A DNA stretch of 64,000 nucleotides from Trichococcus shcherbakoviae (GTDB taxonomy: Bacteria > Bacillota > Bacilli > Lactobacillales > Aerococcaceae), in contig NZ_OY762653.1 of NCBI RefSeq assembly GCF_963666195.1, positions 2,406,501-2,470,500 on the forward strand, given 5' to 3'. How positions within the stretch are numbered: position 1 is the stretch's first letter; every line of letters begins with the position of its first letter. The notes beneath the pieces were generated by a model. It saw nothing but the letters and a program-made list of their open reading frames with translations, did no database searches and was not told the DNA's origin. A program made the position numbers and the translations under genes. Below, one piece after another: positions 1-64,000 of the stretch.

Positions 1-1
1 A

Positions 2-394
2 GTTGCACCTATGCCAACTTTAAATAATGAGAAGAATTTCAATCCAAACTATATGAATGTGTTGATTGGAGAAGATTATAGGTTTCTTGTTTTAAATGAA
101 AATTTGTGTTTTGTAGAATATTTGGAAGAAGGAATGACAAAAAATATATTCAATCAGTATGTAGATAGTCCCAACAGTTTTGCACAAATCCGGATATTAT
201 ATATGAATTTAAAAAAATCAAGCTTACTTTTTAAAGTGAAAAATGCAATTCATTATACTTCAAGTTGTATTATAGCGAAAAAATATAAACATATAATTAC
301 TAAGTCTCCAAATAAGCTATTAACGGCTTTAATGTTTCCTTTTGGGTGTCTTCTAACAATGTATATTAGATACAATATACACTACAAAAGATAG
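2..394 (+). CDS. C-terminal part of a probable polysaccharide-locus glycosyltransferase (5' truncated)
   Basis: The frame is open from the first bases of the window, so the true start lies upstream and only about 130 C-terminal residues are visible. The visible part is charged, with a short hydrophobic stretch near the end (FPFGCLLTMYI) and a basic tail. This resembles the C-terminal region of family 2 glycosyltransferases from EPS loci, but no catalytic motif is in view, so the family is inferred from position. It stops 11 bp before the EpsG-like gene and is probably in the same operon. The region is very AT-rich. Confidence 0.5.
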   Translation, partial: VAPMPTLNNEKNFNPNYMNVLIGEDYRFLVLNENLCFVEYLEEGMTKNIFNQYVDSPNSFAQIRILYMNLKKSSLLFKVKNAIHYTSSCIIAKKYKHIITKSPNKLLTALMFPFGCLLTMYIRYNIHYKR

Positions 395-405
395 GGGATC
401 ATAAT

Positions 406-1548
406 ATGCTGATTTTTTGGATAATATTGGTGTGGGTTTCTTTGTTTGGAATTATTGGAACTCATATTAAGAAAGATGTAGTATTAGTTGAAGGATATGA
501 ACTAAATAAAGTTAATTTATTCATGGCGATATTAGTAATGGTAGTAATTGTTTTTTTTGCAGGGTTACGTTCTGGAGTTGCAGACACAGGTGCGTATATA
601 TCTTGGTTTAATTCAATGCCTAATAATTTTAATGATATTCCAGGTTATTTAAGACAGGAGGAAAAAGATTTAGGATTTGTTTTGCTTTCTTCGATATTTA
701 AAACTTTATTATCAAGTGATTATCAAGTGTGGCTATTCGCAATCGTAACATTAAGTTGTATACCGATTTTTAAGACGTTATACAAGTATTCGGTCAATTA
801 TTTTTTTAGTATGTTTCTATTTGTCACCTCATGTTATTTTACGTGGCTCTTCAATGGGGCACGTCAATTCTTGGTTGCAGCATTACTTTTTGGGTGTTTT
901 AGACTTATTATCAAAAAAAAAACAATAACGTTTTTAATAGTAGTCATTCTGCTTTCAACTGTTCATGCGTCTGCAGTAATACTGATTCCAGTTTACTTTA
1001 TTGTTAATACAGAACCATGGGGAAGAAAAATGAGTGTATTTAGCATTATGATCATTTTAAGTGTAGTGTTTGTGGATAAATTGTTAAATGTTTTTAATGG
1101 CGCCATTTCAGATACTCCGTATTCTGTTATGACAGAACAATTTAAAGTGGATGATGGAGTAAATATAATTAGAGTACTTTTTGAAGCAGTTCCAGTAATG
1201 ATTGCGTTTTGGAATAGGAAATATATTAAAAAGATAGCTCCTGAGTATATTAAAATCGCTATAAATATGTCGATGATTGCGGTGGGCTTTTTTTTATTAG
1301 GTACTGTGACAAGCGGTATATTTATTGGACGGATGCCTATTTATTTTTCTTTATATAATTTAATTTTAATACCTTGGTTGTTGACTAATGTATTTAGCAA
1401 AAAATCTAAGTTAATAGTGTATTATATGTTCATAATTATTTACTTAGTATTTTTCTTTTATCAAATGGTAATTGCGTGGGCTGGTTTTGGGTATATTAGT
1501 GAGGTATTAAATATCTACAGAAGATGGATGACAAACTATTTTTATTAA
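406..1548 (+). CDS. EpsG-family polysaccharide polymerase (Wzy-like)
   Basis: This 380-residue integral membrane protein has about ten hydrophobic segments. It carries the EpsG-family pattern of a first helix (MLIFWIILVWVSLFGI), then GLRSGVADTGAYISWF near residue 54, and a long periplasm-facing loop. The family is thought to polymerise lipid-linked repeat units at the outer face of the membrane in Wzx/Wzy-type EPS synthesis. A GGGGAT ribosome site precedes the ATG. It lies between glycosyltransferase genes with almost no spacing, consistent with one operon. It is the only polymerase-like gene in the window, although there are two flippases. Family assignment is good; the polymer is unknown. 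Confidence 0.8.
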   Translation: MLIFWIILVWVSLFGIIGTHIKKDVVLVEGYELNKVNLFMAILVMVVIVFFAGLRSGVADTGAYISWFNSMPNNFNDIPGYLRQEEKDLGFVLLSSIFKTLLSSDYQVWLFAIVTLSCIPIFKTLYKYSVNYFFSMFLFVTSCYFTWLFNGARQFLVAALLFGCFRLIIKKKTITFLIVVILLSTVHASAVILIPVYFIVNTEPWGRKMSVFSIMIILSVVFVDKLLNVFNGAISDTPYSVMTEQFKVDDGVNIIRVLFEAVPVMIAFWNRKYIKKIAPEYIKIAINMSMIAVGFFLLGTVTSGIFIGRMPIYFSLYNLILIPWLLTNVFSKKSKLIVYYMFIIIYLVFFFYQMVIAWAGFGYISEVLNIYRRWMTNYFY

Positions 1549-1573
1549 TATGAATATTTTAGAGGTGAAAAGT

Positions 1574-2698
1574 ATGAAGAAAGTATTGTTTTTGATTCCT
1601 AGTTTAAGTCATGGAGGAGCCGAGAAAGTATTAGTGAATCTAGTAAACAATCTAGATGAAGGAAAATATGATATAACAGTAAAAACTATTTTGGATATAG
1701 GAATTAATAAACAATATCTTGCTAACAACATAAAGTATAAAAGTATCTTCAAAAAAAACTTCAGAGGGAGCACTTGGTTTTTAAAGTTATTCCCATTAAA
1801 CCTTGCATATAGATTGTTTGTAGAAGATGGATACGATATTGAAATTGCATATTTGGAAGGTGCTTCAGTGAGATTAATTAGTGAGGCTAATGAGAAATAT
1901 AAATCAAAAAAAATAGCGTGGATACACACAGAATTTTACAATGAATCGGATTTGGCTATAGGTTTTAGAAATTATAAGGAAGGGAAAAAATGCTACGAAA
2001 ATCTTGATCAAATTATTTGTGTGTCTGATATGGTAATGAAAGGATTTATGAAAGTTTCTGATGTAGGGCACAGCATTAAAGTGTTATACAATACTATTGA
2101 AACAAGAAAAATTCGCGAGATATCTAATGAACTGGTAAGTGATATTAAATTCAACCCCGACATAATAAATATTTGTTCTGTTGGAAAGATAATACCCTCA
2201 AAGAATTTCATCGCGTTAGCGAGAATTCATAAAAAATTATTAGATGAAGGATTAGAAAATCATTTTTACATATTAGGGATAGGTCCAGAACAGAAAAATA
2301 TTGAAGCATTTCTTGAACAAAATGGAATAAAAGATAGCTTTACTTTTTTGGGTTATAAAGATAATCCTTATAAATATGTTTCAAAGTGTGATTTGTATGT
2401 GTGTTCATCTCTTCGTGAAGGTTATAGTACGGCGGTTACAGAATCTTTGATTGTAGGTACTCCAGTAGTTACAACACTATGTTCAGGCATGAAAGAAATG
2501 TTGGGTGAAAACAATGAATATGGGATTATTACAGAAAATAATGAAGTTGCCTTATATGAGGGGATTAGACAAATGCTAAATGATCCGGGGCTGTTAAATT
2601 ACTACAAGAGAAAAGCAATTGAACGAGGAGATTTTTTCAGTACAGAAAGAACTGTAGAAGCTGTTGAAGAGTTGTTAGATAATTTAAGTGAGGAGTAA
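1574..2698 (+). CDS. Glycosyltransferase family 4
   Basis: This 374-residue GT-B fold transferase probably adds one sugar to the lipid-linked repeat unit on the cytoplasmic face. The N-terminus VLFLIPSLSHGGAEKVLVNL is the typical GT4 opening with a GGAE loop. The C-terminal half has the nucleotide-sugar E-x7-E motif (REGYSTAVTES) followed by GTPVVTT. The frame is open from 1550, but the ATG at 1574 has an AGAGGTG ribosome site and fits the family N-terminus, so I chose it. It overlaps the next gene's ribosome site. The acceptor and donor cannot be read from sequence. Confidence 0.88.
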   Translation: MKKVLFLIPSLSHGGAEKVLVNLVNNLDEGKYDITVKTILDIGINKQYLANNIKYKSIFKKNFRGSTWFLKLFPLNLAYRLFVEDGYDIEIAYLEGASVRLISEANEKYKSKKIAWIHTEFYNESDLAIGFRNYKEGKKCYENLDQIICVSDMVMKGFMKVSDVGHSIKVLYNTIETRKIREISNELVSDIKFNPDIINICSVGKIIPSKNFIALARIHKKLLDEGLENHFYILGIGPEQKNIEAFLEQNGIKDSFTFLGYKDNPYKYVSKCDLYVCSSLREGYSTAVTESLIVGTPVVTTLCSGMKEMLGENNEYGIITENNEVALYEGIRQMLNDPGLLNYYKRKAIERGDFFSTERTVEAVEELLDNLSEE

Positions 2699-2702
2699 CG
2701 GC

Positions 2703-3251
2703 ATGGTTAAGCAATTAATCAAAGAGCTAATATATAGAATTAGAGGAGAGTATACCACGGAAAGACTTATTAAAATGGGGTTAAAAGTGGGTGATAATTT
2801 CAAACGACTAAATGGTGTTATTTTAGATCCGTCGCATTGTTGGTTAATTTCAATTGGAGATAATGTTACAATGGCTCCTAGAGTACATGTACTAGCTCAT
2901 GATGCAAGTACAAAAAATTTATTTAATTATACAAAAATTGGTTGTGTTAAGATTGGTGATAATGTTTTTATTGGTGCTGGAAGTATAATTTTACCTAATG
3001 TTACAATTGGGAATAATGTTATTCTCGGTGCTGGAAGTGTAATTTCGAAAAATATTCCTTCAAATAGTGTATATGCAGGTAATCCGGTCAAGTTCATCTG
3101 TCCATTACATGAATACCATGCAAAAAATGATGATTTAATAAAAACAAGACCACTTTATGGAGAAGAGTATACATTACGCAAAAATATTTCTGAAGAAAAA
3201 AAAAGGGAAATGATTGTTGAATTAGAAGATGGAATAGGATATGTAGAGTAG
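2703..3251 (+). CDS. Hexapeptide-repeat acyltransferase (left-handed beta-helix)
   Basis: This 182-residue protein has hexapeptide repeats through the middle (IGDNVTMAPRVHV, then IGDNVFIGAGSIILPNVTIG) and the closing YAGNPVKFI segment of the LbH acetyltransferase family. A histidine in the loop VLAHDAST is placed like the usual catalytic histidine. It probably O-acetylates a sugar of the repeat unit using acetyl-CoA. I chose the ATG at 2703 because AGGAG lies 7 bases upstream, inside the end of the preceding GT4 gene. An in-frame ATG at 2688 lacks such a site. Confidence 0.85.
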   Translation: MVKQLIKELIYRIRGEYTTERLIKMGLKVGDNFKRLNGVILDPSHCWLISIGDNVTMAPRVHVLAHDASTKNLFNYTKIGCVKIGDNVFIGAGSIILPNVTIGNNVILGAGSVISKNIPSNSVYAGNPVKFICPLHEYHAKNDDLIKTRPLYGEEYTLRKNISEEKKREMIVELEDGIGYVE

Positions 3252-3259
3252 GAGGAAAT

Positions 3260-4264
3260 ATGGATTCATTAGTGAGTATTATTGTACCAGTATACAATGT
3301 AGAAAAGTATATTAACAAATGTATAGATTCTATAATACATCAGACTTATAGAAATCTACAAATTATTTTAGTTGATGATGGGTCTACGGATAACTCAGCT
3401 AAAATAGTTGATGATTATGCAAAATACGATGCTAGGATAGAGGTGGTTCATAAGGCAAATGGTGGACTATCTGATGCTAGAAATTCAGGTTTAAAAATAT
3501 CTAAAGGAGCACATGTTTGCTTTATTGACAGTGATGACTACGTTGAACTTGATATGATAGAGAAGTCTTTAACCACAGCTATAGAAAAAAATGCAGATGT
3601 TGTAATTTTTGGCTTATATAATAAAGTATTAGATGAGAACGAAAAAGTAATTAATAATGAAGCTGTTATAATTGATATAAATAATCTAGATTCTATGATC
3701 AGTATTATTGGTTATGCTTGGAATAAATTATATAAAACATCCTATCTTAAAAATAACGAATATACTTTTCAAAAAGGCCTGTCCTTAGTTGAAGATATTG
3801 TTTTTAATGAATATGTATTAACTAATACAGATAATATTGAATATCTTAATGAACAATTATATAATTATATTAGTAGGAAACGTGAAACTTTAGTAAAACA
3901 ATATTATGACGATTCCTACGATTTACATATAATAGGCTTTAATGCTAGGAAAAAAGTTATATTTAAGCTATTTGGTTTCAATGATAATACTAGGGGAGTT
4001 GTAGCGAAGGCACATATAGATGGAATTCGTTATTGTTGTTCCAATATGTTTTTTTATAACAATAATCTAAAAATAACAAACAAATATGAAAATATAAAAA
4101 AAATACTCCTTGATAAAGTAACAACAGAGCAAATAAAATTATTTAAACCGCTAAATAAATCTGATAAGTTCATTAAAGCGTCTATCGTATTTAATATGCC
4201 TCTTCTCTTATGTTCTGCATATTATTTTAAATCTATAATAACAGTGAAAAAAAGAATTAGTTGA
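3260..4264 (+). CDS. Glycosyltransferase family 2
   Basis: This 334-residue GT-A fold transferase begins with VSIIVPVYNVEKYINKCIDS. It has the nucleotide-binding motif LVDDGSTDNS, the sugar-binding NGGLSDARNSG and the DxD-type metal motif IDSDDY. There is no obvious C-terminal membrane helix. GGAGG lies just before the ATG. It is the last gene of the first tight EPS gene group; a 437-bp gap with no recognisable gene follows. The sugar donor is unknown. Confidence 0.9.
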   Translation: MDSLVSIIVPVYNVEKYINKCIDSIIHQTYRNLQIILVDDGSTDNSAKIVDDYAKYDARIEVVHKANGGLSDARNSGLKISKGAHVCFIDSDDYVELDMIEKSLTTAIEKNADVVIFGLYNKVLDENEKVINNEAVIIDINNLDSMISIIGYAWNKLYKTSYLKNNEYTFQKGLSLVEDIVFNEYVLTNTDNIEYLNEQLYNYISRKRETLVKQYYDDSYDLHIIGFNARKKVIFKLFGFNDNTRGVVAKAHIDGIRYCCSNMFFYNNNLKITNKYENIKKILLDKVTTEQIKLFKPLNKSDKFIKASIVFNMPLLLCSAYYFKSIITVKKRIS

Positions 4265-4701
4265 AAAATCAAAAGAATATTCTGGTAAAATAATTTCATG
4301 TCTTACTTTATGGGGAATATATTCACATTTTTTTGGCTAATCTATCGAATTCGGTATCCCGGTTTATTGAAACATAGTTCGACGATAAGATTTTCTTTGG
4401 GGCATCAAAGAAGAAAAATGAATAATGTCAATGATCCGCGCGAATGAATATAGATCTGACCCGACAATTTGAAGAGAATGTGTTCCAGAAAAAGTTTCAG
4501 TACAACAGCTAAACTGGCTCCGTAATTAAGTGTATTCGGAGTAAAAATTTTCACCTCAAATGAAATACCGTTCCTATCACTATTAACAAAAAAACGGGTT
4601 TGACAATTTTTTTGTCATTATCCCTATAAAAGCAGGAAAAAATTTAACGTATGTCAAAGGTAAACTTTGAAAGTGCGAATACATAATATAGGATGGCAAT
4701 T
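4265..4701 (+). other. Intergenic stretch with no recognised gene
   Basis: About 430 AT-rich bases between the GT2 gene and wecB. I saw no ORF with a recognisable domain on either strand. A minus-strand stretch near 4450-4600 reads open for about 50 codons before a stop but matches nothing I know, so it may be a decayed remnant. A possible promoter sits near the right end. Confidence 0.4.
4600..4630 (+). promoter_or_regulatory. Possible promoter upstream of wecB
   Basis: TTGACA at 4600-4605 and TATAAA at 4625-4630, separated by 19 bases. The -35 hexamer is perfect but the spacer is longer than the usual 17, so this is tentative. It would drive wecB and the genes after it. Confidence 0.35.
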
Positions 4702-5847
4702 ATGAAAAAAATAAAAATAATGACGATTTTTGGTACTAGACCTGAAGCAATAAAGATGGCTCCACTTGTATTAGAAATTTGTAAACAATCAAATAGATTT
4801 GAATCGATAGTTACTGTGACTGCACAGCATAGACAAATGCTTGATCAAGTACTTGAAATTTTTAATATACAACCTGATTATGACTTAAATGTGATGAAAA
4901 GTAACCAAACTCTTTCTCAAATAACAGCAAATGTTTTGATTGGTCTTGAAGAAATAATAAAAGAGGCAAAACCAGATATTATTTTAGTTCATGGAGATAC
5001 AACAACAACTTTCGCGGCAGGAATTTCTGCTTTTTATAATAACATAAAAATTGGTCATGTAGAAGCTGGGTTACGTACATGGAATAAATATTCACCATAT
5101 CCAGAAGAAATTAACCGCCAAGTGACAGATGTGTTATCGGATATCTATTTCGCACCTACGAATCAAAGTGCTAATAATTTACTGGAAGAGAATCATCCGA
5201 AGGAGCATATTTATATAACTGGAAATACAGCAATAGATGCATTAAAAGAAACTGTAAAAGAGGATTATAAAAACCATGTTTTAGATAAAATATCGGAAAA
5301 TAATAAATTAATACTACTCACTATGCACAGACGTGAAAATCAAGGTGAACCTATGGAGAGAGTTTTTAGAGCGATTCGTTCGGTTGTTGATAAACACAAT
5401 GATGTCGAAGTGATTTATCCAGTTCATTTAAATCCTTTAGTTCAGAAAATAGCACTCAAAGAATTAGGAAATCATAAGCGGATTCATTTAATTGATCCAT
5501 TAGATGTAATTGATTTTCATAACATTGCTGCTAGAAGCTATATGATTATGAGTGATTCCGGTGGGGTACAAGAGGAAGCGCCATCATTAGGTGTTCCGGT
5601 TTTAGTTTTGAGAGACACAACCGAACGCCCTGAGGGCGTGAAAGCAGGAACATTAAAACTTGTTGGAACAAAAACACAGGATGTTATTTCAGCAATGACT
5701 GAATTGTTAGAAAATCCAGAATTACATGGGAAAATGGTAGAAAAAAAGAATCCGTACGGAGATGGAAAAGCAGCTAAACGAATTCTCGAAGCTATTGCCT
5801 TTGAATTTGGGATAAGTGATATCAGGCCATTGGATTTAAATGAATAG
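4702..5847 (+). CDS. wecB: UDP-N-acetylglucosamine 2-epimerase (non-hydrolysing)
   Basis: This cytoplasmic enzyme converts UDP-GlcNAc to UDP-ManNAc, a donor for many capsule and teichoic-type polymers. Visible signature blocks are FGTRPEAIKMAPLV at the N-terminus, VHGDTTTTFA, GHVEAGLRT, TMHRREN and SDSGGVQEEAP, all in family order. The length of about 381 residues is normal. An in-frame ATG at 4693 exists, but AGGAT lies 7 bases before the ATG at 4702, which I prefer. The gene implies a ManNAc-derived residue in the polymer. Confidence 0.95.
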   Translation: MKKIKIMTIFGTRPEAIKMAPLVLEICKQSNRFESIVTVTAQHRQMLDQVLEIFNIQPDYDLNVMKSNQTLSQITANVLIGLEEIIKEAKPDIILVHGDTTTTFAAGISAFYNNIKIGHVEAGLRTWNKYSPYPEEINRQVTDVLSDIYFAPTNQSANNLLEENHPKEHIYITGNTAIDALKETVKEDYKNHVLDKISENNKLILLTMHRRENQGEPMERVFRAIRSVVDKHNDVEVIYPVHLNPLVQKIALKELGNHKRIHLIDPLDVIDFHNIAARSYMIMSDSGGVQEEAPSLGVPVLVLRDTTERPEGVKAGTLKLVGTKTQDVISAMTELLENPELHGKMVEKKNPYGDGKAAKRILEAIAFEFGISDIRPLDLNE

Positions 5848-5938
5848 CTTTCTTTTTTGTCCTACGCCCTTTAGGGACGTGAAAAGTTGTAAAACGGTGT
5901 ATCATCTAATTAATTTAAGAAAATAAATTATAGGTAAT

Positions 5939-6997
5939 GTGGAGTTGATAAATATTAAACTGATGAGTAGAGAGCAAAAAATTAGATTAAAACTTTGTGG
6001 TAAGTATTTATTAAGCAATTCTAAAAGTGATAATTTTGAAAAATATCGAAACAAGAAAAAAATAATAGTTGCTTTAGCTGCTGACTATGGAAATTTAGGA
6101 GATGTTGCGATTACGTATGCCCAGACAAAATTTTTAAAAGATAGGTTTCCAACATATGAAATAATTGATTTTCCAATTAGTGAAACATTTACAGAAATAA
6201 AGTCGCTTAAGAAAATTTGTACTACTGAAGACATTATTACACTTGTTGGAGGAGGAAATACAGGCGATATGTATGATGATATTGAATATTGCAGACAGTT
6301 TTTAATTCAGCAGTTTCCTAAAAATAAGATAATAGCTTTCCCACAAACTATTGATTTTTCAGATACAGATTATGGGGAAAAGGCTTTACAGAAAGCAATC
6401 AAAGTATATAGTAAGCATAGGAATCTGACCTTGTCTGCCAGGGAAGAGAAATCCTTCAAGAAATATGAAGAATTATTTAAAAAGAACAAAGTAGTTTTTA
6501 CACCAGATATTGTACTATCACTTGATGAATCATTACCTCAGTATAAAAGAGAGGGTATAACTTTGTGCCTTCGAAGTGATGGCGAAAAATTTTTAGATAA
6601 GGTTACCGAGCTTAAGTTTATAGAAAAATTAGGTGAGAATTTCGATATTTTTTATCAAGATACACATATTGATAAAAATAGGATGTCAGTACAAGAACGG
6701 ATTGATGAGTTAAACAAAATTTGGGATGTATTCAAAAAATCAAGATTAGTAATAACTGATAGACTTCATGGCATGATCTTTTGTGCAATAACAAAGACTC
6801 CGTGCATCGCAATAGATAATTCAAATAGGAAAATATCTGGAGTTTATAATGGTTGGTTGAAGGATTCTAACTATATAGAACTGATGAAAGAAATTAACAT
6901 AGAAGAACTTCTAAAAAAAGCTGATTTTATGATGGCTAAAGATTTATCAAAGTTAAATACAATAAGTGTATCCCAAAGGTTTGATATCTTAATATAA
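5939..6997 (+). CDS. Polysaccharide pyruvyl transferase family protein
   Basis: This 352-residue protein probably transfers pyruvate from PEP to a sugar to form a pyruvyl ketal, adding negative charge to the polymer. Diagnostic blocks are YGNLGDVAITYAQ near residue 50, VGGGNTGDMYDD near 100 and the C-terminal TDRLHGMIFCAI, which are hallmarks of the family. The most likely start is GTG at 5939, after a weak TAGG. An internal ATG eight codons later has no good ribosome site. It lies between wecB and the flippase in an EPS locus, as EpsI/EpsO-type members often do. Confidence 0.85.
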   Translation: MELINIKLMSREQKIRLKLCGKYLLSNSKSDNFEKYRNKKKIIVALAADYGNLGDVAITYAQTKFLKDRFPTYEIIDFPISETFTEIKSLKKICTTEDIITLVGGGNTGDMYDDIEYCRQFLIQQFPKNKIIAFPQTIDFSDTDYGEKALQKAIKVYSKHRNLTLSAREEKSFKKYEELFKKNKVVFTPDIVLSLDESLPQYKREGITLCLRSDGEKFLDKVTELKFIEKLGENFDIFYQDTHIDKNRMSVQERIDELNKIWDVFKKSRLVITDRLHGMIFCAITKTPCIAIDNSNRKISGVYNGWLKDSNYIELMKEINIEELLKKADFMMAKDLSKLNTISVSQRFDILI

Positions 6998-7022
6998 TGG
7001 GAAGAAAGTATGATGAGAAGCA

Positions 7023-8552
7023 ATGAATTCAAATAGTAGAACTTATAATTCAATCAAAAACACTATATTTGGTTTTATGACGCAGGGATTAACCATAGTT
7101 CTTAGTTTTGTAACAAGAACTGTTTTTATTAAATATTTGTCCATTGAATACCTTGGAGTTAATGGGCTGTTTACTAACGTACTAACAATATTATCATTGT
7201 CTGAACTCGGTTTTGGAACAGCTATGATGTACAGCATGTATAAGCCTTTAGCCGAAAAAAATGAACATGCTTTAGAAGTGCTCATGAATTTTTATGCTAA
7301 AGTTTATCGTATTATTGGCCTTGTTGTTGGGGTTGTAGGTTTGACAATTATGCCTTTTTTAGATTATATAATTAAGGATACTCCGGGGATTAGTAACTTA
7401 AAATTAATTTACTTATTATTTTTGTTTAATTCAGTAGCATCATATTTTTTTTCGCATAAAAAATCAATAATTCAGGCAGATCAAAAGCAGTATATAATTG
7501 CTAAAATACACTTAGTATCTAGTATAATTAAGACGTTAGTTCAAATTATTATACTCATTATCACTGGTAACTATATTATTTTTCTTCTAGTTCAAATTTC
7601 TGTAACATTATTTGAAAATATTCTCATATCTTTAGAAGCAAACAAACTGTATCCATTTTTAAAATCTAAAAATAATTATCAATTAGAAAGAAAAGAAAAA
7701 AGTAGCATATGGACAAATGTCAAAGCTTTAATGATTTACAGAGTGGGAAGTGTTGCTTTAGATGGTAGCGATAATATAATTATCTCAACCTTTGTTGGTG
7801 TTGCAGCTGTTGGGACGTTGTCAAACTATACATTAATTATTGGAACAATAACCACTCTTTTGATGCTCTTATCGGACTCAGTACTTGCAAGTGTGGGTAA
7901 TTATGTCGTGTCAGAAAATGAAAAAAAACAAGAAGAACTCTTAGAATATATTACTTTTTTACATTTTGTAATGTATGGATTTTCATTTATAAGTATTGTT
8001 TTTTTGGTTAACCCTTTTATTGAAATATGGCTCAATTCATCATTTATATTGAATTTCTCAACAACAATAGTAATTGCTGTAAATTTTTATATATTAGGAA
8101 TGATGAATCCAATTTGGATGTTTAGAAGAACAAAAGGTCTATTTGTATATGGGAAGTACAGACCTATAATTTCAGCGCTAATCAATATTGTGGTCTCAAT
8201 CGTATTGGCGCAAAGATATGGATTAATAGGAGTACTACTTGGAACTACAGTGACTAGGGGTTTAACCAATGTTTGGTTTGATCCATACATTATATATAGA
8301 TACGGATTTAATACTTCAGTTAAAAAATATTATCTAAAAACTAGTTTGTATGCCGGTGTTCTTTTCTTACTTTTAATGCTTATGATGTTAATATTTTCAT
8401 TTTTACCTAGTACAGGGATTGGAATATTTTTGGTGAAATTATTACTTTGTGTAAGCATCACTCCCCTGATTATAATAATAGTTTTTAAGAATACAAAAGA
8501 ATATATATACTTTAAGTCTATATTTTTAAGAATGATGAATATAACTAAATGA
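7023..8552 (+). CDS. Wzx-type polysaccharide flippase
   Basis: This 509-residue membrane protein of the MOP/PST superfamily has about 12-14 hydrophobic helices spread over its length. It should flip the lipid-linked repeat unit across the membrane. The N-terminus (TIFGFMTQGLTIVLSFVTRTVFI) and the region near residue 50 (NVLTILSLSELGFGTAMMYSMY) are typical of O-antigen translocases of Gram-positive EPS loci. The ribosome site (GAGAAG) is weak. A second, different flippase lies at 56213, so the window encodes two export routes or a split locus. Confidence 0.88.
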   Translation: MNSNSRTYNSIKNTIFGFMTQGLTIVLSFVTRTVFIKYLSIEYLGVNGLFTNVLTILSLSELGFGTAMMYSMYKPLAEKNEHALEVLMNFYAKVYRIIGLVVGVVGLTIMPFLDYIIKDTPGISNLKLIYLLFLFNSVASYFFSHKKSIIQADQKQYIIAKIHLVSSIIKTLVQIIILIITGNYIIFLLVQISVTLFENILISLEANKLYPFLKSKNNYQLERKEKSSIWTNVKALMIYRVGSVALDGSDNIIISTFVGVAAVGTLSNYTLIIGTITTLLMLLSDSVLASVGNYVVSENEKKQEELLEYITFLHFVMYGFSFISIVFLVNPFIEIWLNSSFILNFSTTIVIAVNFYILGMMNPIWMFRRTKGLFVYGKYRPIISALINIVVSIVLAQRYGLIGVLLGTTVTRGLTNVWFDPYIIYRYGFNTSVKKYYLKTSLYAGVLFLLLMLMMLIFSFLPSTGIGIFLVKLLLCVSITPLIIIIVFKNTKEYIYFKSIFLRMMNITK

Positions 8553-8623
8553 TGATTTTGGAAAATATTGCATAATATAAATACAGATAATTCGAACATT
8601 ACACGTTCAGTTAGGAAGGTAAA

Positions 8624-9409
8624 ATGAAAAAACATTTAATTAAGATATACAATTTTGTAAAATACCATTTGGTTAAAGCTGAATTTTTTTTTGATTTTGA
8701 GAACAAACACAAGATTAAGGAATTTAAAAATAGACATTTGGGAGAAAAATGTTTCATCATAGGTAATGGCCCTAGTTTAAAGGTAGAAGATCTTGATAAA
8801 TTACAAAACCAAATAACTTTCTCCTGCAATATGATTTATAATACGTTGAGCGAAACAAAATGGAGACCATATTACTATTTTGTACACGACCCAAAGTATG
8901 TGCAGGAATTTAGTGAAGATATTCAAAAAGTACCTTGTAAGAATAAATTCATAGGATACTATGTTGACACTAAAACACAAGTAAAGAGTAAATTCAAAAC
9001 AAAAAAAAATCAATTACATTATTATATAGACAAAAAAACATTTTCTAACAAAATATCAAAGAATTTTAGTAAAGACGTTAGTAAAATAGTATATAGTAGC
9101 GGGAGCGTATCATATGGAATGCTCCAATTTGCTGTATATATGGGGTTCTCAGAGATTTATCTTATTGGATTTGATCATACTTTCTCGAATCAGATAAAGG
9201 ATGGAAAGTTAGAAAAAAGAGATACCAAAGATCACTTCAGTAATTATAATGTAATTCCTGGGAATATCGTTGATGTAGACTTAATTACACAGGGATTTAT
9301 TAATGCTAATAATTTTGCGAAAAAGAATAATATTAAAATTATGAATGCAACAAGAGGAGGAGAACTTGAAATTTTCCAACGAATTGATTTAAATGATGTT
9401 TTGAAGTAG
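8624..9409 (+). CDS. DUF115/6-hydroxymethylpterin diphosphokinase MptE-like fold protein
   Basis: This 261-residue protein carries GEKCFIIGNGPSL near residue 40. It also has YLIGFDHTFS near residue 185, which together are typical of the DUF115/MptE-like fold found in surface-glycan loci. Members are often annotated as putative sialyl- or ulosonyl-type glycosyltransferases, but this protein's activity is not known. A GGAAGG ribosome site precedes the ATG. It immediately precedes a decayed transposase. The aldolase at 11326 carries a related C-terminal domain (IIASGSSI ... LAGFDGYS), so the two may act in the same pathway. Confidence 0.65.
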   Translation: MKKHLIKIYNFVKYHLVKAEFFFDFENKHKIKEFKNRHLGEKCFIIGNGPSLKVEDLDKLQNQITFSCNMIYNTLSETKWRPYYYFVHDPKYVQEFSEDIQKVPCKNKFIGYYVDTKTQVKSKFKTKKNQLHYYIDKKTFSNKISKNFSKDVSKIVYSSGSVSYGMLQFAVYMGFSEIYLIGFDHTFSNQIKDGKLEKRDTKDHFSNYNVIPGNIVDVDLITQGFINANNFAKKNNIKIMNATRGGELEIFQRIDLNDVLK

Positions 9410-10166
9410 GCTTCTTAAGCTTGCCAACAACATCAGTAATGTCAAAATAGCCAAAAACTTACTTGCCGATAGAGATTGTCTTGGTTTTGGCAAAGGGAAA
9501 GTTGTGATGGACAGAGGGTTTTTCCATGAGGAAAACATCAACCCCTTACACCAGAATCAATTGAAATTTCTAATGACCACAAAAGTATCGCTTAAGTATG
9601 TGCAACAGGAGCTGAACAAAGTTAAGGGAAGCATACGCACACGCGCCAATTATAATGCAACCTATCAACTCTACAGCCTTACTGCGGTGATAGAATATAC
9701 TTATTCACAAGAACACCCGTATAAAGGCGATGTAATCAAAGGAAAACGGTACATGTATCTTCATCTTTATTTTAGTGGTAAAAAATTACTGGAATGGAGC
9801 ACGAGGATTATTTCAATTCACTGCTTGATACCTGGATTCCCGGAAATACATAACTAGGAACAAATGAAAAATCCGTCAAATCAACGATTTAACAGTATTT
9901 CGAGGTCCAATCCGCCTAGTTATGCAATTCATGTGTAGCTAGTTGGAAACACAGTGATATCAAGGTTTTACTCGACCTAATTACGACTTTTCCGGGAATG
10001 TAGGATGCATCAAGCCGGGATTTTTCAAAACTATACGATTCAGTCTCTCTTGGATAAACTTGATATCATAGCATGTATTGAGCATCCGGGTTACGACCAC
10101 ATAAGGGTCGGAGAGGTTCTCACAAAGCAAATTTATGAAGCACCGAGTATCACCCCGCCAGCATAG
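9410..10166 (+). pseudogene. Decayed IS1634-type transposase
   Basis: Fragments of an IS4-superfamily (IS1634-like) transposase lie in order but in broken frames. First comes VKIAKNLLADRDCLGFGKGKVVMDRGFF cut by lesions (the catalytic VVMDRGF motif is at about 9503). A continuous piece follows to about 9850 with SIRTRANYN and GKRYMYLHLYF. Then HEDYFNSLLDTWIP appears in a shifted frame near 9800. The C-terminal piece SLLDKLDIIACIEHPGY near 10045 is followed by a stop at 10164. The N-terminal third is missing. It interrupts the EPS locus between the DUF115-like gene and kdsB. Confidence 0.75.
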
Positions 10167-10555
10167 TTAGGTATTGGCGGGAAATCCAGGGATAATTACT
10201 TTAGAATCTTACCAGGTAATCTAAAAGAATTCTTGCCTTCAAAAATAAAGTATAAAATCAGTTGGAATATATACCACATGAAAAGCCAACTCTTTTTGTG
10301 ATTCCGACATGTCTAAGGATTTTTAGTTCTTCAAATACAGATTTTAATGGATTTGGTATTTTTGGGTATTAATAAAAATACACCAAGTGACAGGATGTTT
10401 TTCTTATACATTTAACTGTCAAGATGTCTATTTAATTACTGAAAAAGGAATACACATAAAGGCTCACTCAATTTTTCACACTGCGAAATTCGAGAGATTA
10501 ATTGTCAAATTAGTTTGAAGTAGTGATATGTAGAATGAATTAATGGAGGAATAAT
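10167..10555 (+). other. Intergenic stretch, no gene seen
   Basis: About 390 AT-rich bases after the transposase remnant. I see no coding pattern. It probably contains the right end of the decayed IS and the promoter of the kdsB cassette; TTGTCA at 10502 with TATGTA at 10527 is a weak candidate. Confidence 0.35.
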
Positions 10556-11293
10556 ATGAAAATTATAGGAATAATACCAGCCAGATATAGATCATCACGT
10601 TTTCCTGGAAAACCGTTATCAGATATTATGGGGAAACCGATGATATGGTGGGTATATAATCAAGTCAAGAAAGTAAAAAAAATCGATGAAGTTTATGTTG
10701 CTACAGATGATGAAAGAATTTTAGAAGTATGTAACTCACTAAATATAAATGTAATCATGACATCCGAAAGTCATCAAACTGGAACAGATAGAATAGGAGA
10801 AGTAGCAAGAAGAATTCCGGCAGATTTATATATTAATATACAAGGTGATGAACCTTTGATTGAACCAGAAACTGTTGAGAAAGCTATCGAACCTTTTATA
10901 AACGATGATGCTTTATTAGTTTCAAATTTAATGAGTGAAATAAATGATCCAGTTGATGTGGTGAATTTTACAGTACCCAAAGTACTAACGAATAATCAAA
11001 ATGAGGGTATTTATTTAACCAGGAGTACTGCTCCTTACCCAAAAGGACGAATTGAATTTAAATACTATAAGCAAGTTTGTGTTTATGGATTCAAACCTGA
11101 AGCATTAGAATTTTATTGCAATACTGCAAGAGGAAAGCTAGAAGAAATTGAAGACATCGAAATATTGAGGTTTATTGAAAATGGTATTGACGTAAAATAT
11201 GTTGAGGTCAATACAAATAGTATAGCGGTTGATACTCCTAACGATTTAGAAAAAGTAAGGAACTTTGTGAGAGAAAACAATGTAATTTTGTGA
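10556..11293 (+). CDS. kdsB: 3-deoxy-manno-octulosonate cytidylyltransferase-like protein (CMP-Kdo synthetase family)
   Basis: KdsB enzymes activate Kdo or related 3-deoxy-2-ulosonic acids with CTP to give the CMP-sugar. This 245-residue protein has the family opening IIPARYRSSRFPGKPL, MIWWVYNQV, YVATDDERI, and the metal/nucleotide block NIQGDEPLIEPE near residue 95. The length equals that of classical KdsB. GGAGG lies just before the ATG. Kdo is a Gram-negative LPS sugar, so a member in a Gram-positive EPS locus probably activates a different ulosonic acid. It sits 32 bp upstream of an aldolase and then a KDG-kinase-like gene, forming a compact three-gene cassette. Confidence 0.85.
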   Translation: MKIIGIIPARYRSSRFPGKPLSDIMGKPMIWWVYNQVKKVKKIDEVYVATDDERILEVCNSLNINVIMTSESHQTGTDRIGEVARRIPADLYINIQGDEPLIEPETVEKAIEPFINDDALLVSNLMSEINDPVDVVNFTVPKVLTNNQNEGIYLTRSTAPYPKGRIEFKYYKQVCVYGFKPEALEFYCNTARGKLEEIEDIEILRFIENGIDVKYVEVNTNSIAVDTPNDLEKVRNFVRENNVIL

Positions 11294-11325
11294 ATATTTG
11301 AAAAAAATTAAAAAGGAGATATATT

Positions 11326-12915
11326 ATGGTAATTAGCGTTTTAGATTGTACATTAAGAGATGGCGGTTATATTAATCAATGGCAGTTTGGTAATAAGAAT
11401 ATATCTTATATTTTAAAGAATCTTGTAGATGCAGAAGTAGATATTATTGAATGCGGTTATATTACGGCAAAAACAGATTATGTTGATGGGAGTTCTCAGT
11501 ACGATTCAGTAGATAGAATTTCTCAGTTTATTCCTGCAAACAGGAAAAAAAGTATGTTCGTAGGTATGATTAATTACAACGAATATACCTTAGAAAACCT
11601 TCCTATATGTGATAATTCTTCAGTTGATGGTATCAGAGTGACTTTTCATAAGAAAGATATGCAAAAAGCCTTGAAATATTGTGATGAAATATCGAAAAAA
11701 GGTTACAAAGTCTTTGTTCAACCGATGGTATCAGTTTCATATTCTGATGACGAATTTTTGGAATTAATTAGAGGAATAAACTTATTAAATCCTTATGCAG
11801 TCTATCTTGTTGATAGTTTTGGTGTTATGAAAAGAAAAGACTTGCTGAGGCTATTTTATTTAATTGATCATAACTTAAGCTCTGATATTAAAGTTGGATA
11901 TCATTCTCATAACAATCTACAACTTGCATATTCGAATGCACAGAGTTTAGTAGATTTGAAAATAAAAAGAGATTTGATAATTGATTCTAGCGTTTTTGGT
12001 ATGGGGCGTGGTGCCGGTAATTTGAATACCGAATTGTTTATTGAATACCTCAATGAGAATAATGATTCTCAATACAAACAAAAGCCTATATTACAGATTA
12101 TTGACGAGGTATTAAATAATATATATTTAACAAATTATTGGGGTTACTCATTACCTCATTATATATCTGCAACGCATAATTGTCATCCTAACTATGCGTC
12201 TTATCTAGCCGAAAAAAATACCTTAACGATTGAAGACATTAGTAATATATTAGAAAATATTAGCCTAGAAAAGAAGAATGGATTTGACAAAGATTATATG
12301 GATTCACTTTATAAGACTTATCAATCAATACAAGAAAATACGATTGAATCCATAATAGAACTAGAAAAAGCTTTTAGGGATAAAAATATTGTAATAATCG
12401 CATCAGGAAGCAGTATTAACAAAAACACAGCAGAAATCAAACACGAAACGGAGAAGAATAATACCGTTACAATTGCTATTAATTTTATTCCTGATCATAT
12501 CACTCCAGATTATATTTTTGTCGGAAATTTACGCAGATTCAAGGAAGTCTATGGAAAGACTCAGGCAAAAATTATTGTTACATCAAATATCCATGTTCCT
12601 ACAAACAATGTCAAAATAGTAAGATACATAGATTTGATAAATGATGAAGAAGCAGTTTCTGATAATTCAGGACTTATGTTCATTAAATTAATGATACTGC
12701 TGAAAGCTAACAAAGTTTCATTAGCAGGATTTGATGGCTATTCCTATGACTCCTTATCAAATTATTCGGTGGAAGATCTAGCTTTTATAAAATCAAATGA
12801 AACCGTAGATTTATTGAATGGCGGTATTCATAAAGTGATTAAGGAATTTTCTAAACAAATACCTGTACAGTTTATAACGAAATCAAAGTATGAGCTAGAA
12901 GAGGTGGGAAAATGA
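11326..12915 (+). CDS. DRE-TIM (HMGL-like) aldolase with C-terminal DUF115-like domain
   Basis: This 529-residue two-domain protein starts with LDCTLRDGGYINQWQFG, the DRE-TIM metallolyase signature with the catalytic Arg-Asp pair. It has VGYHSHNNLQLAYSNA near residue 190, with the metal-binding HxH. Relatives include 4-hydroxy-2-oxovalerate aldolases and isopropylmalate synthases. From about residue 345 a second domain follows (NIVIIASGSSIN, HITPDYIFVGN, KVSLAGFDGYS). It resembles the DUF115-like fold of the protein at 8624. AAAAAGGAG precedes the ATG, and the stop overlaps the next start (ATGA). I infer that it makes or cleaves a 2-oxo-3-deoxy sugar acid used by the neighbouring KdsB-like enzyme. 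Confidence 0.75.
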   Translation: MVISVLDCTLRDGGYINQWQFGNKNISYILKNLVDAEVDIIECGYITAKTDYVDGSSQYDSVDRISQFIPANRKKSMFVGMINYNEYTLENLPICDNSSVDGIRVTFHKKDMQKALKYCDEISKKGYKVFVQPMVSVSYSDDEFLELIRGINLLNPYAVYLVDSFGVMKRKDLLRLFYLIDHNLSSDIKVGYHSHNNLQLAYSNAQSLVDLKIKRDLIIDSSVFGMGRGAGNLNTELFIEYLNENNDSQYKQKPILQIIDEVLNNIYLTNYWGYSLPHYISATHNCHPNYASYLAEKNTLTIEDISNILENISLEKKNGFDKDYMDSLYKTYQSIQENTIESIIELEKAFRDKNIVIIASGSSINKNTAEIKHETEKNNTVTIAINFIPDHITPDYIFVGNLRRFKEVYGKTQAKIIVTSNIHVPTNNVKIVRYIDLINDEEAVSDNSGLMFIKLMILLKANKVSLAGFDGYSYDSLSNYSVEDLAFIKSNETVDLLNGGIHKVIKEFSKQIPVQFITKSKYELEEVGK

Positions 12916-13937
12916 CAGTTGTAACATTTGGAGAGATACTTTTGAGATTAGCTTCTCCAGGATACACAAGATTACTTCAAAACTCCAGTTTTGATGCAAC
13001 TTTTTGTGGAGGTGAGGCTAATGTCGCTGTATCGTTAGCAGAATTTGGAGTAGAGTCAAAGTTCGTTTCTAGGGTTCCAAATGGTCCAATCGGTCAAGGA
13101 GCCATTAACTCTTTGAGATATTTTGGAGTGCAAACATCTGAAATAGTTCGTGGAGGAGATCGATTGGGACTTTTTTATCTAGAGAAAGGAGCTAGTCAGC
13201 GTCCATCAAAAGTGATTTATGATAGAGCTTATTCATCTTTTGCTAATTCGGTACTGTCAGACTTTGATTGGAAAGAGATATTTAAAGATGCTGAATGGTT
13301 CCACTTTACTGGTATCAGTCCAGCGTTAGGTGTAAATATCAATGATATTTGTTTAGAAGCATGTAAAAATGCAAAAGAATTAGGAATAACTATTAGTTGT
13401 GATTTGAATTATCGGAGTAATTTATGGTCGCCTAGTGACGCTAAAAAGAGTATGGAAAAATTAATGGAGTATGTAGATGTCTGTATTGCAAATGAAGAGG
13501 ATGCTGAAAATGTTTTTGGTATTAAGGCAGCAGACTCTGATGTGAATATGGGGGAAATAAATAATTCATCATATTTAGAAGTTGCGAAAGAACTTCATGA
13601 TAGATTTAATTTCAAGTATGTAGCGATTACGTTAAGAACAAGTATAACGGCAAATGATAATAACTGGGCAGGGATGCTTTTTGGTTCAGCAGACCAAACT
13701 AGTAATTTTTCCAACAGCTATAATGTCCATATTGTTGATAGGGTTGGTGCTGGAGATAGCTTTGGGGCAGGATTAATTTATGGGTTCATTAATGATATGC
13801 CTTTGCAAGAAATAATTGATTTTGCAGCAGCTTCGAGTTGTTTAAAACACTCTATTGAAGGTGATTTTAATAGAGTTACGGTAGAAGAAGTAAGGAATCT
13901 TGTTAATGGCAATAGAACAGGTAGAGTATCAAGGTGA
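12912..13937 (+). CDS. PfkB-family sugar kinase, 2-dehydro-3-deoxygluconokinase-like
   Basis: This 341-residue ribokinase-fold enzyme has TFGEILLRLASPG at the N-terminus, the first PfkB signature CGGEANVAVSLAEFG near residue 32 and the second, DRVGAGDSFGAGLIYGF, near residue 275 with the catalytic Asp. The sequence is closest in style to KDG kinases (KdgK), which phosphorylate 2-keto-3-deoxygluconate. It overlaps the aldolase by 4 bp, so translation is probably coupled. In this context it may phosphorylate a ulosonic acid or a precursor rather than serve pectin catabolism; that is inference. Confidence 0.8.
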   Translation: MTVVTFGEILLRLASPGYTRLLQNSSFDATFCGGEANVAVSLAEFGVESKFVSRVPNGPIGQGAINSLRYFGVQTSEIVRGGDRLGLFYLEKGASQRPSKVIYDRAYSSFANSVLSDFDWKEIFKDAEWFHFTGISPALGVNINDICLEACKNAKELGITISCDLNYRSNLWSPSDAKKSMEKLMEYVDVCIANEEDAENVFGIKAADSDVNMGEINNSSYLEVAKELHDRFNFKYVAITLRTSITANDNNWAGMLFGSADQTSNFSNSYNVHIVDRVGAGDSFGAGLIYGFINDMPLQEIIDFAAASSCLKHSIEGDFNRVTVEEVRNLVNGNRTGRVSR

Positions 13938-13966
13938 TATTTCCACCTGATTCTATATTGGTATGT

Positions 13967-13999
13967 GGCACAGACTAGAAAATTTAGCCTGTGCCTTTT
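13967..13999 (+). terminator. Rho-independent terminator after the kinase gene
   Basis: GGCACAG at 13967-13973 pairs with CTGTGCC at 13989-13995, with an inner CTA/TAG extension, followed by TTTT. It ends the AT-rich EPS operon and separates it from galU. Confidence 0.8.
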
Positions 14000-14127
14000 A
14001 TGTTATCACTGTAACAGACTTAACTTTTTCTAAAAATACGATGACATATAAATGTGGTTATTATAGGTAACCGCTATTTGGCGCTTACAATAAAAAACGT
14101 ACTAACCTTAAGGAGCTAATAGCTATT

Positions 14128-15054
14128 ATGAAGAATGTTAGAAAAGCAGTCATCCCAGCAGCAGGTTTCGGCACGCGTTTTTTACCGGCTACGAAGGCGA
14201 TGGCGAAGGAGATGTTACCGATCGTTGATAAGCCGACGATTCAATTCATCGTCGAAGAAGCCATCGCATCGGGCATCGAAGAGATCCTGATCGTCACAGG
14301 TAAAAGCAAGCGCGCCATCGAGGACCATTTCGATTCCAATGTTGAGCTGGAGATGAACTTGCGTGAAAAAAGTAAGTATGAGCTGTTGGCATTGGTACAA
14401 GAGACGACAGGAGTTCGTATTCACTTCGTGCGCCAAGCCTATCCGTTGGGATTAGGCCATGCCGTCCTGCAGGCGAAAGCCTTCGTAGGCGATGAGCCAT
14501 TCGTAGTCATGCTAGGCGACGATTTGATGCAGGATGAAGTGCCATTGGCTAAGCAACTGATCAATGCCTATGAGAGGACGCATGCATCGAATATCGCAGT
14601 TATGGCGGTGCCTCAGGAAGAGACATCCAAGTACGGTATCATCGATATCGACTCCGAATTGGAACCAGGACTGTACAATGTCAGCCGTTTCGTGGAAAAA
14701 CCGAAAGCCGAAGAAGCGCCTAGCAACTTGGCCATCATCGGCCGTTACCTGTTGACGCCGGAAATCTTCGAAATTCTTGAGAACCAAACTCCTGGAGCAG
14801 GTGGCGAGATCCAACTGACCGATGCCATCGATACCCTGAACCAAACCCAACGCGTCTTCGCAAAACGATTCGAAGGAACTCGTTACGATGTTGGTGACAA
14901 GTTCGGCTTCATGACCACCAGTATTAACTACGGCCTGACCCATCCGGAAGTCAAAGACAAACTGAAGAACTTCATCATCGCGCTTGGGAAAGAACTGTCT
15001 GGGGAGAGCGAAAATGATATTATAGTGGCTGGGACAACCGTTTCAGTAATGTAG
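14128..15054 (+). CDS. galU: UTP-glucose-1-phosphate uridylyltransferase
   Basis: GalU makes UDP-glucose, the precursor of glycolipids, teichoic-acid decoration and EPS. The 308-residue protein has [23 protein letters not shown], cut here to its core [14 protein letters not shown], then [29 protein letters not shown] and [13 protein letters not shown], all typical. AAGGAG is 12 bases before the ATG. Base composition changes abruptly here, from about 30 percent GC upstream to near 48 percent. The last 15 or so residues (after LGKELSG) look like an unusual tail, perhaps from an indel near the original stop. Confidence 0.95.
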
Positions 15055-15182
15055 AAGTGCCCGAAAAAAGAAAAACATCTTTTTTTGAGTGTGTGCCATT
15101 TTTAGGCTGGTCGGCAAGTATTTGTAGGAAGTCCAGATTTTCAGGGGGGGGTACTGCAATCATATATTCCAGCAAGATTTCG

Positions 15183-15217
15183 AGGCAAAGTCCGGATTTT
15201 AATCCCGGTCTTTGCCT
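15183..15217 (+). terminator. Possible galU terminator
   Basis: AGGCAAAG at 15183-15190 pairs with CTTTGCCT at 15210-15217, with CCGG/CCGG pairing inside. No strong T-tract follows (TATTATG), so its strength is doubtful. It lies about 130 bp past galU. Confidence 0.4.
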
Positions 15218-15899
15218 TATTATGTTCAACAGCTAGGCACACCCGAGGGTGTGCCAGGGACCGTCAGCTCCGACGAGCGCTCCTCTTAAAGGAGAAAATC
15301 AGCACGTGGATGATCTAGCCCCGATAAGAATGATCTCATCGTAGCTGGATTTTTTGTGGGTGGCCGAAAATTGGCGAAGTGATTTGACAGGAGGTAAACC
15401 TCTTTCGGCATATCATGAATATTGAAAATGGATAGATCTGATATCCGCCTGTGTTCGGAAAGGTGAACCGTTGAATGTGAGAGGCAGAGCAGGTGGTTGC
15501 GATCGTATGAGCCATTTAGTTACCGAGCACAGAATCGGAGAAGATTGGTTTAAGAGCACTGACACACATCCGACGAATTGCAGTGTATTAGGGGTTGAAG
15601 CACCATTGGGATTCCGTACGTCGGCTGCATAGTGTTTCTTGTATGTACTTAAAAAACGATTGAATTAGCGATGAAAAACTATTTGATTACGTCGTCGAAA
15701 CATTTGTTTAAAATATTTTAAAAAGGGCTTTTCTTTTGAATAAGCCTGTGGTATTCTAATTAAGGGTTAGGTCGCCAGAAGAATAAACTTGATTTTAAAG
15801 TTAAAAATAGAGGCGTTAGTCATCATTAAGCAAAAATATTGGATCTTTTTCTTAGGGATATTTTATGCTTATAAACTAACGTTTGGTTTTTATCGATAA

Positions 15900-15913
15900 A
15901 TGAAAGCGCGTAC
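15900..15913 (+). promoter_or_regulatory. cre-like box upstream of small paralog 1
   Basis: ATGAAAGCGCGTAC starts 54 bases before the ATG of the first small paralog. Similar boxes stand 47 and 56 bases before paralogs 2 and 3. It resembles CcpA cre sites (WTGNAANCGNWNNCW). Confidence 0.45.
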
Positions 15914-15953
15914 TTTTTGACTTAGCCTAAAAATTTGAGTTGGGGGATACAGA

Positions 15954-16244
15954 ATGAAGTTTAATGTCATTTCACCTTATTGTGGTTTGCACATGGAAGG
16001 TGATACAGTAAAGGTTTTTTATCTGGAGTCGGAAGACTTGGCGAGGGAGTATATTTTTGCCAATGCGCAAGATGCGCAGGAATTCTGCAATGCAGCTAAA
16101 AATTTGGACGCGTTTATGATCAACGTACCGAAAGGGAAAGAGGAGCTGTATCATCTGGAATTTCTGGAACAAATTATCAAGGATAAAGAGTACGAATTGA
16201 TCGTGCACGAGGCGACTCCTGAGGACGAGCAAGAAGCAAGCTGA
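15954..16244 (+). CDS. Small orphan protein, paralog 1 of 3
   Basis: This 96-residue acidic protein has no family that I recognise. It shares a layout with the two following genes: an N-terminal xFxxxxPYCGx motif, then YLExEDLxREYIF, a middle block ending in AFMxNVPxxKEExYHxEFLE, and a hydrophilic C-terminus. It has no signal peptide or membrane helix, so it is probably cytosolic. GGGGG lies before the ATG. The set of three, each with its own upstream box and ribosome site, suggests repeated tandem duplication. It is the most divergent of the three (no YDKxFFV block). Confidence 0.7.
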   Translation: MKFNVISPYCGLHMEGDTVKVFYLESEDLAREYIFANAQDAQEFCNAAKNLDAFMINVPKGKEELYHLEFLEQIIKDKEYELIVHEATPEDEQEAS

Positions 16245-16404
16245 TAACTACAAATTACTTGGGGGCAGATGATTAAACACTGTTTTGCCGAATACAATTG
16301 ACTGTGCGCAGTCATTGATGCGATGGGAATGGTTGAAGCGAAATGCTCACTCCTGAACAACAGCAAGGGTGAATAATCGACAGCAACTATTTGTTTGAAT
16401 TTAA

Positions 16405-16420
16405 ATGAAAACGCTTTAAT
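16405..16420 (+). promoter_or_regulatory. cre-like box upstream of small paralog 2
   Basis: ATGAAAACGCTTTAAT, 47 bases before the ATG at 16452, is the closest of the three boxes to the CcpA cre consensus. Confidence 0.5.
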
Positions 16421-16451
16421 AAAATCGGGATTATTGGAGGAATACTATCAC

Positions 16452-16793
16452 ATGTCAAATTTTAAGATGGTAGCAACATACTGCGGTGTCAGCAGATATG
16501 ACAAGAATTTTTTCGTATATTACCTGAATACGGATGAGAACCTACGCCGTGAGTATGTATTCAATACGGATGAGGATGCAAATAATTTCAACAAGGCCCT
16601 CGAGAACCTGACCGTCTTCATGAAAGACATTCCCGTACGCAAAAAAGAAGTCTATCATCAAGCCTTCTTGGATTTGCTGCTTAAAGAAGTTGACCATAAA
16701 CTGTCCATCCGCACAAACCCAGGTGGGTCTGCTGCAGCCGCAGCAGCAATCCCAGCAGCGCTGTTATCAGCGATCGAACAAAGGCTATCATAA
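16452..16793 (+). CDS. Small orphan protein, paralog 2 of 3
   Basis: This 113-residue protein begins MSNFKMVATYCGVSRYDKNFFV and is closely similar to the gene at 17088 across YCGVxxYDKxFFVxYL, REYxFNTDEDAxNF, ALENLTxFMKxxPxRKKExYHQ and LLxEVDHKL. The frame is open from 16395, but GGAGG 11 bases before the ATG at 16452 sets the start; the same 11-base spacing occurs in paralog 3. The C-terminus ends in an alanine-rich tail (AAAAAAIPAALLSA). Function unknown; a short soluble protein. Confidence 0.72.
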   Translation: MSNFKMVATYCGVSRYDKNFFVYYLNTDENLRREYVFNTDEDANNFNKALENLTVFMKDIPVRKKEVYHQAFLDLLLKEVDHKLSIRTNPGGSAAAAAAIPAALLSAIEQRLS

Positions 16794-16802
16794 AGTAACA
16801 GA

Positions 16803-16843
16803 AGGAAGAGACACGGCTGGTGGTCCGGTCTCTGCCTCTTCCT
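16803..16843 (+). terminator. Hairpin after small paralog 2
   Basis: GGAAGAG near 16804 pairs with CTCTTCC near 16834, with CGG/CCG pairing inside. There is no T-tract. A hairpin in the same position follows paralog 3, so it was probably copied along with the gene. Confidence 0.4.
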
Positions 16844-17031
16844 GTGCGGAGAAATGAGCCACTGAATGCGAGGAAAAGAGCCGTGTCAACACCGGTTCAT
16901 AAATGATGTTTTTCACCGGTAGCCAATGTTGGATTTCACCGGCCCCAGCCGAAAAAGAACGGTGCTATGTCATTTTCCACCGGGCAATCAACAATAGAGG
17001 GATGAGTACCAGATAACTAATTCGAATATAA

Positions 17032-17046
17032 ATGAAAGCCATTTAA
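17032..17046 (+). promoter_or_regulatory. cre-like box upstream of small paralog 3
   Basis: ATGAAAGCCATTTAA lies 56 bases before the ATG. The core CG has become CC, so it is a weaker cre match, but its position matches paralogs 1 and 2. Confidence 0.35.
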
Positions 17047-17087
17047 CAGGGATTGAATAATATAAATTATCGGAGGAAACCTATAGC

Positions 17088-17396
17088 ATGCCAAATTTTA
17101 AACTAGTTGCACCTTACTGTGGTGTCCGGAAATATGACAAAAGATTTTTCGTCAACTACCTGGAGACAGAAGAGAACATACGCCGCGAGTATATATTCAA
17201 TACGGATGAAGACGCAAGTAATTTCAGCCATGCTTTAGAGAACCTGACCGCCTTCATGAAAAACGTTCCTATACGCAAGAAAGAGGCTTACCATCAAGAA
17301 TTTCTGGATCTGCTGCTCAGAGAAGTCGACCATAAATTGAACGTTCGCGCAAATCCTGTCGAACCTGCTGCAGCCGCATCAGCAATCGAAGCGTAA
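17088..17396 (+). CDS. Small orphan protein, paralog 3 of 3
   Basis: This 102-residue protein begins MPNFKLVAPYCGVRKYDKRFFV and is nearly collinear with paralog 2, including TDEDASNF, FMKNVPIRKKEAYHQEF and LLREVDHKLNVRANP, then a short alanine-rich end. GGAGG is 11 bases before the ATG, exactly as in paralog 2. There is no membrane segment or signal. I do not recognise the family. It is followed by a strong hairpin and then the trypsin-fold gene. Confidence 0.72.
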   Translation: MPNFKLVAPYCGVRKYDKRFFVNYLETEENIRREYIFNTDEDASNFSHALENLTAFMKNVPIRKKEAYHQEFLDLLLREVDHKLNVRANPVEPAAAASAIEA

Positions 17397-17420
17397 GGCA
17401 ATCATAAATTCGCATAAGTA

Positions 17421-17457
17421 AAGGGGCACAGCCCGGTTGTCTCGGTCTGTGCCCCTT
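17421..17457 (+). terminator. Hairpin after small paralog 3
   Basis: AAGGGGCACAG at 17421-17431 pairs perfectly with CTGTGCCCCTT at 17447-17457 (11 bp, 15-base loop). There is no T-run, so it may be a processing or stability hairpin rather than a classic terminator. The remaining 250 bases up to 17704 show no gene. Confidence 0.5.
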
Positions 17458-17704
17458 GCTGTTGTGACCCATCGAAGAGCTGTCCGCCGGATAGCCGAAT
17501 TCCGAACGAGCGCGGCCAGTCCGGGGCGCTGTGGTACATCATACTTGTTCCCCAGTAAGATTTCCTTGGTTAAGGATCCTATCGATTCGGAATATGTGTC
17601 TTTGAGCCCGGAGCTTTCGCCGTGATGTGCGACAGTCTTCCCATTCAAACAGCGCACATACTCGATTATTTCAAAAAATAATGCATGATAAAAGGAGCAA
17701 AAAT

Positions 17705-18520
17705 GTGGAATTAACCTTAAGAGAAATACTGTCTTATGGAACGGTCAGAATCGAATGCACGGGGAAAAATAATCATGTTACGGCGGGGACAGGATATGTA
17801 GTTGAGTTCGAAAAGGATGGAGATACAAATATCTCCATCACGGCGCTCATCACCAATAAGAGTGTGATCAAAGGTGCCGAAAAAGGTAGGCTTGTTTTTA
17901 CGCAAGAAACTGAAGATGGTGCGCCTGATGATAGAAATCACCATAAAGTATCGTTAAGCCAATTCGAAAAAAAGTGGGTGATGCATCCGGATCCCGGTGT
18001 CGATTTGTGCGCGTTGCCGATAGATAAGCTTGTCCTGAAAGCAGAAGCCAAGGGCATCCAGCTGTTTTATCCAGTGATTACGATGGACTTGATTCCAACA
18101 GAGAAACAACTCGATGAATTGGATACAATGGAGACAATTACCACTGCAGGTTATCCTGATGGGTTATGGGACGCGGTCAACAATAGACCCGTTTTAAGAA
18201 GTGGTGTGACAGCTACGCACCCAATAATGGATTATAATGGCAAGCAAGAATTCCTGATAGATGCTCCCACCATGCCAGGCACGAGCGGTTCACCGGTTTT
18301 CATCATCGATGAGAATGGTTATATCGATCGCGACGGAAATTACTATCCGAATGAAGACCGCATCCTGTTCTTGGGCACGCTCTCTGCAGGTCCGCATGCA
18401 GCACCGGAAGGCCTACCGAAGAAGAGTGATATTACCGCGACTGTTTCACCACACCTGCCGAGTAACCTCGGACTGGTGATCAAATCCAGCCGTATTTTGG
18501 AACTGGCAGCATTATTTTGA
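17705..18520 (+). CDS. Trypsin-fold (S1-like) protein with a substituted catalytic histidine
   Basis: This is a cytosolic-looking 271-residue protein without a signal peptide. It has GTGYVVEF then TALITNKSVIKGAEKG, where trypsin-like peptidases have TNKHVVKGA. The catalytic His is therefore replaced by Ser. The Asp candidate (PGVDLCALPI) and the nucleophile motif (PGTSGSPVFII) are intact. I chose GTG at 17705 because AAAGGAG lies 7 bases upstream; the longer frame from 17627 lacks a ribosome site. It may be a pseudo-protease that binds peptides, or it may use another base. It stands alone between the small paralogs and a hairpin-repeat array. Confidence 0.72.
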   Translation: MELTLREILSYGTVRIECTGKNNHVTAGTGYVVEFEKDGDTNISITALITNKSVIKGAEKGRLVFTQETEDGAPDDRNHHKVSLSQFEKKWVMHPDPGVDLCALPIDKLVLKAEAKGIQLFYPVITMDLIPTEKQLDELDTMETITTAGYPDGLWDAVNNRPVLRSGVTATHPIMDYNGKQEFLIDAPTMPGTSGSPVFIIDENGYIDRDGNYYPNEDRILFLGTLSAGPHAAPEGLPKKSDITATVSPHLPSNLGLVIKSSRILELAALF

Positions 18521-18604
18521 ACAAATGGTTTATGTAAAAGAGAAGGGTGATCGCCTGTCGATGGCGGTCGGTCTTCTTTTTTTTGAGCTATGGCGCGCGG
18601 GAGC

Positions 18605-19185
18605 CAGCCAGCTCCGACGGAGCGAGCTCTCATCGGAAGACAGCCATGCGTCGGTTAGCTCAACTCCGGGGAGCGAATGCTGGCCGGAGGAGGATGCGTG
18701 GAGTGTGGCTGTACTCCTGCGAAGCGGCGGTGGTCGGAGGTAATCGTCATTTGGGATCTTCTCCTCCGGCAGAAGTATGGTTCACCGGAGGAAATCACAG
18801 CTCCGATGGAGCGAGCCCTCATCGGAAGACAGCTATGCGTCGGCTAGCTCAACTCCGGAGAGAGAATGCTGGCCGGAGGAGGATGCGTGGAGGGTGGCTG
18901 TACTCCTGCGAAGCGGCGGTGGTCGGAGGTAACCGTCATTTGGGATGTTCTCTTCCGGCGGAAATATGGTTCACCGGAGGAAATCACAGCTCCGATGGAG
19001 CGAGCCCTCATCGGAAGACAGCCTTGCGTTGGCTAACTCAACTCCGATGAGAGAATGCTAGCCGGAGGAGGATAAGTTGCGGGCGGCTGTACTCCTGCGA
19101 AACGGCGGTGGTCGGAGGTAACCGTCATTTGGGATGTCCTCTTCCGGCGGAAATATGGTTCACCGGAGGAGGGCGGCAACACCGA
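18605..19185. repeat. CTCCGG hairpin-repeat array, three units
   Basis: Three tandem units of about 186-191 bp, found by the recurring GCGAAGCGGCGGTGGTCGG core near 18718, 18904 and 19095. Each unit is a chain of stem-loops with CTCCG/CGGAG arms. One has loop GAGCGAATGCTGGC, another has loop GCGAAGC, and one starts CTCCGATGGAGC with CTCATCGG. An ORF of 167 codons runs through it but is only an open frame in repeats. Confidence 0.85.
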
Positions 19186-19204
19186 TGACAATATATAAGC
19201 ATAA

Positions 19205-19255
19205 GATAAAAAGCTAAGTCCCCTGCCTACAAACGTGGAGACTTAGCTTTTTATC
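19205..19255. terminator. 16-bp perfect hairpin, likely bidirectional terminator
   Basis: GATAAAAAGCTAAGTC at 19205-19220 pairs with GACTTAGCTTTTTATC at 19240-19255, with A- and T-runs on either side. No gene lies directly next to it; it follows the repeat array behind the trypsin-fold gene. Confidence 0.65.
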
Positions 19256-19264
19256 TGTACTGGA

Positions 19265-19650
19265 GTGCGAGCAATGGAGCCACTATGGCAAGAGATGAAT
19301 ATTGCAAATGGATAGAGCCACCTGTGCGAATGATGGGGCCGGCGAGTGCATGAAGGAGAGCCACCAAGTGCGACCCTGGTTACCGTTCATTGAAAAATGC
19401 TAGAGCTAAACTGAATTGAACAGTTTCCAATGATTAAGATTGAATATTTTCGCCAAAGTTGAATATTGCAAATAGATAGAGCCACTTGTGCAGAGAAATG
19501 TACCACCAAATGCAAAGCTTTTTACCACTCTCAGCGAAGAGGTTACCAGTTGTTGTATCTAAGCCACCATTTCCACCGATCGTATCAAGTGGTAACATCC
19601 GTGGCACTCTGTGGTAATTCTCGTGTCATTGACTGGTAAGTATTCTGTCA
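19265..19650. repeat. Degenerate short-repeat tract, possible IS21-type end remnant
   Basis: Near-copies of GATAGAGCCACTTGTGC and AATATTGCAAATGGATAG occur at about 19298-19330 and 19460-19495, followed by several GTGGTAA/TGGTAAC motifs to 19650. Similar wording occurs near 15425 and 16855. Multiple short subterminal repeats are typical of IS21-family ends, but no transposase is left, so this is a guess. Confidence 0.3.
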
Positions 19651-19724
19651 TTGGTGGTAATTGGCTTGGCGGAGCATGTTGCAGATGAACAGAGCCTCAT
19701 ATCTGGGTGAAAAGAACCCACCTC

Positions 19725-19875
19725 GATTACTCCACCTCCGATGAGAATGTTTTGGCCGGAGCTAGTCAATTTCCGCACGCCTGAAGTACGGTGAGGCCAC
19801 GCTGATAGGAGGTAGGTATATTTTCGGATTTCCTGCTCCTGCGAAAGAGCTGCTCGTCGGAGCTGAGCTATTAGG
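19725..19875. repeat. Degenerate single copy of the CTCCGG hairpin repeat
   Basis: CTCCGATGAGAATGTTTTGG followed by CCGGAG gives the second-type hairpin with a conserved GAGAATGTT loop. A broken third hairpin follows. Confidence 0.6.
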
Positions 19876-19934
19876 ACACAACAGTCAAGTTCTCTATGTC
19901 GGAATATTACCAAAACAAATCTGAAAACAACTAT

Positions 19935-19989
19935 TATAAAAACGCTTTCCAATTTATACTTAAGCCATTCAAAGTAAAGCGGTTACAAA
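19935..19989 (+). promoter_or_regulatory. Two cre/LacI-type operator-like sites before the sugar symporter
   Basis: TATAAAAACGCTTTCCA at 19935-19951 and GTAAAGCGGTTACA at about 19974-19987 both look like CcpA/LacI-family operators; the second is nearly palindromic. TATACT at 19955-19960 may be the -10 box between them. This suggests catabolite repression of the symporter operon. Confidence 0.5.
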
Positions 19990-20018
19990 TTTGGAAAAAC
20001 ATCTAAGGAGGATTAGAA

Positions 20019-21449
20019 ATGGCTACAGAAGCAAAAGTAGGAAAGGTAACTTTAGCGGTTCCATCAAACCAAGAATATGTTGATGGTATCAAGAGCGCAC
20101 CGGCATTTGGAATCAAAGATAAACTCGGTTACATGTTCGGGGATTTAGGGTTTAATTCATTACAAGTACTGGTCAACACGTACTTAATGATTTTCTTCGT
20201 TAATATCGTGCAAATAACACCGGTACATTTTTCACTTATTATCGCGATTTGTAAGGCATCAGATGCAATCAATGATCCCTTTATCGGAAGGGTAGTGGAT
20301 AACAAAGCGGGCTCTAAATTTGGTAAGTACAAGCCATTCTTAATGAAATACTTGTTACCATATCTCGTAACTACAATTTTATTATTTGTGAACTTAGCTA
20401 GCGCACCTTACGCTGTCAAAATCGGCTATGCCCTTATCACCTACTTCATTTGGGGAATCGTGGGAACGTTCATTAATGTACCATATGGTGCCATGCTGAG
20501 CTCCATTACAGCTGACATGAAAGGCAGAACCGATCTGTCAAACTTCAGAAGTATCGGATCTGTGATGGCAAACGTCATAGTGACCTCCATTGCACCGTTA
20601 ATCTTGTTCGATCAAATGGACAATCCGGTCGCAAGTCAATTTGTTGTCTTAGCCATTATCTTGTCCGTATTCACTGCCGTCTGCTTGTTCTTGACCCATA
20701 TTTTGGTAAGAGAGCGTATCGTTATACCTGATAAAACAGATGAACAAAAGAGCATCAACTATTTCAAAATTATGAAAACGTTTGTGAAGAATCGTCCGAT
20801 GATTGCAGTTATTTCTGCTTATATCATTACGAAATTCTTTATTCAAACAACCGGCATCATGAACCAGTATGTCTTCATGAGTCACTACCGTGCAACGGAG
20901 CAACTCGCAGCACTTGGTTTAGCAACCTTGATTCCGATAGTTGCGGCTATGTTTATTGTTAAGCCGATGATTAACCGTTTTGGGAAAAAGAACCTTGTGA
21001 CATGGCCGGCACTATTGGCAGCGGCATCATTCGCAGTAAATGCAGTTTTCCCTGTCTCATCGACCATGTATATTTTCTTCCAATTGTTGGGGCAATTTTT
21101 TGTAGGGTTCTTCAGTCTGTTGATTTGGTCGTTGATAGCTGATGCTGTGGACTACCAAGCATACCTTACAAAAGACCGTAATGACGGAACTATTTGCGCC
21201 ACTATAACGTTCCTGGTATTCCTTGTTTCCAGTCTGTCCACATCGATGATTGCGCTATTGCTGGATGTTGTCGGTTATGATGTAGCGCTCGGAGCCGCAC
21301 AAACGACAGAAGTCGCTTCGTCCATCAAGATGTTGGGTGGTATCTTACCGGTCATTGGAGCAGTTCTCATTTTTGTTTGCTTCCACTTTATCTACAACAT
21401 GACGGATGCAGAAATGCAAAAGATTTCTCAAGAGGTTAATGGACTATAA
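20019..21449 (+). CDS. GPH-family glycoside/pentoside/hexuronide:cation symporter (MFS)
   Basis: This 476-residue protein has about 12 membrane helices. GPH hallmarks are KLGYMFGDLGFNSL near residue 33, DAINDPFIGRVVDNKAGSKFGKYKPF near residue 83 (core DPFIGRVVD) and WGIVGTFINVPYGAM. It should import a sugar or glycoside with Na+ or H+. CTAAGGAGG lies before the ATG. It is 22 bp upstream of an MBL-fold hydrolase, with a convergent AraC regulator beyond, forming a small sugar-use module. Substrate unknown. Confidence 0.9.
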   Translation: MATEAKVGKVTLAVPSNQEYVDGIKSAPAFGIKDKLGYMFGDLGFNSLQVLVNTYLMIFFVNIVQITPVHFSLIIAICKASDAINDPFIGRVVDNKAGSKFGKYKPFLMKYLLPYLVTTILLFVNLASAPYAVKIGYALITYFIWGIVGTFINVPYGAMLSSITADMKGRTDLSNFRSIGSVMANVIVTSIAPLILFDQMDNPVASQFVVLAIILSVFTAVCLFLTHILVRERIVIPDKTDEQKSINYFKIMKTFVKNRPMIAVISAYIITKFFIQTTGIMNQYVFMSHYRATEQLAALGLATLIPIVAAMFIVKPMINRFGKKNLVTWPALLAAASFAVNAVFPVSSTMYIFFQLLGQFFVGFFSLLIWSLIADAVDYQAYLTKDRNDGTICATITFLVFLVSSLSTSMIALLLDVVGYDVALGAAQTTEVASSIKMLGGILPVIGAVLIFVCFHFIYNMTDAEMQKISQEVNGL

Positions 21450-21471
21450 AAAATAGAAAGGGTGATTTGAT

Positions 21472-22314
21472 TTGGCAGTAAACACAACTCCCAAAATCGA
21501 GAAACAAATAACACAAATTAACGAAAATACTTGGAACATCAGCGACTATTTTTTGGATAACTATTATGTCGCAGTTGGAGACGAGTACGCTGCCCTGATT
21601 GATACCGGAGCCGGAATCGGCAACATCATAGACGATGTCCGTAAAATCACGGACAAACCGATCAAAGTGCTGTTAACGCACGGCCATTTGGATCATTTGG
21701 GAGGCATGTACGCTTTTGATGAGGCCTACATGCACGAAAGGGATGACCAACTGTATCAGGAGCATTATCCGAGCGTAGCCATGCGGAAATGGTATATCGA
21801 AACCCGCGTTCCCATTCGTTTCCCTGGTGAAGGGCATATCGAAGCGTTGGTTGAACAATTGCCGGAAGAAAAAGATTTGACCTTGTTCCCGTATATTCCT
21901 ATCAAGGAAGGGGACACAATTGACCTCGGAAATCGTATCTTGGAAATTTATGAAACTCCGGGCCATTCTCCTGGGCATGTCTCTTATCTTGACCGCACCA
22001 ACCGCCTGTTATTCAGTGGGGATACTATTAATGACAGCATCATTATTTTCAATAAAGAAGGCGGGAATCGCGAAGAACTAGAAATTTATTCCCACTCGAT
22101 CAAAAAACTTTGGGATTTGAGCGATGCTTATGACACTCTTTTGGTAGGGCATGAAAATCCCGTAATGCACAAAGAGGTGGTCAAAGATTATTTGGAACTT
22201 ACAGCCGGGATTCTTGAAGGTACTCTAACCGGCCAATACGAAGAAATCGGCTTCCGCAAAGGCGAAGTCGTTCGTCAAAATGGCATCGAACTCTGGTATA
22301 AATGCGATGCGTAA
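21472..22314 (+). CDS. MBL-fold metallo-hydrolase
   Basis: This 280-residue cytosolic hydrolase has the zinc motif LTHGHLDHLGG near residue 66, TPGHSPGHVSYL near residue 165, LFSGDTIND and LLVGHENPVM, giving the full His/Asp set of the metallo-beta-lactamase fold. The start is TTG at 21472 after AAAGGGTG. In operon with the GPH symporter it may hydrolyse a lactone, a phosphorylated or an esterified sugar. The exact reaction cannot be read. Confidence 0.85.
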   Translation: MAVNTTPKIEKQITQINENTWNISDYFLDNYYVAVGDEYAALIDTGAGIGNIIDDVRKITDKPIKVLLTHGHLDHLGGMYAFDEAYMHERDDQLYQEHYPSVAMRKWYIETRVPIRFPGEGHIEALVEQLPEEKDLTLFPYIPIKEGDTIDLGNRILEIYETPGHSPGHVSYLDRTNRLLFSGDTINDSIIIFNKEGGNREELEIYSHSIKKLWDLSDAYDTLLVGHENPVMHKEVVKDYLELTAGILEGTLTGQYEEIGFRKGEVVRQNGIELWYKCDA

Positions 22315-22321
22315 CAAAACA

Positions 22322-22360
22322 GGAGATCAGACACGTCGTCTGGTCTCCTATTTATTTTTT
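22322..22360 (+). terminator. Terminator between MBL hydrolase and AraC gene
   Basis: GGAGATCAGAC at 22322-22332 pairs with GTCTGGTCTCC at 22338-22348 (one T-G wobble, 5-base loop), then TATTTATTTTTT. It ends the symporter operon and overlaps the end of the convergent AraC gene. Confidence 0.85.
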
Positions 22361-23082
22361 CGAAATTGCCCGGGAGTTACACCGGCAAACTTACGAAACA
22401 CTTTCCCGAAATAGCTCGCATCAGAAAAACCAACTTCATAGGCTACATCCGTTACTGAAAATTGGGAACTGCGTAAATAGATTTTCGCTAATGCTATCCG
22501 ACGTTCGTTAATGATATCGGTGATGTTTCGCCCGGTTTCTGCCTTGAATTTTTTTTGGAGATAATCGGGATTAAGATGCAGGTGATCCGCCAAAATGTGC
22601 GTTGTCAAAACATTCTTGATATTTAGATCTATCAATGTCAACACTTTGGTCGAAAAATCGCTTGTTTGAATCCGCTTCAATGATTGAACATATTCGCAAT
22701 ACGTATCAATCATTGTGCAGGTTATTGCAAAAGCTTCATCCGGTTTTTTCATCTGATTAATAGTCTCGATGTGTACCAATGAAAGGGAATAGGCAAATAC
22801 ACTTGGAGCCAACAGATCCAACAAAGCGGAGTAGATTAACCCATGGAAGAACTGCGTACGGCCTATAGCGGCTGCCAACAAATCTTCCGGTGGGACATAA
22901 TTTTGGTGATCATAGGCAATGTATTCATAGAAACGAGCCATCGCTTCTTTAGCTTCCTTCGGGTTATTATTGCTAATTGCTTCTTTGAACAACAAGATGT
23001 AATCCAATCGCTCGTATACAGTCTGTAAATGATTGTGATCATGAATTGTATTTTCGAGAAAGACTTGATATTTATGCGCCAT
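22348..23082 (-). CDS. AraC-family transcriptional regulator
   Basis: This 244-residue protein has a C-terminal double helix-turn-helix, with HILADHLHLNPDYLQKKFK near residue 170 and SVTDVAYEVGFSDASYFGKVFRK near residue 215 (core VAYEVGFSDASYFG), ending GVTPGQFRKNK. The N-terminal part is helical and matches no sugar-binding cupin I know. The start ATG has TAAGGAGG 6-7 bases upstream. It is convergent with the symporter operon, so it plausibly activates that operon in response to its substrate. Confidence 0.88.
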   Translation of the reverse strand: MAHKYQVFLENTIHDHNHLQTVYERLDYILLFKEAISNNNPKEAKEAMARFYEYIAYDHQNYVPPEDLLAAAIGRTQFFHGLIYSALLDLLAPSVFAYSLSLVHIETINQMKKPDEAFAITCTMIDTYCEYVQSLKRIQTSDFSTKVLTLIDLNIKNVLTTHILADHLHLNPDYLQKKFKAETGRNITDIINERRIALAKIYLRSSQFSVTDVAYEVGFSDASYFGKVFRKFAGVTPGQFRKNK

Positions 23083-23204
23083 ATGCTGCCTCCTTATAGA
23101 ATTATTCTATAGCTTGTAACCGATTTCGTAAAGGGTTGGAAGGGAAGCTTCAATTTTAGGACTTATTTCTGAGCTGGTAGACGGAAAGATCTTGCGCCTG
23201 GCCC

Positions 23205-23400
23205 GGGCTGCCCAGCTCCGATGAGCAGAGGGCTCATCGGAAGACAGTATTGTTCCGGGAAGTTCAACTCCAGGGAGCAGATGCTGGCCGGAGGTGGGTG
23301 CGGGAAGGAGGGTGTAGTTCGGCGAAGCCGCTGTTGTCAGAGGTGATGATCATTTTGGATGTCTGATTTCCAGAGAAGAAGTTATGTCCGGATTTCAGGG
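23205..23400. repeat. Single CTCCGG hairpin-repeat unit
   Basis: CTCCGATGAGC/GCTCATCGG, CTCCAGGGAGCAGATGCTGG/CCGGAG and GGCGAAGCCGC followed by a mismatched arm. It is more diverged than the arrays at 33 and 44 kb. Confidence 0.7.
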
Positions 23401-23515
23401 TGGATTCTGAGTACGGCCTTTCGATGGAAAAGGGCTTCATCGGACAAACACATGTATATTAATGACAGAGCTTCGGCGAAGCCTCACATTCAAAGAAATA
23501 TTAATTTAGATTAAC

Positions 23516-23570
23516 AAGAAAATCTGCCTAAATCCTTCGCGTAAGGTATTTAGACAGATTTTCTTTTTGT
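23516..23570. terminator. Bidirectional-looking terminator hairpin
   Basis: AAGAAAATCTG pairs with CAGATTTTCTT and CTAAAT with ATTTAG around a CGCGTA loop, followed by TTTTTGTTTT. It isolates the DSR2 gene from the region to its left. Confidence 0.75.
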
Positions 23571-23821
23571 TTTCCGTGCTAGTGATTTTCTGCAACGTAT
23601 CTCATATTAGCTATAAAAACAAGGGATTGAAGAAATTTGTTTTAACAAATTTTAAGCATAGTTTAATAGGATATGGTGTAGTAAAATTGAATTTAAGAAT
23701 TATAGTATTTTAAATAATATTTAATATAGGTATTCCAAATGATGTTGGTGTTCAATGATTGAACATATTTGGGAGAAATTGGGAGTTTTTGGAATTTATG
23801 TATTAAAATTTTTTTGTACCA

Positions 23822-23827
23822 TATAAT
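23822..23827 (+). promoter_or_regulatory. Candidate -10 box for the DSR2 gene
   Basis: A perfect TATAAT about 50 bases before the start codon. The expected -35 position holds only TGTATT, so the promoter is weak or activator-dependent. Confidence 0.35.
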
Positions 23828-23874
23828 ACGGAGCTTTATTTAATTACGATGTTACTAGAAATGGGGGCGTGTTT

Positions 23875-26826
23875 GTGAAAAAGTATAGAGAATATATCAA
23901 AGAAATAGCGAGAGCTTCAAAATATGGGAAGCTAGTTTTCTTCGTTGGGGCGGGTCTTTCAACGCTTTCTGAATATCCACAATGGTGGGAATTGGTAGAT
24001 AGATACTTCAATGAACTTTATGGTAAGAAAAAAGAGGGTGATTTTTCTACAGATGAATATTTAAAGATACCTCAAATCTTTTATGATGTAAAAGGTGAAG
24101 AAGCTTATGATAAGATACTGAACGATATTTTTAGTGTTGATAAAAATCCCAACCCGATACATTTTAAGATTCTCGCTATGAATCCTGTACATATTATCAC
24201 TACAAACTACGATAATTTGATAGATAAGACATGCTTGCAGCGAGGCAAGTATTATAGTCATATTAGTGCAGAAGAAGATGTTGCTTTAGCCCCTTCATCA
24301 AGGTATCTACTAAAAGTACACGGTGATTTTAGTAGGGGGATTAAAGGTGAAAATGTTGTACTAAAAGAAAGCGATTATATGAATTACGACTTAAACTCGC
24401 CACTTATTAGTAACCTTATGAAAACAATTATGGCTACACACACTATTGTATTTATCGGTTATGGAGTAGGTGACTACAATATTAATCTTCTATTAAACTG
24501 GGTTAAGCAATTACAAAAGGAGGGATATAATAAACCGTTTTTTATTAGAACAGATCATGAGAAAATTGAAGAAAATGATGTTGTTTATTATGAAAATAAA
24601 GGCCTAAGAATAATTGACTCAGCAAGCATCAAAGAAACAGAAAAAGATGATTATATGGAACGCTATGACTCTGTTATGGATCTGTTAATTGAAACTAGGG
24701 ATAATGATAATTTAACTTCTGATGATGATGTAATAGATTACATTTATCAGAAGTTGAGTCCTCTATTTGTGTTGAAAAATATAAGGAAAAACGACTTGAA
24801 GTATGTTTTTGAATTTGATTATCATTTTGAAGTTAATGGAATGGTGGTCAAACATAAGAATAAGGGATTCGGTTATTTGGAACATTTTTTTGAAATTAAA
24901 GAAAAAATGCCTAGAAAACTATCTTATGAAACAAAAAATAAGTTCGAGAAAATCACTAATTTTTTTGATGCCAATAAAATAATCTGCATGGCAGATAACT
25001 CGGATAATAGAATGATTGACACTTCCTTTACAATTGATAGTCCCGCCTATAATAATGACTATGAAGAAATGGAAAGGATTGTTCAAAATAATACATGTAA
25101 CATGGAAGCGGATTATGAGAAGGCTTTTTATTTAGCCTGTCTTGGGATGTGGGAGGAATCTTATAATCTTTATTCAGAACTTTTGTCAGAAGCAACTGAT
25201 GAATCAAATTGGTGGATACATTATCTTTCGCAAATTAATAGGTATAGATTGTATCAATCAATAATTCAATCAAAAGATTATTTTGGCGGAATAGGTCAGT
25301 TCACACATAGGGGGTTATATAAGCCTTTTACTGATGATTTTTTAAATAGACTTGAAAGTGAAATGAAAAATTTTGACGTTGATGAGATTTTTCAAAGCAT
25401 GCCTTACAAGTTTCAAGAAAGATATAAGATACTTGAATTCTTAAGTGATAACCAGTTTCTTTATGAAGATACTGTAAAACTTTTTGAATTGACAAATAAG
25501 ATTCATAATGAAATCCATAAAGGTATGTATTCTATGGGGAACTTAACTTCAGATATTGATGTTCAATTTAGGCTGAATGATAATATTCGGTTTCTTTATG
25601 AAAATAGTTTATGGTCAGTGAACTTTAAAGAAATAAAACAATATATTCGCAGCTCTATTATTCTTCAATTTGAAAAAGCAGAATATGATCAAACTCGAGA
25701 TGAGGATGAGTTAGGTTTTTTTAAGGGGATAGTTAGATCAAACTTTCACATTGATTATTTTGACTTTGTGAGCATCACTAAATCATTCAATATAGACGAT
25801 GTGAAGTATATTGAGCGAATTTGTAAAATAGAACGCTTTACTTATTCAGACCTGGATAAAATAGAAAACTATATCACTCGTATAGCAAATAATTTAATTA
25901 AGTATTTTTCAAATGAAAACAACAATATTGTGTTTTATCATATTTTTATCCCTGAAGCGAAAACAGCGTTCTATTTTGCAAAGTATATAAAACTGTCAGA
26001 TAAAATTTTGATCAAACTTTTTAGGACGATATTATTTTATTATCCTGAATTTGATGCTGATATTAATACCAAATTTCTGTGGTTAAGCAGAATTACACAA
26101 AATAATGGTTTGCCTAAAAAAGCAATCCAAATAATTGAGGAATTTTTACTAGTGGAAGTTGAGAAACAAAGGGACAGCAAGTTTATTGAACAATCATCTT
26201 CGGGAGCACTGCCAATAAATTTTGCCAATCTGATTAAATATTACTATGAAGACTATACTTCAGAGGAACTATCGAATTATGCATTAACTCTTACCGACGA
26301 ATCAAAATATCAGATCGATTATATATATAAACTCTCCTCAATTCTATCACGAGATGCTAACGAGCATCTTTCGAGCATGAGAACAATAACAAATTTAGAT
26401 GAAATCATTGACAGTTGGAGAGTAGGGGCTCTAGAACATCTAACGGAATATGAAGATATCATTCTGAATTTCATAGAGGAACGTTTGAGTACTATTAGAA
26501 GCGACAAAGAAAAAGGTATACAAAAAATGTATGCAGACAATCATATTGTTACTTTTGCAATACAATATTTTATTGGAGAACTTAACAACTCTAAAATGAA
26601 AGATTTTGTCGGAATTGATGACGAATATGATCTGTTCGTTGATCCAGAGGACTTTGATTATAAAAAGTTTAAGGCGATTTGGTTGAAAAATTACAGTGAG
26701 GAACTATTAGAAAAAATATCAAAGGATAAAAATATGCGACCTCATTTAATAGAAATATTAAAAGAGCGTGTTAAAAATTCAAAAGATAAACGCTATCTAG
26801 ATATATTACTAAAATACTTTATGTAA
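23875..26826 (+). CDS. dsr2: DSR2-like defence-associated sirtuin (SIR2 NADase)
   Basis: This protein of about 983 residues has an N-terminal SIR2 domain: GKLVFFVGAGLSTLSEYPQW near residue 20, IITTNYDNLID (catalytic Asn) near 110 and YLLKVHGDF (catalytic His) near 149. The spacing and wording match the Bacillus subtilis DSR2 protein as I remember it. DSR2 degrades NAD+ when it senses phage tail-tube protein, killing the infected cell. The rest is a long helical region that in DSR2 assembles the tetramer and senses phage, ending KNSKDKRYLDILLKYFM. I prefer GTG at 23875 (GGGGG 7 bases upstream) over GTG at 23869. It is a single AT-rich gene between repeat regions, probably horizontally acquired. 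Confidence 0.9.
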   Translation: MKKYREYIKEIARASKYGKLVFFVGAGLSTLSEYPQWWELVDRYFNELYGKKKEGDFSTDEYLKIPQIFYDVKGEEAYDKILNDIFSVDKNPNPIHFKILAMNPVHIITTNYDNLIDKTCLQRGKYYSHISAEEDVALAPSSRYLLKVHGDFSRGIKGENVVLKESDYMNYDLNSPLISNLMKTIMATHTIVFIGYGVGDYNINLLLNWVKQLQKEGYNKPFFIRTDHEKIEENDVVYYENKGLRIIDSASIKETEKDDYMERYDSVMDLLIETRDNDNLTSDDDVIDYIYQKLSPLFVLKNIRKNDLKYVFEFDYHFEVNGMVVKHKNKGFGYLEHFFEIKEKMPRKLSYETKNKFEKITNFFDANKIICMADNSDNRMIDTSFTIDSPAYNNDYEEMERIVQNNTCNMEADYEKAFYLACLGMWEESYNLYSELLSEATDESNWWIHYLSQINRYRLYQSIIQSKDYFGGIGQFTHRGLYKPFTDDFLNRLESEMKNFDVDEIFQSMPYKFQERYKILEFLSDNQFLYEDTVKLFELTNKIHNEIHKGMYSMGNLTSDIDVQFRLNDNIRFLYENSLWSVNFKEIKQYIRSSIILQFEKAEYDQTRDEDELGFFKGIVRSNFHIDYFDFVSITKSFNIDDVKYIERICKIERFTYSDLDKIENYITRIANNLIKYFSNENNNIVFYHIFIPEAKTAFYFAKYIKLSDKILIKLFRTILFYYPEFDADINTKFLWLSRITQNNGLPKKAIQIIEEFLLVEVEKQRDSKFIEQSSSGALPINFANLIKYYYEDYTSEELSNYALTLTDESKYQIDYIYKLSSILSRDANEHLSSMRTITNLDEIIDSWRVGALEHLTEYEDIILNFIEERLSTIRSDKEKGIQKMYADNHIVTFAIQYFIGELNNSKMKDFVGIDDEYDLFVDPEDFDYKKFKAIWLKNYSEELLEKISKDKNMRPHLIEILKERVKNSKDKRYLDILLKYFM

Positions 26827-27455
26827 TGACAGTTTAGTTAAGCGAGCAATATATGTGTTCTATATTCTATTTGTAACAAAGCCAATTTGGATATTTTCTA
26901 TACTGAGGATACCGGAATTTTTGGAAAAGCTTCTATTCATAGAATCTAACAGGTTATTTGGCAATTATGCGTAATTTGGAGTAAGAAGCCAGCGTGGTTA
27001 CCTCAAATTCATTTCATTTAAAAATATACCTAGTTTAGTGCGTACAAGATATTGGCGTATTTGTGTTGTGAAAGCAGTAATGTACTATTAGGAACTGGGG
27101 GGCGCTGATGCTTATTAGCCCTATGCAGAGTATCAGCAACAGCGATGGAATAAACCAATACTTCGCCTAAGATACATCCAGAGAACTATCGATGTCTTCA
27201 CAGACAGAAGTGGAGCGTTATCAGAAATCGTTGGTTAAGAATTGCTTATTGAATGTGGCTGGGGAAGAAGCTACGAGTGAGTGTTAAACATTTTACGTTA
27301 TCATCAGAGAAGAGAATGGTTGCTGGAGAAGATTCAAGGTCAAGTGAGTAAATTCCAACGAAGTCAAGTCGACAAAAAGTGCTAATCTGTTTAGATGCAT
27401 AGCCCGGGGGCGTCAGCTCTCATAAAAATATAACATACATAATAGGAGACCAGTC
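26827..27455. other. Intergenic stretch, possible decayed gene
   Basis: About 630 bases after the DSR2 gene. Conceptual reading of 27080-27400 gives short broken frames (for example RWNKPILRLRYIQRTIDV) that I cannot assign. There is no terminator with a T-run and no known repeat. It may be a dead gene that came with the defence gene. Confidence 0.35.
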
Positions 27456-28520
27456 ATGAACAACCAATATCTTGCCTTTTATGCTTCATCCCATGGCTTC
27501 GGGCATATGACTCGCTGCCTGGCGATCATCGAGAAAATTTTGGAGACGACCGATCATCTGATTTATCTCGCGAGCGGCGTCTATCAGAACAGCTTCGCCC
27601 GCGTGTACCTCGCGCGTTTCGGCGACCGCGTGACCTACAGGGACATCCGCACCGAGGTCGGCCTCGTCAATAAGGACAACAGTCTCCAGGTCGACATACC
27701 GCGTCTCGAGCACGAGCTGACCGATTTCATGGCCGGGTGGGATACCGCTGTTGCTGCGGAAGTCGCCATTCTGCGCGATCTGCCCGTCGCCTGCGTCATC
27801 AGTGACATCAGCGTCATTGGCATTCAAGTGGGGGAACAATTGGGTGTGCGCAATATCGGCATCGCCAACTTCACTTGGTGCGAGCAGTACGAGTTCCTTG
27901 GCCTTTCCGAAACCTTTATCGCCCGTTTCAGGGAAGTCTACGCCAAACTCGACCTCCTCATTGAATACGACCTGATGCTGCCGGCACCCGAACTGACTGT
28001 CCCAAGAAAACAGATCGGCTTCATCTGCCGCCGCTTCGATCCCGACCGCATCGCAGCCATCAAAGCTCAATACGGCCCGAGCATATTCATCACTTGCGGC
28101 AAATCCGCCAGCCTGCTGAATATCCAAATCGCCAACTGGAACGGCACCATCTTCGCCACAAGCGGCATCAACATCACCGCTACCGGCAACGCCACCGTCG
28201 TCCAGCTTCCCGTCGAAACTTTCGATACCCACAACTACCTCGCCGCCAGCGACATCGTCATCGCCAAAGCCGGCTGGGGAACGATATCGGAGGCCTTGCT
28301 TTCAAAAAGGAACCTGGTGCTGATCGATAGGGAAGGCGTATTGGAAGATACCGAAAACATCGAAGAACTGAAGCTTAGAGGCGTCGCTGTTTCGATCGAA
28401 GAAACCGACCTGGCGCGCATCGATATGCAGGCAATCACGGATCTGGTCGCGGACAACATCATCAGAGAAAATCTGGATGCATATGAGAATGCAGTAGGGG
28501 ATATCATCCGCGCGTTATAA
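27456..28520 (+). CDS. GT28/MurG-like glycosyltransferase
   Basis: This 354-residue GT-B fold protein opens YLAFYASSHGFGHMTRCLAI, which has the glycine-histidine loop of MurG-like enzymes. It ends with SDIVIAKAGWGTISEALLS near residue 270, the nucleotide-sugar-binding block. It probably transfers a sugar to a lipid or surface acceptor on the inner face of the membrane. TAGGAGA precedes the ATG. It is more GC-rich than its neighbours and stands alone. Its last 54 bases (28467-28520) are duplicated on the far side of the IS at 30810. Confidence 0.75.
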   Translation: MNNQYLAFYASSHGFGHMTRCLAIIEKILETTDHLIYLASGVYQNSFARVYLARFGDRVTYRDIRTEVGLVNKDNSLQVDIPRLEHELTDFMAGWDTAVAAEVAILRDLPVACVISDISVIGIQVGEQLGVRNIGIANFTWCEQYEFLGLSETFIARFREVYAKLDLLIEYDLMLPAPELTVPRKQIGFICRRFDPDRIAAIKAQYGPSIFITCGKSASLLNIQIANWNGTIFATSGINITATGNATVVQLPVETFDTHNYLAASDIVIAKAGWGTISEALLSKRNLVLIDREGVLEDTENIEELKLRGVAVSIEETDLARIDMQAITDLVADNIIRENLDAYENAVGDIIRAL

Positions 28521-28529
28521 CGCCAAAGG

Positions 28530-28700
28530 TGTGCCCAGCTCCGATGAACGCTCTCTTCATCGGAGCACATTTCGTGCTGGGAAGCCTAACTCCTTTGAAA
28601 ATGTGTTTGCCGGAGCACGGTCATTTTCCCGTAGCCCAACTACGGCGAGGCCCGCCTGACCGGAGGAGACAACCCGCTCGGGATCCTCTTCTCCGGCGCA
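28530..28700. repeat. Diverged CTCCGG hairpin-repeat unit (copied at 30873-31043)
   Basis: CTCCGATGAACG pairs with TTCATCGGAG; CTCCTTTGAAAATGTGTTTG is followed by CCGGAG; CTACGGCGAGGCC and TCTCCGGCG follow. The loops keep the GAANATG and GCGAGGCC wording of the family. Confidence 0.65.
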
Positions 28701-28715
28701 AAAACCGAACGAAAG

Positions 28716-28767
28716 CACGCTGCCATCCGCATTTTATTCATCAATGCGGATGGCAGCGTGTTTTTTT
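28716..28767 (+). terminator. Terminator of the GT28-like gene (copied at 31059-31110)
   Basis: A perfect 16-bp stem (CACGCTGCCATCCGCA with its complement at 28745-28760) is followed by seven T. Because it lies in the direct repeat, an identical copy stands at 31059-31110, upstream of the dehydratase gene. Confidence 0.9.
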
Positions 28768-28869
28768 CGCAAGGAGCAAGAGGACGTATTTTTCGGCACA
28801 GTTAATTCTGAATTTCAGTAAAATAATTATAGTTATTTCAAGAATCCTGTCTTTGACACTTGTAGAAGG

Positions 28870-28916
28870 AAAAAAGCCGAGAAAATGCTGCTATTACAGC
28901 TTTTTTCGGCTTTTTT
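28870..28916. terminator. Terminator inside the left end of the IS
   Basis: AAAAAAGCCGA at 28870-28880 pairs with TCGGCTTTTTT at 28906-28916, with GCTG/CAGC inside. It serves the minus-strand transposase and shields it from the plus strand. Confidence 0.75.
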
Positions 28917-28922
28917 ATTTTG

Positions 28923-30674
28923 TTAAAAAGTGCGTACCTTTTTCGTGGTTTTGGTCATTTTAAAAATTTTTTTCATTTTTTTTGTAGGGAGAATCTGATA
29001 GTCTGTTCGGAAGCCAAAGGCTTCATGTAGGGAATCTGTGAAATCTGTTCTAGTATAGGCCGGAATGAATCCCTCGCCACGGAGTTCCATGAAGTTCATT
29101 TCCCTTAGTTTTGTGATGGTCTCTTGGCAAGTAAACTTTTCTCCCATTTTTTTCTCCAACACCCTCACTACCATAAGTGAGATGAAACAAGTCATAAAAT
29201 GAGCAATAATGCGATCGTCACGACTCAGATAGACGGGTCTGGACCTCAGTTCACTTTTCATGATGCGAAAGCTTTCCTCGATTTCCCAACGCCTGTGGTT
29301 AATGGCTATAATTTCCTCAGCGGAACTTGCTAGATTCGTACATACAGCGTAAAAGCCATCATACCGAGCTTCTTTATTGATTACATCTTGATTTAAGGAG
29401 AACGCAACCTTTTCTGCTTTCTCACCATCAGAGGTGTAGGGGATTTGCTCGATAAACCGTTTGTAGTCGTTCTGGTTGGCTTTCTTGAATTTTTGAGGAG
29501 TGGTATCAATTAGTTTCTGTGCGCGCTCCACCTGACGATTGCGAATCTGCTCCTGATAAATGCGGTATTTCAGAGAATAAGTGACAATCAGTCTTTGTTC
29601 TAGACCATCTTCATTGATCCATCGCACTTTATAAAAGTTCTTGTTCCGGTCTTCTTTCGAATCATAAGAAAGTTGCCTCACATCATAGCCATCTTCAGGG
29701 GATTCGTCTTGGCCAGCTAGCCGCCAACCCTTCGGGTCCAACGCCCAATCCTTCAGATGGGCTTTCAGTTTTTTGACGGATTGAACAGTTATGAAGCCCC
29801 GGTTTCCTAGATTGTTATACTTGCGGTTAGCTGTCGATGCCAATCCTGCGTCCGTACACACTATGAATTGAGATAATTCAAAATCTGAAAGGATCTTCTT
29901 CTCCAAGGGTTTCAAGGTTGTCTGCTCGTTCGTATTCCCCTTCTGAATTGAGAATGCCAGTGGCATGCCGTTTCCATCCATGAAAAGCCCCATTTGCACA
30001 ATCGGATTGGGCCGATGCTCCTTCGACAAGCCGTATTGTTTTAACCCCTCCTCCTGTTCGATTTCGAAAAAGAAATTTGTACAGTCGTAGAAGAGGACGC
30101 GCGTATTCCGAGGAAGAATAGCCAGACTATTTTTATAGAGTTGGGCCTGAATCCAATCGAATTCCTTTGCCAGCACTTCCAGCGCTCGATATACATGCTG
30201 CAGTTCAAAAGAGGGTCGCTCCAGAAATTTTTGGGATAGTTCATGAGTGGCCTTCTTGGAAGCGGGATAAATGATTCGGCCGTAAATCAGATAGGAGAGG
30301 ATGCTATTTAGATCAAAGCTGAACTTGTGCCGGTCGCTGATTGTTTGGCAAATCTTGTCTAACTTTAAATCATAATAAATATCCTGGAGGAACAGGTAGC
30401 CGCCATTGAATAGACAAGGGTGATTTTTTTCGATTTGTTTGATAGGGGATAAGGGAGCGAGGATTTCTCGCTGGTTTTCTTTTTCCTTCGCAGTAAGCTC
30501 CGACACATACGTTTTTGCCCATGCATAAGGATCTTGCCCATCCAGTTTTTCACGGAGTTCCTTTTCAGTGCCGAGCTTCTCTACCGTGATGGTTCGTTCC
30601 TTTCCGTTCTCATAGATGGTTTTGGTAACGTAGAAGGAGGCAGCGTTTTTAGATTTTGAAACTTTCAACCGCAT
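28923..30674 (-). CDS. IS1634-family transposase
   Basis: This 583-residue DDE transposase starts MRLKVSKSKNAASFYVTK. It has LFYDCTNFFFEIEQE (first Asp) near residue 195, FIVCTDAGLAS (second Asp) near 268 and HRRWEIEESFRIMKSEL (Glu) near 465. The catalytic triad is complete, and the reading frame is unbroken, so the element may be active. The start lies close to the right IS end. A separate decayed relative is present at 9410-10166. Confidence 0.93.
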   Translation of the reverse strand: MRLKVSKSKNAASFYVTKTIYENGKERTITVEKLGTEKELREKLDGQDPYAWAKTYVSELTAKEKENQREILAPLSPIKQIEKNHPCLFNGGYLFLQDIYYDLKLDKICQTISDRHKFSFDLNSILSYLIYGRIIYPASKKATHELSQKFLERPSFELQHVYRALEVLAKEFDWIQAQLYKNSLAILPRNTRVLFYDCTNFFFEIEQEEGLKQYGLSKEHRPNPIVQMGLFMDGNGMPLAFSIQKGNTNEQTTLKPLEKKILSDFELSQFIVCTDAGLASTANRKYNNLGNRGFITVQSVKKLKAHLKDWALDPKGWRLAGQDESPEDGYDVRQLSYDSKEDRNKNFYKVRWINEDGLEQRLIVTYSLKYRIYQEQIRNRQVERAQKLIDTTPQKFKKANQNDYKRFIEQIPYTSDGEKAEKVAFSLNQDVINKEARYDGFYAVCTNLASSAEEIIAINHRRWEIEESFRIMKSELRSRPVYLSRDDRIIAHFMTCFISLMVVRVLEKKMGEKFTCQETITKLREMNFMELRGEGFIPAYTRTDFTDSLHEAFGFRTDYQILPTKKMKKIFKMTKTTKKVRTF

Positions 30675-30809
30675 AAGAACAGCCCCTTTTTATTTTCATT
30701 ATAACAAATCACGCGAAGTCACGCAAAATATAACCGATAAATTTGACAAAAAAAATAAGCCCTCTCGGGCTTTCCGGATGCTTTTTCGATTCGTAAGTGT
30801 CAAACGCCC

Positions 30810-31188
30810 GAAAATCTGGATGCATATGAGAATGCAGTAGGGGATATCATCCGCGCGTTATAACGCCAAAGGTGTGCCCAGCTCCGATGAACGCTCTCTT
30901 CATCGGAGCACATTTCGTGCTGGGAAGCCTAACTCCTTTGAAAATGTGTTTGCCGGAGCACGGTCATTTTCCCGTAGCCCAACTACGGCGAGGCCCGCCT
31001 GACCGGAGGAGACAACCCGCTCGGGATCCTCTTCTCCGGCGCAAAAACCGAACGAAAGCACGCTGCCATCCGCATTTTATTCATCAATGCGGATGGCAGC
31101 GTGTTTTTTTCGCAAGGAGCAAGAGGACGTATTTTTCGGCACAGTTAATTCTGAATTTCAGTAAAATAATTATAGTTATTTCAAGAAT
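30810..31188 (+). repeat. 379-bp direct repeat, right copy
   Basis: Second copy of 28467-28845. It contains the terminator at 31059-31110 and a dead copy of the GT28-like gene's last 54 bases. Its right boundary falls at AAGAAT inside the 46-bp element, which is complete only on this side. Confidence 0.9.
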
Positions 31189-31199
31189 GATATAGTACA
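31154..31199 (+). promoter_or_regulatory. 46-bp element shared with the wzz operon leader
   Basis: From AATTTCAGTAAAATAATTAT to TATAGTACA this matches 49394-49439 at 42 of 46 positions. Both copies stand upstream of polysaccharide genes. It holds two TATAGT hexamers 20 bases apart, the second a plausible -10 box. It probably carries a common promoter or regulator site of EPS genes. Confidence 0.6.
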
Positions 31200-31447
31200 A
31201 TATGATATGTTAAGGAAATTTTATTCACTGTTGGATTTCCATCGTTCGATCCGGTTTTAAGAAGGCGCATCTGCCCGTTCCGAAGCGGATTTTGGCTTTG
31301 GGAAGTGGCCGCTTTCCGAACAAAGGCAACAATTTTTCTCGATGGGGACAGCTTTTTGCTCAGGTTCCCATAGATTTGGACATAAAGTTGAGATGTTGTA
31401 AGAAGACAGCAAGCGTCAAGGAAGTTTTTTAGGAGGAGTACTGAGAT
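31200..31447 (+). other. Leader of the dehydratase gene
   Basis: A 248-base leader with no gene, between the shared 46-bp element and the ATG. I see no clear riboswitch fold. Confidence 0.4.
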
Positions 31448-33271
31448 ATGTCGCTTAATTTATCACGCAAACAAAAGGCAATGGTTTTAATTTTACTGGA
31501 TTCATTTTTTATTTTCGTATCCGCGTTATTGGCCTACTGGTTGATCCAGGCGTATATTGGGCCGCCGCAAACGTTCTTTTTCGTCATGGTGAGTGTCTGC
31601 ATCGGCAGTTACATTCTGCTCGGGCTGCGCAGTCACTTATTTGCGAGGATCGTCCGCTACACAAGCATCTATGAAGTCGGGAAGTCGACGATTTTGATGA
31701 CGGTATCCTATGCGATTTCGGCACTCATTTCGTTATTTTTCATCAAAGGTGTCAGCTTCCGCTACATTTTCCTGATGTACATGTTCAGTTTGGTGTTCCT
31801 GCCCGGATCGCGTGTGTTCTGGCGTTTCTATCATGAATGGAATGATGGCAAGCTTAAAAAGAACAATGTGCCGATCGACAAGAAGGTCCGCACGTTGGTT
31901 GTCGGGGCCGGTGCTGGCGGCAGTATCTTCGTCGACAGCATCCTGCGTCAGCCGAGTGAGATCGAAATCGTCGGCATTGTCGACGGTGACAGGAACAAGG
32001 CGAATTCGCGCTTGTTCGACATCCCGGTCGTCGGTACGAAAGAAGACATTCCTGCATTGGTGAAGGAGTTTGCCGTCGACCAGGTGACGATCGCCATCCC
32101 ATCCCTGAAGCCGCAAGAGTTGGAAAGCATCTTGGAATATTGTAACCGGGCAAATGTGAAAGTGAATCAGATGCCGCGGATCGAGGATGTCCTGAAGGGC
32201 AAACTGACCGTCAGCCGCCTCCGCAACATTGATGTGGTCGATTTGCTGGGACGCGAAGAAGTGCAATTGGACCGCACGAAAATTGCCGAGCAGTTGGAAA
32301 ATGAAGTGGTCTTGGTGAGTGGTGCAGGTGGTTCGATCGGATCGGAAATCTGCCGCCAAATCGCAAAATTCGGACCGAAAAAATTGATCTTGCTGGGCCA
32401 TGGTGAAAATTCGATCTACCTGATCGATAAAGAATTGCGCAACCTGTACGGATGCACGATCGAGATCATTCCGGTCATTGCGGATATCCAGGATCGTGAA
32501 CGTATTTTCCAAGTAATGGAAACCTATACACCCGATCATGTATTCCACGCAGCGGCCCACAAACATGTACCGTTGATGGAATACAATCCGATGGAAGCAA
32601 TAAAAAATAACGTCTACGGATCAAAAAACATGGCTGAAGCCGCCAAAGCGGCCGGAGTGAAGAGTTTCGTGATGATCTCCACCGACAAAGCGGTCCGCCC
32701 GACAAACGTGATGGGTTCGACGAAGCGTATCGCAGAGATCCTGGTGACTTCCTTGAATGAACCGGGTAAAACCAAATTCGCTGCAGTCCGATTCGGAAAT
32801 GTATTGGGCAGCCGCGGCAGCGTCATCCCTGTCTTCAAAGAGCAGATCGAAAAAGGCGGTCCGGTCACTGTCACCGACATGCGCATGATCCGCTACTTCA
32901 TGACGATTCCGGAAGCAAGCCGTCTGGTTCTGCAGGCCGGCGTGCTGGCCAAAGGGGGAGAAATCTTCATCCTGGATATGGGCGAACCTGTCAAAATCTC
33001 CGATTTGGCCCGCAAAATGATCAAGTTATCCGGGTATACGGAAGCGGAAATTCCAATCGTGGAATCCGGCATCCGCCCTGGCGAGAAATTGTACGAAGAA
33101 TTGCTGGTTGATGGACAATTATCCGACAATCAAGTCTTCGAAAAAATATTCGTCGGCAATGCCACAACCTATGACCGACAAGAGGTCTGGAAATTTGTCG
33201 AATCACTTGATGGTTTGGCAAATGACAAGCTTCGTGACGAAGTGATTGCCTTCGCAAATGAAAATGTTTAA
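31448..33271 (+). CDS. Membrane-bound nucleoside-diphosphate-sugar 4,6-dehydratase (EpsC/CapD type)
   Basis: This 607-residue protein has four N-terminal membrane helices (residues about 10-110). A CoA-binding-like Rossmann domain follows (TLVVGAGAGGSIF). The catalytic SDR domain has VSGAGGSIGSEIC near residue 290, AAHKHVPLMEYNP and STDKAVRPTNVMGSTKR, where Met replaces the usual active-site Tyr as in the CapD/PglF group. It likely forms UDP-4-keto-6-deoxy-GlcNAc for EPS or glycan synthesis. AGGAGG precedes the ATG. It stands alone but shares an upstream element with the wzz operon. Confidence 0.9.
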   Translation: MSLNLSRKQKAMVLILLDSFFIFVSALLAYWLIQAYIGPPQTFFFVMVSVCIGSYILLGLRSHLFARIVRYTSIYEVGKSTILMTVSYAISALISLFFIKGVSFRYIFLMYMFSLVFLPGSRVFWRFYHEWNDGKLKKNNVPIDKKVRTLVVGAGAGGSIFVDSILRQPSEIEIVGIVDGDRNKANSRLFDIPVVGTKEDIPALVKEFAVDQVTIAIPSLKPQELESILEYCNRANVKVNQMPRIEDVLKGKLTVSRLRNIDVVDLLGREEVQLDRTKIAEQLENEVVLVSGAGGSIGSEICRQIAKFGPKKLILLGHGENSIYLIDKELRNLYGCTIEIIPVIADIQDRERIFQVMETYTPDHVFHAAAHKHVPLMEYNPMEAIKNNVYGSKNMAEAAKAAGVKSFVMISTDKAVRPTNVMGSTKRIAEILVTSLNEPGKTKFAAVRFGNVLGSRGSVIPVFKEQIEKGGPVTVTDMRMIRYFMTIPEASRLVLQAGVLAKGGEIFILDMGEPVKISDLARKMIKLSGYTEAEIPIVESGIRPGEKLYEELLVDGQLSDNQVFEKIFVGNATTYDRQEVWKFVESLDGLANDKLRDEVIAFANENV

Positions 33272-34140
33272 GGTATGATTTAGTAATGATTTGTAGAACA
33301 AGCACACCCTCAACTAGCAGCGATGCCGGTTGAGGGTGTGCTTTGTTATATACGTGTCAGCTCCGACGGAGCTAGCGCTCGTCGGAAGACAGCCTCGCGC
33401 CTGCTAACTCAACTCCGGGGAGGGAATGCTGGCCGAAGGAGGATGCGCGGTGGGGGGCCGAACTCCGGCGAAGCCGCGGTGGTCGGAGGTGATCATCTTT
33501 TTGGGTGTTTTCCTCCGGCGGAGAACCCCTCACCGGAGGAAAACGTCAGCTCCGATGAGCAGTGCGCTCATCGGAAGACAGTCTTGCGCCGGCTAACTCA
33601 ACTCCGGGGAGCGAATGCTGGCCGGAGGAGGTTGTGTTGCGAGAGCTGAACTCCGGCGAAGCCGCGGTGGTCGGAGGTGATGATCTTTTTGGATGATTTC
33701 CTCCGGCGAGGAAGCCCTTGCCCGGAGGAGAATGTCACCTCCGAGGAGCGAATGTTGGTCGAAGGTGATGAATCTTTTTGGGTGTTCTCCTCCAGCGGGA
33801 AGGCTGCTGCCCAGAGGAAATCATAAGCTCCGACGAGGAGGGCGTTCATCGTAGAACAGTTCTGCGCCAGGTAGCTCAACTCCGGGGAGCGAATGCTGGC
33901 CGGAGGACAGTGCGTGGTGGGGAGGCCGAACTCCGGCGAAGCCGCCGCGGTCGGAGGTGATGATCTTTATGGATGTTCACCTCCGGTAGAAAGGCTCCTT
34001 CCAGGATGTAATCGGCAGCTCGGACGGGATCTACTTTAACCGCAGGAACATGATGGCGTAAGCGATTGTTCGTGTTTCCACATTAATGTGGTAGCGAGAT
34101 ATTATTTACGGAAAACTTATTGTGGGATAGTATAAGAATC
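33272..34140. repeat. CTCCGG hairpin-repeat array, about four units
   Basis: From about 33355 to 34030 the units recur with third-hairpin cores (GGCGAAGCCGCGGTGGTCGG or GCCGCCGCGG) near 33467, 33655 and 33929, plus a truncated unit near 33735-33765. Fourth-type hairpins such as TTTCCTCCGG ... are also present. A short stem-loop at about 33303-33340 (CACCCTCAAC/GTTGAGGGTG) precedes the array and may terminate the dehydratase gene. Confidence 0.85.
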
Positions 34141-34142
34141 AA

Positions 34143-34154
34143 GGAAGCGCTTCC
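34143..34154 (+). promoter_or_regulatory. Palindromic operator-like site before the PRD regulator
   Basis: GGAAGCGCTTCC is a perfect 12-bp palindrome starting 29 bases before the regulator's ATG. It resembles the core of a LacI/CcpA operator. Confidence 0.45.
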
Positions 34155-34171
34155 GGAGGTGGTTTAGGAAA

Positions 34172-36124
34172 ATGTTATTAAGTAAAAGAGAACAAGGGTT
34201 ATTGCAATTGCTGTTGGAAGAAACAGAGTATTTGCCAGCAGTGCATTTTCAAAAGAAACTATACGTTTCTTCGAAAACAATCTATACAGATTTGACTCAT
34301 TTGGAAGAGAAGCTGGAGGGAACAGGGTTACACATCTCCCGCTTACCACGAAAGGGCATCAAAATCGAAGGCGAAAGCAATGCAAGGAAAAAGGTGACGA
34401 GTTTATTTGTCGAAAATACTACATCATTCGATGAATACTCACCGGAATACCGAAAAGTATTTATTTTCGCAAACTATCTTTTTTCCGATAAACCGATGAC
34501 GTATCAAGCTCTGGCAGATTATTTTTTCGTCAGTCATCAATCCATCAAGAAAGATGTGGATGAAATCATCCGGTTTTGCCAGGATCATGAAGTGAACGCA
34601 TACCTGACCCATTCACACTTGATTCTGGAATCGGATGAGTGTTCTCGCCAGCGTGTGTTCAAGGCGTTGTTGGATCATTACATCGACAATTCAAATCTGG
34701 ATGCACCTGCTATTCAGACTATTTTTCAGGAGAAGACAGTGGCTCTTGTCTCACGCTTCGTCTCAGATTTGGCCATTTTGTTGGGGCGTCCGCTGAATAG
34801 TTATTTTGTGGATTCATTACTTTTTTCGCTTGAAATTTTCTTGTCACGTGCGCAATTGGGCTATCATATCGTCCAACAGTCAAACTTGGTTTTTGACGAA
34901 ATGAATCGGATGAAACTCTATATGCAGGGAATATCCTTTGCAGAAAAAGCTGCTGTCGAGCTGATGATTCAATTGACGGATGAAGATGTGCAATATATTT
35001 GTTCCTTGTTGTTGGCACATGGTGTAGAGCCTTATCTGAAGGTCGCGAACAATAAAGACAAAATGTTGTTGGTCACCAATAAGATGATCCGGAATATGTC
35101 GGACTTATTGGACGTGGATCTGACGGACAATGAATTACTTGCCCAGGCTTTGATAGCCCACATCGTTCCGATGATCCATCGGCTGAGAAACAACATTCTT
35201 ATCATCAATCCGCTGAGGGACAGCATCAAGAAGCAATATTCTACGATGTTTACGCTGACCAAGTTTGTGATCGGTGATATCGAGCGGGAATATGCAGTAT
35301 CGTTGACCGAGGATGAAGTGACCTTTTTGACAATCCATTTTCAACTGGCATTTGAAAGGATCCGGGTGACGAAGCATATCCTGATTGTGTGCCATTCAGG
35401 GCTGGCGACGTCCGAATTGATCTTTAATCGTGTAAAGCAGAATGTGTCGGCTGATGTGATATTGGAAATCACCAGTTCCGATAAACTGCATACAGCTTCT
35501 CTGGCGAATGTTGATTTAATCATTTCGACCATTCCGTTGGATACTTTGCCAGTAGAAATTATGTATGTTTCAGCGCTGCCTACACCGGAAGAAGTCGGAA
35601 AAATATCTGCCTATATCAGCAACTTGAGCCAGTACGAAAAGAGTTTTCATTCGAAACAATATCAGAATTCGACAGTACTCAGTAAGTATCTGGATAAAGA
35701 CTTCCTGTATGTGAAGCAGGCATTCGAATCGAAGGAGTCGATTCTGAATTATTTAGCCGATGATTATTTTGAGCGAGGGTTTGTAACGAGTGACTTCAAA
35801 AAGACACTGTTTGAAAGAGAAGAGTTGGGCAGTACGGGATTGAAGACGGGTGTCGCCATTCCCCATGCTGAACCACAAACGGTTATCCGAACCAAGGTCA
35901 CGTTTATGGCTTTGGAATCACCTATCAAGTGGGGAATGAGCCGAGTCCAATTGGTGGTCTTATTGGCAATAGCTGAGGAAGACATGACAGAAGCAAAAGA
36001 ATTGATTGCATCGATTTATGATCTTTTTAACTCTCCGGAGGAAATAAATTGGGTTGTAGAAAGTAAGAACAAAGAGGAGTTGTACGAGCGGCTTCTGAGA
36101 GGAGGAACGGGGCATGTTTTTTAA
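34172..36124 (+). CDS. PRD-domain transcriptional regulator with PTS EIIB- and EIIA-like domains
   Basis: This 650-residue ManR/MtlR-type activator has N-terminal HTH domains (VSSKTIYTDLTHLEEKL; YFFVSHQSIKKDVDEII). Two PRDs follow (His in AHIVPMIHRL near 330 and TIHFQLAFERI near 390), then an EIIB-like domain with HILIVCHSGLATSE and an EIIA domain with TGVAIPHAEPQ. PTS proteins phosphorylate these domains to couple operon activity to substrate uptake. GGAGG precedes the ATG. It overlaps the EIIA gene by 11 bp, so it heads and regulates the operon that follows. Confidence 0.93.
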   Translation: MLLSKREQGLLQLLLEETEYLPAVHFQKKLYVSSKTIYTDLTHLEEKLEGTGLHISRLPRKGIKIEGESNARKKVTSLFVENTTSFDEYSPEYRKVFIFANYLFSDKPMTYQALADYFFVSHQSIKKDVDEIIRFCQDHEVNAYLTHSHLILESDECSRQRVFKALLDHYIDNSNLDAPAIQTIFQEKTVALVSRFVSDLAILLGRPLNSYFVDSLLFSLEIFLSRAQLGYHIVQQSNLVFDEMNRMKLYMQGISFAEKAAVELMIQLTDEDVQYICSLLLAHGVEPYLKVANNKDKMLLVTNKMIRNMSDLLDVDLTDNELLAQALIAHIVPMIHRLRNNILIINPLRDSIKKQYSTMFTLTKFVIGDIEREYAVSLTEDEVTFLTIHFQLAFERIRVTKHILIVCHSGLATSELIFNRVKQNVSADVILEITSSDKLHTASLANVDLIISTIPLDTLPVEIMYVSALPTPEEVGKISAYISNLSQYEKSFHSKQYQNSTVLSKYLDKDFLYVKQAFESKESILNYLADDYFERGFVTSDFKKTLFEREELGSTGLKTGVAIPHAEPQTVIRTKVTFMALESPIKWGMSRVQLVVLLAIAEEDMTEAKELIASIYDLFNSPEEINWVVESKNKEELYERLLRGGTGHVF

Positions 36125-36569
36125 CCATCAGATTGCGTTGTTAAAAAAGAATGTGTCTTCTAAGGAAGTTGCATTTCAAATGTTAGCAGACGAATTATCG
36201 GAAAACAATTGTGTCAATCAAGATTTTTTAGCCAATATCATCAAACGGGAAGAAGTTTTTCCCACAGGTTTGGAAATTAACGGTATTGGGGTAGCTATCC
36301 CCCATACAGACAGTGAATATGTTAAAGAATCCCAGGTGGGGTTCATGTCTCTGGAGAAACCATTGTCGTTCTTAGAAATGGGAACGAATGACAAAGAGGT
36401 TTCCGTATCGCTGCTATTTATGCTGGCGCTGAAAGAGCCTCATGAACAGTTGGAAATGTTGCAACGTTTGATTGAAATGTTCCAACAAGAAGGTGTTTTG
36501 GAATTATTGATGAAAGTTGATCAGAAGGAAGAGTATCAAGAAATCATTCAAAAATATGGATTAAGCTAG
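36114..36569 (+). CDS. PTS EIIA component, fructose/galactitol (type 2) family
   Basis: This 151-residue phosphocarrier takes the phosphoryl group from HPr and passes it to EIIB. The active His lies in GIGVAIPHTDSEYV near residue 63. The fold and length fit the GatA/EIIA-Fru family. It overlaps the PRD regulator by 11 bp and is 11 bp before EIIC, in one operon. Confidence 0.9.
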   Translation: MFFNHQIALLKKNVSSKEVAFQMLADELSENNCVNQDFLANIIKREEVFPTGLEINGIGVAIPHTDSEYVKESQVGFMSLEKPLSFLEMGTNDKEVSVSLLFMLALKEPHEQLEMLQRLIEMFQQEGVLELLMKVDQKEEYQEIIQKYGLS

Positions 36570-36580
36570 GAGGAAAAGAA

Positions 36581-37927
36581 ATGTTAGATGCATTGCAATG
36601 GTTTGTGGATTTGGGATCAATCGTTGTCTTACCGATTTTGATTTTCATTTTTGGTGTGGTATTGGGAACGAAGCCAGGAAAAGCACTCACGTCAGCTCTG
36701 ATGGTAGGGGTTGGATTTGTAGGATTGAACTTGGTGATCGATCTATTGGGTAACAGCTTAGGACCGGCGGCTCAACAAATGGTGGAGCGCTTTGGTCTGA
36801 CGCTGACTACAATCGATGTGGGGTGGCCGGCTGCGGCTGCTATATCCTATGGGACGATTCTGGGGAGTCTGGCTATTCCGATAGGTGTTGCCGTCAATGT
36901 CATCCTGATTATCGTTGGGTTAACGAAAACATTGAACGTGGACATTTGGAATATCTGGCATGCAGCCTTTATTGCTTCATTGGTGTATGCGTTGACAGAT
37001 AACTTTGCGATGGGAATTGCCGCAACAGTCATTTACTTGATGATGATTTTGTTGATGGGGGATATCTTGGGGCCAGTCGTCAATAAGTTCTATGGCTTCC
37101 CGAACATCACTTTTCCGCACGGAACCGCAGCACCAGGATTTGTTTTTGCACTTCCTATGAACTGGTTATTCGACAGAATTCCAGGGATTAAAGATTGGAA
37201 GGCCGATCCCGAAACGATTCAAAATAAATTTGGTGTTTTCGGTGATTCAACCGTTATGGGCTTTATGATCGGCTTAGTCATCGGAGTTTTGGCTGGATAT
37301 GATGTAGCTGGAACCGGTCAATTGGCTGTTAAGACGGGCGCTGTCATGGTCATCATGCCAAAAATGGTCTCATTGTTGATGGAAGGGTTGACGCCTATTT
37401 CTGAAGCAGCGAATGAATTCGTAAGAAAACGCTTCCCGGGCCGTGAATTGTATATTGGTATGGATGCTGCTTTGTCAGTAGGCCATCCGGCTGTGTTATC
37501 TTCTTCCTTGCTGTTGGTGCCGATCACTATCTTGTTGTCAGTCATCTTGCCTGGAAACACAACTTTACCGTTCGGAGATTTGGCAACGATTCCGTTCCTG
37601 ATCTGTCTGATGGCGGCTGTGTTTAATGGAAACATCATTCGTACGGTGATTGCAGGTTCTCTTTACATGGTCAGCATTTTGTACATCACATCTTGGGTAG
37701 CGCCATTAGTAACAGCCTCTGCACAGGCAGCCAACTTTGATCTGCAAGGAAATGCCATGATTACTGCCTTGGCCGAAGGTGGCTTATGGACAACCTGGAT
37801 GTACGTTGGTTTAACTAAAGTGTTGAGCTGGGGCGGTTTGGCTCTAATCGGCACGGTAGTACTTATGGGATTAGTGTACGTCAATAAAATCATGCCTAAT
37901 AGGCAAGTAGCGAAAGCAACCAAATAG
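36581..37927 (+). CDS. PTS EIIC component, galactitol family
   Basis: This 448-residue permease has about ten helices. Family blocks include GVVLGTKPGKALTSALMVGVGF near the N-terminus (core GTKPGKALTSAL), FPNITFPHGTAAPGFVFALP and NWLFDRIPG. It imports and phosphorylates a polyol or ketose together with EIIA and EIIB. AGGAGG precedes the ATG. Galactitol-family EIIC proteins serve several substrates, so the sugar is open. Confidence 0.92.
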   Translation: MLDALQWFVDLGSIVVLPILIFIFGVVLGTKPGKALTSALMVGVGFVGLNLVIDLLGNSLGPAAQQMVERFGLTLTTIDVGWPAAAAISYGTILGSLAIPIGVAVNVILIIVGLTKTLNVDIWNIWHAAFIASLVYALTDNFAMGIAATVIYLMMILLMGDILGPVVNKFYGFPNITFPHGTAAPGFVFALPMNWLFDRIPGIKDWKADPETIQNKFGVFGDSTVMGFMIGLVIGVLAGYDVAGTGQLAVKTGAVMVIMPKMVSLLMEGLTPISEAANEFVRKRFPGRELYIGMDAALSVGHPAVLSSSLLLVPITILLSVILPGNTTLPFGDLATIPFLICLMAAVFNGNIIRTVIAGSLYMVSILYITSWVAPLVTASAQAANFDLQGNAMITALAEGGLWTTWMYVGLTKVLSWGGLALIGTVVLMGLVYVNKIMPNRQVAKATK

Positions 37928-37939
37928 GAGGAATTCAAA

Positions 37940-38224
37940 ATGAAAAAATTATTGATCATGTGCGGTACAGGTGTAGCGACATCAACCATCGTTACGAATA
38001 AAGTAAAAGAGTGGTTGCGCGGTAAAGGGCTAACGGATGAAGTGAAGTTGTACCAGTCCAAAATTGCGGATGAAATGAAGCGGATCGATGACTATGACAT
38101 CATAGTGAGCACTACGGTAGTGCCAGATTCCATTAAAGATAAAGTCATTATGGGGCTTCCGTTATTGACCGGATTCGGCACTGAAGAGATGTATGCTGAG
38201 ATTGAGAGAAAAATCAGAGAGTAG
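37940..38224 (+). CDS. PTS EIIB component, galactitol family
   Basis: This 94-residue EIIB has its phosphocysteine in LLIMCGTGVATSTIV near residue 8. It receives phosphate from EIIA and gives it to the sugar bound to EIIC. AGGAGG lies before the ATG. Completes the IIA-IIC-IIB set. Confidence 0.93.
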   Translation: MKKLLIMCGTGVATSTIVTNKVKEWLRGKGLTDEVKLYQSKIADEMKRIDDYDIIVSTTVVPDSIKDKVIMGLPLLTGFGTEEMYAEIERKIRE

Positions 38225-38235
38225 GGATTCTGAAT

Positions 38236-39075
38236 ATGCTTGTAACGACAAAAGAAATGTTTGATTATGCAGAAAAAAAGAATTTCGCTGTACCTGCGGC
38301 TAATTTTTTCGATCTGGACAGCGCGCGTACCTATGTCCAGACAGCTGAAAAGCTGAAGAAACCTTTGATTCTTGCTTTTGCCCAATCCCACAGCGACATG
38401 TTGAGTCTGGAAGAAGCTGCCTTGATTGGAAAGTTTTTGGCGGAAAAAAGCACATCTCCAGTAGCGCTGCACTTGGATCATGGTCAAGATGAAGCGTTCA
38501 TTAAGAGAGCAATCGAATTAGGGTTCACTTCGGTGATGATGGATGCATCAGAAGATTCCTTCGAAGAAAATGTTCGTCGATCAAAAGCCATTGCAGACTA
38601 TGCTCATCAATTTGGAGTGGTTGTCGAGGCTGAAATTGGCCATGTCGGCTCCGGAAACAGTTTGGAAGCAACCGGAACGAGTGATTCCATTTACACGGAT
38701 GCGAAAGAGGCAGTCTCTTTCGCACAGCTGACTGGTGTTGATTCGCTGGCAGTATCGATTGGTACTGCTCATGGTCATTATGTGGGCACACCCAAGATTG
38801 ATTTTACAGTACTCAAAAATATCCATGCCGCAATGGATGTCCCACTTGTATTGCATGGCGGCTCTTCCTCAGGGGATGAAAACTTGGAACGTTGTGCATT
38901 GGGCGGTATTCGCAAAATCAATATTTTCACTGATTTCATCACCAAAGCACTGAATGACATTCAAGAAGCTGATCCAAAAGATTATTTTGAACTGAAAAAG
39001 ATCGCTAATAATGGGATGGCAGAGATGTTGACGCACTACTACACTGTTTTTCATACTGAATCTTATGAAGGTTAG
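38236..39075 (+). CDS. Class II fructose/tagatose-bisphosphate aldolase family protein
   Basis: This 279-residue zinc aldolase has ALHLDHGQD near residue 75 (Asp and zinc His), GHVGSGN in place of the usual GxxGGxE near residue 137, SIGTAHGHY and VLHGGSSSGDE, and NIFTDF near the end. It is in the GatY/FbaA group, which splits a ketose phosphate into DHAP plus an aldehyde. In this operon it should act on the sugar phosphate delivered by the PTS. There is no GatZ partner or sugar-phosphate kinase nearby. Confidence 0.88.
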   Translation: MLVTTKEMFDYAEKKNFAVPAANFFDLDSARTYVQTAEKLKKPLILAFAQSHSDMLSLEEAALIGKFLAEKSTSPVALHLDHGQDEAFIKRAIELGFTSVMMDASEDSFEENVRRSKAIADYAHQFGVVVEAEIGHVGSGNSLEATGTSDSIYTDAKEAVSFAQLTGVDSLAVSIGTAHGHYVGTPKIDFTVLKNIHAAMDVPLVLHGGSSSGDENLERCALGGIRKINIFTDFITKALNDIQEADPKDYFELKKIANNGMAEMLTHYYTVFHTESYEG

Positions 39076-39084
39076 GAGGCACCT

Positions 39085-39789
39085 ATGAATACTAAACGCA
39101 AACTCAGAACACCGTTTTTCGTTGTGAATCCAAAGGCATACTTGTATGGGGAAAAAGCTTTATCATTGGCAAAAGCAGCGGATGCTTTAGCTGAAAAACA
39201 TGATATTGATATTCTTTTTACAGTCCAGCATGTGGATGTCACCAAAATCCGTCAGGCCACAAAGCGTCTATTCATCACAGTTCAGCATCTTGATGGGATC
39301 GAAGTCGGCAGAGGCATGGGATACATTTTGCCGGAAGCGTTGAGTGAGGCTGGGGTTGATGCGACCTTCTTGAATCACGCGGAACACCAAATGGAATTGG
39401 GAGAGCTTGTCAAAGCAATCAAGCGCTCGGATGAACTGGGTATCTTGACGATTGCCTGTGCAGACTCTATTGAAGAAGCCCGCGCCATCGCCTTACTTTC
39501 ACCCGATGTGATGGTCTGTGAACCGACAGCACTGATCGGAACGGGCCAAGCCAGTGATGACTCTTATAAAATCGAAACAAACAGGGCGGTTCGTGAAATC
39601 AATCCGGATATCCTGATGCTGCAAGCTGCTGGGATATCTGCTGTCAAGGACGTAGAGGATGCTTTACTGACTGGTGCGGACGGCACTGGAGGAACGAGTG
39701 GCATTGTGTGTGCAGCAGATCCAGCCGACATCCTGCGTCAGATGATCGAAAAGGTTGCAGAAATCAAAGAAAGGCAGGCGGTAAAATGA
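39085..39789 (+). CDS. Triose-phosphate isomerase-like protein, archaeal-type
   Basis: This 234-residue TIM barrel keeps the three catalytic positions: VVNPKAY (Asn/Lys) at the N-terminus, LNHAEHQ (His) near residue 96 and VCEPTALIGTG (Glu) near residue 145. The wording is closer to the shorter archaeal TpiA than to the bacterial housekeeping enzyme. It could convert DHAP to GAP, or isomerise a tetrose phosphate as some TpiA-like sugar-operon enzymes do. AGGAGG precedes the ATG; its stop overlaps the yjbQ start. Confidence 0.82.
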   Translation: MNTKRKLRTPFFVVNPKAYLYGEKALSLAKAADALAEKHDIDILFTVQHVDVTKIRQATKRLFITVQHLDGIEVGRGMGYILPEALSEAGVDATFLNHAEHQMELGELVKAIKRSDELGILTIACADSIEEARAIALLSPDVMVCEPTALIGTGQASDDSYKIETNRAVREINPDILMLQAAGISAVKDVEDALLTGADGTGGTSGIVCAADPADILRQMIEKVAEIKERQAVK

Positions 39790-40301
39790 AGTTTGTCAAA
39801 AAGCAGTTGACATTGACTTCCAACGGCAGTCGGGTCACCTATCACAATATTACTGATGAAGTAAAACAGATCATCGCTGATAGTGGCATAACCAATGGGG
39901 TTTGCGTGATACAATCCCCTCATACAACCTGTTCTGTCATTTTCGAAGAGTATGTTCATGATACAGACTTCAATGGGGACGAATTTCTGCATGTTGACCT
40001 GAACCGGATCTTGGATCGGATCATTCCTAGAGAACTATCCGAAAATACAAATTATCGCTATCCAGGACCGAAACATTTGGACTTTTTGATGGAATTGGAT
40101 GATCCGAATTACCCAAGCGATCCGGGAACCATTCTGAATGGCGATGCGCATATCCGTGCATCTTTCTTCGGCGCTAGTGAAAGTTTTATTCTCAGTGAAG
40201 GGAAACTGGAAATCGGATCGGTAGGATATATCTACTTTATTGATTTTGATCAGAATCGGGTTCGCAACCGTACTTGCCATGTAATGGTGATGGGAGAATA
40301 G
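39786..40301 (+). CDS. yjbQ: YjbQ/UPF0047 family protein
   Basis: This 171-residue protein has VCVIQSPHTTCSVIFEEY near residue 42, the UPF0047 signature with conserved His, and DAHIRASFFGASESFIL then GSVGYIYFIDFD. Members show weak thiamine-phosphate synthase activity, but their true role is unclear. The frame is open further upstream, but the ATG at 39786 overlaps the isomerase stop (ATGA) and fits the family start. Its place as the last gene of a sugar-PTS operon is notable. Confidence 0.9.
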   Translation: MKFVKKQLTLTSNGSRVTYHNITDEVKQIIADSGITNGVCVIQSPHTTCSVIFEEYVHDTDFNGDEFLHVDLNRILDRIIPRELSENTNYRYPGPKHLDFLMELDDPNYPSDPGTILNGDAHIRASFFGASESFILSEGKLEIGSVGYIYFIDFDQNRVRNRTCHVMVMGE

Positions 40302-40365
40302 GATAGTTAATGAGATTGAATGGAAACTGAAGGATGTATTAGCACGCAAAAGTAAGATTCAATAA

Positions 40366-40406
40366 AGGAGATTGGTACCGCTAGGGCGGTATTAATCTCC
40401 TTTTTC
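40366..40406 (+). terminator. Terminator of the PTS-aldolase operon
   Basis: AAGGAGATT with GTACCGC pairs with GCGGTA and AATCTCCTT around CTAGG, ending in TTTTT. It closes the operon. Confidence 0.85.
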
Positions 40407-40429
40407 ATTTCGATATTTCCGTTGGTGGG

Positions 40430-40659
40430 AAGGCAGCTGCCCGGAGGTGGGCGTCAGCTCCGACGAGGAGGGCGCTCGTCGGAAGACAGTGCTGTGCCGG
40501 TTATCCCACCTCCGGGGAGCGAATGCTGGCCGGAGGAGAGAACGTGGTGGGAGGCCGAACTCCGGCGAAGCCGCAGTGGTCGGAGGTGATGATTTTTTTT
40601 GTGATTTCCTCCGGCGAGGAAGCCCCTGCCCGGAGGAAAACGTCAGCTCCGATGAGCAG
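40430..40659. repeat. CTCCGG hairpin-repeat unit broken by the IS3 element
   Basis: A full unit (CTCCGACGAGG.., CTCCGGGGAGCGAATGCTGG, third-hairpin core near 40563, fourth hairpin near 40608) is followed by the first 9-11 bases of the next unit. That unit is cut by the IS end at 40660. Confidence 0.85.
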
Positions 40660-40864
40660 TGGACTGTCAACACTTTTTCGGACAAAAATAATAAGGTGTC
40701 AAAAATGATTTGAGGGTATACACGGCTGCCATTGACACGGAGCCTCTGGCGGTAGGATAAACTGGCCTGTCTCCAAATTTTCAAGAATCGAAATATGGGC
40801 CAGCCCCAAAGCCTATCCTGCCGCCCCTCCATGTCAATGGTACGCAAGCCAGCCTCGTCTTGTT

Positions 40865-41665
40865 TTATTCGCAGTTTGCTTCCGCCAATTGGCGGCGGTA
40901 CTCCACAGGGGCCATGTAGTCCAATGTGCTGTGCAGACGGATATGATTGTACCAATGCACATAGTCAAACCACTTAATCTGAAGTTCTGCTATTGTTTCG
41001 AATGTTTCTTGGTATACGAATTCTGTCTTGATTGATTTGAAGGTCGCTTCGGCAACAGCGTTGTCGTAAGGGCAACCTTTGGCGCTGAGGGAGCGGACGA
41101 TGTCGAAAGTATCCAATAGTTTAGAAATCAGTTGATTATCGAACTCGCTGCCCCTGTCCGTATGAAAGAGCTGAATGGACGACAAAGGGGCCTTGACTGT
41201 ATGGAAAGCTTGCAGGACCAACTCTGCCGTTTTGTACTCACCACACGAATAACCGATGATTTCTCGGTTGTACAGATCGAGCAGGACACACAAGTAGTTC
41301 CACTTCTTCCCAACTCTGACGTAAGTCAGGTCACTAACGATTGCGCCATGTGGATTGGCTGTTTTGAATTCACGGTTCAGCGTATTCCCCAGATCCGATT
41401 CATTGCTCTTCGGTTGATGGACCCTATAGTGGGCTACCGTGTAACAGGATTGTAGTCCCAACTTCTTCATGATGCGGCTGATTTTCCTGCGAGAAACGAC
41501 TTTACCTTTTTTGGACAGCTCTTTCTTGATCCGCCGCGTGCCATAGGTACGCCGATTGGCTCGGAAGATTTCCTGGATTTCTTCTGTTAGCGATTCATCA
41601 TCGGATGGGCTACTCTTGGCTTCGTAGTAATAGGTACTTCTGGCGATATCTAGGCATTCGCACAT
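40865..41665 (-). CDS. IS3-family transposase OrfB
   Basis: This 266-residue integrase-core protein has RRTYGTRRIKKEL, IVSDLTYVRVG (Asp), FHTDRGSEFDN (Asp) and DNAVAEATFKSIKTEF (Glu), giving a full DDE set. The frame continues upstream of the first ATG to about 41708 (KVIQANAGKYPVSAM). It is therefore probably made as an OrfAB fusion by a -1 frameshift at the A-rich end of orfA. Confidence 0.92.
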   Translation of the reverse strand: MCECLDIARSTYYYEAKSSPSDDESLTEEIQEIFRANRRTYGTRRIKKELSKKGKVVSRRKISRIMKKLGLQSCYTVAHYRVHQPKSNESDLGNTLNREFKTANPHGAIVSDLTYVRVGKKWNYLCVLLDLYNREIIGYSCGEYKTAELVLQAFHTVKAPLSSIQLFHTDRGSEFDNQLISKLLDTFDIVRSLSAKGCPYDNAVAEATFKSIKTEFVYQETFETIAELQIKWFDYVHWYNHIRLHSTLDYMAPVEYRRQLAEANCE

Positions 41666-41706
41666 CGCTGATACTGGGTATTTACCGGCATTTGCCTGGA
41701 TAACTT

Positions 41707-41991
41707 TTATTTTTGTCCGAGTATCAGCGCCGCTTGCTTTAAAATATCATTTTCCATCCTTAGGCGCTCATTTTCTTTACGTAGGCGTATCATTTCTTCC
41801 TGTTCGGGAGTACGGTTGTCTTTTTCCTTAAATGAGCCCGACGATTGGGATTGGCGTACCCATTTGTCGAAAGCTGATGCGGTCAACTCATACTCGGCCA
41901 ATATGTCTTTTCGCGGCTTGCCGTTTTGGTAGAGGAGTACCATCTGGTTTTTGAAGTCATCGGTATAGGTTCTTCTTGGACGTGGTGTCAT
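41707..41991 (-). CDS. IS3-family transposase OrfA
   Basis: This 94-residue DNA-binding protein has an HTH (RRTYTDDFKNQMVLLYQNGK, ASAFDKWVRQ) and a leucine-zipper-like coiled coil (EMIRLRKENERLRMENDIL). It ends LGQK next to ACAAAAATAAAAG, a likely slippery site into OrfB. Confidence 0.92.
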   Translation of the reverse strand: MTPRPRRTYTDDFKNQMVLLYQNGKPRKDILAEYELTASAFDKWVRQSQSSGSFKEKDNRTPEQEEMIRLRKENERLRMENDILKQAALILGQK

Positions 41992-42074
41992 GGGGATTAT
42001 ATTCTCCTTTTGATTATATTAAGTTCTATTATATAGACCTCAATGAATTTGTCCAGTTAAGTGTAACCTATCCA

Positions 42075-42430
42075 TTGCGACCTCTAGCCAGCTCCGGGGA
42101 GAGAATGCTGGCTGGAGGATGATGATTGGTGGATGGACGTACTCCGGCGAAGCCGCGTTGGTCGAAGGTGATGATTTTTTTGGGTTATTTCCTCCGGCGA
42201 GAGGATCCTAACCGGAGGAAAGTGCCAGTTCCGATGAACGGTTCTTTCATCGAAGGACGGACTTGAGCCGGCTACTCAGCTCCTGTGAGCGAATGCTGGC
42301 CGGAGGAGGAAGAGTGGCGGGCGGACGAACTCCGGCGAAGCCGCTGTGGTCGGAGGTGATAGTCTTTCGGGGTTCGCTACTCCGGCGAAGGAACGTTAAC
42401 AGGAGAAGAGAACCGATTAAAAATCTAGTA
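42075..42430. repeat. CTCCGG hairpin-repeat units right of the IS3 element
   Basis: Two units, with third-hairpin cores (GGCGAAGCCGCGTTGGTCG and GGCGAAGCCGCTGTGGTCGG) near 42137 and 42335 and CCGATGAAC/GTTC..TCATCG between. They continue the array at 40430 that the IS interrupts. Confidence 0.8.
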
Positions 42431-42522
42431 AAGCGACAATCATTTATCGTCGATTCGCGTATATTATCTTTGATTGCTTTGATGCCTTCCTGATGCCTGT
42501 CCCAGTAAAGGAGCTGCTGAAT

Positions 42523-43239
42523 TTGGAAATAATACTGATTTTTCTTCTGGTTGTTGGTTTGTATAAGGAATTTAGTGTAGCCCCGCCGAAGCAGAAGAAA
42601 CCTAACAGATACAACCGATACCAAAGGACCGCATACAACGACGCAAGCGGCAATAGCGTTTTCGATACTCTGTTTGACACCGGCAACTTCGGAGAGTTCC
42701 TGATCTATTCCTGTTTGGAGGATTTGGGCGAGGAGCACAAATTGTTGACGAATGTCTATCTGCCGAAAGGAGATGGGACAACCACCGAAATCGACTTGAT
42801 CATGATTTCAACAACCGGAATCTATGTTTTCGAGTCGAAAAATTACAGTGGTTGGATTTTCGGGGATGAGAACAGCAGGTACTGGAAACAGATTTTCAGA
42901 GGCGGCCGGCATTTTCAATTCTACAATCCTATCTGGCAGAACAAGAAGCACATCAGTTTTCTGAAGCGGCATCTTGGGCTGGGTGACGAGGTTTTTCATA
43001 ACTATATCGTCTTCAGCGAGCGGTGCTTCCTGAAGAAAATGCTTGTCTATTCACCGGAAGTGAAGGTGATGAACCGGGATGAGCTGGCCTGCGAAATCAT
43101 AGAGGACATGACGCAGCGGCCGGAAATTTTCACGCCTTTGGAAATCGAACAAATATACAATGAATTGAGTCGGTATACTTTAGCGGATGATGAGACGAAA
43201 CAGGCGCATGTTGATGCGATGAAGTGGAGAGGTCCGTAA
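42523..43239 (+). CDS. NERD-domain (nuclease-related) membrane-anchored protein, copy 1
   Basis: This protein of about 238 residues has one N-terminal hydrophobic helix (IILIFLLVVGLY) and a NERD domain: GEFLIYSCLEDLG, TEIDLIMISTTGIYVFESKN and YWKQIF, then FYNPIWQNKKH. The NERD fold belongs to the PD-(D/E)xK nuclease-like group; the role of stand-alone bacterial members is unclear. I prefer TTG at 42523, with AAAGGAG 9 bases upstream. The paralog at 44817 has the same ribosome site, spacing and TTG start. An ATG at 42493 is possible but has no ribosome site. Confidence 0.82.
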   Translation: MEIILIFLLVVGLYKEFSVAPPKQKKPNRYNRYQRTAYNDASGNSVFDTLFDTGNFGEFLIYSCLEDLGEEHKLLTNVYLPKGDGTTTEIDLIMISTTGIYVFESKNYSGWIFGDENSRYWKQIFRGGRHFQFYNPIWQNKKHISFLKRHLGLGDEVFHNYIVFSERCFLKKMLVYSPEVKVMNRDELACEIIEDMTQRPEIFTPLEIEQIYNELSRYTLADDETKQAHVDAMKWRGP

Positions 43240-43285
43240 CGATTTGGATTAATTTGGAAGCAAGTGTTTCAAAATAAATTGGACA

Positions 43286-43319
43286 ATTGTAGCTTACTTG
43301 CTACAATGAGGTGTATAAT
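43286..43319 (+). promoter_or_regulatory. Palindromic operator and -10 box of the XRE gene
   Basis: ATTGTAGC at 43286-43293 and GCTACAAT at 43300-43307 form a perfect 8+6+8 inverted repeat directly before TATAAT at 43314-43319. This is typical of an autorepressor site covering the -35 region. Confidence 0.65.
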
Positions 43320-43405
43320 TGAAATAAGATAAAAATTAACAATCCTCAGAGCAAAGGCTATAAAAAAGTATTCTGGTTTGCTAAAAACAAGAGGAGGGAT
43401 GGCAA

Positions 43406-43717
43406 TTGAGCAAGAACAGTGAAGCGATTAAGCGACGGAAGTCCGAAAGTTCCGAGTTCAAACAGGCATTTGAAGAAGAACAAGCAAAATTAGATTTTGC
43501 AGACCTGTTATTCGAATTAAGACAACAAACAGGATTGAACCAGACTGCATTCGCCAAAAAGGTGAACAAATCACGCTCGACCATTGCGAGGATCGAAAGC
43601 GCCAGAACGGAACCATCATTCTCCATGCTAGAAGACATAGCGCAAGCTTTGGGCAAGCACGTCGAAATCAGGTTCGTTGAGGTAAAGCAAGCAGCAGTTG
43701 AGAAATCAGTCAGATAG
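43406..43717 (+). CDS. XRE-family helix-turn-helix regulator
   Basis: This 103-residue protein has a lambda-repressor-like HTH: LLFELRQQTGLNQTAFAKKVNKSRSTIARIESARTEPSFSMLEDIA, of which the core is GLNQTAFAKKV ... RSTIARIESAR. HigA-type antitoxins look like this, but no toxin gene is next to it, so it may be a solitary regulator. The start is TTG at 43406 after GAGGAGGG; the overlapping ATG at 43399 runs into a stop. A palindrome upstream suggests it represses itself. It may control the NERD genes on either side. Confidence 0.85.
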   Translation: MSKNSEAIKRRKSESSEFKQAFEEEQAKLDFADLLFELRQQTGLNQTAFAKKVNKSRSTIARIESARTEPSFSMLEDIAQALGKHVEIRFVEVKQAAVEKSVR

Positions 43718-43738
43718 ACGATCGAGTGCAATATTTTT

Positions 43739-43770
43739 AAGACCGATGGAGCAAATTCCATCGGTCTTTT
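43739..43770 (+). terminator. Terminator of the XRE gene
   Basis: AAGACCGATGGA pairs with TCCATCGGTCTT around GCAAAT, then TTTTC. A 12-bp perfect stem. Confidence 0.9.
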
Positions 43771-43804
43771 CAGTATGTTCCAGAAACAAGATTATTTTGG
43801 AAAT

Positions 43805-44610
43805 ACCTAGTGGGCGGGTGAACTCCGACGAGGCGGGTGCTCGTCGGAGTTGGTGTGGTGCCGGGTAGTTCAGCTTCGGGGGGGGAATGTTAGCCGGAGG
43901 AGGGTGCGTGGTGCGGCGGTCGAACTCCGGCGAAGCCGCGGTGGTCGGAGGTGATCGTCTTTTTGGAGGATTTCCTCCGGCGAGGAACCCCTTTACCGGA
44001 GGAAACTGCCAGCTCCGATGAGCGGGGTGCTCATCGGAGAAAAGCGTTGCGTCAGCTAGCCAGCTCCGGGGAGCGAATGTTAGCCGGAGGAGGGTGCGCG
44101 GTTGGCGGTCGAACTCCGGTGAAGCCGCGGTGGTCGGAGGTGATGATCTTTTTGGGTGGTTTTCTCCGGCAGAGAAGCCCTTTACAGGGGGAAACTGCCA
44201 GCTCCGATGAGCGGAGCGCTCATCGGAGGACATTCTTGCGACGGCTAGCCAGTTCCGGGGAGCGAATGCTGGCCGGAGGAGGAAGCATGGCAGGCAGCTG
44301 AACTCCGGCGAAGCCGCGGTGGTCGGAGGTGATAATCTTTTGGGATGTTTTCCTCCGGCGACAGAACCTTAACCGGAGGAAACTGCCAGCTCCGATGAGG
44401 AGAGCGCTCATAGGAAGACAGCGGTGCGCCCGCGAAATCAACTCCGGGGAGAGAATGTTCGCCGGAGGAGGAAGCGTGGTGGGAGGCCGAACTCCGGCGA
44501 AGCCGCGTTGGTCGGAGGTGATGTTCTTTCGGGATGTTTTCCTCCGGCAGAGAATCATCTCACCGGTGAAAAACCCTTCCCGGCGTACGCTCAGTCAGGT
44601 ATCCGAAATT
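43805..44610. repeat. CTCCGG hairpin-repeat array, four units
   Basis: This is the clearest array, with third-hairpin cores near 43931, 44115, 44309 and 44495 (steps of 184, 194 and 186 bp). In order, each unit has CTCCGATGAGCG/GCTCATCGGA, CTCCGGGGAGCGAATGCTGG/CCGGAG, CTCCGGCGAAGCCGCGGTGG/CGGAG and TTTCCTCCGGC.../CCGGAGGAAA. Confidence 0.9.
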
Positions 44611-44816
44611 TCATGAATAAAGTTGTAGTCTAACTTCCGATAATATAGTAAAATCGATTTAGCGTGAGGCCGTTCATCGGAATCCTCTGTTTGGATAATC
44701 CGAAAATGATAGCGGTAACAATCCGCGAGTGGATCGAAACTTAACGCAGCGCTAGCCGTCGGGAAGTCCGGCCAATTTTCGCGGCTGACAAAACCATTCT
44801 GAAGGAGAGCACCGAT
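44611..44816 (+). other. Leader of NERD gene copy 2
   Basis: About 200 bases with no gene. TATAGTAAAAT near 44643 could be part of a promoter. Confidence 0.35.
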
Positions 44817-45497
44817 TTGGAGACCTTCTTATTTTTTATCATTCTCGTTTTTCTTATCGCGGCACGGATGATTCACATCCGCTACGTCAAGTCGGGCAAC
44901 GGTTCCGCGAGCGGGCGCAGTTTTGCCGGGACGCTGCTGGACAAGGGGACGAGTGGCGAGTTCATGATTTACAGTCACTTGGAAAAATTGGGCGAGCCGA
45001 ATCGGCTGTTGCCTCATCTTCATTTGCCGAAGAGCGATGGGACCACGATCGATATTGATCTCGTGATGATTGCACGGACCGGTATCTATGTGTTCGAGTC
45101 GAAGAATTTCAGCGGCTGCATTTTCGGCGACGAAGACAGTCGTTATTGGACCCAGACGATGAAACGGGGTCCGAAGCAGCAGTTTTACAACCCGATTTGG
45201 CAAAATGAGAGCCGCATCTCGTCGTTGGAACGTCAGCTGGCGCTCGAGGCTGATGCGTTCAAATCTTATGTCGTTTTCAGCGATCAGTGCACGCTGAAGA
45301 AAATGTACGTCCGGTCAGGCCGCGTCAAAGTCATGAACCGAAGCATGATTGTGCGCGAAATCATCAAGGACATGGCCGAGCTGCCCGACATTTTCACGCC
45401 GCTCGAGATCAACCAGATCTATTCCGAACTGGTGCCGTATACGCATACAGCTGCTGCGATCGAGCAAGCGCGGATCGAAACGGTGCGGTTGGAATGA
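44817..45497 (+). CDS. NERD-domain (nuclease-related) membrane-anchored protein, copy 2
   Basis: This 226-residue paralog of the protein at 42523 has an N-terminal helix (FLFFIILVFLIAARMI) and GEFMIYSHLEKLG, IDIDLVMIARTGIYVFESKN, DEDSRYWTQ, FYNPIWQNESR and IFTPLEINQIYSEL. The start is TTG with AAGGAG 9 bases upstream. It is more GC-rich than copy 1, so the duplication is not recent. The acidic and Lys residues of the nuclease-like core (IDIDL ... FESK) are kept. Confidence 0.85.
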   Translation: METFLFFIILVFLIAARMIHIRYVKSGNGSASGRSFAGTLLDKGTSGEFMIYSHLEKLGEPNRLLPHLHLPKSDGTTIDIDLVMIARTGIYVFESKNFSGCIFGDEDSRYWTQTMKRGPKQQFYNPIWQNESRISSLERQLALEADAFKSYVVFSDQCTLKKMYVRSGRVKVMNRSMIVREIIKDMAELPDIFTPLEINQIYSELVPYTHTAAAIEQARIETVRLE

Positions 45498-45521
45498 AGG
45501 AATGAATGTCAAAAGATAGTA

Positions 45522-45547
45522 AACCCCCGAATTCCGGGGGTTTTTGT
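45522..45547 (+). terminator. Short terminator after NERD copy 2
   Basis: ACCCCCGAATTCCGGGGGTTTTTG forms a CCCCCG/CGGGGG stem with a T-run, about 25 bp past the stop. Confidence 0.75.
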
Positions 45548-45574
45548 GTTGGTTGGGGGCATGAATCTGTGGTG

Positions 45575-46105
45575 CGAGGAAGGTCGCCAACTCCGATGAG
45601 CGAATGCTCGCCGGAGTTGGGCTGACTTTCGGTAACTGTCCTCCGGCGAAGCCGCAGTGGTCGGAGGTGATCCTCATTTTGGATGTTCTCCTCCGGCAGA
45701 GGACCCCTTAACAGGAGGAAACTGCCAGCTCCGATAAGCCCCCGCCTAATCGGAGGATAGATAACGCCAAAAAGCTCAACTCCGGGGAACGAATGCTGGC
45801 CGGAGCTGGGCTGATTTTCGGTAACTGTCCTCCGGCGAAGCCGCGGTGGTCGGAGGTGATCCTCTTTTTGGATGTTCTCCTCCGGCAGAGGATCCCTTAA
45901 CAGGAGGAAACCGCCAGCTCCGATAAGCGCCCGCCTAATCGGAGGACAGATAGCGCCCAAAAGCCCAACTCCGGGGAGCGAATGCTCGCCGGAGCTGGCC
46001 TGACTTTCGGTAACTGTCCTACGGCGAAGCCGCGGTGGTCGGAGGTGATCATCCTTTTTGGATATTTATCTCCGGCAAGACACCTCTAACCGGAGGAAGC
46101 GTTCA
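45575..46105. repeat. CTCCGG hairpin-repeat array, three units
   Basis: Third-hairpin cores near 45645, 45835 and 46025 (190-bp steps). In this array the second hairpin and its flank (GCTGACTTTCGGTAACTGTC) differ slightly from the 44-kb array, so the units within an array resemble each other most. Confidence 0.88.
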
Positions 46106-46113
46106 AATAAAGG

Positions 46114-46821
46114 TCAGCACAATACTTGGCCTTTTCCATGGTAATAGCCTTGTTGATAAACCATGCCTAGGTTTTTGAGCTTGTTGCTGATTCTTTCCGA
46201 TTCAACACCCTCAACAATCAGTTTGAGATTGTAATGGTTTGACAAAGTAAGCCAGCTGTTCAAGAAATGGAACGTGACCTCTTCATTGAGATTTCTGAAA
46301 TTCAACAACGAAACTTTGATTGTATGGATGTTTTGGATATTTTTGGTCACCAATTCAAAGTTGTTTTGGCCACTGCCTATATCATCAATCGCCAGCGAAA
46401 AATCCTTTGTCTTCAGTTTGGAGATATAGGTTTGGAGCATATCCGCTCCTTCAGCTGGATCGAATGCGCAGTAGTGTTCAGTCAGTTCGATGGAGACATT
46501 TTTTCTCATCAAGGAAATGCTGTCCAAAAACCCCCACGTGGAAGGATGCTGTAACTGTTTCGGATGAAGGTTAAGCGATAGCTTGGTGTTGCGGTGGCTC
46601 GCAATCAATTTTTTCAGTTCCCTAAAATAATAAGCCATCAATTTGGAATTGCGTTCTTCCTTCTCAATGAACCACAAGAACATTTTTTCGGGGAAAGCAC
46701 ACAGCTTTCGTGATCTCAATAAAATTTCGTACCCATCGATACTGTTGTTTGTATGCGAACACAACATAATTGGCTGGCATACCAAATATAAATCGTCCAG
46801 CAACGCTTGCATCTCATCCAT
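46114..46821 (-). CDS. EAL-domain protein (c-di-GMP phosphodiesterase type)
   Basis: This 235-residue stand-alone EAL domain has YEILLRSR at the EAL position, LSLNLHP, SIELTEHY, LAIDDIGSGQ (DDFG-type metal motif), TIKVSLL, IVEGVES and QQGYYHG. The main metal and catalytic positions seem present, although EAL itself reads EIL. No GGDEF or sensor domain is attached. TAAAGGAGG precedes the ATG. It could hydrolyse c-di-GMP and link to EPS control, or be a degenerate binding domain. Confidence 0.8.
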   Translation of the reverse strand: MDEMQALLDDLYLVCQPIMLCSHTNNSIDGYEILLRSRKLCAFPEKMFLWFIEKEERNSKLMAYYFRELKKLIASHRNTKLSLNLHPKQLQHPSTWGFLDSISLMRKNVSIELTEHYCAFDPAEGADMLQTYISKLKTKDFSLAIDDIGSGQNNFELVTKNIQNIHTIKVSLLNFRNLNEEVTFHFLNSWLTLSNHYNLKLIVEGVESERISNKLKNLGMVYQQGYYHGKGQVLC

Positions 46822-47400
46822 TACATTTCCTCCTTTACACTTACTGCAGATGAACCAGCGAAATTATATGGAACTTAGTCCGATGATTAAATAATCAAAA
46901 GAATATATTTGTGCAATAAAAAACAATTTGACATGACTATACATTTGGCTTCTATCTAATTTTATCGCTATAATCCGCTTGGTGAGCAAAAAAGTCTTAT
47001 AAGAATAACCAAATCCATGTGCATCCCATAGCCACCGAAAAAAATGAAAGGCAAGAACTCCGACGAACAGTGGCTTCGTCGGATCTTGCCTTTTTGTGCT
47101 GTTAACTTTGGTCAGCTGGATGTATGCCAGGCCGGCTGATCCGGCTTTCGAAGGGGGGGCGTACCTCCGGCGAAGCCGTGCGTCCCCGGAGGTAACCTTT
47201 GGTAGTGACGCACCAGCTCCGGTTAGGGGAAATTCGCCGGAGGACAGCCGCAGAAGTCGGCACCAGCTACTGCGAGGATGCCGCTCACCGGAGGAACGAG
47301 CGCAAGGGCGCAAAAATGTTCGGCCGGCGCACTACACCGGCCGGCCACTTTCTGATATACTGAAAGGAACATTTAGTCGGAATCGAAAGGAGGGCTGCCG
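46822..47400. other. Intergenic region with a promoter-terminator pair and diverged repeats
   Basis: A possible promoter (TGGCTT, 17 bases, TATAAT ending near 46975) faces right into a terminator at 47050-47095, with no long ORF between. From 47100 to 47350 a GC-rich stretch holds diverged CTCCGG hairpins and a GGCCGGCG/CCGGCCGGCC fold. Confidence 0.45.
47050..47095 (+). terminator. Terminator hairpin without an obvious gene
   Basis: GGCAAGA..TCCGACGAA pairs with TTCGTCGGA and TCTTGCC around CAGTGGC, then TTTTT. The inner part is a first-type repeat hairpin (CTCCGACGAA/TTCGTCGGA), so a repeat hairpin seems to have become a terminator. Confidence 0.7.
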
Positions 47401-48054
47401 GTGAAAAGGGAGCGACGCTATTATGAGTGGCTACCGGTAATTGCATGGATGCTAGTTATTTTCATCCTTTCGGCCCAACCGGCGGACCAGTCCATCGTCT
47501 TGAGCGGAAGCGTGACGCGTTTCTTGGCGGACGTGCTCAATCAGCTTGCCGCGTTCATCGAATATTTCACGCGTGCGCAGGGGACGGTCGTGTTTTTGGC
47601 AGGCGTCATGTTGCTGATCTATCTGTTGGAAACAAAACAGGACGAACCGAAACTTTTCGGCATTAAAAAAAACTGGATCATCGGCGCAACCGCCATTTTT
47701 TTGGTGCTGGCGATCGGCCTGTTCCTGTTCGTCGATTTCGTGCAGAACACCAGTTTTTCCTACGCAGGCAGGTTGATCAGGAAATCTGCCCACTTCATCG
47801 CCTATCTGATCCTAGGATACCTGGTTTCGCATGCGATGAAGAATGAAAATCCCACCGCGTCCGACTGGAAACGGCGGGGTATGGGTCTCATGCTCTGTGT
47901 GGCGTATGCCATCAGTGACGAGTTCCATCAAATCTTCGTACCCGGCCGCGGACCGTTGGTGAAGGACGTCTTCATCGATGGATTCGGTGCAGCGCTTGGT
48001 ATCCTGCTTTATGTGGGTGCCCAGGAATTGTGGAGGCGACGGAAGGGGAAATAG
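47401..48054 (+). CDS. VanZ-family membrane protein
   Basis: This 217-residue protein has about four or five membrane helices. Family marks are FILSAQPADQS near residue 20, LIRKSAHFIAYLILGYLVS near residue 130 (core KSAHFIAY) and SDEFHQIFVPGRGPLVKDV. VanZ proteins are linked to low-level teicoplanin resistance and to envelope functions, but most have no proven role. The start is GTG after AAAGGAGG. It is GC-richer than average and lies alone. Confidence 0.88.
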   Translation: MKRERRYYEWLPVIAWMLVIFILSAQPADQSIVLSGSVTRFLADVLNQLAAFIEYFTRAQGTVVFLAGVMLLIYLLETKQDEPKLFGIKKNWIIGATAIFLVLAIGLFLFVDFVQNTSFSYAGRLIRKSAHFIAYLILGYLVSHAMKNENPTASDWKRRGMGLMLCVAYAISDEFHQIFVPGRGPLVKDVFIDGFGAALGILLYVGAQELWRRRKGK

Positions 48055-48493
48055 CCGAAAGCACTGGATATTGTTTCTGGGCTTTTGACATATGTGCTTT
48101 TAATATAGAATAAGAGATTACCAGGAACTTATGACATTTTTCAATAGCTGTCGAAAGTCAGCAAAGAAATAGAGCCAAATGAAATGTTAGCTGAATTCTC
48201 GGCGAAGCCGCGCTCACCGGTAATATTCCTTTTGAAGAAATCGGATTTCCCGATGAGGAAATGTTCACCGGGAATATCGACCCAAAAAATACTATAATTC
48301 CCGGCGAGGCTGTCCTCAACGGGAAATTTCGTTTCGTTCAGGAAAATGTTCCCGGTCGGGCCAATAACAGGGCCAGGTCGCCCCCAAAAATTCTCGTTGC
48401 GTTTTTTTGCCAGCAGAAGAAAATAATTTAGCCATCTCGTCCATTTAATGTATAATGAGAAAGAATACTTTATAGGAAGAGGATAGAATAAAT
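48055..48493. repeat. Intergenic stretch with arm-swapped hairpin repeats
   Basis: At about 48185-48370 there are hairpins with the loops of the CTCCGG family but different arms: TTCCCGATGAGGAAATG..CGGGAA near 48247 and AATTCCCGGCGAGGC..CGGGAAATT near 48298, plus GGCGAAGCCGCGCTCACCGG near 48194. No gene is seen. Confidence 0.6.
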
Positions 48494-49243
48494 ATGATAA
48501 CTTTAAAATCTGAACGCGAAATTCAAGCTATGGAAGAATCCGGTGCAATTTTGGCGGGGATCCATGAAGAATTACGCGGTTTCATCAAGCCGGGTTTGAC
48601 GACGATGGAGATCAACAACTTTGTGCAGGCGCGCATCGAAGCAGCTGGCGCCATCTGCGAACAGATCGGTTTCGAAGGATACGAGTACGCGACGTGCACG
48701 AGCGTCAACGACGAAATCTGCCATGGCTTCCCGGGCAAATATGTGCTGAAGGACGGCGATCTGATCAAGGTTGATACAGTCGTGAACTACAACGGTGCCA
48801 TGTCCGATTCATGCTGGAGCTATGCGGTCGGCGAAGCTGCACCGGAAGTGAAGCGTCTGATGGAAGTGACTGAAAAAGCCTTGTACTTGGGCATCGAGCA
48901 GGCGAAAGCAGGCAACCGTGTCGGCGATATCGGCCATGCGATCCAGACTTATGTCGAAGGCGAAGGATTCTCTGTCGTCCGCGAGTTCATCGGCCACGGC
49001 ATCGGACCGACGATGCACGAAAGTCCTTCCATTCCGCACTACGGTGATGCAGGCAAAGGCCTGCGCCTGAAGGAAGGCATGACGATCACGATCGAACCGA
49101 TGGTCAATACAGGAGTCTGGAAGTCCAAAATGGACGACAATGGCTGGACAGCCCGCACAAAAGACGGCGGTCTGAGCTGCCAATTCGAGCACACAATCGC
49201 AATCACCAAAGAGGGCGCAAAAGTTTTGACACAACAAAAATAA
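48494..49243 (+). CDS. map: Methionine aminopeptidase, type I
   Basis: This 249-residue cytosolic enzyme removes N-terminal Met from new proteins. Motifs are MEESGAILAGIHEEL, VNDEICHGFPG (His), LIKVDTVVNYNGAMSDSCW (metal Asp), EFIGHGIGPTMHESP (His), ITIEPMV (Glu) and QFEHTIAIT (Glu). This gives the full metal-binding set at the normal length. AGGAAGAGG lies upstream of the ATG. It is a housekeeping gene, and its base composition fits the host genome. Confidence 0.96.
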   Translation: MITLKSEREIQAMEESGAILAGIHEELRGFIKPGLTTMEINNFVQARIEAAGAICEQIGFEGYEYATCTSVNDEICHGFPGKYVLKDGDLIKVDTVVNYNGAMSDSCWSYAVGEAAPEVKRLMEVTEKALYLGIEQAKAGNRVGDIGHAIQTYVEGEGFSVVREFIGHGIGPTMHESPSIPHYGDAGKGLRLKEGMTITIEPMVNTGVWKSKMDDNGWTARTKDGGLSCQFEHTIAITKEGAKVLTQQK

Positions 49244-49303
49244 GCTAAAGAGACAGCATTTTGACGGCCAGCGGACTGGTTTTCGCTTTTCTTGAAAAGA
49301 TGA

Positions 49304-49334
49304 AGCCCCGAATCCAGATTCTGGGCTCTTTTTT
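49304..49334 (+). terminator. Terminator of map
   Basis: AGCCCCGAAT pairs with ATTCTGGGCT (one mismatch) around CCAG, then CTTTTTTC. Confidence 0.85.
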
Positions 49335-49393
49335 CAGAAGTAAGCGCGATATAGTATTATATTTAATTTCCTTAAAAATAAAACTTTACCAAG

Positions 49394-49439
49394 AAATTCA
49401 GTAAAATAATTATAGTTTTTTCAAGAACGGTATAGTACA
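49394..49439 (+). promoter_or_regulatory. 46-bp element upstream of the wzz operon
   Basis: This matches 31154-31199 at 42 of 46 positions and lies 95 bases before the wzz ATG. TATAGT at 49431-49436 may be the -10 box. A short CACTG/CAGTG hairpin follows directly at 49438-49452. Confidence 0.6.
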
Positions 49440-49533
49440 CTGTTCTACAGTGGAGAAATTGGCGGTTTCGTTGGATTTCCCTGCTGGACAGTTGATATTG
49501 TCATTATTAATGCTTGTAATCAGGAGGGAAATC

Positions 49534-50274
49534 ATGGAAGAAGAAATATCATTAGGTGAAATCTTTGCAATATTGAAGCAACGTCTCGGTTCGATCATCG
49601 TGTGGAGTATGGCCGGGTTGTTGTTGGCCGCTGTTTATACATTCTTTTTTGTGACACCGACTTATCAATCTACATCCAAAATCGTCGTAAATCAGGCACA
49701 AAATGCGGGCCAAGCAATCACAAATGCAGATATCCAGACTAACCTAAGTCTGATCAATACGTATCAGGGCATCATCAAAGAGCCCATCATTTTGGAGGAT
49801 GTTGTCAGGAACACAGAATCCGATTTGACGATAGCAGAATTACGCAACAAGCTAACCGTTCAAACGGAGAACAGTTCATTAGTGTTCAGCATTACGGTCA
49901 CAGATGACAATCCATTCACTGCCGCAGAATTGGCAAATGCAACAGCATCATCGTTTGAGCAAAAAATCGGGGGGATTTTGGACGTAAATAGCGTTACGAT
50001 CCTTTCTCAGGCAGTCGCAAACCCGAGTCCTGTATCACCGAATACAGCGATGAACCTTGTGCTTGGTTTATTGGTCGGAATGATGATCGGTATTGGGTTT
50101 GCATTTCTTGTTGAGTTCATGGACAAGACAGTCAAGGACGAAAAGTTCATCGCACAGTTGGGTTGGTCGAATTTGGGAACTGTTTCGCTGATGTCAGAAG
50201 AAGAGTTGACAGCTACACGTTTTGTTCAAGCAACACCTGATGTAAAATCGCGTAAAGCTAAAAGACGCATATAG
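49534..50274 (+). CDS. Wzz/CapA-type chain-length and kinase-activator protein
   Basis: This 246-residue membrane protein has two helices (IIVWSMAGLLLAAVYTFFF near residue 20 and NLVLGLLVGMMIGIGFAFL near 180) framing an extracytoplasmic domain (TYQSTSKIVVNQA ... QTNLSLINTYQGIIK). It sets polymer length and activates the BY-kinase encoded next. The frame is open from 49450, but AGGAGGG before the ATG at 49534 sets the start. First gene of the kinase-phosphatase module. Confidence 0.92.
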   Translation: MEEEISLGEIFAILKQRLGSIIVWSMAGLLLAAVYTFFFVTPTYQSTSKIVVNQAQNAGQAITNADIQTNLSLINTYQGIIKEPIILEDVVRNTESDLTIAELRNKLTVQTENSSLVFSITVTDDNPFTAAELANATASSFEQKIGGILDVNSVTILSQAVANPSPVSPNTAMNLVLGLLVGMMIGIGFAFLVEFMDKTVKDEKFIAQLGWSNLGTVSLMSEEELTATRFVQATPDVKSRKAKRRI

Positions 50275-50287
50275 GAGACGATAAGAT

Positions 50288-51025
50288 ATGTTTGGATCAA
50301 GCAGAAAGAAGATCATGAAGTTGGACAGCCAACAACGTAAAGGTCTAAGTCTAATCTCAAAATTGCGGCCGAAATCCGTTATCGCTGAGCAATATCGGAC
50401 CATCCGTACAAATATACAATTTTCAATGATCGACCGCGATGTGAAATCCATCGTCATGACATCATCCGGTCCATGGGAAGGAAAATCAACCACAGCCGCA
50501 AACTTGGCATCCGTTTTTACCGACCAAGGGAAACGCGTGCTGTTGGTCGATGCGGATTTACGCAGACCGACCGTGCAACGCACTTTCGGTTTGAGCAATG
50601 TTGAGGGCTTGACGACACTTTTGAGCGAACCTGACAAAAAAATTGACGAGGTTATCCAACACGTGCCCAGAACAGAATTGCATGCTTTGACAAGCGGACC
50701 GATTCCGCCGAATCCATCCGAGTTGTTGAACTCAAACCGTATGAACGGGTTGATGAAACGATTCGAAGAGATGTACGACATCATCATCTATGATATGCCT
50801 CCGGTGACATCAGTGACTGATGCGCAAATCATGGCTGCAAAATCTGACGGCGTTGTGTTGGTAATCCGTCATGGTGTGGCACAAAAAGATTCTGTCCTGA
50901 ACGCGAAAGAGTTATTGGAAATGGTGAACGCGAACATATTGGGCGTGGTTTTCAATGGTGTAGAGAAGAAAACTGATTATTCCTACTACGGTTATGGTTA
51001 TACAAACGAGGGGGAAGCGAAGTGA
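50288..51025 (+). CDS. BY-family tyrosine kinase (CapB/EpsB/CpsD type)
   Basis: This 245-residue cytoplasmic kinase partners the Wzz-like protein. It has the Walker A motif SSGPWEGKSTTAANLA, A' motif LLVDADLRRPTVQ and Walker B IIIYDMPPVTSV. The C-terminal Tyr cluster (DYSYYGYGYTNEG) is where it autophosphorylates. Cycles of phosphorylation steer EPS assembly. The stop overlaps the next start by 4 bp, so translation with the phosphatase is coupled. Confidence 0.95.
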   Translation: MFGSSRKKIMKLDSQQRKGLSLISKLRPKSVIAEQYRTIRTNIQFSMIDRDVKSIVMTSSGPWEGKSTTAANLASVFTDQGKRVLLVDADLRRPTVQRTFGLSNVEGLTTLLSEPDKKIDEVIQHVPRTELHALTSGPIPPNPSELLNSNRMNGLMKRFEEMYDIIIYDMPPVTSVTDAQIMAAKSDGVVLVIRHGVAQKDSVLNAKELLEMVNANILGVVFNGVEKKTDYSYYGYGYTNEGEAK

Positions 51026-51798
51026 TCGATCTTCATTGTCATCTGTTGCCTGGTGTCGATGACGGAGCTCGAACATTGGATGATTCCTTGGCGATGGCCC
51101 AACAAGCCGTTGCCGAAGGAATCTCCCACATCCTTGTGACGCCGCATCATAAAAACGGCAAATATTTGAACCCAAAAGAGGCTGTCATGGAAGCTACAGC
51201 AGCTCTGCAAGCAGAACTGGACAGCAGAGGGATCGGTCTGACCCTTTTTCCTGGACAAGAACTCCGCATCAACGGAGAAATACTGGAAGATATCGAGAAA
51301 GGGGATATTTTATTCATCGACGACGAATCACAATATTTGTTGATTGAATTCCCGACCATGTCGATACCGCATTTTACAGAATCATTATTTTTTAAACTAC
51401 GACAAAAAGGCATCACGCCGGTCATCGTTCATCCGGAACGGAATCAGGCGATCATTGATGATCCAAATATATTGCTTCCTTTCATTGAAAGGGGCGCGTT
51501 GGCACAAGTTACTGCGAGCAGCTATGTGGGGGCCTTTGGCAAAGACAACGCGAGGCTCAGCAACCAACTGATCGAAGCAAACCTTGTGCACATCCTTGCA
51601 TCGGATGCCCATAACACACGCGGAAGAGGTTTTCATTTCCGGAAAGCTGTCGCTAAACTTGAAGCAGAATTCGGACCCGAGAAAGTCGCTTATTTCAAAC
51701 AGAACGCAAAAGATCTTTTCAACGGAGACGTCGTCCATACGGAGGATCCGTCTGAAGTATATCAAAAGAAAAAAAGATTCCGATTGTTCGGCAAGTGA
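51022..51798 (+). CDS. PHP-family protein-tyrosine phosphatase (CpsB/CapC/YwqE type)
   Basis: This 258-residue Mn-dependent phosphatase has MIDLHCHLLPGVDDGA at the start, VTPHHKNGKY, VIVHPERN near residue 135 and LASDAHNTRGRG near 192, which form the PHP metal sites. It removes phosphate from the Tyr cluster of the preceding kinase. GTG start with GGGGGAAG. It completes the wzz-kinase-phosphatase control unit. Confidence 0.94.
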   Translation: MIDLHCHLLPGVDDGARTLDDSLAMAQQAVAEGISHILVTPHHKNGKYLNPKEAVMEATAALQAELDSRGIGLTLFPGQELRINGEILEDIEKGDILFIDDESQYLLIEFPTMSIPHFTESLFFKLRQKGITPVIVHPERNQAIIDDPNILLPFIERGALAQVTASSYVGAFGKDNARLSNQLIEANLVHILASDAHNTRGRGFHFRKAVAKLEAEFGPEKVAYFKQNAKDLFNGDVVHTEDPSEVYQKKKRFRLFGK

Positions 51799-51813
51799 AT
51801 ATGCGTAAGTCCT

Positions 51814-51855
51814 AAGCCCGGGGAACAAAGCAGTTTGTTCTCCTGGCTTTTTTTT
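51814..51855 (+). terminator. Terminator of the kinase-phosphatase operon
   Basis: AAGCCCGGG..ACAAA pairs with TTTGT..CCTGGCTT, followed by eight T. Confidence 0.85.
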
Positions 51856-51917
51856 AAATATTTTTAATGCTCAGCCATTTGAATTATTTCTGTTGTGTTA
51901 CTAATTCCTTAAGCGTC

Positions 51918-51946
51918 TTGATTGTTCATCAGTTTATTGATAATAT
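51918..51946 (+). promoter_or_regulatory. Probable promoter of the LCP gene
   Basis: TTGATT at 51918-51923, 17-base spacer, TAATAT at 51941-51946. This leaves a leader of about 190 bases before the ATG. The rest of the 345-base gap shows no gene. Confidence 0.45.
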
Positions 51947-52143
51947 TATTAAGATTCTATGACAAGTGCCTCGGATAGACAGTTGGGCTTCTTTTTGCAT
52001 GGACTAAGAGATTTTATATAGTTATGTTCAACAAAATACTTGATGAACGAGTATTGCTGGCTAGAACAGGGCAGACCAGGAGCAATCCTGAAAAACAATT
52101 GTTTTATGCATAAATATTCATTCAAGAGAAAGAGGAACGCATA

Positions 52144-53364
52144 ATGAATGAAACCAGAAAAAACAGACAAGGGAGAAAAAGGGTATGGAAGGTCATCTTT
52201 TCCATTCTGATGGTTGCGATGGTCGGTGTCGTTGCATACTTTTTTAAGGCTTATTCCGACATCGGCAGCACCGCAGAATCGATCTACAACGAGGTGAGTG
52301 TAGTCGAAATGCGGGAAGAATCGATCGAAGTAGAGACGGCAACGCAGCCGATTTCGTTCTTGTTGCTGGGAGCTGACACGGGTACTGCTGAAGAAGAGCG
52401 CACGGAAACAGGACGCAGCGACACGATCATCGTCTGCACAGTGAATCCGAACACAAAGACAACAACACTTTTGAGCATCCCGCGCGATAGCTACGCGGAA
52501 ATCGTCGGATACAGCGATGTGTACGATTATTACGGTGACTACTATGACAAGATGAACCATGCGTATGCTTTTGGCGGTACGGAAATGTCCATCAATACGG
52601 TCCAGGAATTTTTGAATGTTCCGATCGATTATTACGTTGAAGTGAACTTTGACGGATTGACGGACATCGTTGATGCCATCGGCGGTGTCGAAATCACGAG
52701 TCCGCTGACGTTCGATTTCTATGGTCCGCAATTCATCGAGGGAGAAACAAGGATCCTGAACGGTTTCGAAGCGCTGCAATTCTCGCGGATGAGAAAACAG
52801 GATCCGGAAGGCGACCTCGGCAGACAGAAACGCCAACAGATGGTTATCAAAGCCATCTTGGATAAAGTCTTGACGATGGGAACGGTCGTGAACTATAAAA
52901 ATATCCTGGCCACTTTGGAAGACAATGTCCAATTAAATATGTCATTGGACGAAATCCTTTCCATCGCCAGCGGGTACCGCAAATCAATGGAGAATTTCCA
53001 ACAATTCTATGTTGAAGGCGAAGAAGTCTACATCGACGAAATTTATTACTATTACGTAAATCCGGAAGAACGGTTGCGCTTGTCCAACATCCTACGGGCT
53101 GAGTTGGAATTGCCGGAAGTGACAATCGAAGAGATCTCGACATCGGACAGTGAGCCGTATTATGATACTCAATCTTCCGCGACGGATTCTTCCTACACGG
53201 ATACGACATACGATTCGTCCACGTACGGACAAACTGATGTCTACACGCCGAACTATTCCGATCCGTATATCGAAGAAGAAACGTATACCGAAGATTACTA
53301 TTATGAAGAGCCTGTCCAGGACGACACCTATTACGAAGAAGAAATCTATGACTCGGCTTATTAA
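52144..53364 (+). CDS. LytR-CpsA-Psr (LCP) family glycopolymer ligase
   Basis: This 406-residue protein has one N-terminal helix (VIFSILMVAMVGVVAYFF) and an extracellular LCP domain: FLLLGADTGT, GRSDTIIVCTVNP, LLSIPRDSYAEI, NHAYAFGGTEMSINTVQ, DIVDAIGGVEI and RQKRQQMVIKAIL. LCP enzymes attach capsule or teichoic polymers to peptidoglycan. The last 70 residues are an unusual acidic tail rich in Tyr, Asp, Glu, Ser and Thr, likely disordered. AAGAGG precedes the ATG. It links the EPS locus to the cell wall. Confidence 0.93.
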   Translation: MNETRKNRQGRKRVWKVIFSILMVAMVGVVAYFFKAYSDIGSTAESIYNEVSVVEMREESIEVETATQPISFLLLGADTGTAEEERTETGRSDTIIVCTVNPNTKTTTLLSIPRDSYAEIVGYSDVYDYYGDYYDKMNHAYAFGGTEMSINTVQEFLNVPIDYYVEVNFDGLTDIVDAIGGVEITSPLTFDFYGPQFIEGETRILNGFEALQFSRMRKQDPEGDLGRQKRQQMVIKAILDKVLTMGTVVNYKNILATLEDNVQLNMSLDEILSIASGYRKSMENFQQFYVEGEEVYIDEIYYYYVNPEERLRLSNILRAELELPEVTIEEISTSDSEPYYDTQSSATDSSYTDTTYDSSTYGQTDVYTPNYSDPYIEEETYTEDYYYEEPVQDDTYYEEEIYDSAY

Positions 53365-53417
53365 GATGAGTCATTTGATCAGTAAGCGGTGCAAATAAAG
53401 AGTACGAAAAAGATGGA

Positions 53418-53445
53418 AGGATGGGCAGACTGCCCATCCTTTTTC
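53418..53445 (+). terminator. Terminator of the LCP gene
   Basis: AGGATGGGCA and TGCCCATCCT form a perfect 10-bp stem with a GAC loop, followed by TTTTT. Confidence 0.92.
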
Positions 53446-53523
53446 TGTGGAATGGCTTGTATGATCAGGTTTTGGCATTTTTCAGTCGCGGCTGCGTCTT
53501 TGACTGGCGGAGAGCCGGAATAG

Positions 53524-53670
53524 CCCGCCAAAAGCACCTTGGCGGGTAAATTGGATGCGAATATTCAGCGGAAAACCCGCCAAATGTGGTTTGGCAGTTT
53601 ATTCTGCAGCTGCACCGTTCCCTTTTCCCCGCCGCAGCCCGTTTGGCGGGTTAATTGGGAACCAATCCAC
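53524..53670. repeat. TTGGCGGG hairpin repeats
   Basis: CCCGCCAA at 53524-53531 and TTGGCGGG at 53539-53546 form a hairpin. TTGGCGGGTAAATTGGATGC then reaches CCCGCCAA near 53575, enclosing GATGCGAATATTCAGC, which resembles the second-hairpin loop of the CTCCGG family. A further TTGGCGGGTTAATTGGGA lies near 53643. Confidence 0.55.
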
Positions 53671-53879
53671 CAAAAATACATCGTCACGCCCAAGTGACGA
53701 CCCCGAGATCCCCTCCAAACCATCAATCCGCCTTTACAATTTTGTTAAGATTGTTATTTTTCCTTTTTCATTCCGGTTAATTGACTTATACTAGAGGGTA
53801 ATGGGCAAACTGCGCACATTTTGGGGCGCAACGTCAGCCAATACATCCTGCAGAGGCAGGATCGGGAGGAGGACCTAGG

Positions 53880-54929
53880 GTGAAACCAATGGTCAGCATC
53901 ATCGTGCCGGTCTACAACGCGGCACCTTACTTAAACCAATGCGTCGATAGCTTAACCAACCAGACGCTGAAGGAAATCGAAATCATACTGATAAACGACG
54001 GTTCGACGGATGACAGTCTGGCTGTCTGCGTGGCGCTCTCCGCCACAGACGACCGGATCCGCCTGATCGACAAACCGAACGGGGGCGTTTCGGAAGCGCG
54101 CAACGACGGTCTGCGTGCAGCTACTGGGCAGTACGTGGGCTTCGTCGACCCGGATGATTGGGTGGACGCGGACATGTACGAACGCATGCTTGCGACACTT
54201 ACGGCAGCGCAAGCGGACATCTGCATGTGCAATTATGTCAAAGAGACGAAGGAAGGCACCGATCCAGTCCTGATGAAACAAACCGGGGTCATCGAAAAGG
54301 ATGCGATCCTCGGCGATATCGTGGCGAATGTCATCGCCAAACCGAGCTTCAAGAGCGGGGAAACGGACATCATGGGCAGCGTCTGCCGCCTTTTGATCAA
54401 GCGCGAGCTGCTGGAAGGCGAAAATATCTGGTTCGACAAGGAAGTCGCCTTCATGGAAGACTTGCTTGTCTGCGTCGAAGCTTTCCTCAAAAGCGAGCGC
54501 ATCGCCATCGATGATGGCAGCCACTACCATTACCGCGTCCACGAGAGTTCGGTCGTTAATTCCTACAAAAAAGCTTTCCATGAACGCCAAATCCATGCTT
54601 TCCGTAAGCTGCAGGCGCTGTTGGAGCGCGAAGGCAAGGCGGACGAATTGGCCCAGCGCCTGGATATGCGCTATATCATCATCGCTTTGCTGTCGCTGGC
54701 GAATGAGGCGCACAAAAGCAATCACCAGCCGATGGGCGCAAAGATCAAGAATATCACCGCCATCCTGAAAGATCCGGTACTCAAAGCGATCCTCACCCGC
54801 TTGGATTTGGGCGAAGCCGAATCGCGGAAGAAACTGGAGCTGACCTTGATGAAGAAGAAAGCCAGCGTTGCGCTCTATCTTTATTACAGCCTGTTCAACC
54901 GAATCAAAGCTGCAATGGGGAAAGGCTAA
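53880..54929 (+). CDS. Glycosyltransferase family 2
   Basis: This 349-residue GT-A transferase has VSIIVPVYNAAPYLNQCVDS, LINDGSTDDSLAV, GGVSEARNDG and VDPDDWVDADMY (DxD-type). GTG start; GGGAGGAGG lies close upstream. It opens the glycosyltransferase part of the second EPS locus. Acceptor and donor unknown. Confidence 0.9.
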   Translation: MKPMVSIIVPVYNAAPYLNQCVDSLTNQTLKEIEIILINDGSTDDSLAVCVALSATDDRIRLIDKPNGGVSEARNDGLRAATGQYVGFVDPDDWVDADMYERMLATLTAAQADICMCNYVKETKEGTDPVLMKQTGVIEKDAILGDIVANVIAKPSFKSGETDIMGSVCRLLIKRELLEGENIWFDKEVAFMEDLLVCVEAFLKSERIAIDDGSHYHYRVHESSVVNSYKKAFHERQIHAFRKLQALLEREGKADELAQRLDMRYIIIALLSLANEAHKSNHQPMGAKIKNITAILKDPVLKAILTRLDLGEAESRKKLELTLMKKKASVALYLYYSLFNRIKAAMGKG

Positions 54930-54973
54930 ACTATAGCTGTCCATAGAAAAGTATGAGGAGAGGGGATCGACGA

Positions 54974-56158
54974 GTGAAGACTATCTGTTTATTTTCTCCA
55001 GGCATCCTGCCGGTTCCTGCCGTCAAAGGCGGAGCGATCGAGACTTTGCTGGAGTTGTTGATCGAACAGAATGAAATAGAAAAGAAAGTGCGCTTTTTGG
55101 TCGTTTCCATCCACGACGAGGAGGCCGAAGCGCGCAGCCAGAAATACAAGCAGACGGATTTCATCTACATCAAGCGCAACCTCTTGTTTGCGGGCGCCTA
55201 CAAAGCGGTCAAGGTATTGATGAGGAAACTGCTCAAAATCCGCTTTTCGCGCCCGAACCTGTATTATTGGTTGGGGGTGCGCAAAGTGTTGGCCGCCAAG
55301 CCGGATGCGGTGGTCGCTGAAGGCGGGGATTACGCCGTTTTCAAGCAATTCACGCAGGCGCTCGGAAAGGAAAACGTCTTTCTGCACCTGCACCATCATC
55401 TGCGCGGAGATGCCGAACTGGACAGCGTATTCGGGGAAGTGTTGACGGTCAGCCGTTTCGTCAAGGACGAATGGCTGGCGACCTCCAGCATGGATTCCGG
55501 ACAGGTGACGGTGCTGCCGAATGCGATCGACAACGATCGTTTTGCGGACAGCCTCAGCAGCGAAGAAAAAACAGCCTTGCGCAAGGACCTGGGGCTTTCT
55601 CCCACTGATTTCGTGGTCTTGTTCTGCGGGAGGGTCATCCCGGAAAAAGGGGTCAAGGAACTGATTCTGGCATTGGAAAAAGTCGCTGATCCGACCGTGA
55701 AGCTGCTCATCATGGGCAGCCCGAATTTTGCCTTGAAGGACAAATCGGACTATCTGGAAGAGGTTGAGGCATTGGTGAAGAAGAACGCCGATCGGATGGT
55801 GTTCACGGGATATGTCGCCAACGCAGAGACCTATCGCTTTTATGCCATCGCCGATGTCGTGAGCGTGCCGACCCTGATCGAAGAGGCGGCCGGCTTGGTC
55901 GTCCTCGAAGCAATGGCGGTAGGCAGACCGCTGATCGTAACGAATTCGGGAGGAATCCCCGAGTATGCGACGCCGGAATTGGCGATGATCCTGGAACGCA
56001 ACGCTGATTTGGTCAGCAAACTGGCGGACAGCATCACTACCCTCAAGGAAAACGAGACATTACGCAGCCAAATGGCAAAAAATGCCAAGGAACGCTCACT
56101 GCGTTACACGAAGGAAGTTTTCTACACCGATTTCGTGGACCGTTTCAAGGACAGATAA
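54974..56158 (+). CDS. Glycosyltransferase family 4
   Basis: This protein of about 394 residues has a GT-B fold: ICLFSPGILPVPAVKGGAIE at the start, VLFCGRVIPEKGVKELILAL near residue 210 and LIEEAAGLVVLEAMAVGRPL near 305 (E-x7-E motif). I chose GTG at 54974 with GAGGGGA 7 bases upstream; the in-frame ATG at 54953 gives a charged extension not typical of the family. It probably adds one sugar of the repeat unit. Confidence 0.9.
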   Translation: MKTICLFSPGILPVPAVKGGAIETLLELLIEQNEIEKKVRFLVVSIHDEEAEARSQKYKQTDFIYIKRNLLFAGAYKAVKVLMRKLLKIRFSRPNLYYWLGVRKVLAAKPDAVVAEGGDYAVFKQFTQALGKENVFLHLHHHLRGDAELDSVFGEVLTVSRFVKDEWLATSSMDSGQVTVLPNAIDNDRFADSLSSEEKTALRKDLGLSPTDFVVLFCGRVIPEKGVKELILALEKVADPTVKLLIMGSPNFALKDKSDYLEEVEALVKKNADRMVFTGYVANAETYRFYAIADVVSVPTLIEEAAGLVVLEAMAVGRPLIVTNSGGIPEYATPELAMILERNADLVSKLADSITTLKENETLRSQMAKNAKERSLRYTKEVFYTDFVDRFKDR

Positions 56159-56212
56159 AAGGGTATCGGCCGGAAAGGCTCCCCCCTGAATAAGGAGGAA
56201 TCATCAAAATTC

Positions 56213-57751
56213 ATGAATAAAGAAAAAACATTATCCATCAACATGATCGCCAGCATCGTAACCTTGGTGCTCAACCTGGGGATCAACTTTTTCCTCTCCG
56301 ATTACATCGTCAATAACATCGGGGTGGAAGCTTACGGGTTCGTGAACCTCGCGAATTCGATGGCCAACTATGCGGTCATCATCACGGTCGCGCTGAACTC
56401 GGTCGCGGGCCGATTCATCACGATCGCTTACCATAAGGACGACAAGAAAGAAGCCAATCAATATTTCAATTCAGTCCTGATGGCGAACATCGTCATGGCC
56501 GTCTTGTTCGCGGTGCTCGGTCTGTTTGTGGTCACGAACTTGGATAAACTGATCAACATTCCGGCTGAATTAGTCGTGAGTGTGAAACAATTGTACACAC
56601 TGGTTTTCCTCAACTTTATGCTGTCGATCATCAGTACCGTCTTCACAGTGGCGACGTTCATCACGAATCGTCTCTATATCAGCAGTTTGATCAATGCCGT
56701 TTCCTATACGCTGAAGGCGATCCTTTTCATAGTATTCTTCTCTGTGTTGCCGACAACCGTGGCAATCGTCGGGTTGGTGATGCTGATTTGCACGGCTTTT
56801 GTTCTTATATCAAACATTCACTATACGCGCAAATTGGTTCCCGACATCAAAATCCGACCGCTTGATTTCTCGATGGCGAAAGTCAAAAAACTGTTCGCTT
56901 CCGGTGTCTGGAGCAGCATCAGCAGCCTGAGCCAAACGCTATCGGACGGACTGGACCTCCTGATCAGCAACCTGTTCATCAGTTCCATCGCGATGGGGCA
57001 ACTTTCCGTAGCAAAAACATTGAGCAATATCCTGAACCAAGTCGTTGCGAGCATTTCCAATCTCTTTGCGCCGCAGTTGACTTATCATTACGCGAAGAAT
57101 GACATCAAGAGTTTGTTGGTGGAATTGAGGCAGAACATGCTTTTGACCTCGGCCTTCGCGAATATCCCGGCTGCGATTCTCGTTGCCTTCGGTCATGAGC
57201 TGATCCAATTGTGGGTGCCGACGCAGGACGCGGACATGATTTATGTACTGCTTTTGCTGACGATTTTTCCGTTCTTGGATTCTCCGCCGATCACGGGGAT
57301 GTACAACGTCTTCCTGATCACGAACCGTTTGAAGATGAATTCGCTGTTCTGGTTCTGCATCAGCATATTTGATGTCATGCTCGTTTTTCTTTTGCTGAAC
57401 ACGACCGATCTGGGGATACTGGCGATCGCCGGTGTCAGCACGTCGGTGGGTTTCATCGCCAATATGACCTTCATGCCGATCTATGCCGCAACCTGTCTGA
57501 AGCAGAAAAAGACGATTTTTTATCCGATCATTCTGCGTTACTTTGCCGTAACCGTGCTGATGGTCCTGACGTTTGTCGGGGTGAAATTGGTAGTGCCGGC
57601 GATCGATGGTTGGCCCGCATTGGGTGCAGCAGCTGTCGGCTGCGGTATTGTGGGCTTGGTGATCAACTACTTCTTGCTGTTCGGCAAAGCTGAACGCGAC
57701 AAATTGCAGCTGCTTGTATCCAGTAAATTATTGAAGAGGGGAAAAAACTGA
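56213..57751 (+). CDS. Wzx-type polysaccharide flippase, second copy in window
   Basis: This 512-residue MOP-superfamily protein has about 14 helices: MIASIVTLVLNLGINFFL, NSMANYAVIITVALNSVAGR, TVFTVATFITNRLYISSL and others. It is only distantly like the flippase at 7023 and should serve this second gene set. AAGGAGG precedes the ATG. Its stop overlaps the next start by 1 base (TGATG). Confidence 0.88.
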   Translation: MNKEKTLSINMIASIVTLVLNLGINFFLSDYIVNNIGVEAYGFVNLANSMANYAVIITVALNSVAGRFITIAYHKDDKKEANQYFNSVLMANIVMAVLFAVLGLFVVTNLDKLINIPAELVVSVKQLYTLVFLNFMLSIISTVFTVATFITNRLYISSLINAVSYTLKAILFIVFFSVLPTTVAIVGLVMLICTAFVLISNIHYTRKLVPDIKIRPLDFSMAKVKKLFASGVWSSISSLSQTLSDGLDLLISNLFISSIAMGQLSVAKTLSNILNQVVASISNLFAPQLTYHYAKNDIKSLLVELRQNMLLTSAFANIPAAILVAFGHELIQLWVPTQDADMIYVLLLLTIFPFLDSPPITGMYNVFLITNRLKMNSLFWFCISIFDVMLVFLLLNTTDLGILAIAGVSTSVGFIANMTFMPIYAATCLKQKKTIFYPIILRYFAVTVLMVLTFVGVKLVVPAIDGWPALGAAAVGCGIVGLVINYFLLFGKAERDKLQLLVSSKLLKRGKN

Positions 57752-58665
57752 TGAGAGAAATCACGATCGTAACCGGCTTTTTTGATATTGGCCGCGATAA
57801 ATATGCGTTCTATTCAAGAAGCGTAGAAAAATATTTGGACTACTTCCGATTTTGGGCACGGATCCAAAATCAGATCGTCGTCTATACGACGCCGGAACTG
57901 GCTCCGAAAGTGATGGAGATCCGCGGCGAATTCGGCTTGGCCGACAAGACCGTCGTCATCGAAGTTGCGGATGTGTTTGAGGTTGAACCTGCCCTTTATG
58001 AGCGCATGGCAGCCGTAGAATTGAAGTCTGATTTCCATCAGTTCCGGGCGAATACCGATCCGGAGTGGCCCGACAACAAAGCCAATTATGATTACATCAT
58101 GCTGATGAAATACTGGTGTTTGTATGATGCGGTCGAGAAGGGCTTGGCCACAGGCATGCTGGCCTGGCTCGACTTCGGCTTCAACCACGGTGGCAAGAGC
58201 TTCAGTGATGCCGCCGATTTCGACTACTTATGGCAAACGGATCTGGAGGATAAAGTCCATCTGTTCAGCTTGAGCGATCCGAACAAGATCCATGCCGGGT
58301 TCCAATTGCAGTTCCTTTCCGAATGCCTGATGGGCGCGCCGGTCATCCTGCCTGACAGTTTGGCTGATGATCTGTGGAACTTGACCAAAAAAGCGATGGA
58401 AGCATTAGTGATGCTGGATTGCATCGATGATGACCAACAATTGCTGATGATGTCCTATCGCGAGCGGCCGGAAATTTTCGATGTCCATCTTTCCGACTGG
58501 TTCATGCCGATGAAGGAATACGGCGGCCAGCACCTGAAGATGGTTGAAAAGGTCGAAGAAAAACGTTCTTTCCTGGCCGAAATCAAATTGAAGCTCTATT
58601 TCATCAAGCGCCGATTGTTGTTCTGTAAACGCATTTATGACGCAGCCAAGCGCTACAAAGTCTAA
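57751..58665 (+). CDS. HtrL/YibB (WlaTC)-family protein
   Basis: This 304-residue protein opens EITIVTGFFDIGRDKYAFYS. It has YIMLMKYWCLYDAVE near residue 110, LAWLDFGFNHGG near 137 and a CxDDDQQLLM-like stretch near 228 (CIDDDQQLLMMS). These match the HtrL/YibB family, found in LPS and EPS loci and thought to be glycosyltransferases, though activity is rarely proven. It is translationally coupled to the flippase. No signal peptide. Confidence 0.78.
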   Translation: MREITIVTGFFDIGRDKYAFYSRSVEKYLDYFRFWARIQNQIVVYTTPELAPKVMEIRGEFGLADKTVVIEVADVFEVEPALYERMAAVELKSDFHQFRANTDPEWPDNKANYDYIMLMKYWCLYDAVEKGLATGMLAWLDFGFNHGGKSFSDAADFDYLWQTDLEDKVHLFSLSDPNKIHAGFQLQFLSECLMGAPVILPDSLADDLWNLTKKAMEALVMLDCIDDDQQLLMMSYRERPEIFDVHLSDWFMPMKEYGGQHLKMVEKVEEKRSFLAEIKLKLYFIKRRLLFCKRIYDAAKRYKV

Positions 58666-58718
58666 ATTTTTAAAATGCAATCCGGCAGACAAACAAGCAG
58701 CCGAAGAAAGGAATTAGC

Positions 58719-59690
58719 ATGAGCAGATTAATCAGTATTATCGTACCGGTCTATAAAGTGGCCGATCTCCTGCCGCGTTGTGTGGATTCTGTGTTGGCAC
58801 AGACGTACAGCGACTGGGAACTGATCTTGGTCGATGACGGTTCGCCGGATAACAGCGGCGACATTTGCGAAGATTACGCCAAGCGCGACAGCCGCATCCA
58901 CGTCATCCACAAACCGAACGGTGGTCTGTCGGACGCCCGGAATGCCGGCATACCGACCGCCAAGGGACGCTACCTGACGTTCCTTGACAGCGATGATTGG
59001 ATAAACGAGCGCTATTTGGAGAATTTGCTTCAGATTCTCGATGAATCGGATGCGGATGTCTCAGCCTGCAATTTCCTGCGCACAGCGACGGAATCGTTGC
59101 CGGAACGGACGGAGGAGCCGAAGACCTTCAGCTTCACCAGCCGACAGGCGTTGGATCACATCATCCATTTCGGCGCGTTCCATGAGCAGATGGTCGTCGC
59201 CTGGGGCAAGCTTTACAAAGCGGAACTGTTCGAAGGGATCCGTTATCCCGTCGGCAGGATCCACGAAGATGAGTTCACGACCTACAAGCTGTTGGACAAA
59301 GCCGGGAAGATTGCCTTCACAACTGAGCCGTTGCTTTATTACTGGCAGCGCGCAGACAGCATCATGGGCGAAGGCTTCAAGCTGAAGAACAAGCTGGATT
59401 ATTTGGATGCCCTGAAGGAGAGGGCGGCCTATTTCCATGCGTACGGACAGTCGGACTACAGCGACAAGAGCTACCGGTCCTTATTCACCGAATCCTTGGC
59501 GGCCATCCTGACGTTGGATGCGCAAAATGATGCAGACGGGAAAAAAGCAGTCATCGAAAAGTTGGCTGCAGCCCGTCAAGCGCTCAAAGCGAGCGGGAAG
59601 CCGAAGCTGAACAGTCTTTATGCAGTATTTTTGGCATTTCCGAACGTCGCGACCCCCGTCTATAAGGTGATCAAAACCATCAAAAAGTGA
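58719..59690 (+). CDS. Glycosyltransferase family 2
   Basis: This 323-residue GT-A transferase has ISIIVPVYKVADLLPRCVDS, LVDDGSPDNSGD, NGGLSDARNAGI and FLDSDDWINERY. It is similar in plan to the GT2 genes at 3260 and 53880. AAAGGA lies before the ATG. Last plus-strand gene of the second EPS locus, ending at a terminator shared with the convergent giant gene. Confidence 0.92.
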   Translation: MSRLISIIVPVYKVADLLPRCVDSVLAQTYSDWELILVDDGSPDNSGDICEDYAKRDSRIHVIHKPNGGLSDARNAGIPTAKGRYLTFLDSDDWINERYLENLLQILDESDADVSACNFLRTATESLPERTEEPKTFSFTSRQALDHIIHFGAFHEQMVVAWGKLYKAELFEGIRYPVGRIHEDEFTTYKLLDKAGKIAFTTEPLLYYWQRADSIMGEGFKLKNKLDYLDALKERAAYFHAYGQSDYSDKSYRSLFTESLAAILTLDAQNDADGKKAVIEKLAAARQALKASGKPKLNSLYAVFLAFPNVATPVYKVIKTIKK

Positions 59691-59698
59691 ACAAAAAC

Positions 59699-59753
59699 AA
59701 GCCATCTGCTTGAGCGAATCCGAAAGGGTTCTCCAAGCTGGATGGCTTTTTTA
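59699..59753. terminator. Bidirectional terminator between convergent genes
   Basis: AAGCCATC at 59699-59706 pairs with GATGGCTT at 59741-59748, with CTTG/CAAG inside, then TTTTTTA. The A-run on the left lets it work for the minus-strand gene too. Confidence 0.8.
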
Positions 59754-59790
59754 GGTGTTTAGCGTAAATAACTGCTTTTAAGACTAGATG

Positions 59791-62523
59791 TCAGACCAAG
59801 TAATCCTCTATGTAGAGGCCTAGTGAGTAAACGCCGTCATTATACCCATCGGTAAGATAAACGTACCCGTCCAGATAGTCCGCATGAGAGATGTGGTGCA
59901 TCGACTCATCATTCCATCCTCCATCGAAGCTGGCTGTGACGGCAGTACTCATGATATCAACGTCGACATCTGTCGTTGAGAAGTTGGAAAGTTTAACCCA
60001 ATAGGTGTACTCTCCATACATTCCACCGCCAGGGTGAACTTGAACCGGCATGATGATGTAGTCATCGTAAATGAACGGGTTTCCCGCACTCCGGTAGCTA
60101 TATTCATCACCGGTACCAATCAGGATGTCCTCTTGCCATACCCACTGATCGTTCCGCCAATCACCTGATGTGTTGTGGTAAAGGGAGAGATTCATATATG
60201 GTGCTTCTGCGGTAGTCATATACCAGACATCGTCGATCATGAAGATGTTCGTGTCAGAAAAGGTTCCTTGCAGCAATGTGGAATAGTAGGTCCAATTGTT
60301 CGGGAAGTCGGTTGTGGTATAAATATTTATATCATCAGCGATATCCGGAACCATGTAATAGTTGTTCTCGTAAGTGAATATGTTTGGATAAGCTGCCCGA
60401 ACGCCTTGTAGGGAAGGACCGATGACGACTTGACCGTAAGTCCAATTAATCAGATCAGCACTCCAGACATATCCAACCTCATCAGCGGTCAAACCAGTTG
60501 AGGCATTGTAACCACCGATGATTTCGAAGAAGATGTAGTAGATGCCGTTATCAAGGTAAATGAATGGGTCGGCGATTCCGGACTGGCCAGTGCGGTCCGT
60601 CACAATCGAAGTCGTCAGAATCGGATTCATAATATTCGGGAACGGCACTGCGACAGGCGGAGAGATGGACTGCTGCAGATCGGTGTAAAGTCCGATCGTG
60701 TAGATACCATCGTTCATTCCATCCACTATGTAAATATTTCCGGTTCCGAACGTCGCATTCGAGATATGATGCATCGCGTCACTATTCCAAGCTTCATTCT
60801 TCTGCGCCTCTACTGCAAGTCCGAGATTGATGACAGATACGGTCGTCGGGGACAGATTGGACAATTGGTACCAATACGTGTATTCGCCGTAGCGGCCGTC
60901 AGTCGGCGTGACTTGAATCGGCAGGACAACGGCTCCATCATAGTAGAATGGATTACCGGCCGTCCGCAGATCGGATTCGGTTGCGGTAGCTGTAATGATC
61001 GATCCTTGCGGATGCAGTGTCCAGCTATTGTTGCGCCAATCACCGGAATTGTTGTAGTAGAGAGAAAGGCTATCATACGGTTGATCAGTGACGGCTAGAT
61101 ACCAGATGTCATCCTCTACAAAGACGAGTGGGTCGACGAAATTGCCGCTCAAGAGCGTTCCGTACAATTCCCAACCTAATGGGAAAGAAGAAGCTTTATA
61201 AACATTCACATCTCCGCTCAGATCCGGTACCATATAGTACTCATCTTGATACATAAAGACATAAGGTGAAGCGACATTTGTGCCAGTGGTATCGACTCCC
61301 AACACCACTTGAGTGTAATTCCATTGTTGCAGATCGTTGCTCCATGCATGTCCAATTTCGTCAGCCGTTACACCCGTAGTCGGGTTGTAGGCTTGAATAG
61401 TATTGAAGAACACATGATAGGTGCCGTCATCCAAGACGATGTATGGGTTAGCAATCCCTTGGTTTGCCACTCTGTCCGTGATGCTGGCGATGGACAGAAT
61501 AGGATTCTTCACGCTGTAATACAAGGAGATATCTTCCATAGTCAAAGGAGCAGTTGGCAAGACCGGATCAGTTGGGTCAGTTGGGTCAGTAGGATCAGTA
61601 GGATCTGTAGGATTTGTGGTGGTAGCGCCCTTGAAGATTCCGATGCTGTATTCATTATTGTTCCAATTGTACCCGTCAGTCGCGTAGTAGAAGCCATCCC
61701 CTACAGCGATATAGGAAATGTGATGCATCGCATCGCCGTTCCATTCGTCGTTGTATTGGGAAATGACGGCTGTGCCTTTGTTCGTAACAGTGACGGTCGT
61801 TGGCGACAAATTGGATAATTCGTACCAGGTCGTGTATTCCCCGTAGATGTTGTTGGATTTAGGGGTCACTTCCACTGGGATCACAACGGAATTATCATAG
61901 ATGATCGGCATCCCGCCGTTCCGCAGTCCGCCTTCTGTAGTTGTTTCAGGAAGGATCTGGCTGCTGGAATGCAGTACCCAGCTGCTGTTGCGCCAATCCC
62001 CGGAAGTATTGTAGTAAAGCGATAGGCTGTTGTAAGGCAATTCAGAAACGGTCATGTACCAGATGTTGTCCATCGAGAAGACCAATGGATCGACGAAATT
62101 GCCGGATAACAGTGTGCCGTACAGTTCCCATTCGAGCGGGAATGACGAAGCTTGATAGACAATGACATCGCCGACACGGTCAGGGACCATGTAGTAGGTG
62201 TTTTCATATTCCATCACGTAAGGGGATGCGGCTCTTGTTCCGTTGGTTTCTTCGCCAAGAACGATCTGCGTGTAAGTCCAGTTGATCATGTCGGTGCTGT
62301 ATGCGTGTCCGATTTCATCGGCTGTGGATCCAGTATCCGGATTGTATCCGAGGATGACGTCAAAGAACATGTGGTAAACGCCGTCTTCGAAAACGATATA
62401 CGGTTCTGCAACGCCGAGCTGGCCGGTCCGGTCAGTCACCATTTCTTTGGTGATCAGCGGATTTTCAGCACCTGCGATTGCAGACAAGTCCACCGGTACG
62501 GTTGGAACTGTAGTCGGATCCAT
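59791..62523 (-). CDS. Giant beta-propeller protein, 3' part after the frame break
   Basis: This 910-codon frame encodes three tandem domains of about 270-300 residues: copy 2 (about 61620-62470), copy 3 (60660-61545) and copy 4 (59795-60640). Each has TDRxGQxGxAxPxIxxxxGxYHxFF, an ADEIGHAWS/YS block, a YYMVPD block, a FVDPLVF or FSDTNIF block, SLYYNxSGDWRN and a closing NDAMHHIS-type motif. The plan is that of five-bladed, GH43/GH32-like propellers, as in GINT1 N-terminal-type domains of glycan-modifying proteins. It ends IEDYLV without an LPXTG anchor. It can be joined to the upstream part only if the missing base at 62717 is restored. Confidence 0.75.
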   Translation of the reverse strand: MDPTTVPTVPVDLSAIAGAENPLITKEMVTDRTGQLGVAEPYIVFEDGVYHMFFDVILGYNPDTGSTADEIGHAYSTDMINWTYTQIVLGEETNGTRAASPYVMEYENTYYMVPDRVGDVIVYQASSFPLEWELYGTLLSGNFVDPLVFSMDNIWYMTVSELPYNSLSLYYNTSGDWRNSSWVLHSSSQILPETTTEGGLRNGGMPIIYDNSVVIPVEVTPKSNNIYGEYTTWYELSNLSPTTVTVTNKGTAVISQYNDEWNGDAMHHISYIAVGDGFYYATDGYNWNNNEYSIGIFKGATTTNPTDPTDPTDPTDPTDPVLPTAPLTMEDISLYYSVKNPILSIASITDRVANQGIANPYIVLDDGTYHVFFNTIQAYNPTTGVTADEIGHAWSNDLQQWNYTQVVLGVDTTGTNVASPYVFMYQDEYYMVPDLSGDVNVYKASSFPLGWELYGTLLSGNFVDPLVFVEDDIWYLAVTDQPYDSLSLYYNNSGDWRNNSWTLHPQGSIITATATESDLRTAGNPFYYDGAVVLPIQVTPTDGRYGEYTYWYQLSNLSPTTVSVINLGLAVEAQKNEAWNSDAMHHISNATFGTGNIYIVDGMNDGIYTIGLYTDLQQSISPPVAVPFPNIMNPILTTSIVTDRTGQSGIADPFIYLDNGIYYIFFEIIGGYNASTGLTADEVGYVWSADLINWTYGQVVIGPSLQGVRAAYPNIFTYENNYYMVPDIADDINIYTTTDFPNNWTYYSTLLQGTFSDTNIFMIDDVWYMTTAEAPYMNLSLYHNTSGDWRNDQWVWQEDILIGTGDEYSYRSAGNPFIYDDYIIMPVQVHPGGGMYGEYTYWVKLSNFSTTDVDVDIMSTAVTASFDGGWNDESMHHISHADYLDGYVYLTDGYNDGVYSLGLYIEDYLV

Positions 62524-64000
62524 CGGATCAACCGGGTCGATAGGGTCAGTCGGGTCGATAGGGTCAGTCGGGTCGATAGGATCAACCGGGTCGATAGGAT
62601 CAACCGGGTCGATAGGATCAACCGGGTCGATAGGATCAACCGGGTCGATAGGATCAACCGGGTCGATAGGATCAACCGGGTCGATAGGATCAGTCGGGTC
62701 GATAGGATCAACCGGGTGATAGGATCAACCGGGTCGATAGGATCAACCGGGTCGATAGGATCAACCGGGTCGATAGGGTCAGTCGGAATCACCGGATCTT
62801 GGGAATCCGAAGGGTCGGAGCCTGTGAATAAGCCGATGCTGTATTCGTTGTTGTTCCAGTTGTATCCGTCAGTAGCATAGTAGTAACCGGTTCCTGCTGC
62901 AACATAGGAGATATGGTGCATCGCATCGCCGTTCCACTCGTCATTGTATTGCGAGATGACGGCATTGCTTCTTCTGGTTACGGTGACAGTAGTCGTTGAC
63001 AAGTTGGACAGTTCGTACCAGTCTGTGTATTCTCCGTAAATATTGTTGGATTTCGGAGTGACTTCGACCGGAATGATGACTGAATTTTCGTAGATGAAGG
63101 CATTGCCTGCATTACGGAGTCCGCCTTCCGTTGATGTTTCAGGAAGGAGCTGGCTGCTGGAATGCAGTACCCAGCTGCTGTTGCGCCAATCCCCGGAAGT
63201 ATTGTAGTAAAGCGATAGGCTGTTGTAAGGCAATTCGGAAACGGTCATGTACCAGATGTTGTCCATCGAGAAGACCAATGGATCGACGAAATTGCCGGAT
63301 AACAGTGTGCCGTACAGTTCCCATTCGAGCGGGAAGGAGGATGCTTGATAAACATTGACATCGCCGGCACGGTCAGGGACCATATAGTAGGTGTCTTCAT
63401 ATTCCATCACGTAAGGGGATGCGGCTCTTGTTCCGTTGGTTTCTTCGCCAAGGACGATCTGTGTGTAGGCCCAGTTGATCATATCTGTGCTGTAGGCATG
63501 TCCGATTTCATCGGCTGTGGCTTGCGTAGCCGGATTGTATCCGAGGATGACGTCGAAGAACATGTGGTAAACGCCGTCTTCGAAGACGATGTACGGTTCC
63601 GCAACGCCGAGCTGTCCGGTTCGGTCGGTCACAATATCTTTTGTAATGATTGGATTGGTAATCCCCGAAGTCGGATCTAATCCTGTTAATTCGCTCACGC
63701 TCGTCAAAGCTGCAACGGCAGCGATTGCTTCTTCAACAGCAACTTCTGCTGAAATAGGATCCTTAGTTTCTAGTTGAGTTTCTGAAGGATTTTCCGTGTC
63801 AGTTTCAACAGAGGGCATCATTTGGTTTTCAACCGGATCAGTATTTAGTGGGGGTATTTCGGTTGCTGGGACTTCAGTAATCAAAGGCGTTTGGGTTTCC
63901 ATTGTTGCAAGGGCCGGGAGCTCATCTATGGGAACTGTTTCTCCAAAGGTAGCTTCAGGTACAAGTAATTGTGTAGCTTGTGTTGGCTCTTCTGTTGATG
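62454..64000 (-). CDS. Giant beta-propeller protein, 5' part (start outside the window, frame-broken)
   Basis: The frame is open from the right edge of the window, so signal peptide and start lie beyond 64000. A Thr/Pro/Glu-rich stretch (QLLVPEATFGETVPIDEL, ITEVPATEIPPL) comes first. One propeller domain follows (copy 1, about 62830-63660), then a linker DPIDPVDPIDPV. At 62717 one base is missing and the frame turns into repeated TRLILS, ending at 62454. Copy 1 and copy 2 are nearly identical in DNA. A secreted, polysaccharide-associated role is likely from context; the exact ligand or enzyme activity is unknown. Confidence 0.75.
   Translation of the reverse strand, partial: STEEPTQATQLLVPEATFGETVPIDELPALATMETQTPLITEVPATEIPPLNTDPVENQMMPSVETDTENPSETQLETKDPISAEVAVEEAIAAVAALTSVSELTGLDPTSGITNPIITKDIVTDRTGQLGVAEPYIVFEDGVYHMFFDVILGYNPATQATADEIGHAYSTDMINWAYTQIVLGEETNGTRAASPYVMEYEDTYYMVPDRAGDVNVYQASSFPLEWELYGTLLSGNFVDPLVFSMDNIWYMTVSELPYNSLSLYYNTSGDWRNSSWVLHSSSQLLPETSTEGGLRNAGNAFIYENSVIIPVEVTPKSNNIYGEYTDWYELSNLSTTTVTVTRRSNAVISQYNDEWNGDAMHHISYVAAGTGYYYATDGYNWNNNEYSIGLFTGSDPSDSQDPVIPTDPIDPVDPIDPVDPIDPVDPITRLILSTRLILSTRLILSTRLILSTRLILSTRLILSTRLILSTRLILSTRLTLSTRLTLSTRLIRWIRLQFQPYRWTCLQSQVLKIR
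62521..62788. repeat. 18-bp tandem repeat encoding a DPIDPV linker, about 15 units
   Basis: Unit GGTCGATAGGATCAACCG on the plus strand, coding DP(V/T)DPI on the minus strand. Units vary only at AAC/AGT and A/G positions. The unit at 62711-62728 lacks one C (CCGGGTGATAGG instead of CCGGGTCGATAGG), which breaks the minus-strand frame. Confidence 0.95.

Follow-up and report, generated by a model that had tools for sequence, protein, structure and literature searches.

Three adjacent genes in the window, the 64,000-nucleotide stretch of the Trichococcus shcherbakoviae genome analysed here, encode a KdsB-like cytidylyltransferase, a two-domain aldolase and a PfkB kinase, and we propose, with a probability of about 0.6, that together they supply a CMP-activated 3-deoxy-2-ulosonic acid, with a pyruvate-type DRE-TIM aldolase taking the place of the PEP-dependent synthases KdsA and NeuB. 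The observations are the gene content and order, the recurrence of the aldolase–cytidylyltransferase pairing, the absence of KdsA from this genome, an altered segment in the KdsB homologue and the grouping of the kinases. The same gene pairing is found in many gut bacteria. The core idea of the initial annotation, that an aldolase handles a 2-oxo-3-deoxy sugar acid which the KdsB homologue activates for the polymer, is supported by this comparative genomics.

Gene Arrangement of the Cassette

All three genes lie on the + strand. The KdsB-like gene (10556–11293, 245 aa), whose enzyme is predicted to form a CMP-ulosonic acid, is followed after a gap of 32 bp by the aldolase gene (11326–12915, 529 aa), predicted to encode an enzyme that synthesises a 3-deoxy-2-oxo sugar acid from pyruvate, and this gene overlaps by 4 bp with that of the kinase, which is of the 2-keto-3-deoxygluconate (KDG) kinase kind (12912–13937, 341 aa). 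The adjacent ORFs described in the initial annotation were recovered from the reading frames with Pfam and NCBIfam evidence, and the identities given there were confirmed by matches to CTP_transf_3 (173.6 bits), HMGL-like (62.5 bits, cut-off 29) and PfkB (116 bits). A second domain of the aldolase (approximately residues 318–529) and a GT42-like ORF at 8624–9409 had been overlooked.

The Two-Domain Aldolase

The HMGL-like match is confined to residues 4–252, within the DRE-TIM barrel domain (11326–12276, + strand), in which TLRDGG and HxHxN are invariant. The nearest solved relatives are the putative aldolase 3dxi and 4-hydroxy-2-oxovalerate aldolases, and with the aldolase profile, 8ih7, 1nvm and 4lrs are hit with E values of about 1e-28. 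R11, D12, H193, H195 and N197 are present in all 75 rows of the aldolase alignment. L023, L047, L049, L056, L065 and L088 are absent from alignment A3, and alignment A7 additionally omits L024. Alignment with 1nvm shows that the metal-site HxH of 4-hydroxy-2-oxovalerate aldolase is kept along with the Arg-Asp pair in TLRDG, and the protein shares the barrel family and both motifs with the DmpG/BphI kind. It differs from these enzymes in its added C-terminal domain, in scores below the cut-offs of TIGR03217 (76.8 vs. 286 bits) and PRK08195 (88.4 vs. 229 bits), in having no aldehyde dehydrogenase among the 20 window ORFs scanned with Pfam, and in the residue after TLRDG, where Tyr15 stands opposite the His of 1nvm and 8ih7; this position is Tyr in 74 of the 75 rows and Phe in one. 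This His is presumably catalytic in 4-hydroxy-2-oxovalerate aldolases; because Tyr replaces it, the aldol chemistry of the window enzyme is an assumption.

The C-terminal domain (12277–12912, + strand) was compared by hhalign with the profile A4, built from the GT42-like ORF and 14 relatives, and the match reached a probability of 94.8 and an E value of 5.2e-8 over 127 columns, a kinship that concerns the Rossmann-like part only, whereas six control comparisons gave E values of 0.08–0.5. A4 itself is homologous to the CstII sialyltransferases (E = 1.7e-6, approximately residues 2–170 of the 259-residue CstII chain). From this kinship, the domain possibly binds CMP/CTP or a CMP-sugar. Three Leisingera records name the fusion aldolase merely "aldolase catalytic domain-containing protein".

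Recurrence of the Aldolase–Cytidylyltransferase Pairing

Loci were gathered by the aldolase alone, with the cytidylyltransferase playing no part in the selection. The scan used the best 80 of at least 582 relatives, and 81 loci were counted after L085 and L097 had been dropped from 83, as their aldolase was not recovered as a main-cluster ORF. A CTP_transf_3 enzyme directly adjoins the aldolase in 51 of the 81 loci, being KdsB-like in 25 and NeuA/PseF-like in 26, at gaps of −47 to +83 bp (median −4); representatives of the NeuA/PseF-like partners score 67 bits in TIGR03584, where the cut-off is 206. When the gene order was shuffled 2000 times, with related loci counted as independent, the mean was 12.2 adjacencies and the maximum 23, and the observed 51 was never reached. 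Where a cytidylyltransferase lies at most three genes from the aldolase, 29 of 53 loci contain clusters of CMP-type transferases, vs. none of the 13 loci that have a ThDP enzyme no more than two genes away (Fisher p = 2.7e-4, related loci again being counted as independent); the representative of the polysialyltransferase-like cluster scores below its Pfam cut-off.

The search for the three-gene order in other genomes, which had been suggested in the initial annotation, located it in Proteocatella sphenisci, with identities of 71, 58 and 60%, and the order is thus not unique to this genome. In one further locus (L141), an aldolase–kinase pair lies at the contig end. A cytidylyltransferase link for any related aldolase was not seen: around the shorter, non-fused aldolase, a tblastn search of 18 loci (L005–L022, approximately 1.5 kb per side) with at most eight members per partner cluster as queries found no KdsB, NeuA, HAD, kinase or ThDP partner, in a narrow control that covers 18 of 55 matching genomes and in which 17 of the 18 loci come from one family.

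The other partner class of the fusion aldolase consists of ThDP enzymes of the acetolactate-synthase kind. Such enzymes act on 2-oxo acids, which fits a 2-oxo acid as the aldolase product. The aldolase tree has 79 rows, L023, L049 and L065 being too short for inclusion, and in 14 of these rows both kinds of partner are missing, the cytidylyltransferase within three genes and the ThDP enzyme within two. In a clade of 15 rows (support 99), no member has a cytidylyltransferase at a distance of up to three genes, and 10 members have a ThDP enzyme at a distance of up to two; some of its loci carry aminotransferase- or CDP-sugar-type genes, named by eye, and the kinase lineage is present in both the cytidylyltransferase and the ThDP settings. 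These features would suit a different role, in which another sugar receives the 2-oxo acid as a branch or side chain, a step within the reach of a ThDP partner, and KdsB acts several steps later. We regard this role as unlikely for the window, where the aldolase belongs elsewhere in the tree and has KdsB directly upstream, and where the EPS ORFs, as far as they were read, revealed no ThDP enzyme.

The KdsB Homologue and the Absence of KdsA

The KdsB-like protein, whose nearest solved relative is the KdsB 1gq9, passes the cut-offs of PRK13368 (294 vs. 255 bits), PRK05450.1-5 (279.5 vs. 193) and TIGR00466 (169.8 vs. 155.2), and stays below those of PRK05450.1-3 (224 vs. 234) and the equivalog PRK05450.1-1 (183 vs. 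281). Among 30 KdsBs of aldolase loci, D98, R156 and D226 are kept in all, and R10 and K19 in 29, one row being truncated. The catalytic residues for CTP and metal, K19, D98 and D226, are also present in the window protein and, by our own motif reading, would correspond to K19, D95 and D219 in PMC3149649, where Kdo is described as bound by the C-terminal domain of KdsB.

The sugar-site segment [KR]HxGxYxY is replaced in the window by KQVCVYGF. This segment, which we take to contact Kdo, is complete in none of 31 KdsBs of aldolase loci including that of the window, vs. all five solved KdsBs viewed and both KdsA-linked KdsBs; its His is retained in 6 of the 31. Since the His is missing from the stand-alone KdsB of L132 too, the altered segment is not exclusive to aldolase loci.

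The statement in the initial annotation that no KdsA gene lies beside the cassette holds for the whole one-contig genome, in which the best KdsA match (80 bits, 29% identical) falls in a 345-aa frame of a DAHP synthase. The query was verified (441 bits to PRK05198), and it scored 611 bits in its own genome and 356 bits in a second control genome. A KdsA-grade match is missing in 13 of 18 KdsB–aldolase genomes searched, this one included, and present in five; similarly, strong NeuB is missing in 8 of 10 NeuA–aldolase genomes searched and present in two, and the sole match to the NeuB model in the window genome falls in a DAHP synthase. For KdsC and KpsF/KdsD, the best model scores in this genome are 36 bits (cut-off 107) and 44 bits (cut-off 204).

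Two further genomes from this class carry complete sets of kdsA, kdsB, kdsC and kdsD, which suggests that the aldolase occupies the place of kdsA. A complete set has also been published for Bacillus coahuilensis (PMC4744853). A Gram-positive KdsB is therefore no novelty by itself. The interpretation in the initial annotation, an aldolase in place of a PEP-condensing synthase and coupled to the KdsB homologue, gains from the recurrence and from the 13 genomes without KdsA.

Alternatively, KdsB could activate ordinary Kdo, scavenged or made elsewhere, with the aldolase and the kinase serving another sugar of the polymer. The scores above TIGR00466 and PRK13368 agree with this, as does the occurrence of the aldolase with NeuA-like or ThDP partners and without KdsB. 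Nevertheless, we consider it quite unlikely in a genome with no KdsA-grade gene, with KdsC and KpsF/KdsD matches far under their cut-offs, and with a KdsB segment unlike that of the Kdo-type KdsBs viewed, and given that KdsB directly adjoins the aldolase in 25 of the 81 loci.

The Kinase and Its Relatives

The nearest solved relative of the kinase is the KDG kinase 2afb (382.6 bits, residues 1–341), which places it among the kin of this enzyme. The KDG kinase equivalog cut-offs were not reached (NF041332, 232 vs. 440 bits; NF052444, 42.5 vs. 400 bits), nor was that of NF041633 (538.9 vs. 700 bits), a fusion model of which the kinase half alone can match. Many full-length homologues from the phylum share 50–61% identity with the protein, and an Eda homologue, identified by blastp, adjoins 24 of 29 relatives with readable neighbours. 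Aldolase-linked kinases cluster together in 8 of 9 cases. The cassette kinase as the sole KDG kinase of the cell was rejected, as a homologue, 35% identical, is found at 597442–598425 next to an IclR-family gene; the genome also carries its own Eda.

The kinase, which lies within four genes of the aldolase in 7 of 81 loci, is not a universal partner. Over the same distance a HAD phosphatase is more frequent, with 26 of 81 loci (22 direct adjacencies), and the two were found together in none of the 81, a result that does not establish exclusivity (hypergeometric P = 0.058).

The kinship with KDG kinase and the Eda homologues beside most relatives would fit a catabolic pair trapped by chance in the EPS locus, with the kinase forming KDPG and the aldolase releasing pyruvate and glyceraldehyde 3-phosphate, a reading that we set aside as improbable in view of the separate Eda and second KDG-kinase-like gene, the grouping of the aldolase-linked kinases and the tie of the aldolase to cytidylyltransferases.

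The EPS Locus and the Proposed Pathway

The cassette closes a low-GC (29–33%) stretch of EPS genes on the + strand. This stretch includes an EpsG-type protein, a likely polymerase (406–1548, EpsG 151.8 bits), a WecB-type UDP-GlcNAc 2-epimerase (4693–5847, TIGR00236 515.6 bits, over its cut-off), a polysaccharide pyruvyl transferase-like ORF (5939–6997, PS_pyruv_trans 128.9 bits) and a flippase-like membrane protein (7023–8552), a long hydrophobic ORF for which MatE, at 23.3 bits, is slightly below the cut-off of 24.9. The GT42/MptE-like ORF (8624–9409, MptE-like 66.6 bits), a candidate transferase for the CMP-ulosonic acid, scores only 26 bits with the WaaZ Kdo transferase model (cut-off 200). 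The first gene past the stretch is that of GalU (14128–15054, + strand, TIGR01099 375 bits, over its cut-off), where a rise of GC from 33% to 44% marks the boundary.

In the first step of the proposed pathway, the aldolase would join pyruvate with a short aldose or aldose phosphate to give a 2-oxo-3-deoxy sugar acid. The KDG kinase character of the partner kinase makes a six-carbon, KDG-like acid our first guess, which we expect to fail about twice as often as it holds. The KdsB homologue, judged by homology and by its conserved catalytic residues, would then couple the acid to CTP, and the GT42-like protein would transfer the CMP-ulosonic acid into the EPS repeat. The kinase may phosphorylate the aldehyde acceptor or the ulosonic acid itself, or it may dispose of surplus acid as KDPG. 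It counts against the proposal that a KDG kinase working in the known direction gives no help in making free KDG. There is no phosphatase gene beside the cassette among the ORFs read, and a phosphorylated product would therefore need a housekeeping phosphatase.

Comparison with Known Systems

The proposed pathway resembles the classical Kdo pathway (KdsD–KdsA–KdsC–KdsB) in the predicted KdsB-type CTP activation of a 3-deoxy-2-ulosonic acid and in its setting in a polysaccharide locus; moreover, a HAD phosphatase often adjoins the aldolase in related loci, as KdsC accompanies KdsA. It differs in that the genome is without KdsA and, at the cut-off level, without KdsC and KdsD, in that an aldolase and a KDG-kinase-like gene lie beside KdsB, and in the altered sugar-site segment. 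With the sialic, pseudaminic and legionaminic acid pathways (NeuB/PseI with NeuA/PseF), the aldolase loci share NeuA/PseF-like neighbours (26 of 81 loci) and frequent GT42-, GT52- or polysialyltransferase-like proteins, whereas most of the NeuA–aldolase genomes searched are without strong NeuB and the NeuB-model match of the window genome is a DAHP synthase. The kinase has a KDG kinase as its closest solved relative; however, it is linked to the fusion aldolase and not to Eda, unlike the Eda-linked enzyme on the Entner–Doudoroff side.

A literature search of titles and abstract beginnings, in which few subscription papers were covered, found no publication on the aldolase–cytidylyltransferase pairing, which is weak evidence of its novelty. 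More broadly, the fusion aldolase could represent a third route to ulosonic acids beside KdsA and NeuB, metal-dependent and with a nucleotide-binding-like domain, leading through KdsB- or PseF-like activators to several CMP-ulosonic acids that are short or unusual, and through ThDP carboligases to branched sugars, and widespread in gut Bacillota and some other phyla; to this extended reading we give somewhat less than even odds.

The ulosonic acids of surface glycans are usually predicted via KdsA or NeuB. If the aldolase does the job of KdsA or NeuB, annotation may have overlooked acidic ulosonic sugars in many gut bacteria, and an enzyme forming sugar acids from pyruvate by a metal-dependent aldol reaction would also be of use in synthesis.

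Gene Content of the Cassette

As proposed in the initial annotation, three tightly spaced genes, all on the + strand, occupy positions 10556–13937. The first (10556–11293) encodes a cytidylyltransferase of the KdsB kind, as judged from profile matches and solved relatives. The second (11326–12915) encodes an HMGL-like/DRE-TIM aldolase, whose Pfam match covers residues 4–252 and whose last ~200 residues form a second domain beyond this match, and the third (12912–13937) encodes a PfkB kinase that, among solved structures, is most closely related to a 2-keto-3-deoxygluconate kinase. The cassette is the end of an EPS locus that starts upstream of the window, where a Bac_transf priming transferase is encoded (14580–15194 of L140, from the same genome), and that contains an EpsG-type protein, glycosyltransferases, WecB, a pyruvyl transferase-like ORF and a flippase-like protein. 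The GC content is 29–33% across positions 1–14000 and 44% from 14001 on, and this step suggests that the low-GC EPS stretch was gained horizontally.

A second polysaccharide region, recognized by eye in the ORF list, lies ~35 kb downstream of the cassette (49450–59690, +), with chain-length-like, tyrosine kinase-like, LytR-like, glycosyltransferase and flippase-like ORFs.

Recurrence of the Pairing

One genome per species was scanned with a three-sequence alignment (A2), which matched at least 592 stretches, of which at least 582 were relatives. The best 80, among which the nearest named relatives of the cassette are Bacillota, were examined together with loci L004, L023 and L024, and 81 of these 83 loci yielded an aldolase ORF belonging to the main cluster. 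A CTP_transf_3 enzyme directly adjoins the aldolase in 51 of the 81 loci, whereas shuffling the gene order within loci 2000 times gave 12.2 on average and never more than 23. The enzyme belongs to the KdsB cluster in 25 of these loci and to a NeuA/PseF-like cluster in 26, whose representatives reach 65.6 bits in Pfam and 67 in TIGR03584 (cut-off 206). The aldolase is also adjoined by a HAD phosphatase 22 times (shuffle mean 5.3, maximum 12), by an acetolactate-synthase-type ThDP enzyme 11 times (3.3, 9) and by the kinase 6 times (1.8, 5); these loci are related by descent, and the adjacencies are thus not independent events. The gap between the CTP_transf_3 gene and the aldolase gene ranges from −47 to +83 bp with a median of −4, where overlaps are possibly overstated because starts were set at the first possible codon.

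Two Leisingera plasmid records are annotated in the order aldolase, KdsB, HAD. One genome of the host's class has HAD, aldolase, KdsB, and another has aldolase, CTP_transf_3 (59.6 bits), HAD_2 (58.3 bits). In 18 loci whose aldolase is shorter and non-fused, no such partner was detected within ~1.5 kb; 17 of these loci belong to a single family. No account of the KdsB-aldolase gene pair appeared among the papers listed by the literature searches.

Absence of KdsA and the Classical Kdo Pathway

The host genome is a single contig of 2.93 Mb (99.85% complete) with one KdsB-grade gene; its other CTP_transf_3 match reaches 26.5 bits in a 461-aa frame. The absence of KdsA beside KdsB, pointed out earlier, holds for the whole genome, in which the KdsA query returned only a DAHP-synthase-type frame at 80 bits. 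Its two PF00793 matches are DAHP-synthase-type ORFs of ~340 aa, of which one also carries a ferredoxin-like domain, and the sole match to the NeuB model (30.7 bits, formally over the Pfam cut-off) falls inside this ferredoxin-domain ORF, the frame that the KdsA query returned as well. The KdsC and KdsD models gave no match over the cut-off in the host genome.

KdsA was searched for in the host and in 17 further KdsB-aldolase genomes, which cover 17 of 30 KdsB-cluster loci (16 with adjacent genes, L093 within three genes). No KdsA-grade match was found in 13 of the 18, all scores being at most 101 bits, and KdsA was present (267–360 bits) in the other five, namely Akkermansia (L078), Polaribacter (L091), Marinifilaceae (L100) and two Gastranaerophilales (L081, L101); both control genomes were recovered. 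NeuB was searched for in 25 genomes, ten of them with an adjacent NeuA-aldolase pair, and no match better than E 1e-12 was found in eight of the ten (L026, L028, L029, L032, L035, L040, L043, L067), while L031 and L042 have NeuB. Many of the searched genomes are metagenome bins and possibly incomplete; L029, L035 and L043 are labelled as strains, and the host is one contig.

KdsB scores over the cut-off in only four of 398 genomes of the host's class, the host included, and one of the other three (G373) was counted only through neighbouring stretches. This rarity, the EpsG-type EPS genes and the Bacillota affiliation of the nearest named relatives of the cassette make the host probably a Gram-positive member of Bacillota. 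In two of the other three genomes (L130 and L131), kdsB is accompanied by kdsA, by a HAD of the KdsC family and by an isomerase of the KpsF/KdsD family. The two kdsA products score 441 and 423 bits against PRK05198 (cut-off 242), the HADs 176 and 162 bits (cut-off 107), and the isomerases 334 and 333 bits (cut-off 204). In the third (L132), KdsB is present, and kdsA, KdsC and KdsD were not found among the ORFs listed there. A kdsA-kdsB-kdsC-kdsD set of Bacillus coahuilensis m2-6 is described in PMC4744853. KdsB in Gram-positive bacteria was thus already known, and the unusual feature by which the cassette differs from the classical pathway is an aldolase in the place of KdsA.

Conserved Residues of the Aldolase and KdsB

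Among 75 aligned aldolases, R11, D12, H193, H195 and N197 are invariant, and TLRDGG is followed by Tyr in 74 sequences and by Phe in one. The 4-hydroxy-2-oxovalerate aldolases carry His after TLRDG, as in 1nvm and 8ih7, where it serves as the catalytic base, whereas the fusion aldolases carry Tyr. This indicates that the metal/pyruvate site is kept with one residue unlike those enzymes. The C-terminal domain matches a GT42/MptE-like profile (probability 94.8, E 5.2e-8; six control comparisons, E 0.08–0.5), but the match is partial, ending near residue 155 of the 212-residue domain and near residue 186 of the GT42-like ORF (8624–9409; 261 residues), and the domain is therefore not called a transferase.

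In the KdsBs of aldolase loci, D98, R156 and D226 are kept in 30 of 30, and R10 and K19 in 29, one row being truncated. The segment [KR]HxGxYxY, which lies within the C-terminal domain and presumably touches Kdo, occurs in all five solved KdsBs inspected (from 13 matches, and including one near-identical pair) and in both KdsA-linked KdsBs of the host's class. In the window it reads KQVCVYGF, and none of the 31 KdsBs of aldolase loci has the full segment, although six keep its His. The change should not be over-read, since Gln replaces this His in the stand-alone KdsB of L132 too. Binding of Kdo by the C-terminal domain of KdsB is stated in PMC3149649.

Kinase and ThDP Settings

Among 348 genomes of the phylum, 68 contain relatives of the window kinase (E ≤ 1e-70). 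Of the 29 such kinases examined in their loci besides the window's own, 24 adjoin an Eda homologue and one (L141) adjoins the fusion aldolase. The host has an Eda-type aldolase outside the window and, elsewhere, a second KDG-kinase-like gene adjoining an IclR-family regulator, which makes the window kinase an additional copy. In a 38-row tree, it groups tentatively with seven other aldolase-linked kinases (support 90; several long branches, including its own), a group that covers KdsB-or-NeuA and ThDP settings and from which the Polaribacter kinase (L091) stands apart. A kinase and a HAD (7 and 26 loci) occur together within four genes in none of the 81 loci, which could be chance (P 0.058).

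The aldolase tree of 79 rows, built by a quick method with SH-aLRT support only, includes 28 rows with KdsB within three genes, 24 with a NeuA-like enzyme and 13 with a ThDP enzyme at most two genes away; the other 14 have none of these. In a 15-row clade (support 99), cytidylyltransferases are absent within three genes of the aldolase. Ten of its rows have a ThDP enzyme at most two genes away, and genes of aminotransferase or CDP-sugar type, named by eye, lie close by in some members. Another three ThDP loci fall outside the clade. Clusters of CMP-type transferases (GT42-like, GT52 and polysialyltransferase-like, one representative each tested, the last under the cut-off) were found in 29 of the 53 loci where a cytidylyltransferase lies at most three genes away, compared with 0 of 13 ThDP loci (Fisher p 2.7e-4, uncorrected for kinship). 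Cytidylyltransferases and ThDP enzymes of these classes both use 2-oxo acids, which fits an aldolase producing a 2-oxo acid. YerE joins pyruvate to a CDP-sugar, and by analogy the ThDP enzymes beside the aldolase might couple its product to such a sugar.

The fusion aldolase lies directly 3′ of the ThDP enzyme at nine loci (L046, L052, L055, L058, L059, L062, L066, L070, L076). The ThDP enzyme of L046, as one representative, matches acetolactate synthases, and some of the nine have CDP-sugar-type genes (named by eye); these loci look like a branched-sugar pathway.

Other Features of the Window

A 985-aa SIR2_2-domain protein (23869–26826, +; Pfam 75 bits, PADLOC ThsA 87 bits), in a stretch of 30% GC, is a candidate anti-phage gene. 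A Trypsin_2-like protein (17627–18520, +) scores 311 bits against PDC-S45, a candidate defence family in PADLOC, and two small similar ORFs lie upstream of it (16395–16793 and 17088–17396). A repeat family with a period of 189 bases (at most 14 copies per family listing) forms short arrays at 18.6–19.2, 33.3–34.0, 40.4–40.7, 42.0–42.4, 43.9–44.6 and 45.6–46.1 kb. Two identical 300-base copies (28467–28766 and 30810–31109, 100%) flank a DDE transposase gene (28923–30674, −). A repetitive protein with GINT1_N-like domains (59791–63902, −) is split in two reading frames around an 18-base-repeat tract (62479–62824) with one spacing of 17, possibly a phase-variable tract or a sequencing error.

Proposed Pathway

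The pairing of cytidylyltransferase and aldolase in the cassette is real and recurrent. 3-Deoxy-pentulosonic acid is found in Klebsiella K38. For hexulosonic acids in capsules, 4-deoxy-2-hexulosonic acid of E. coli K3 is a precedent, named in a title among the references of PMC10433991. As judged from sequence, the cassette most likely encodes a variant CMP-ulosonic acid pathway, in which the aldolase would replace KdsA or NeuB.
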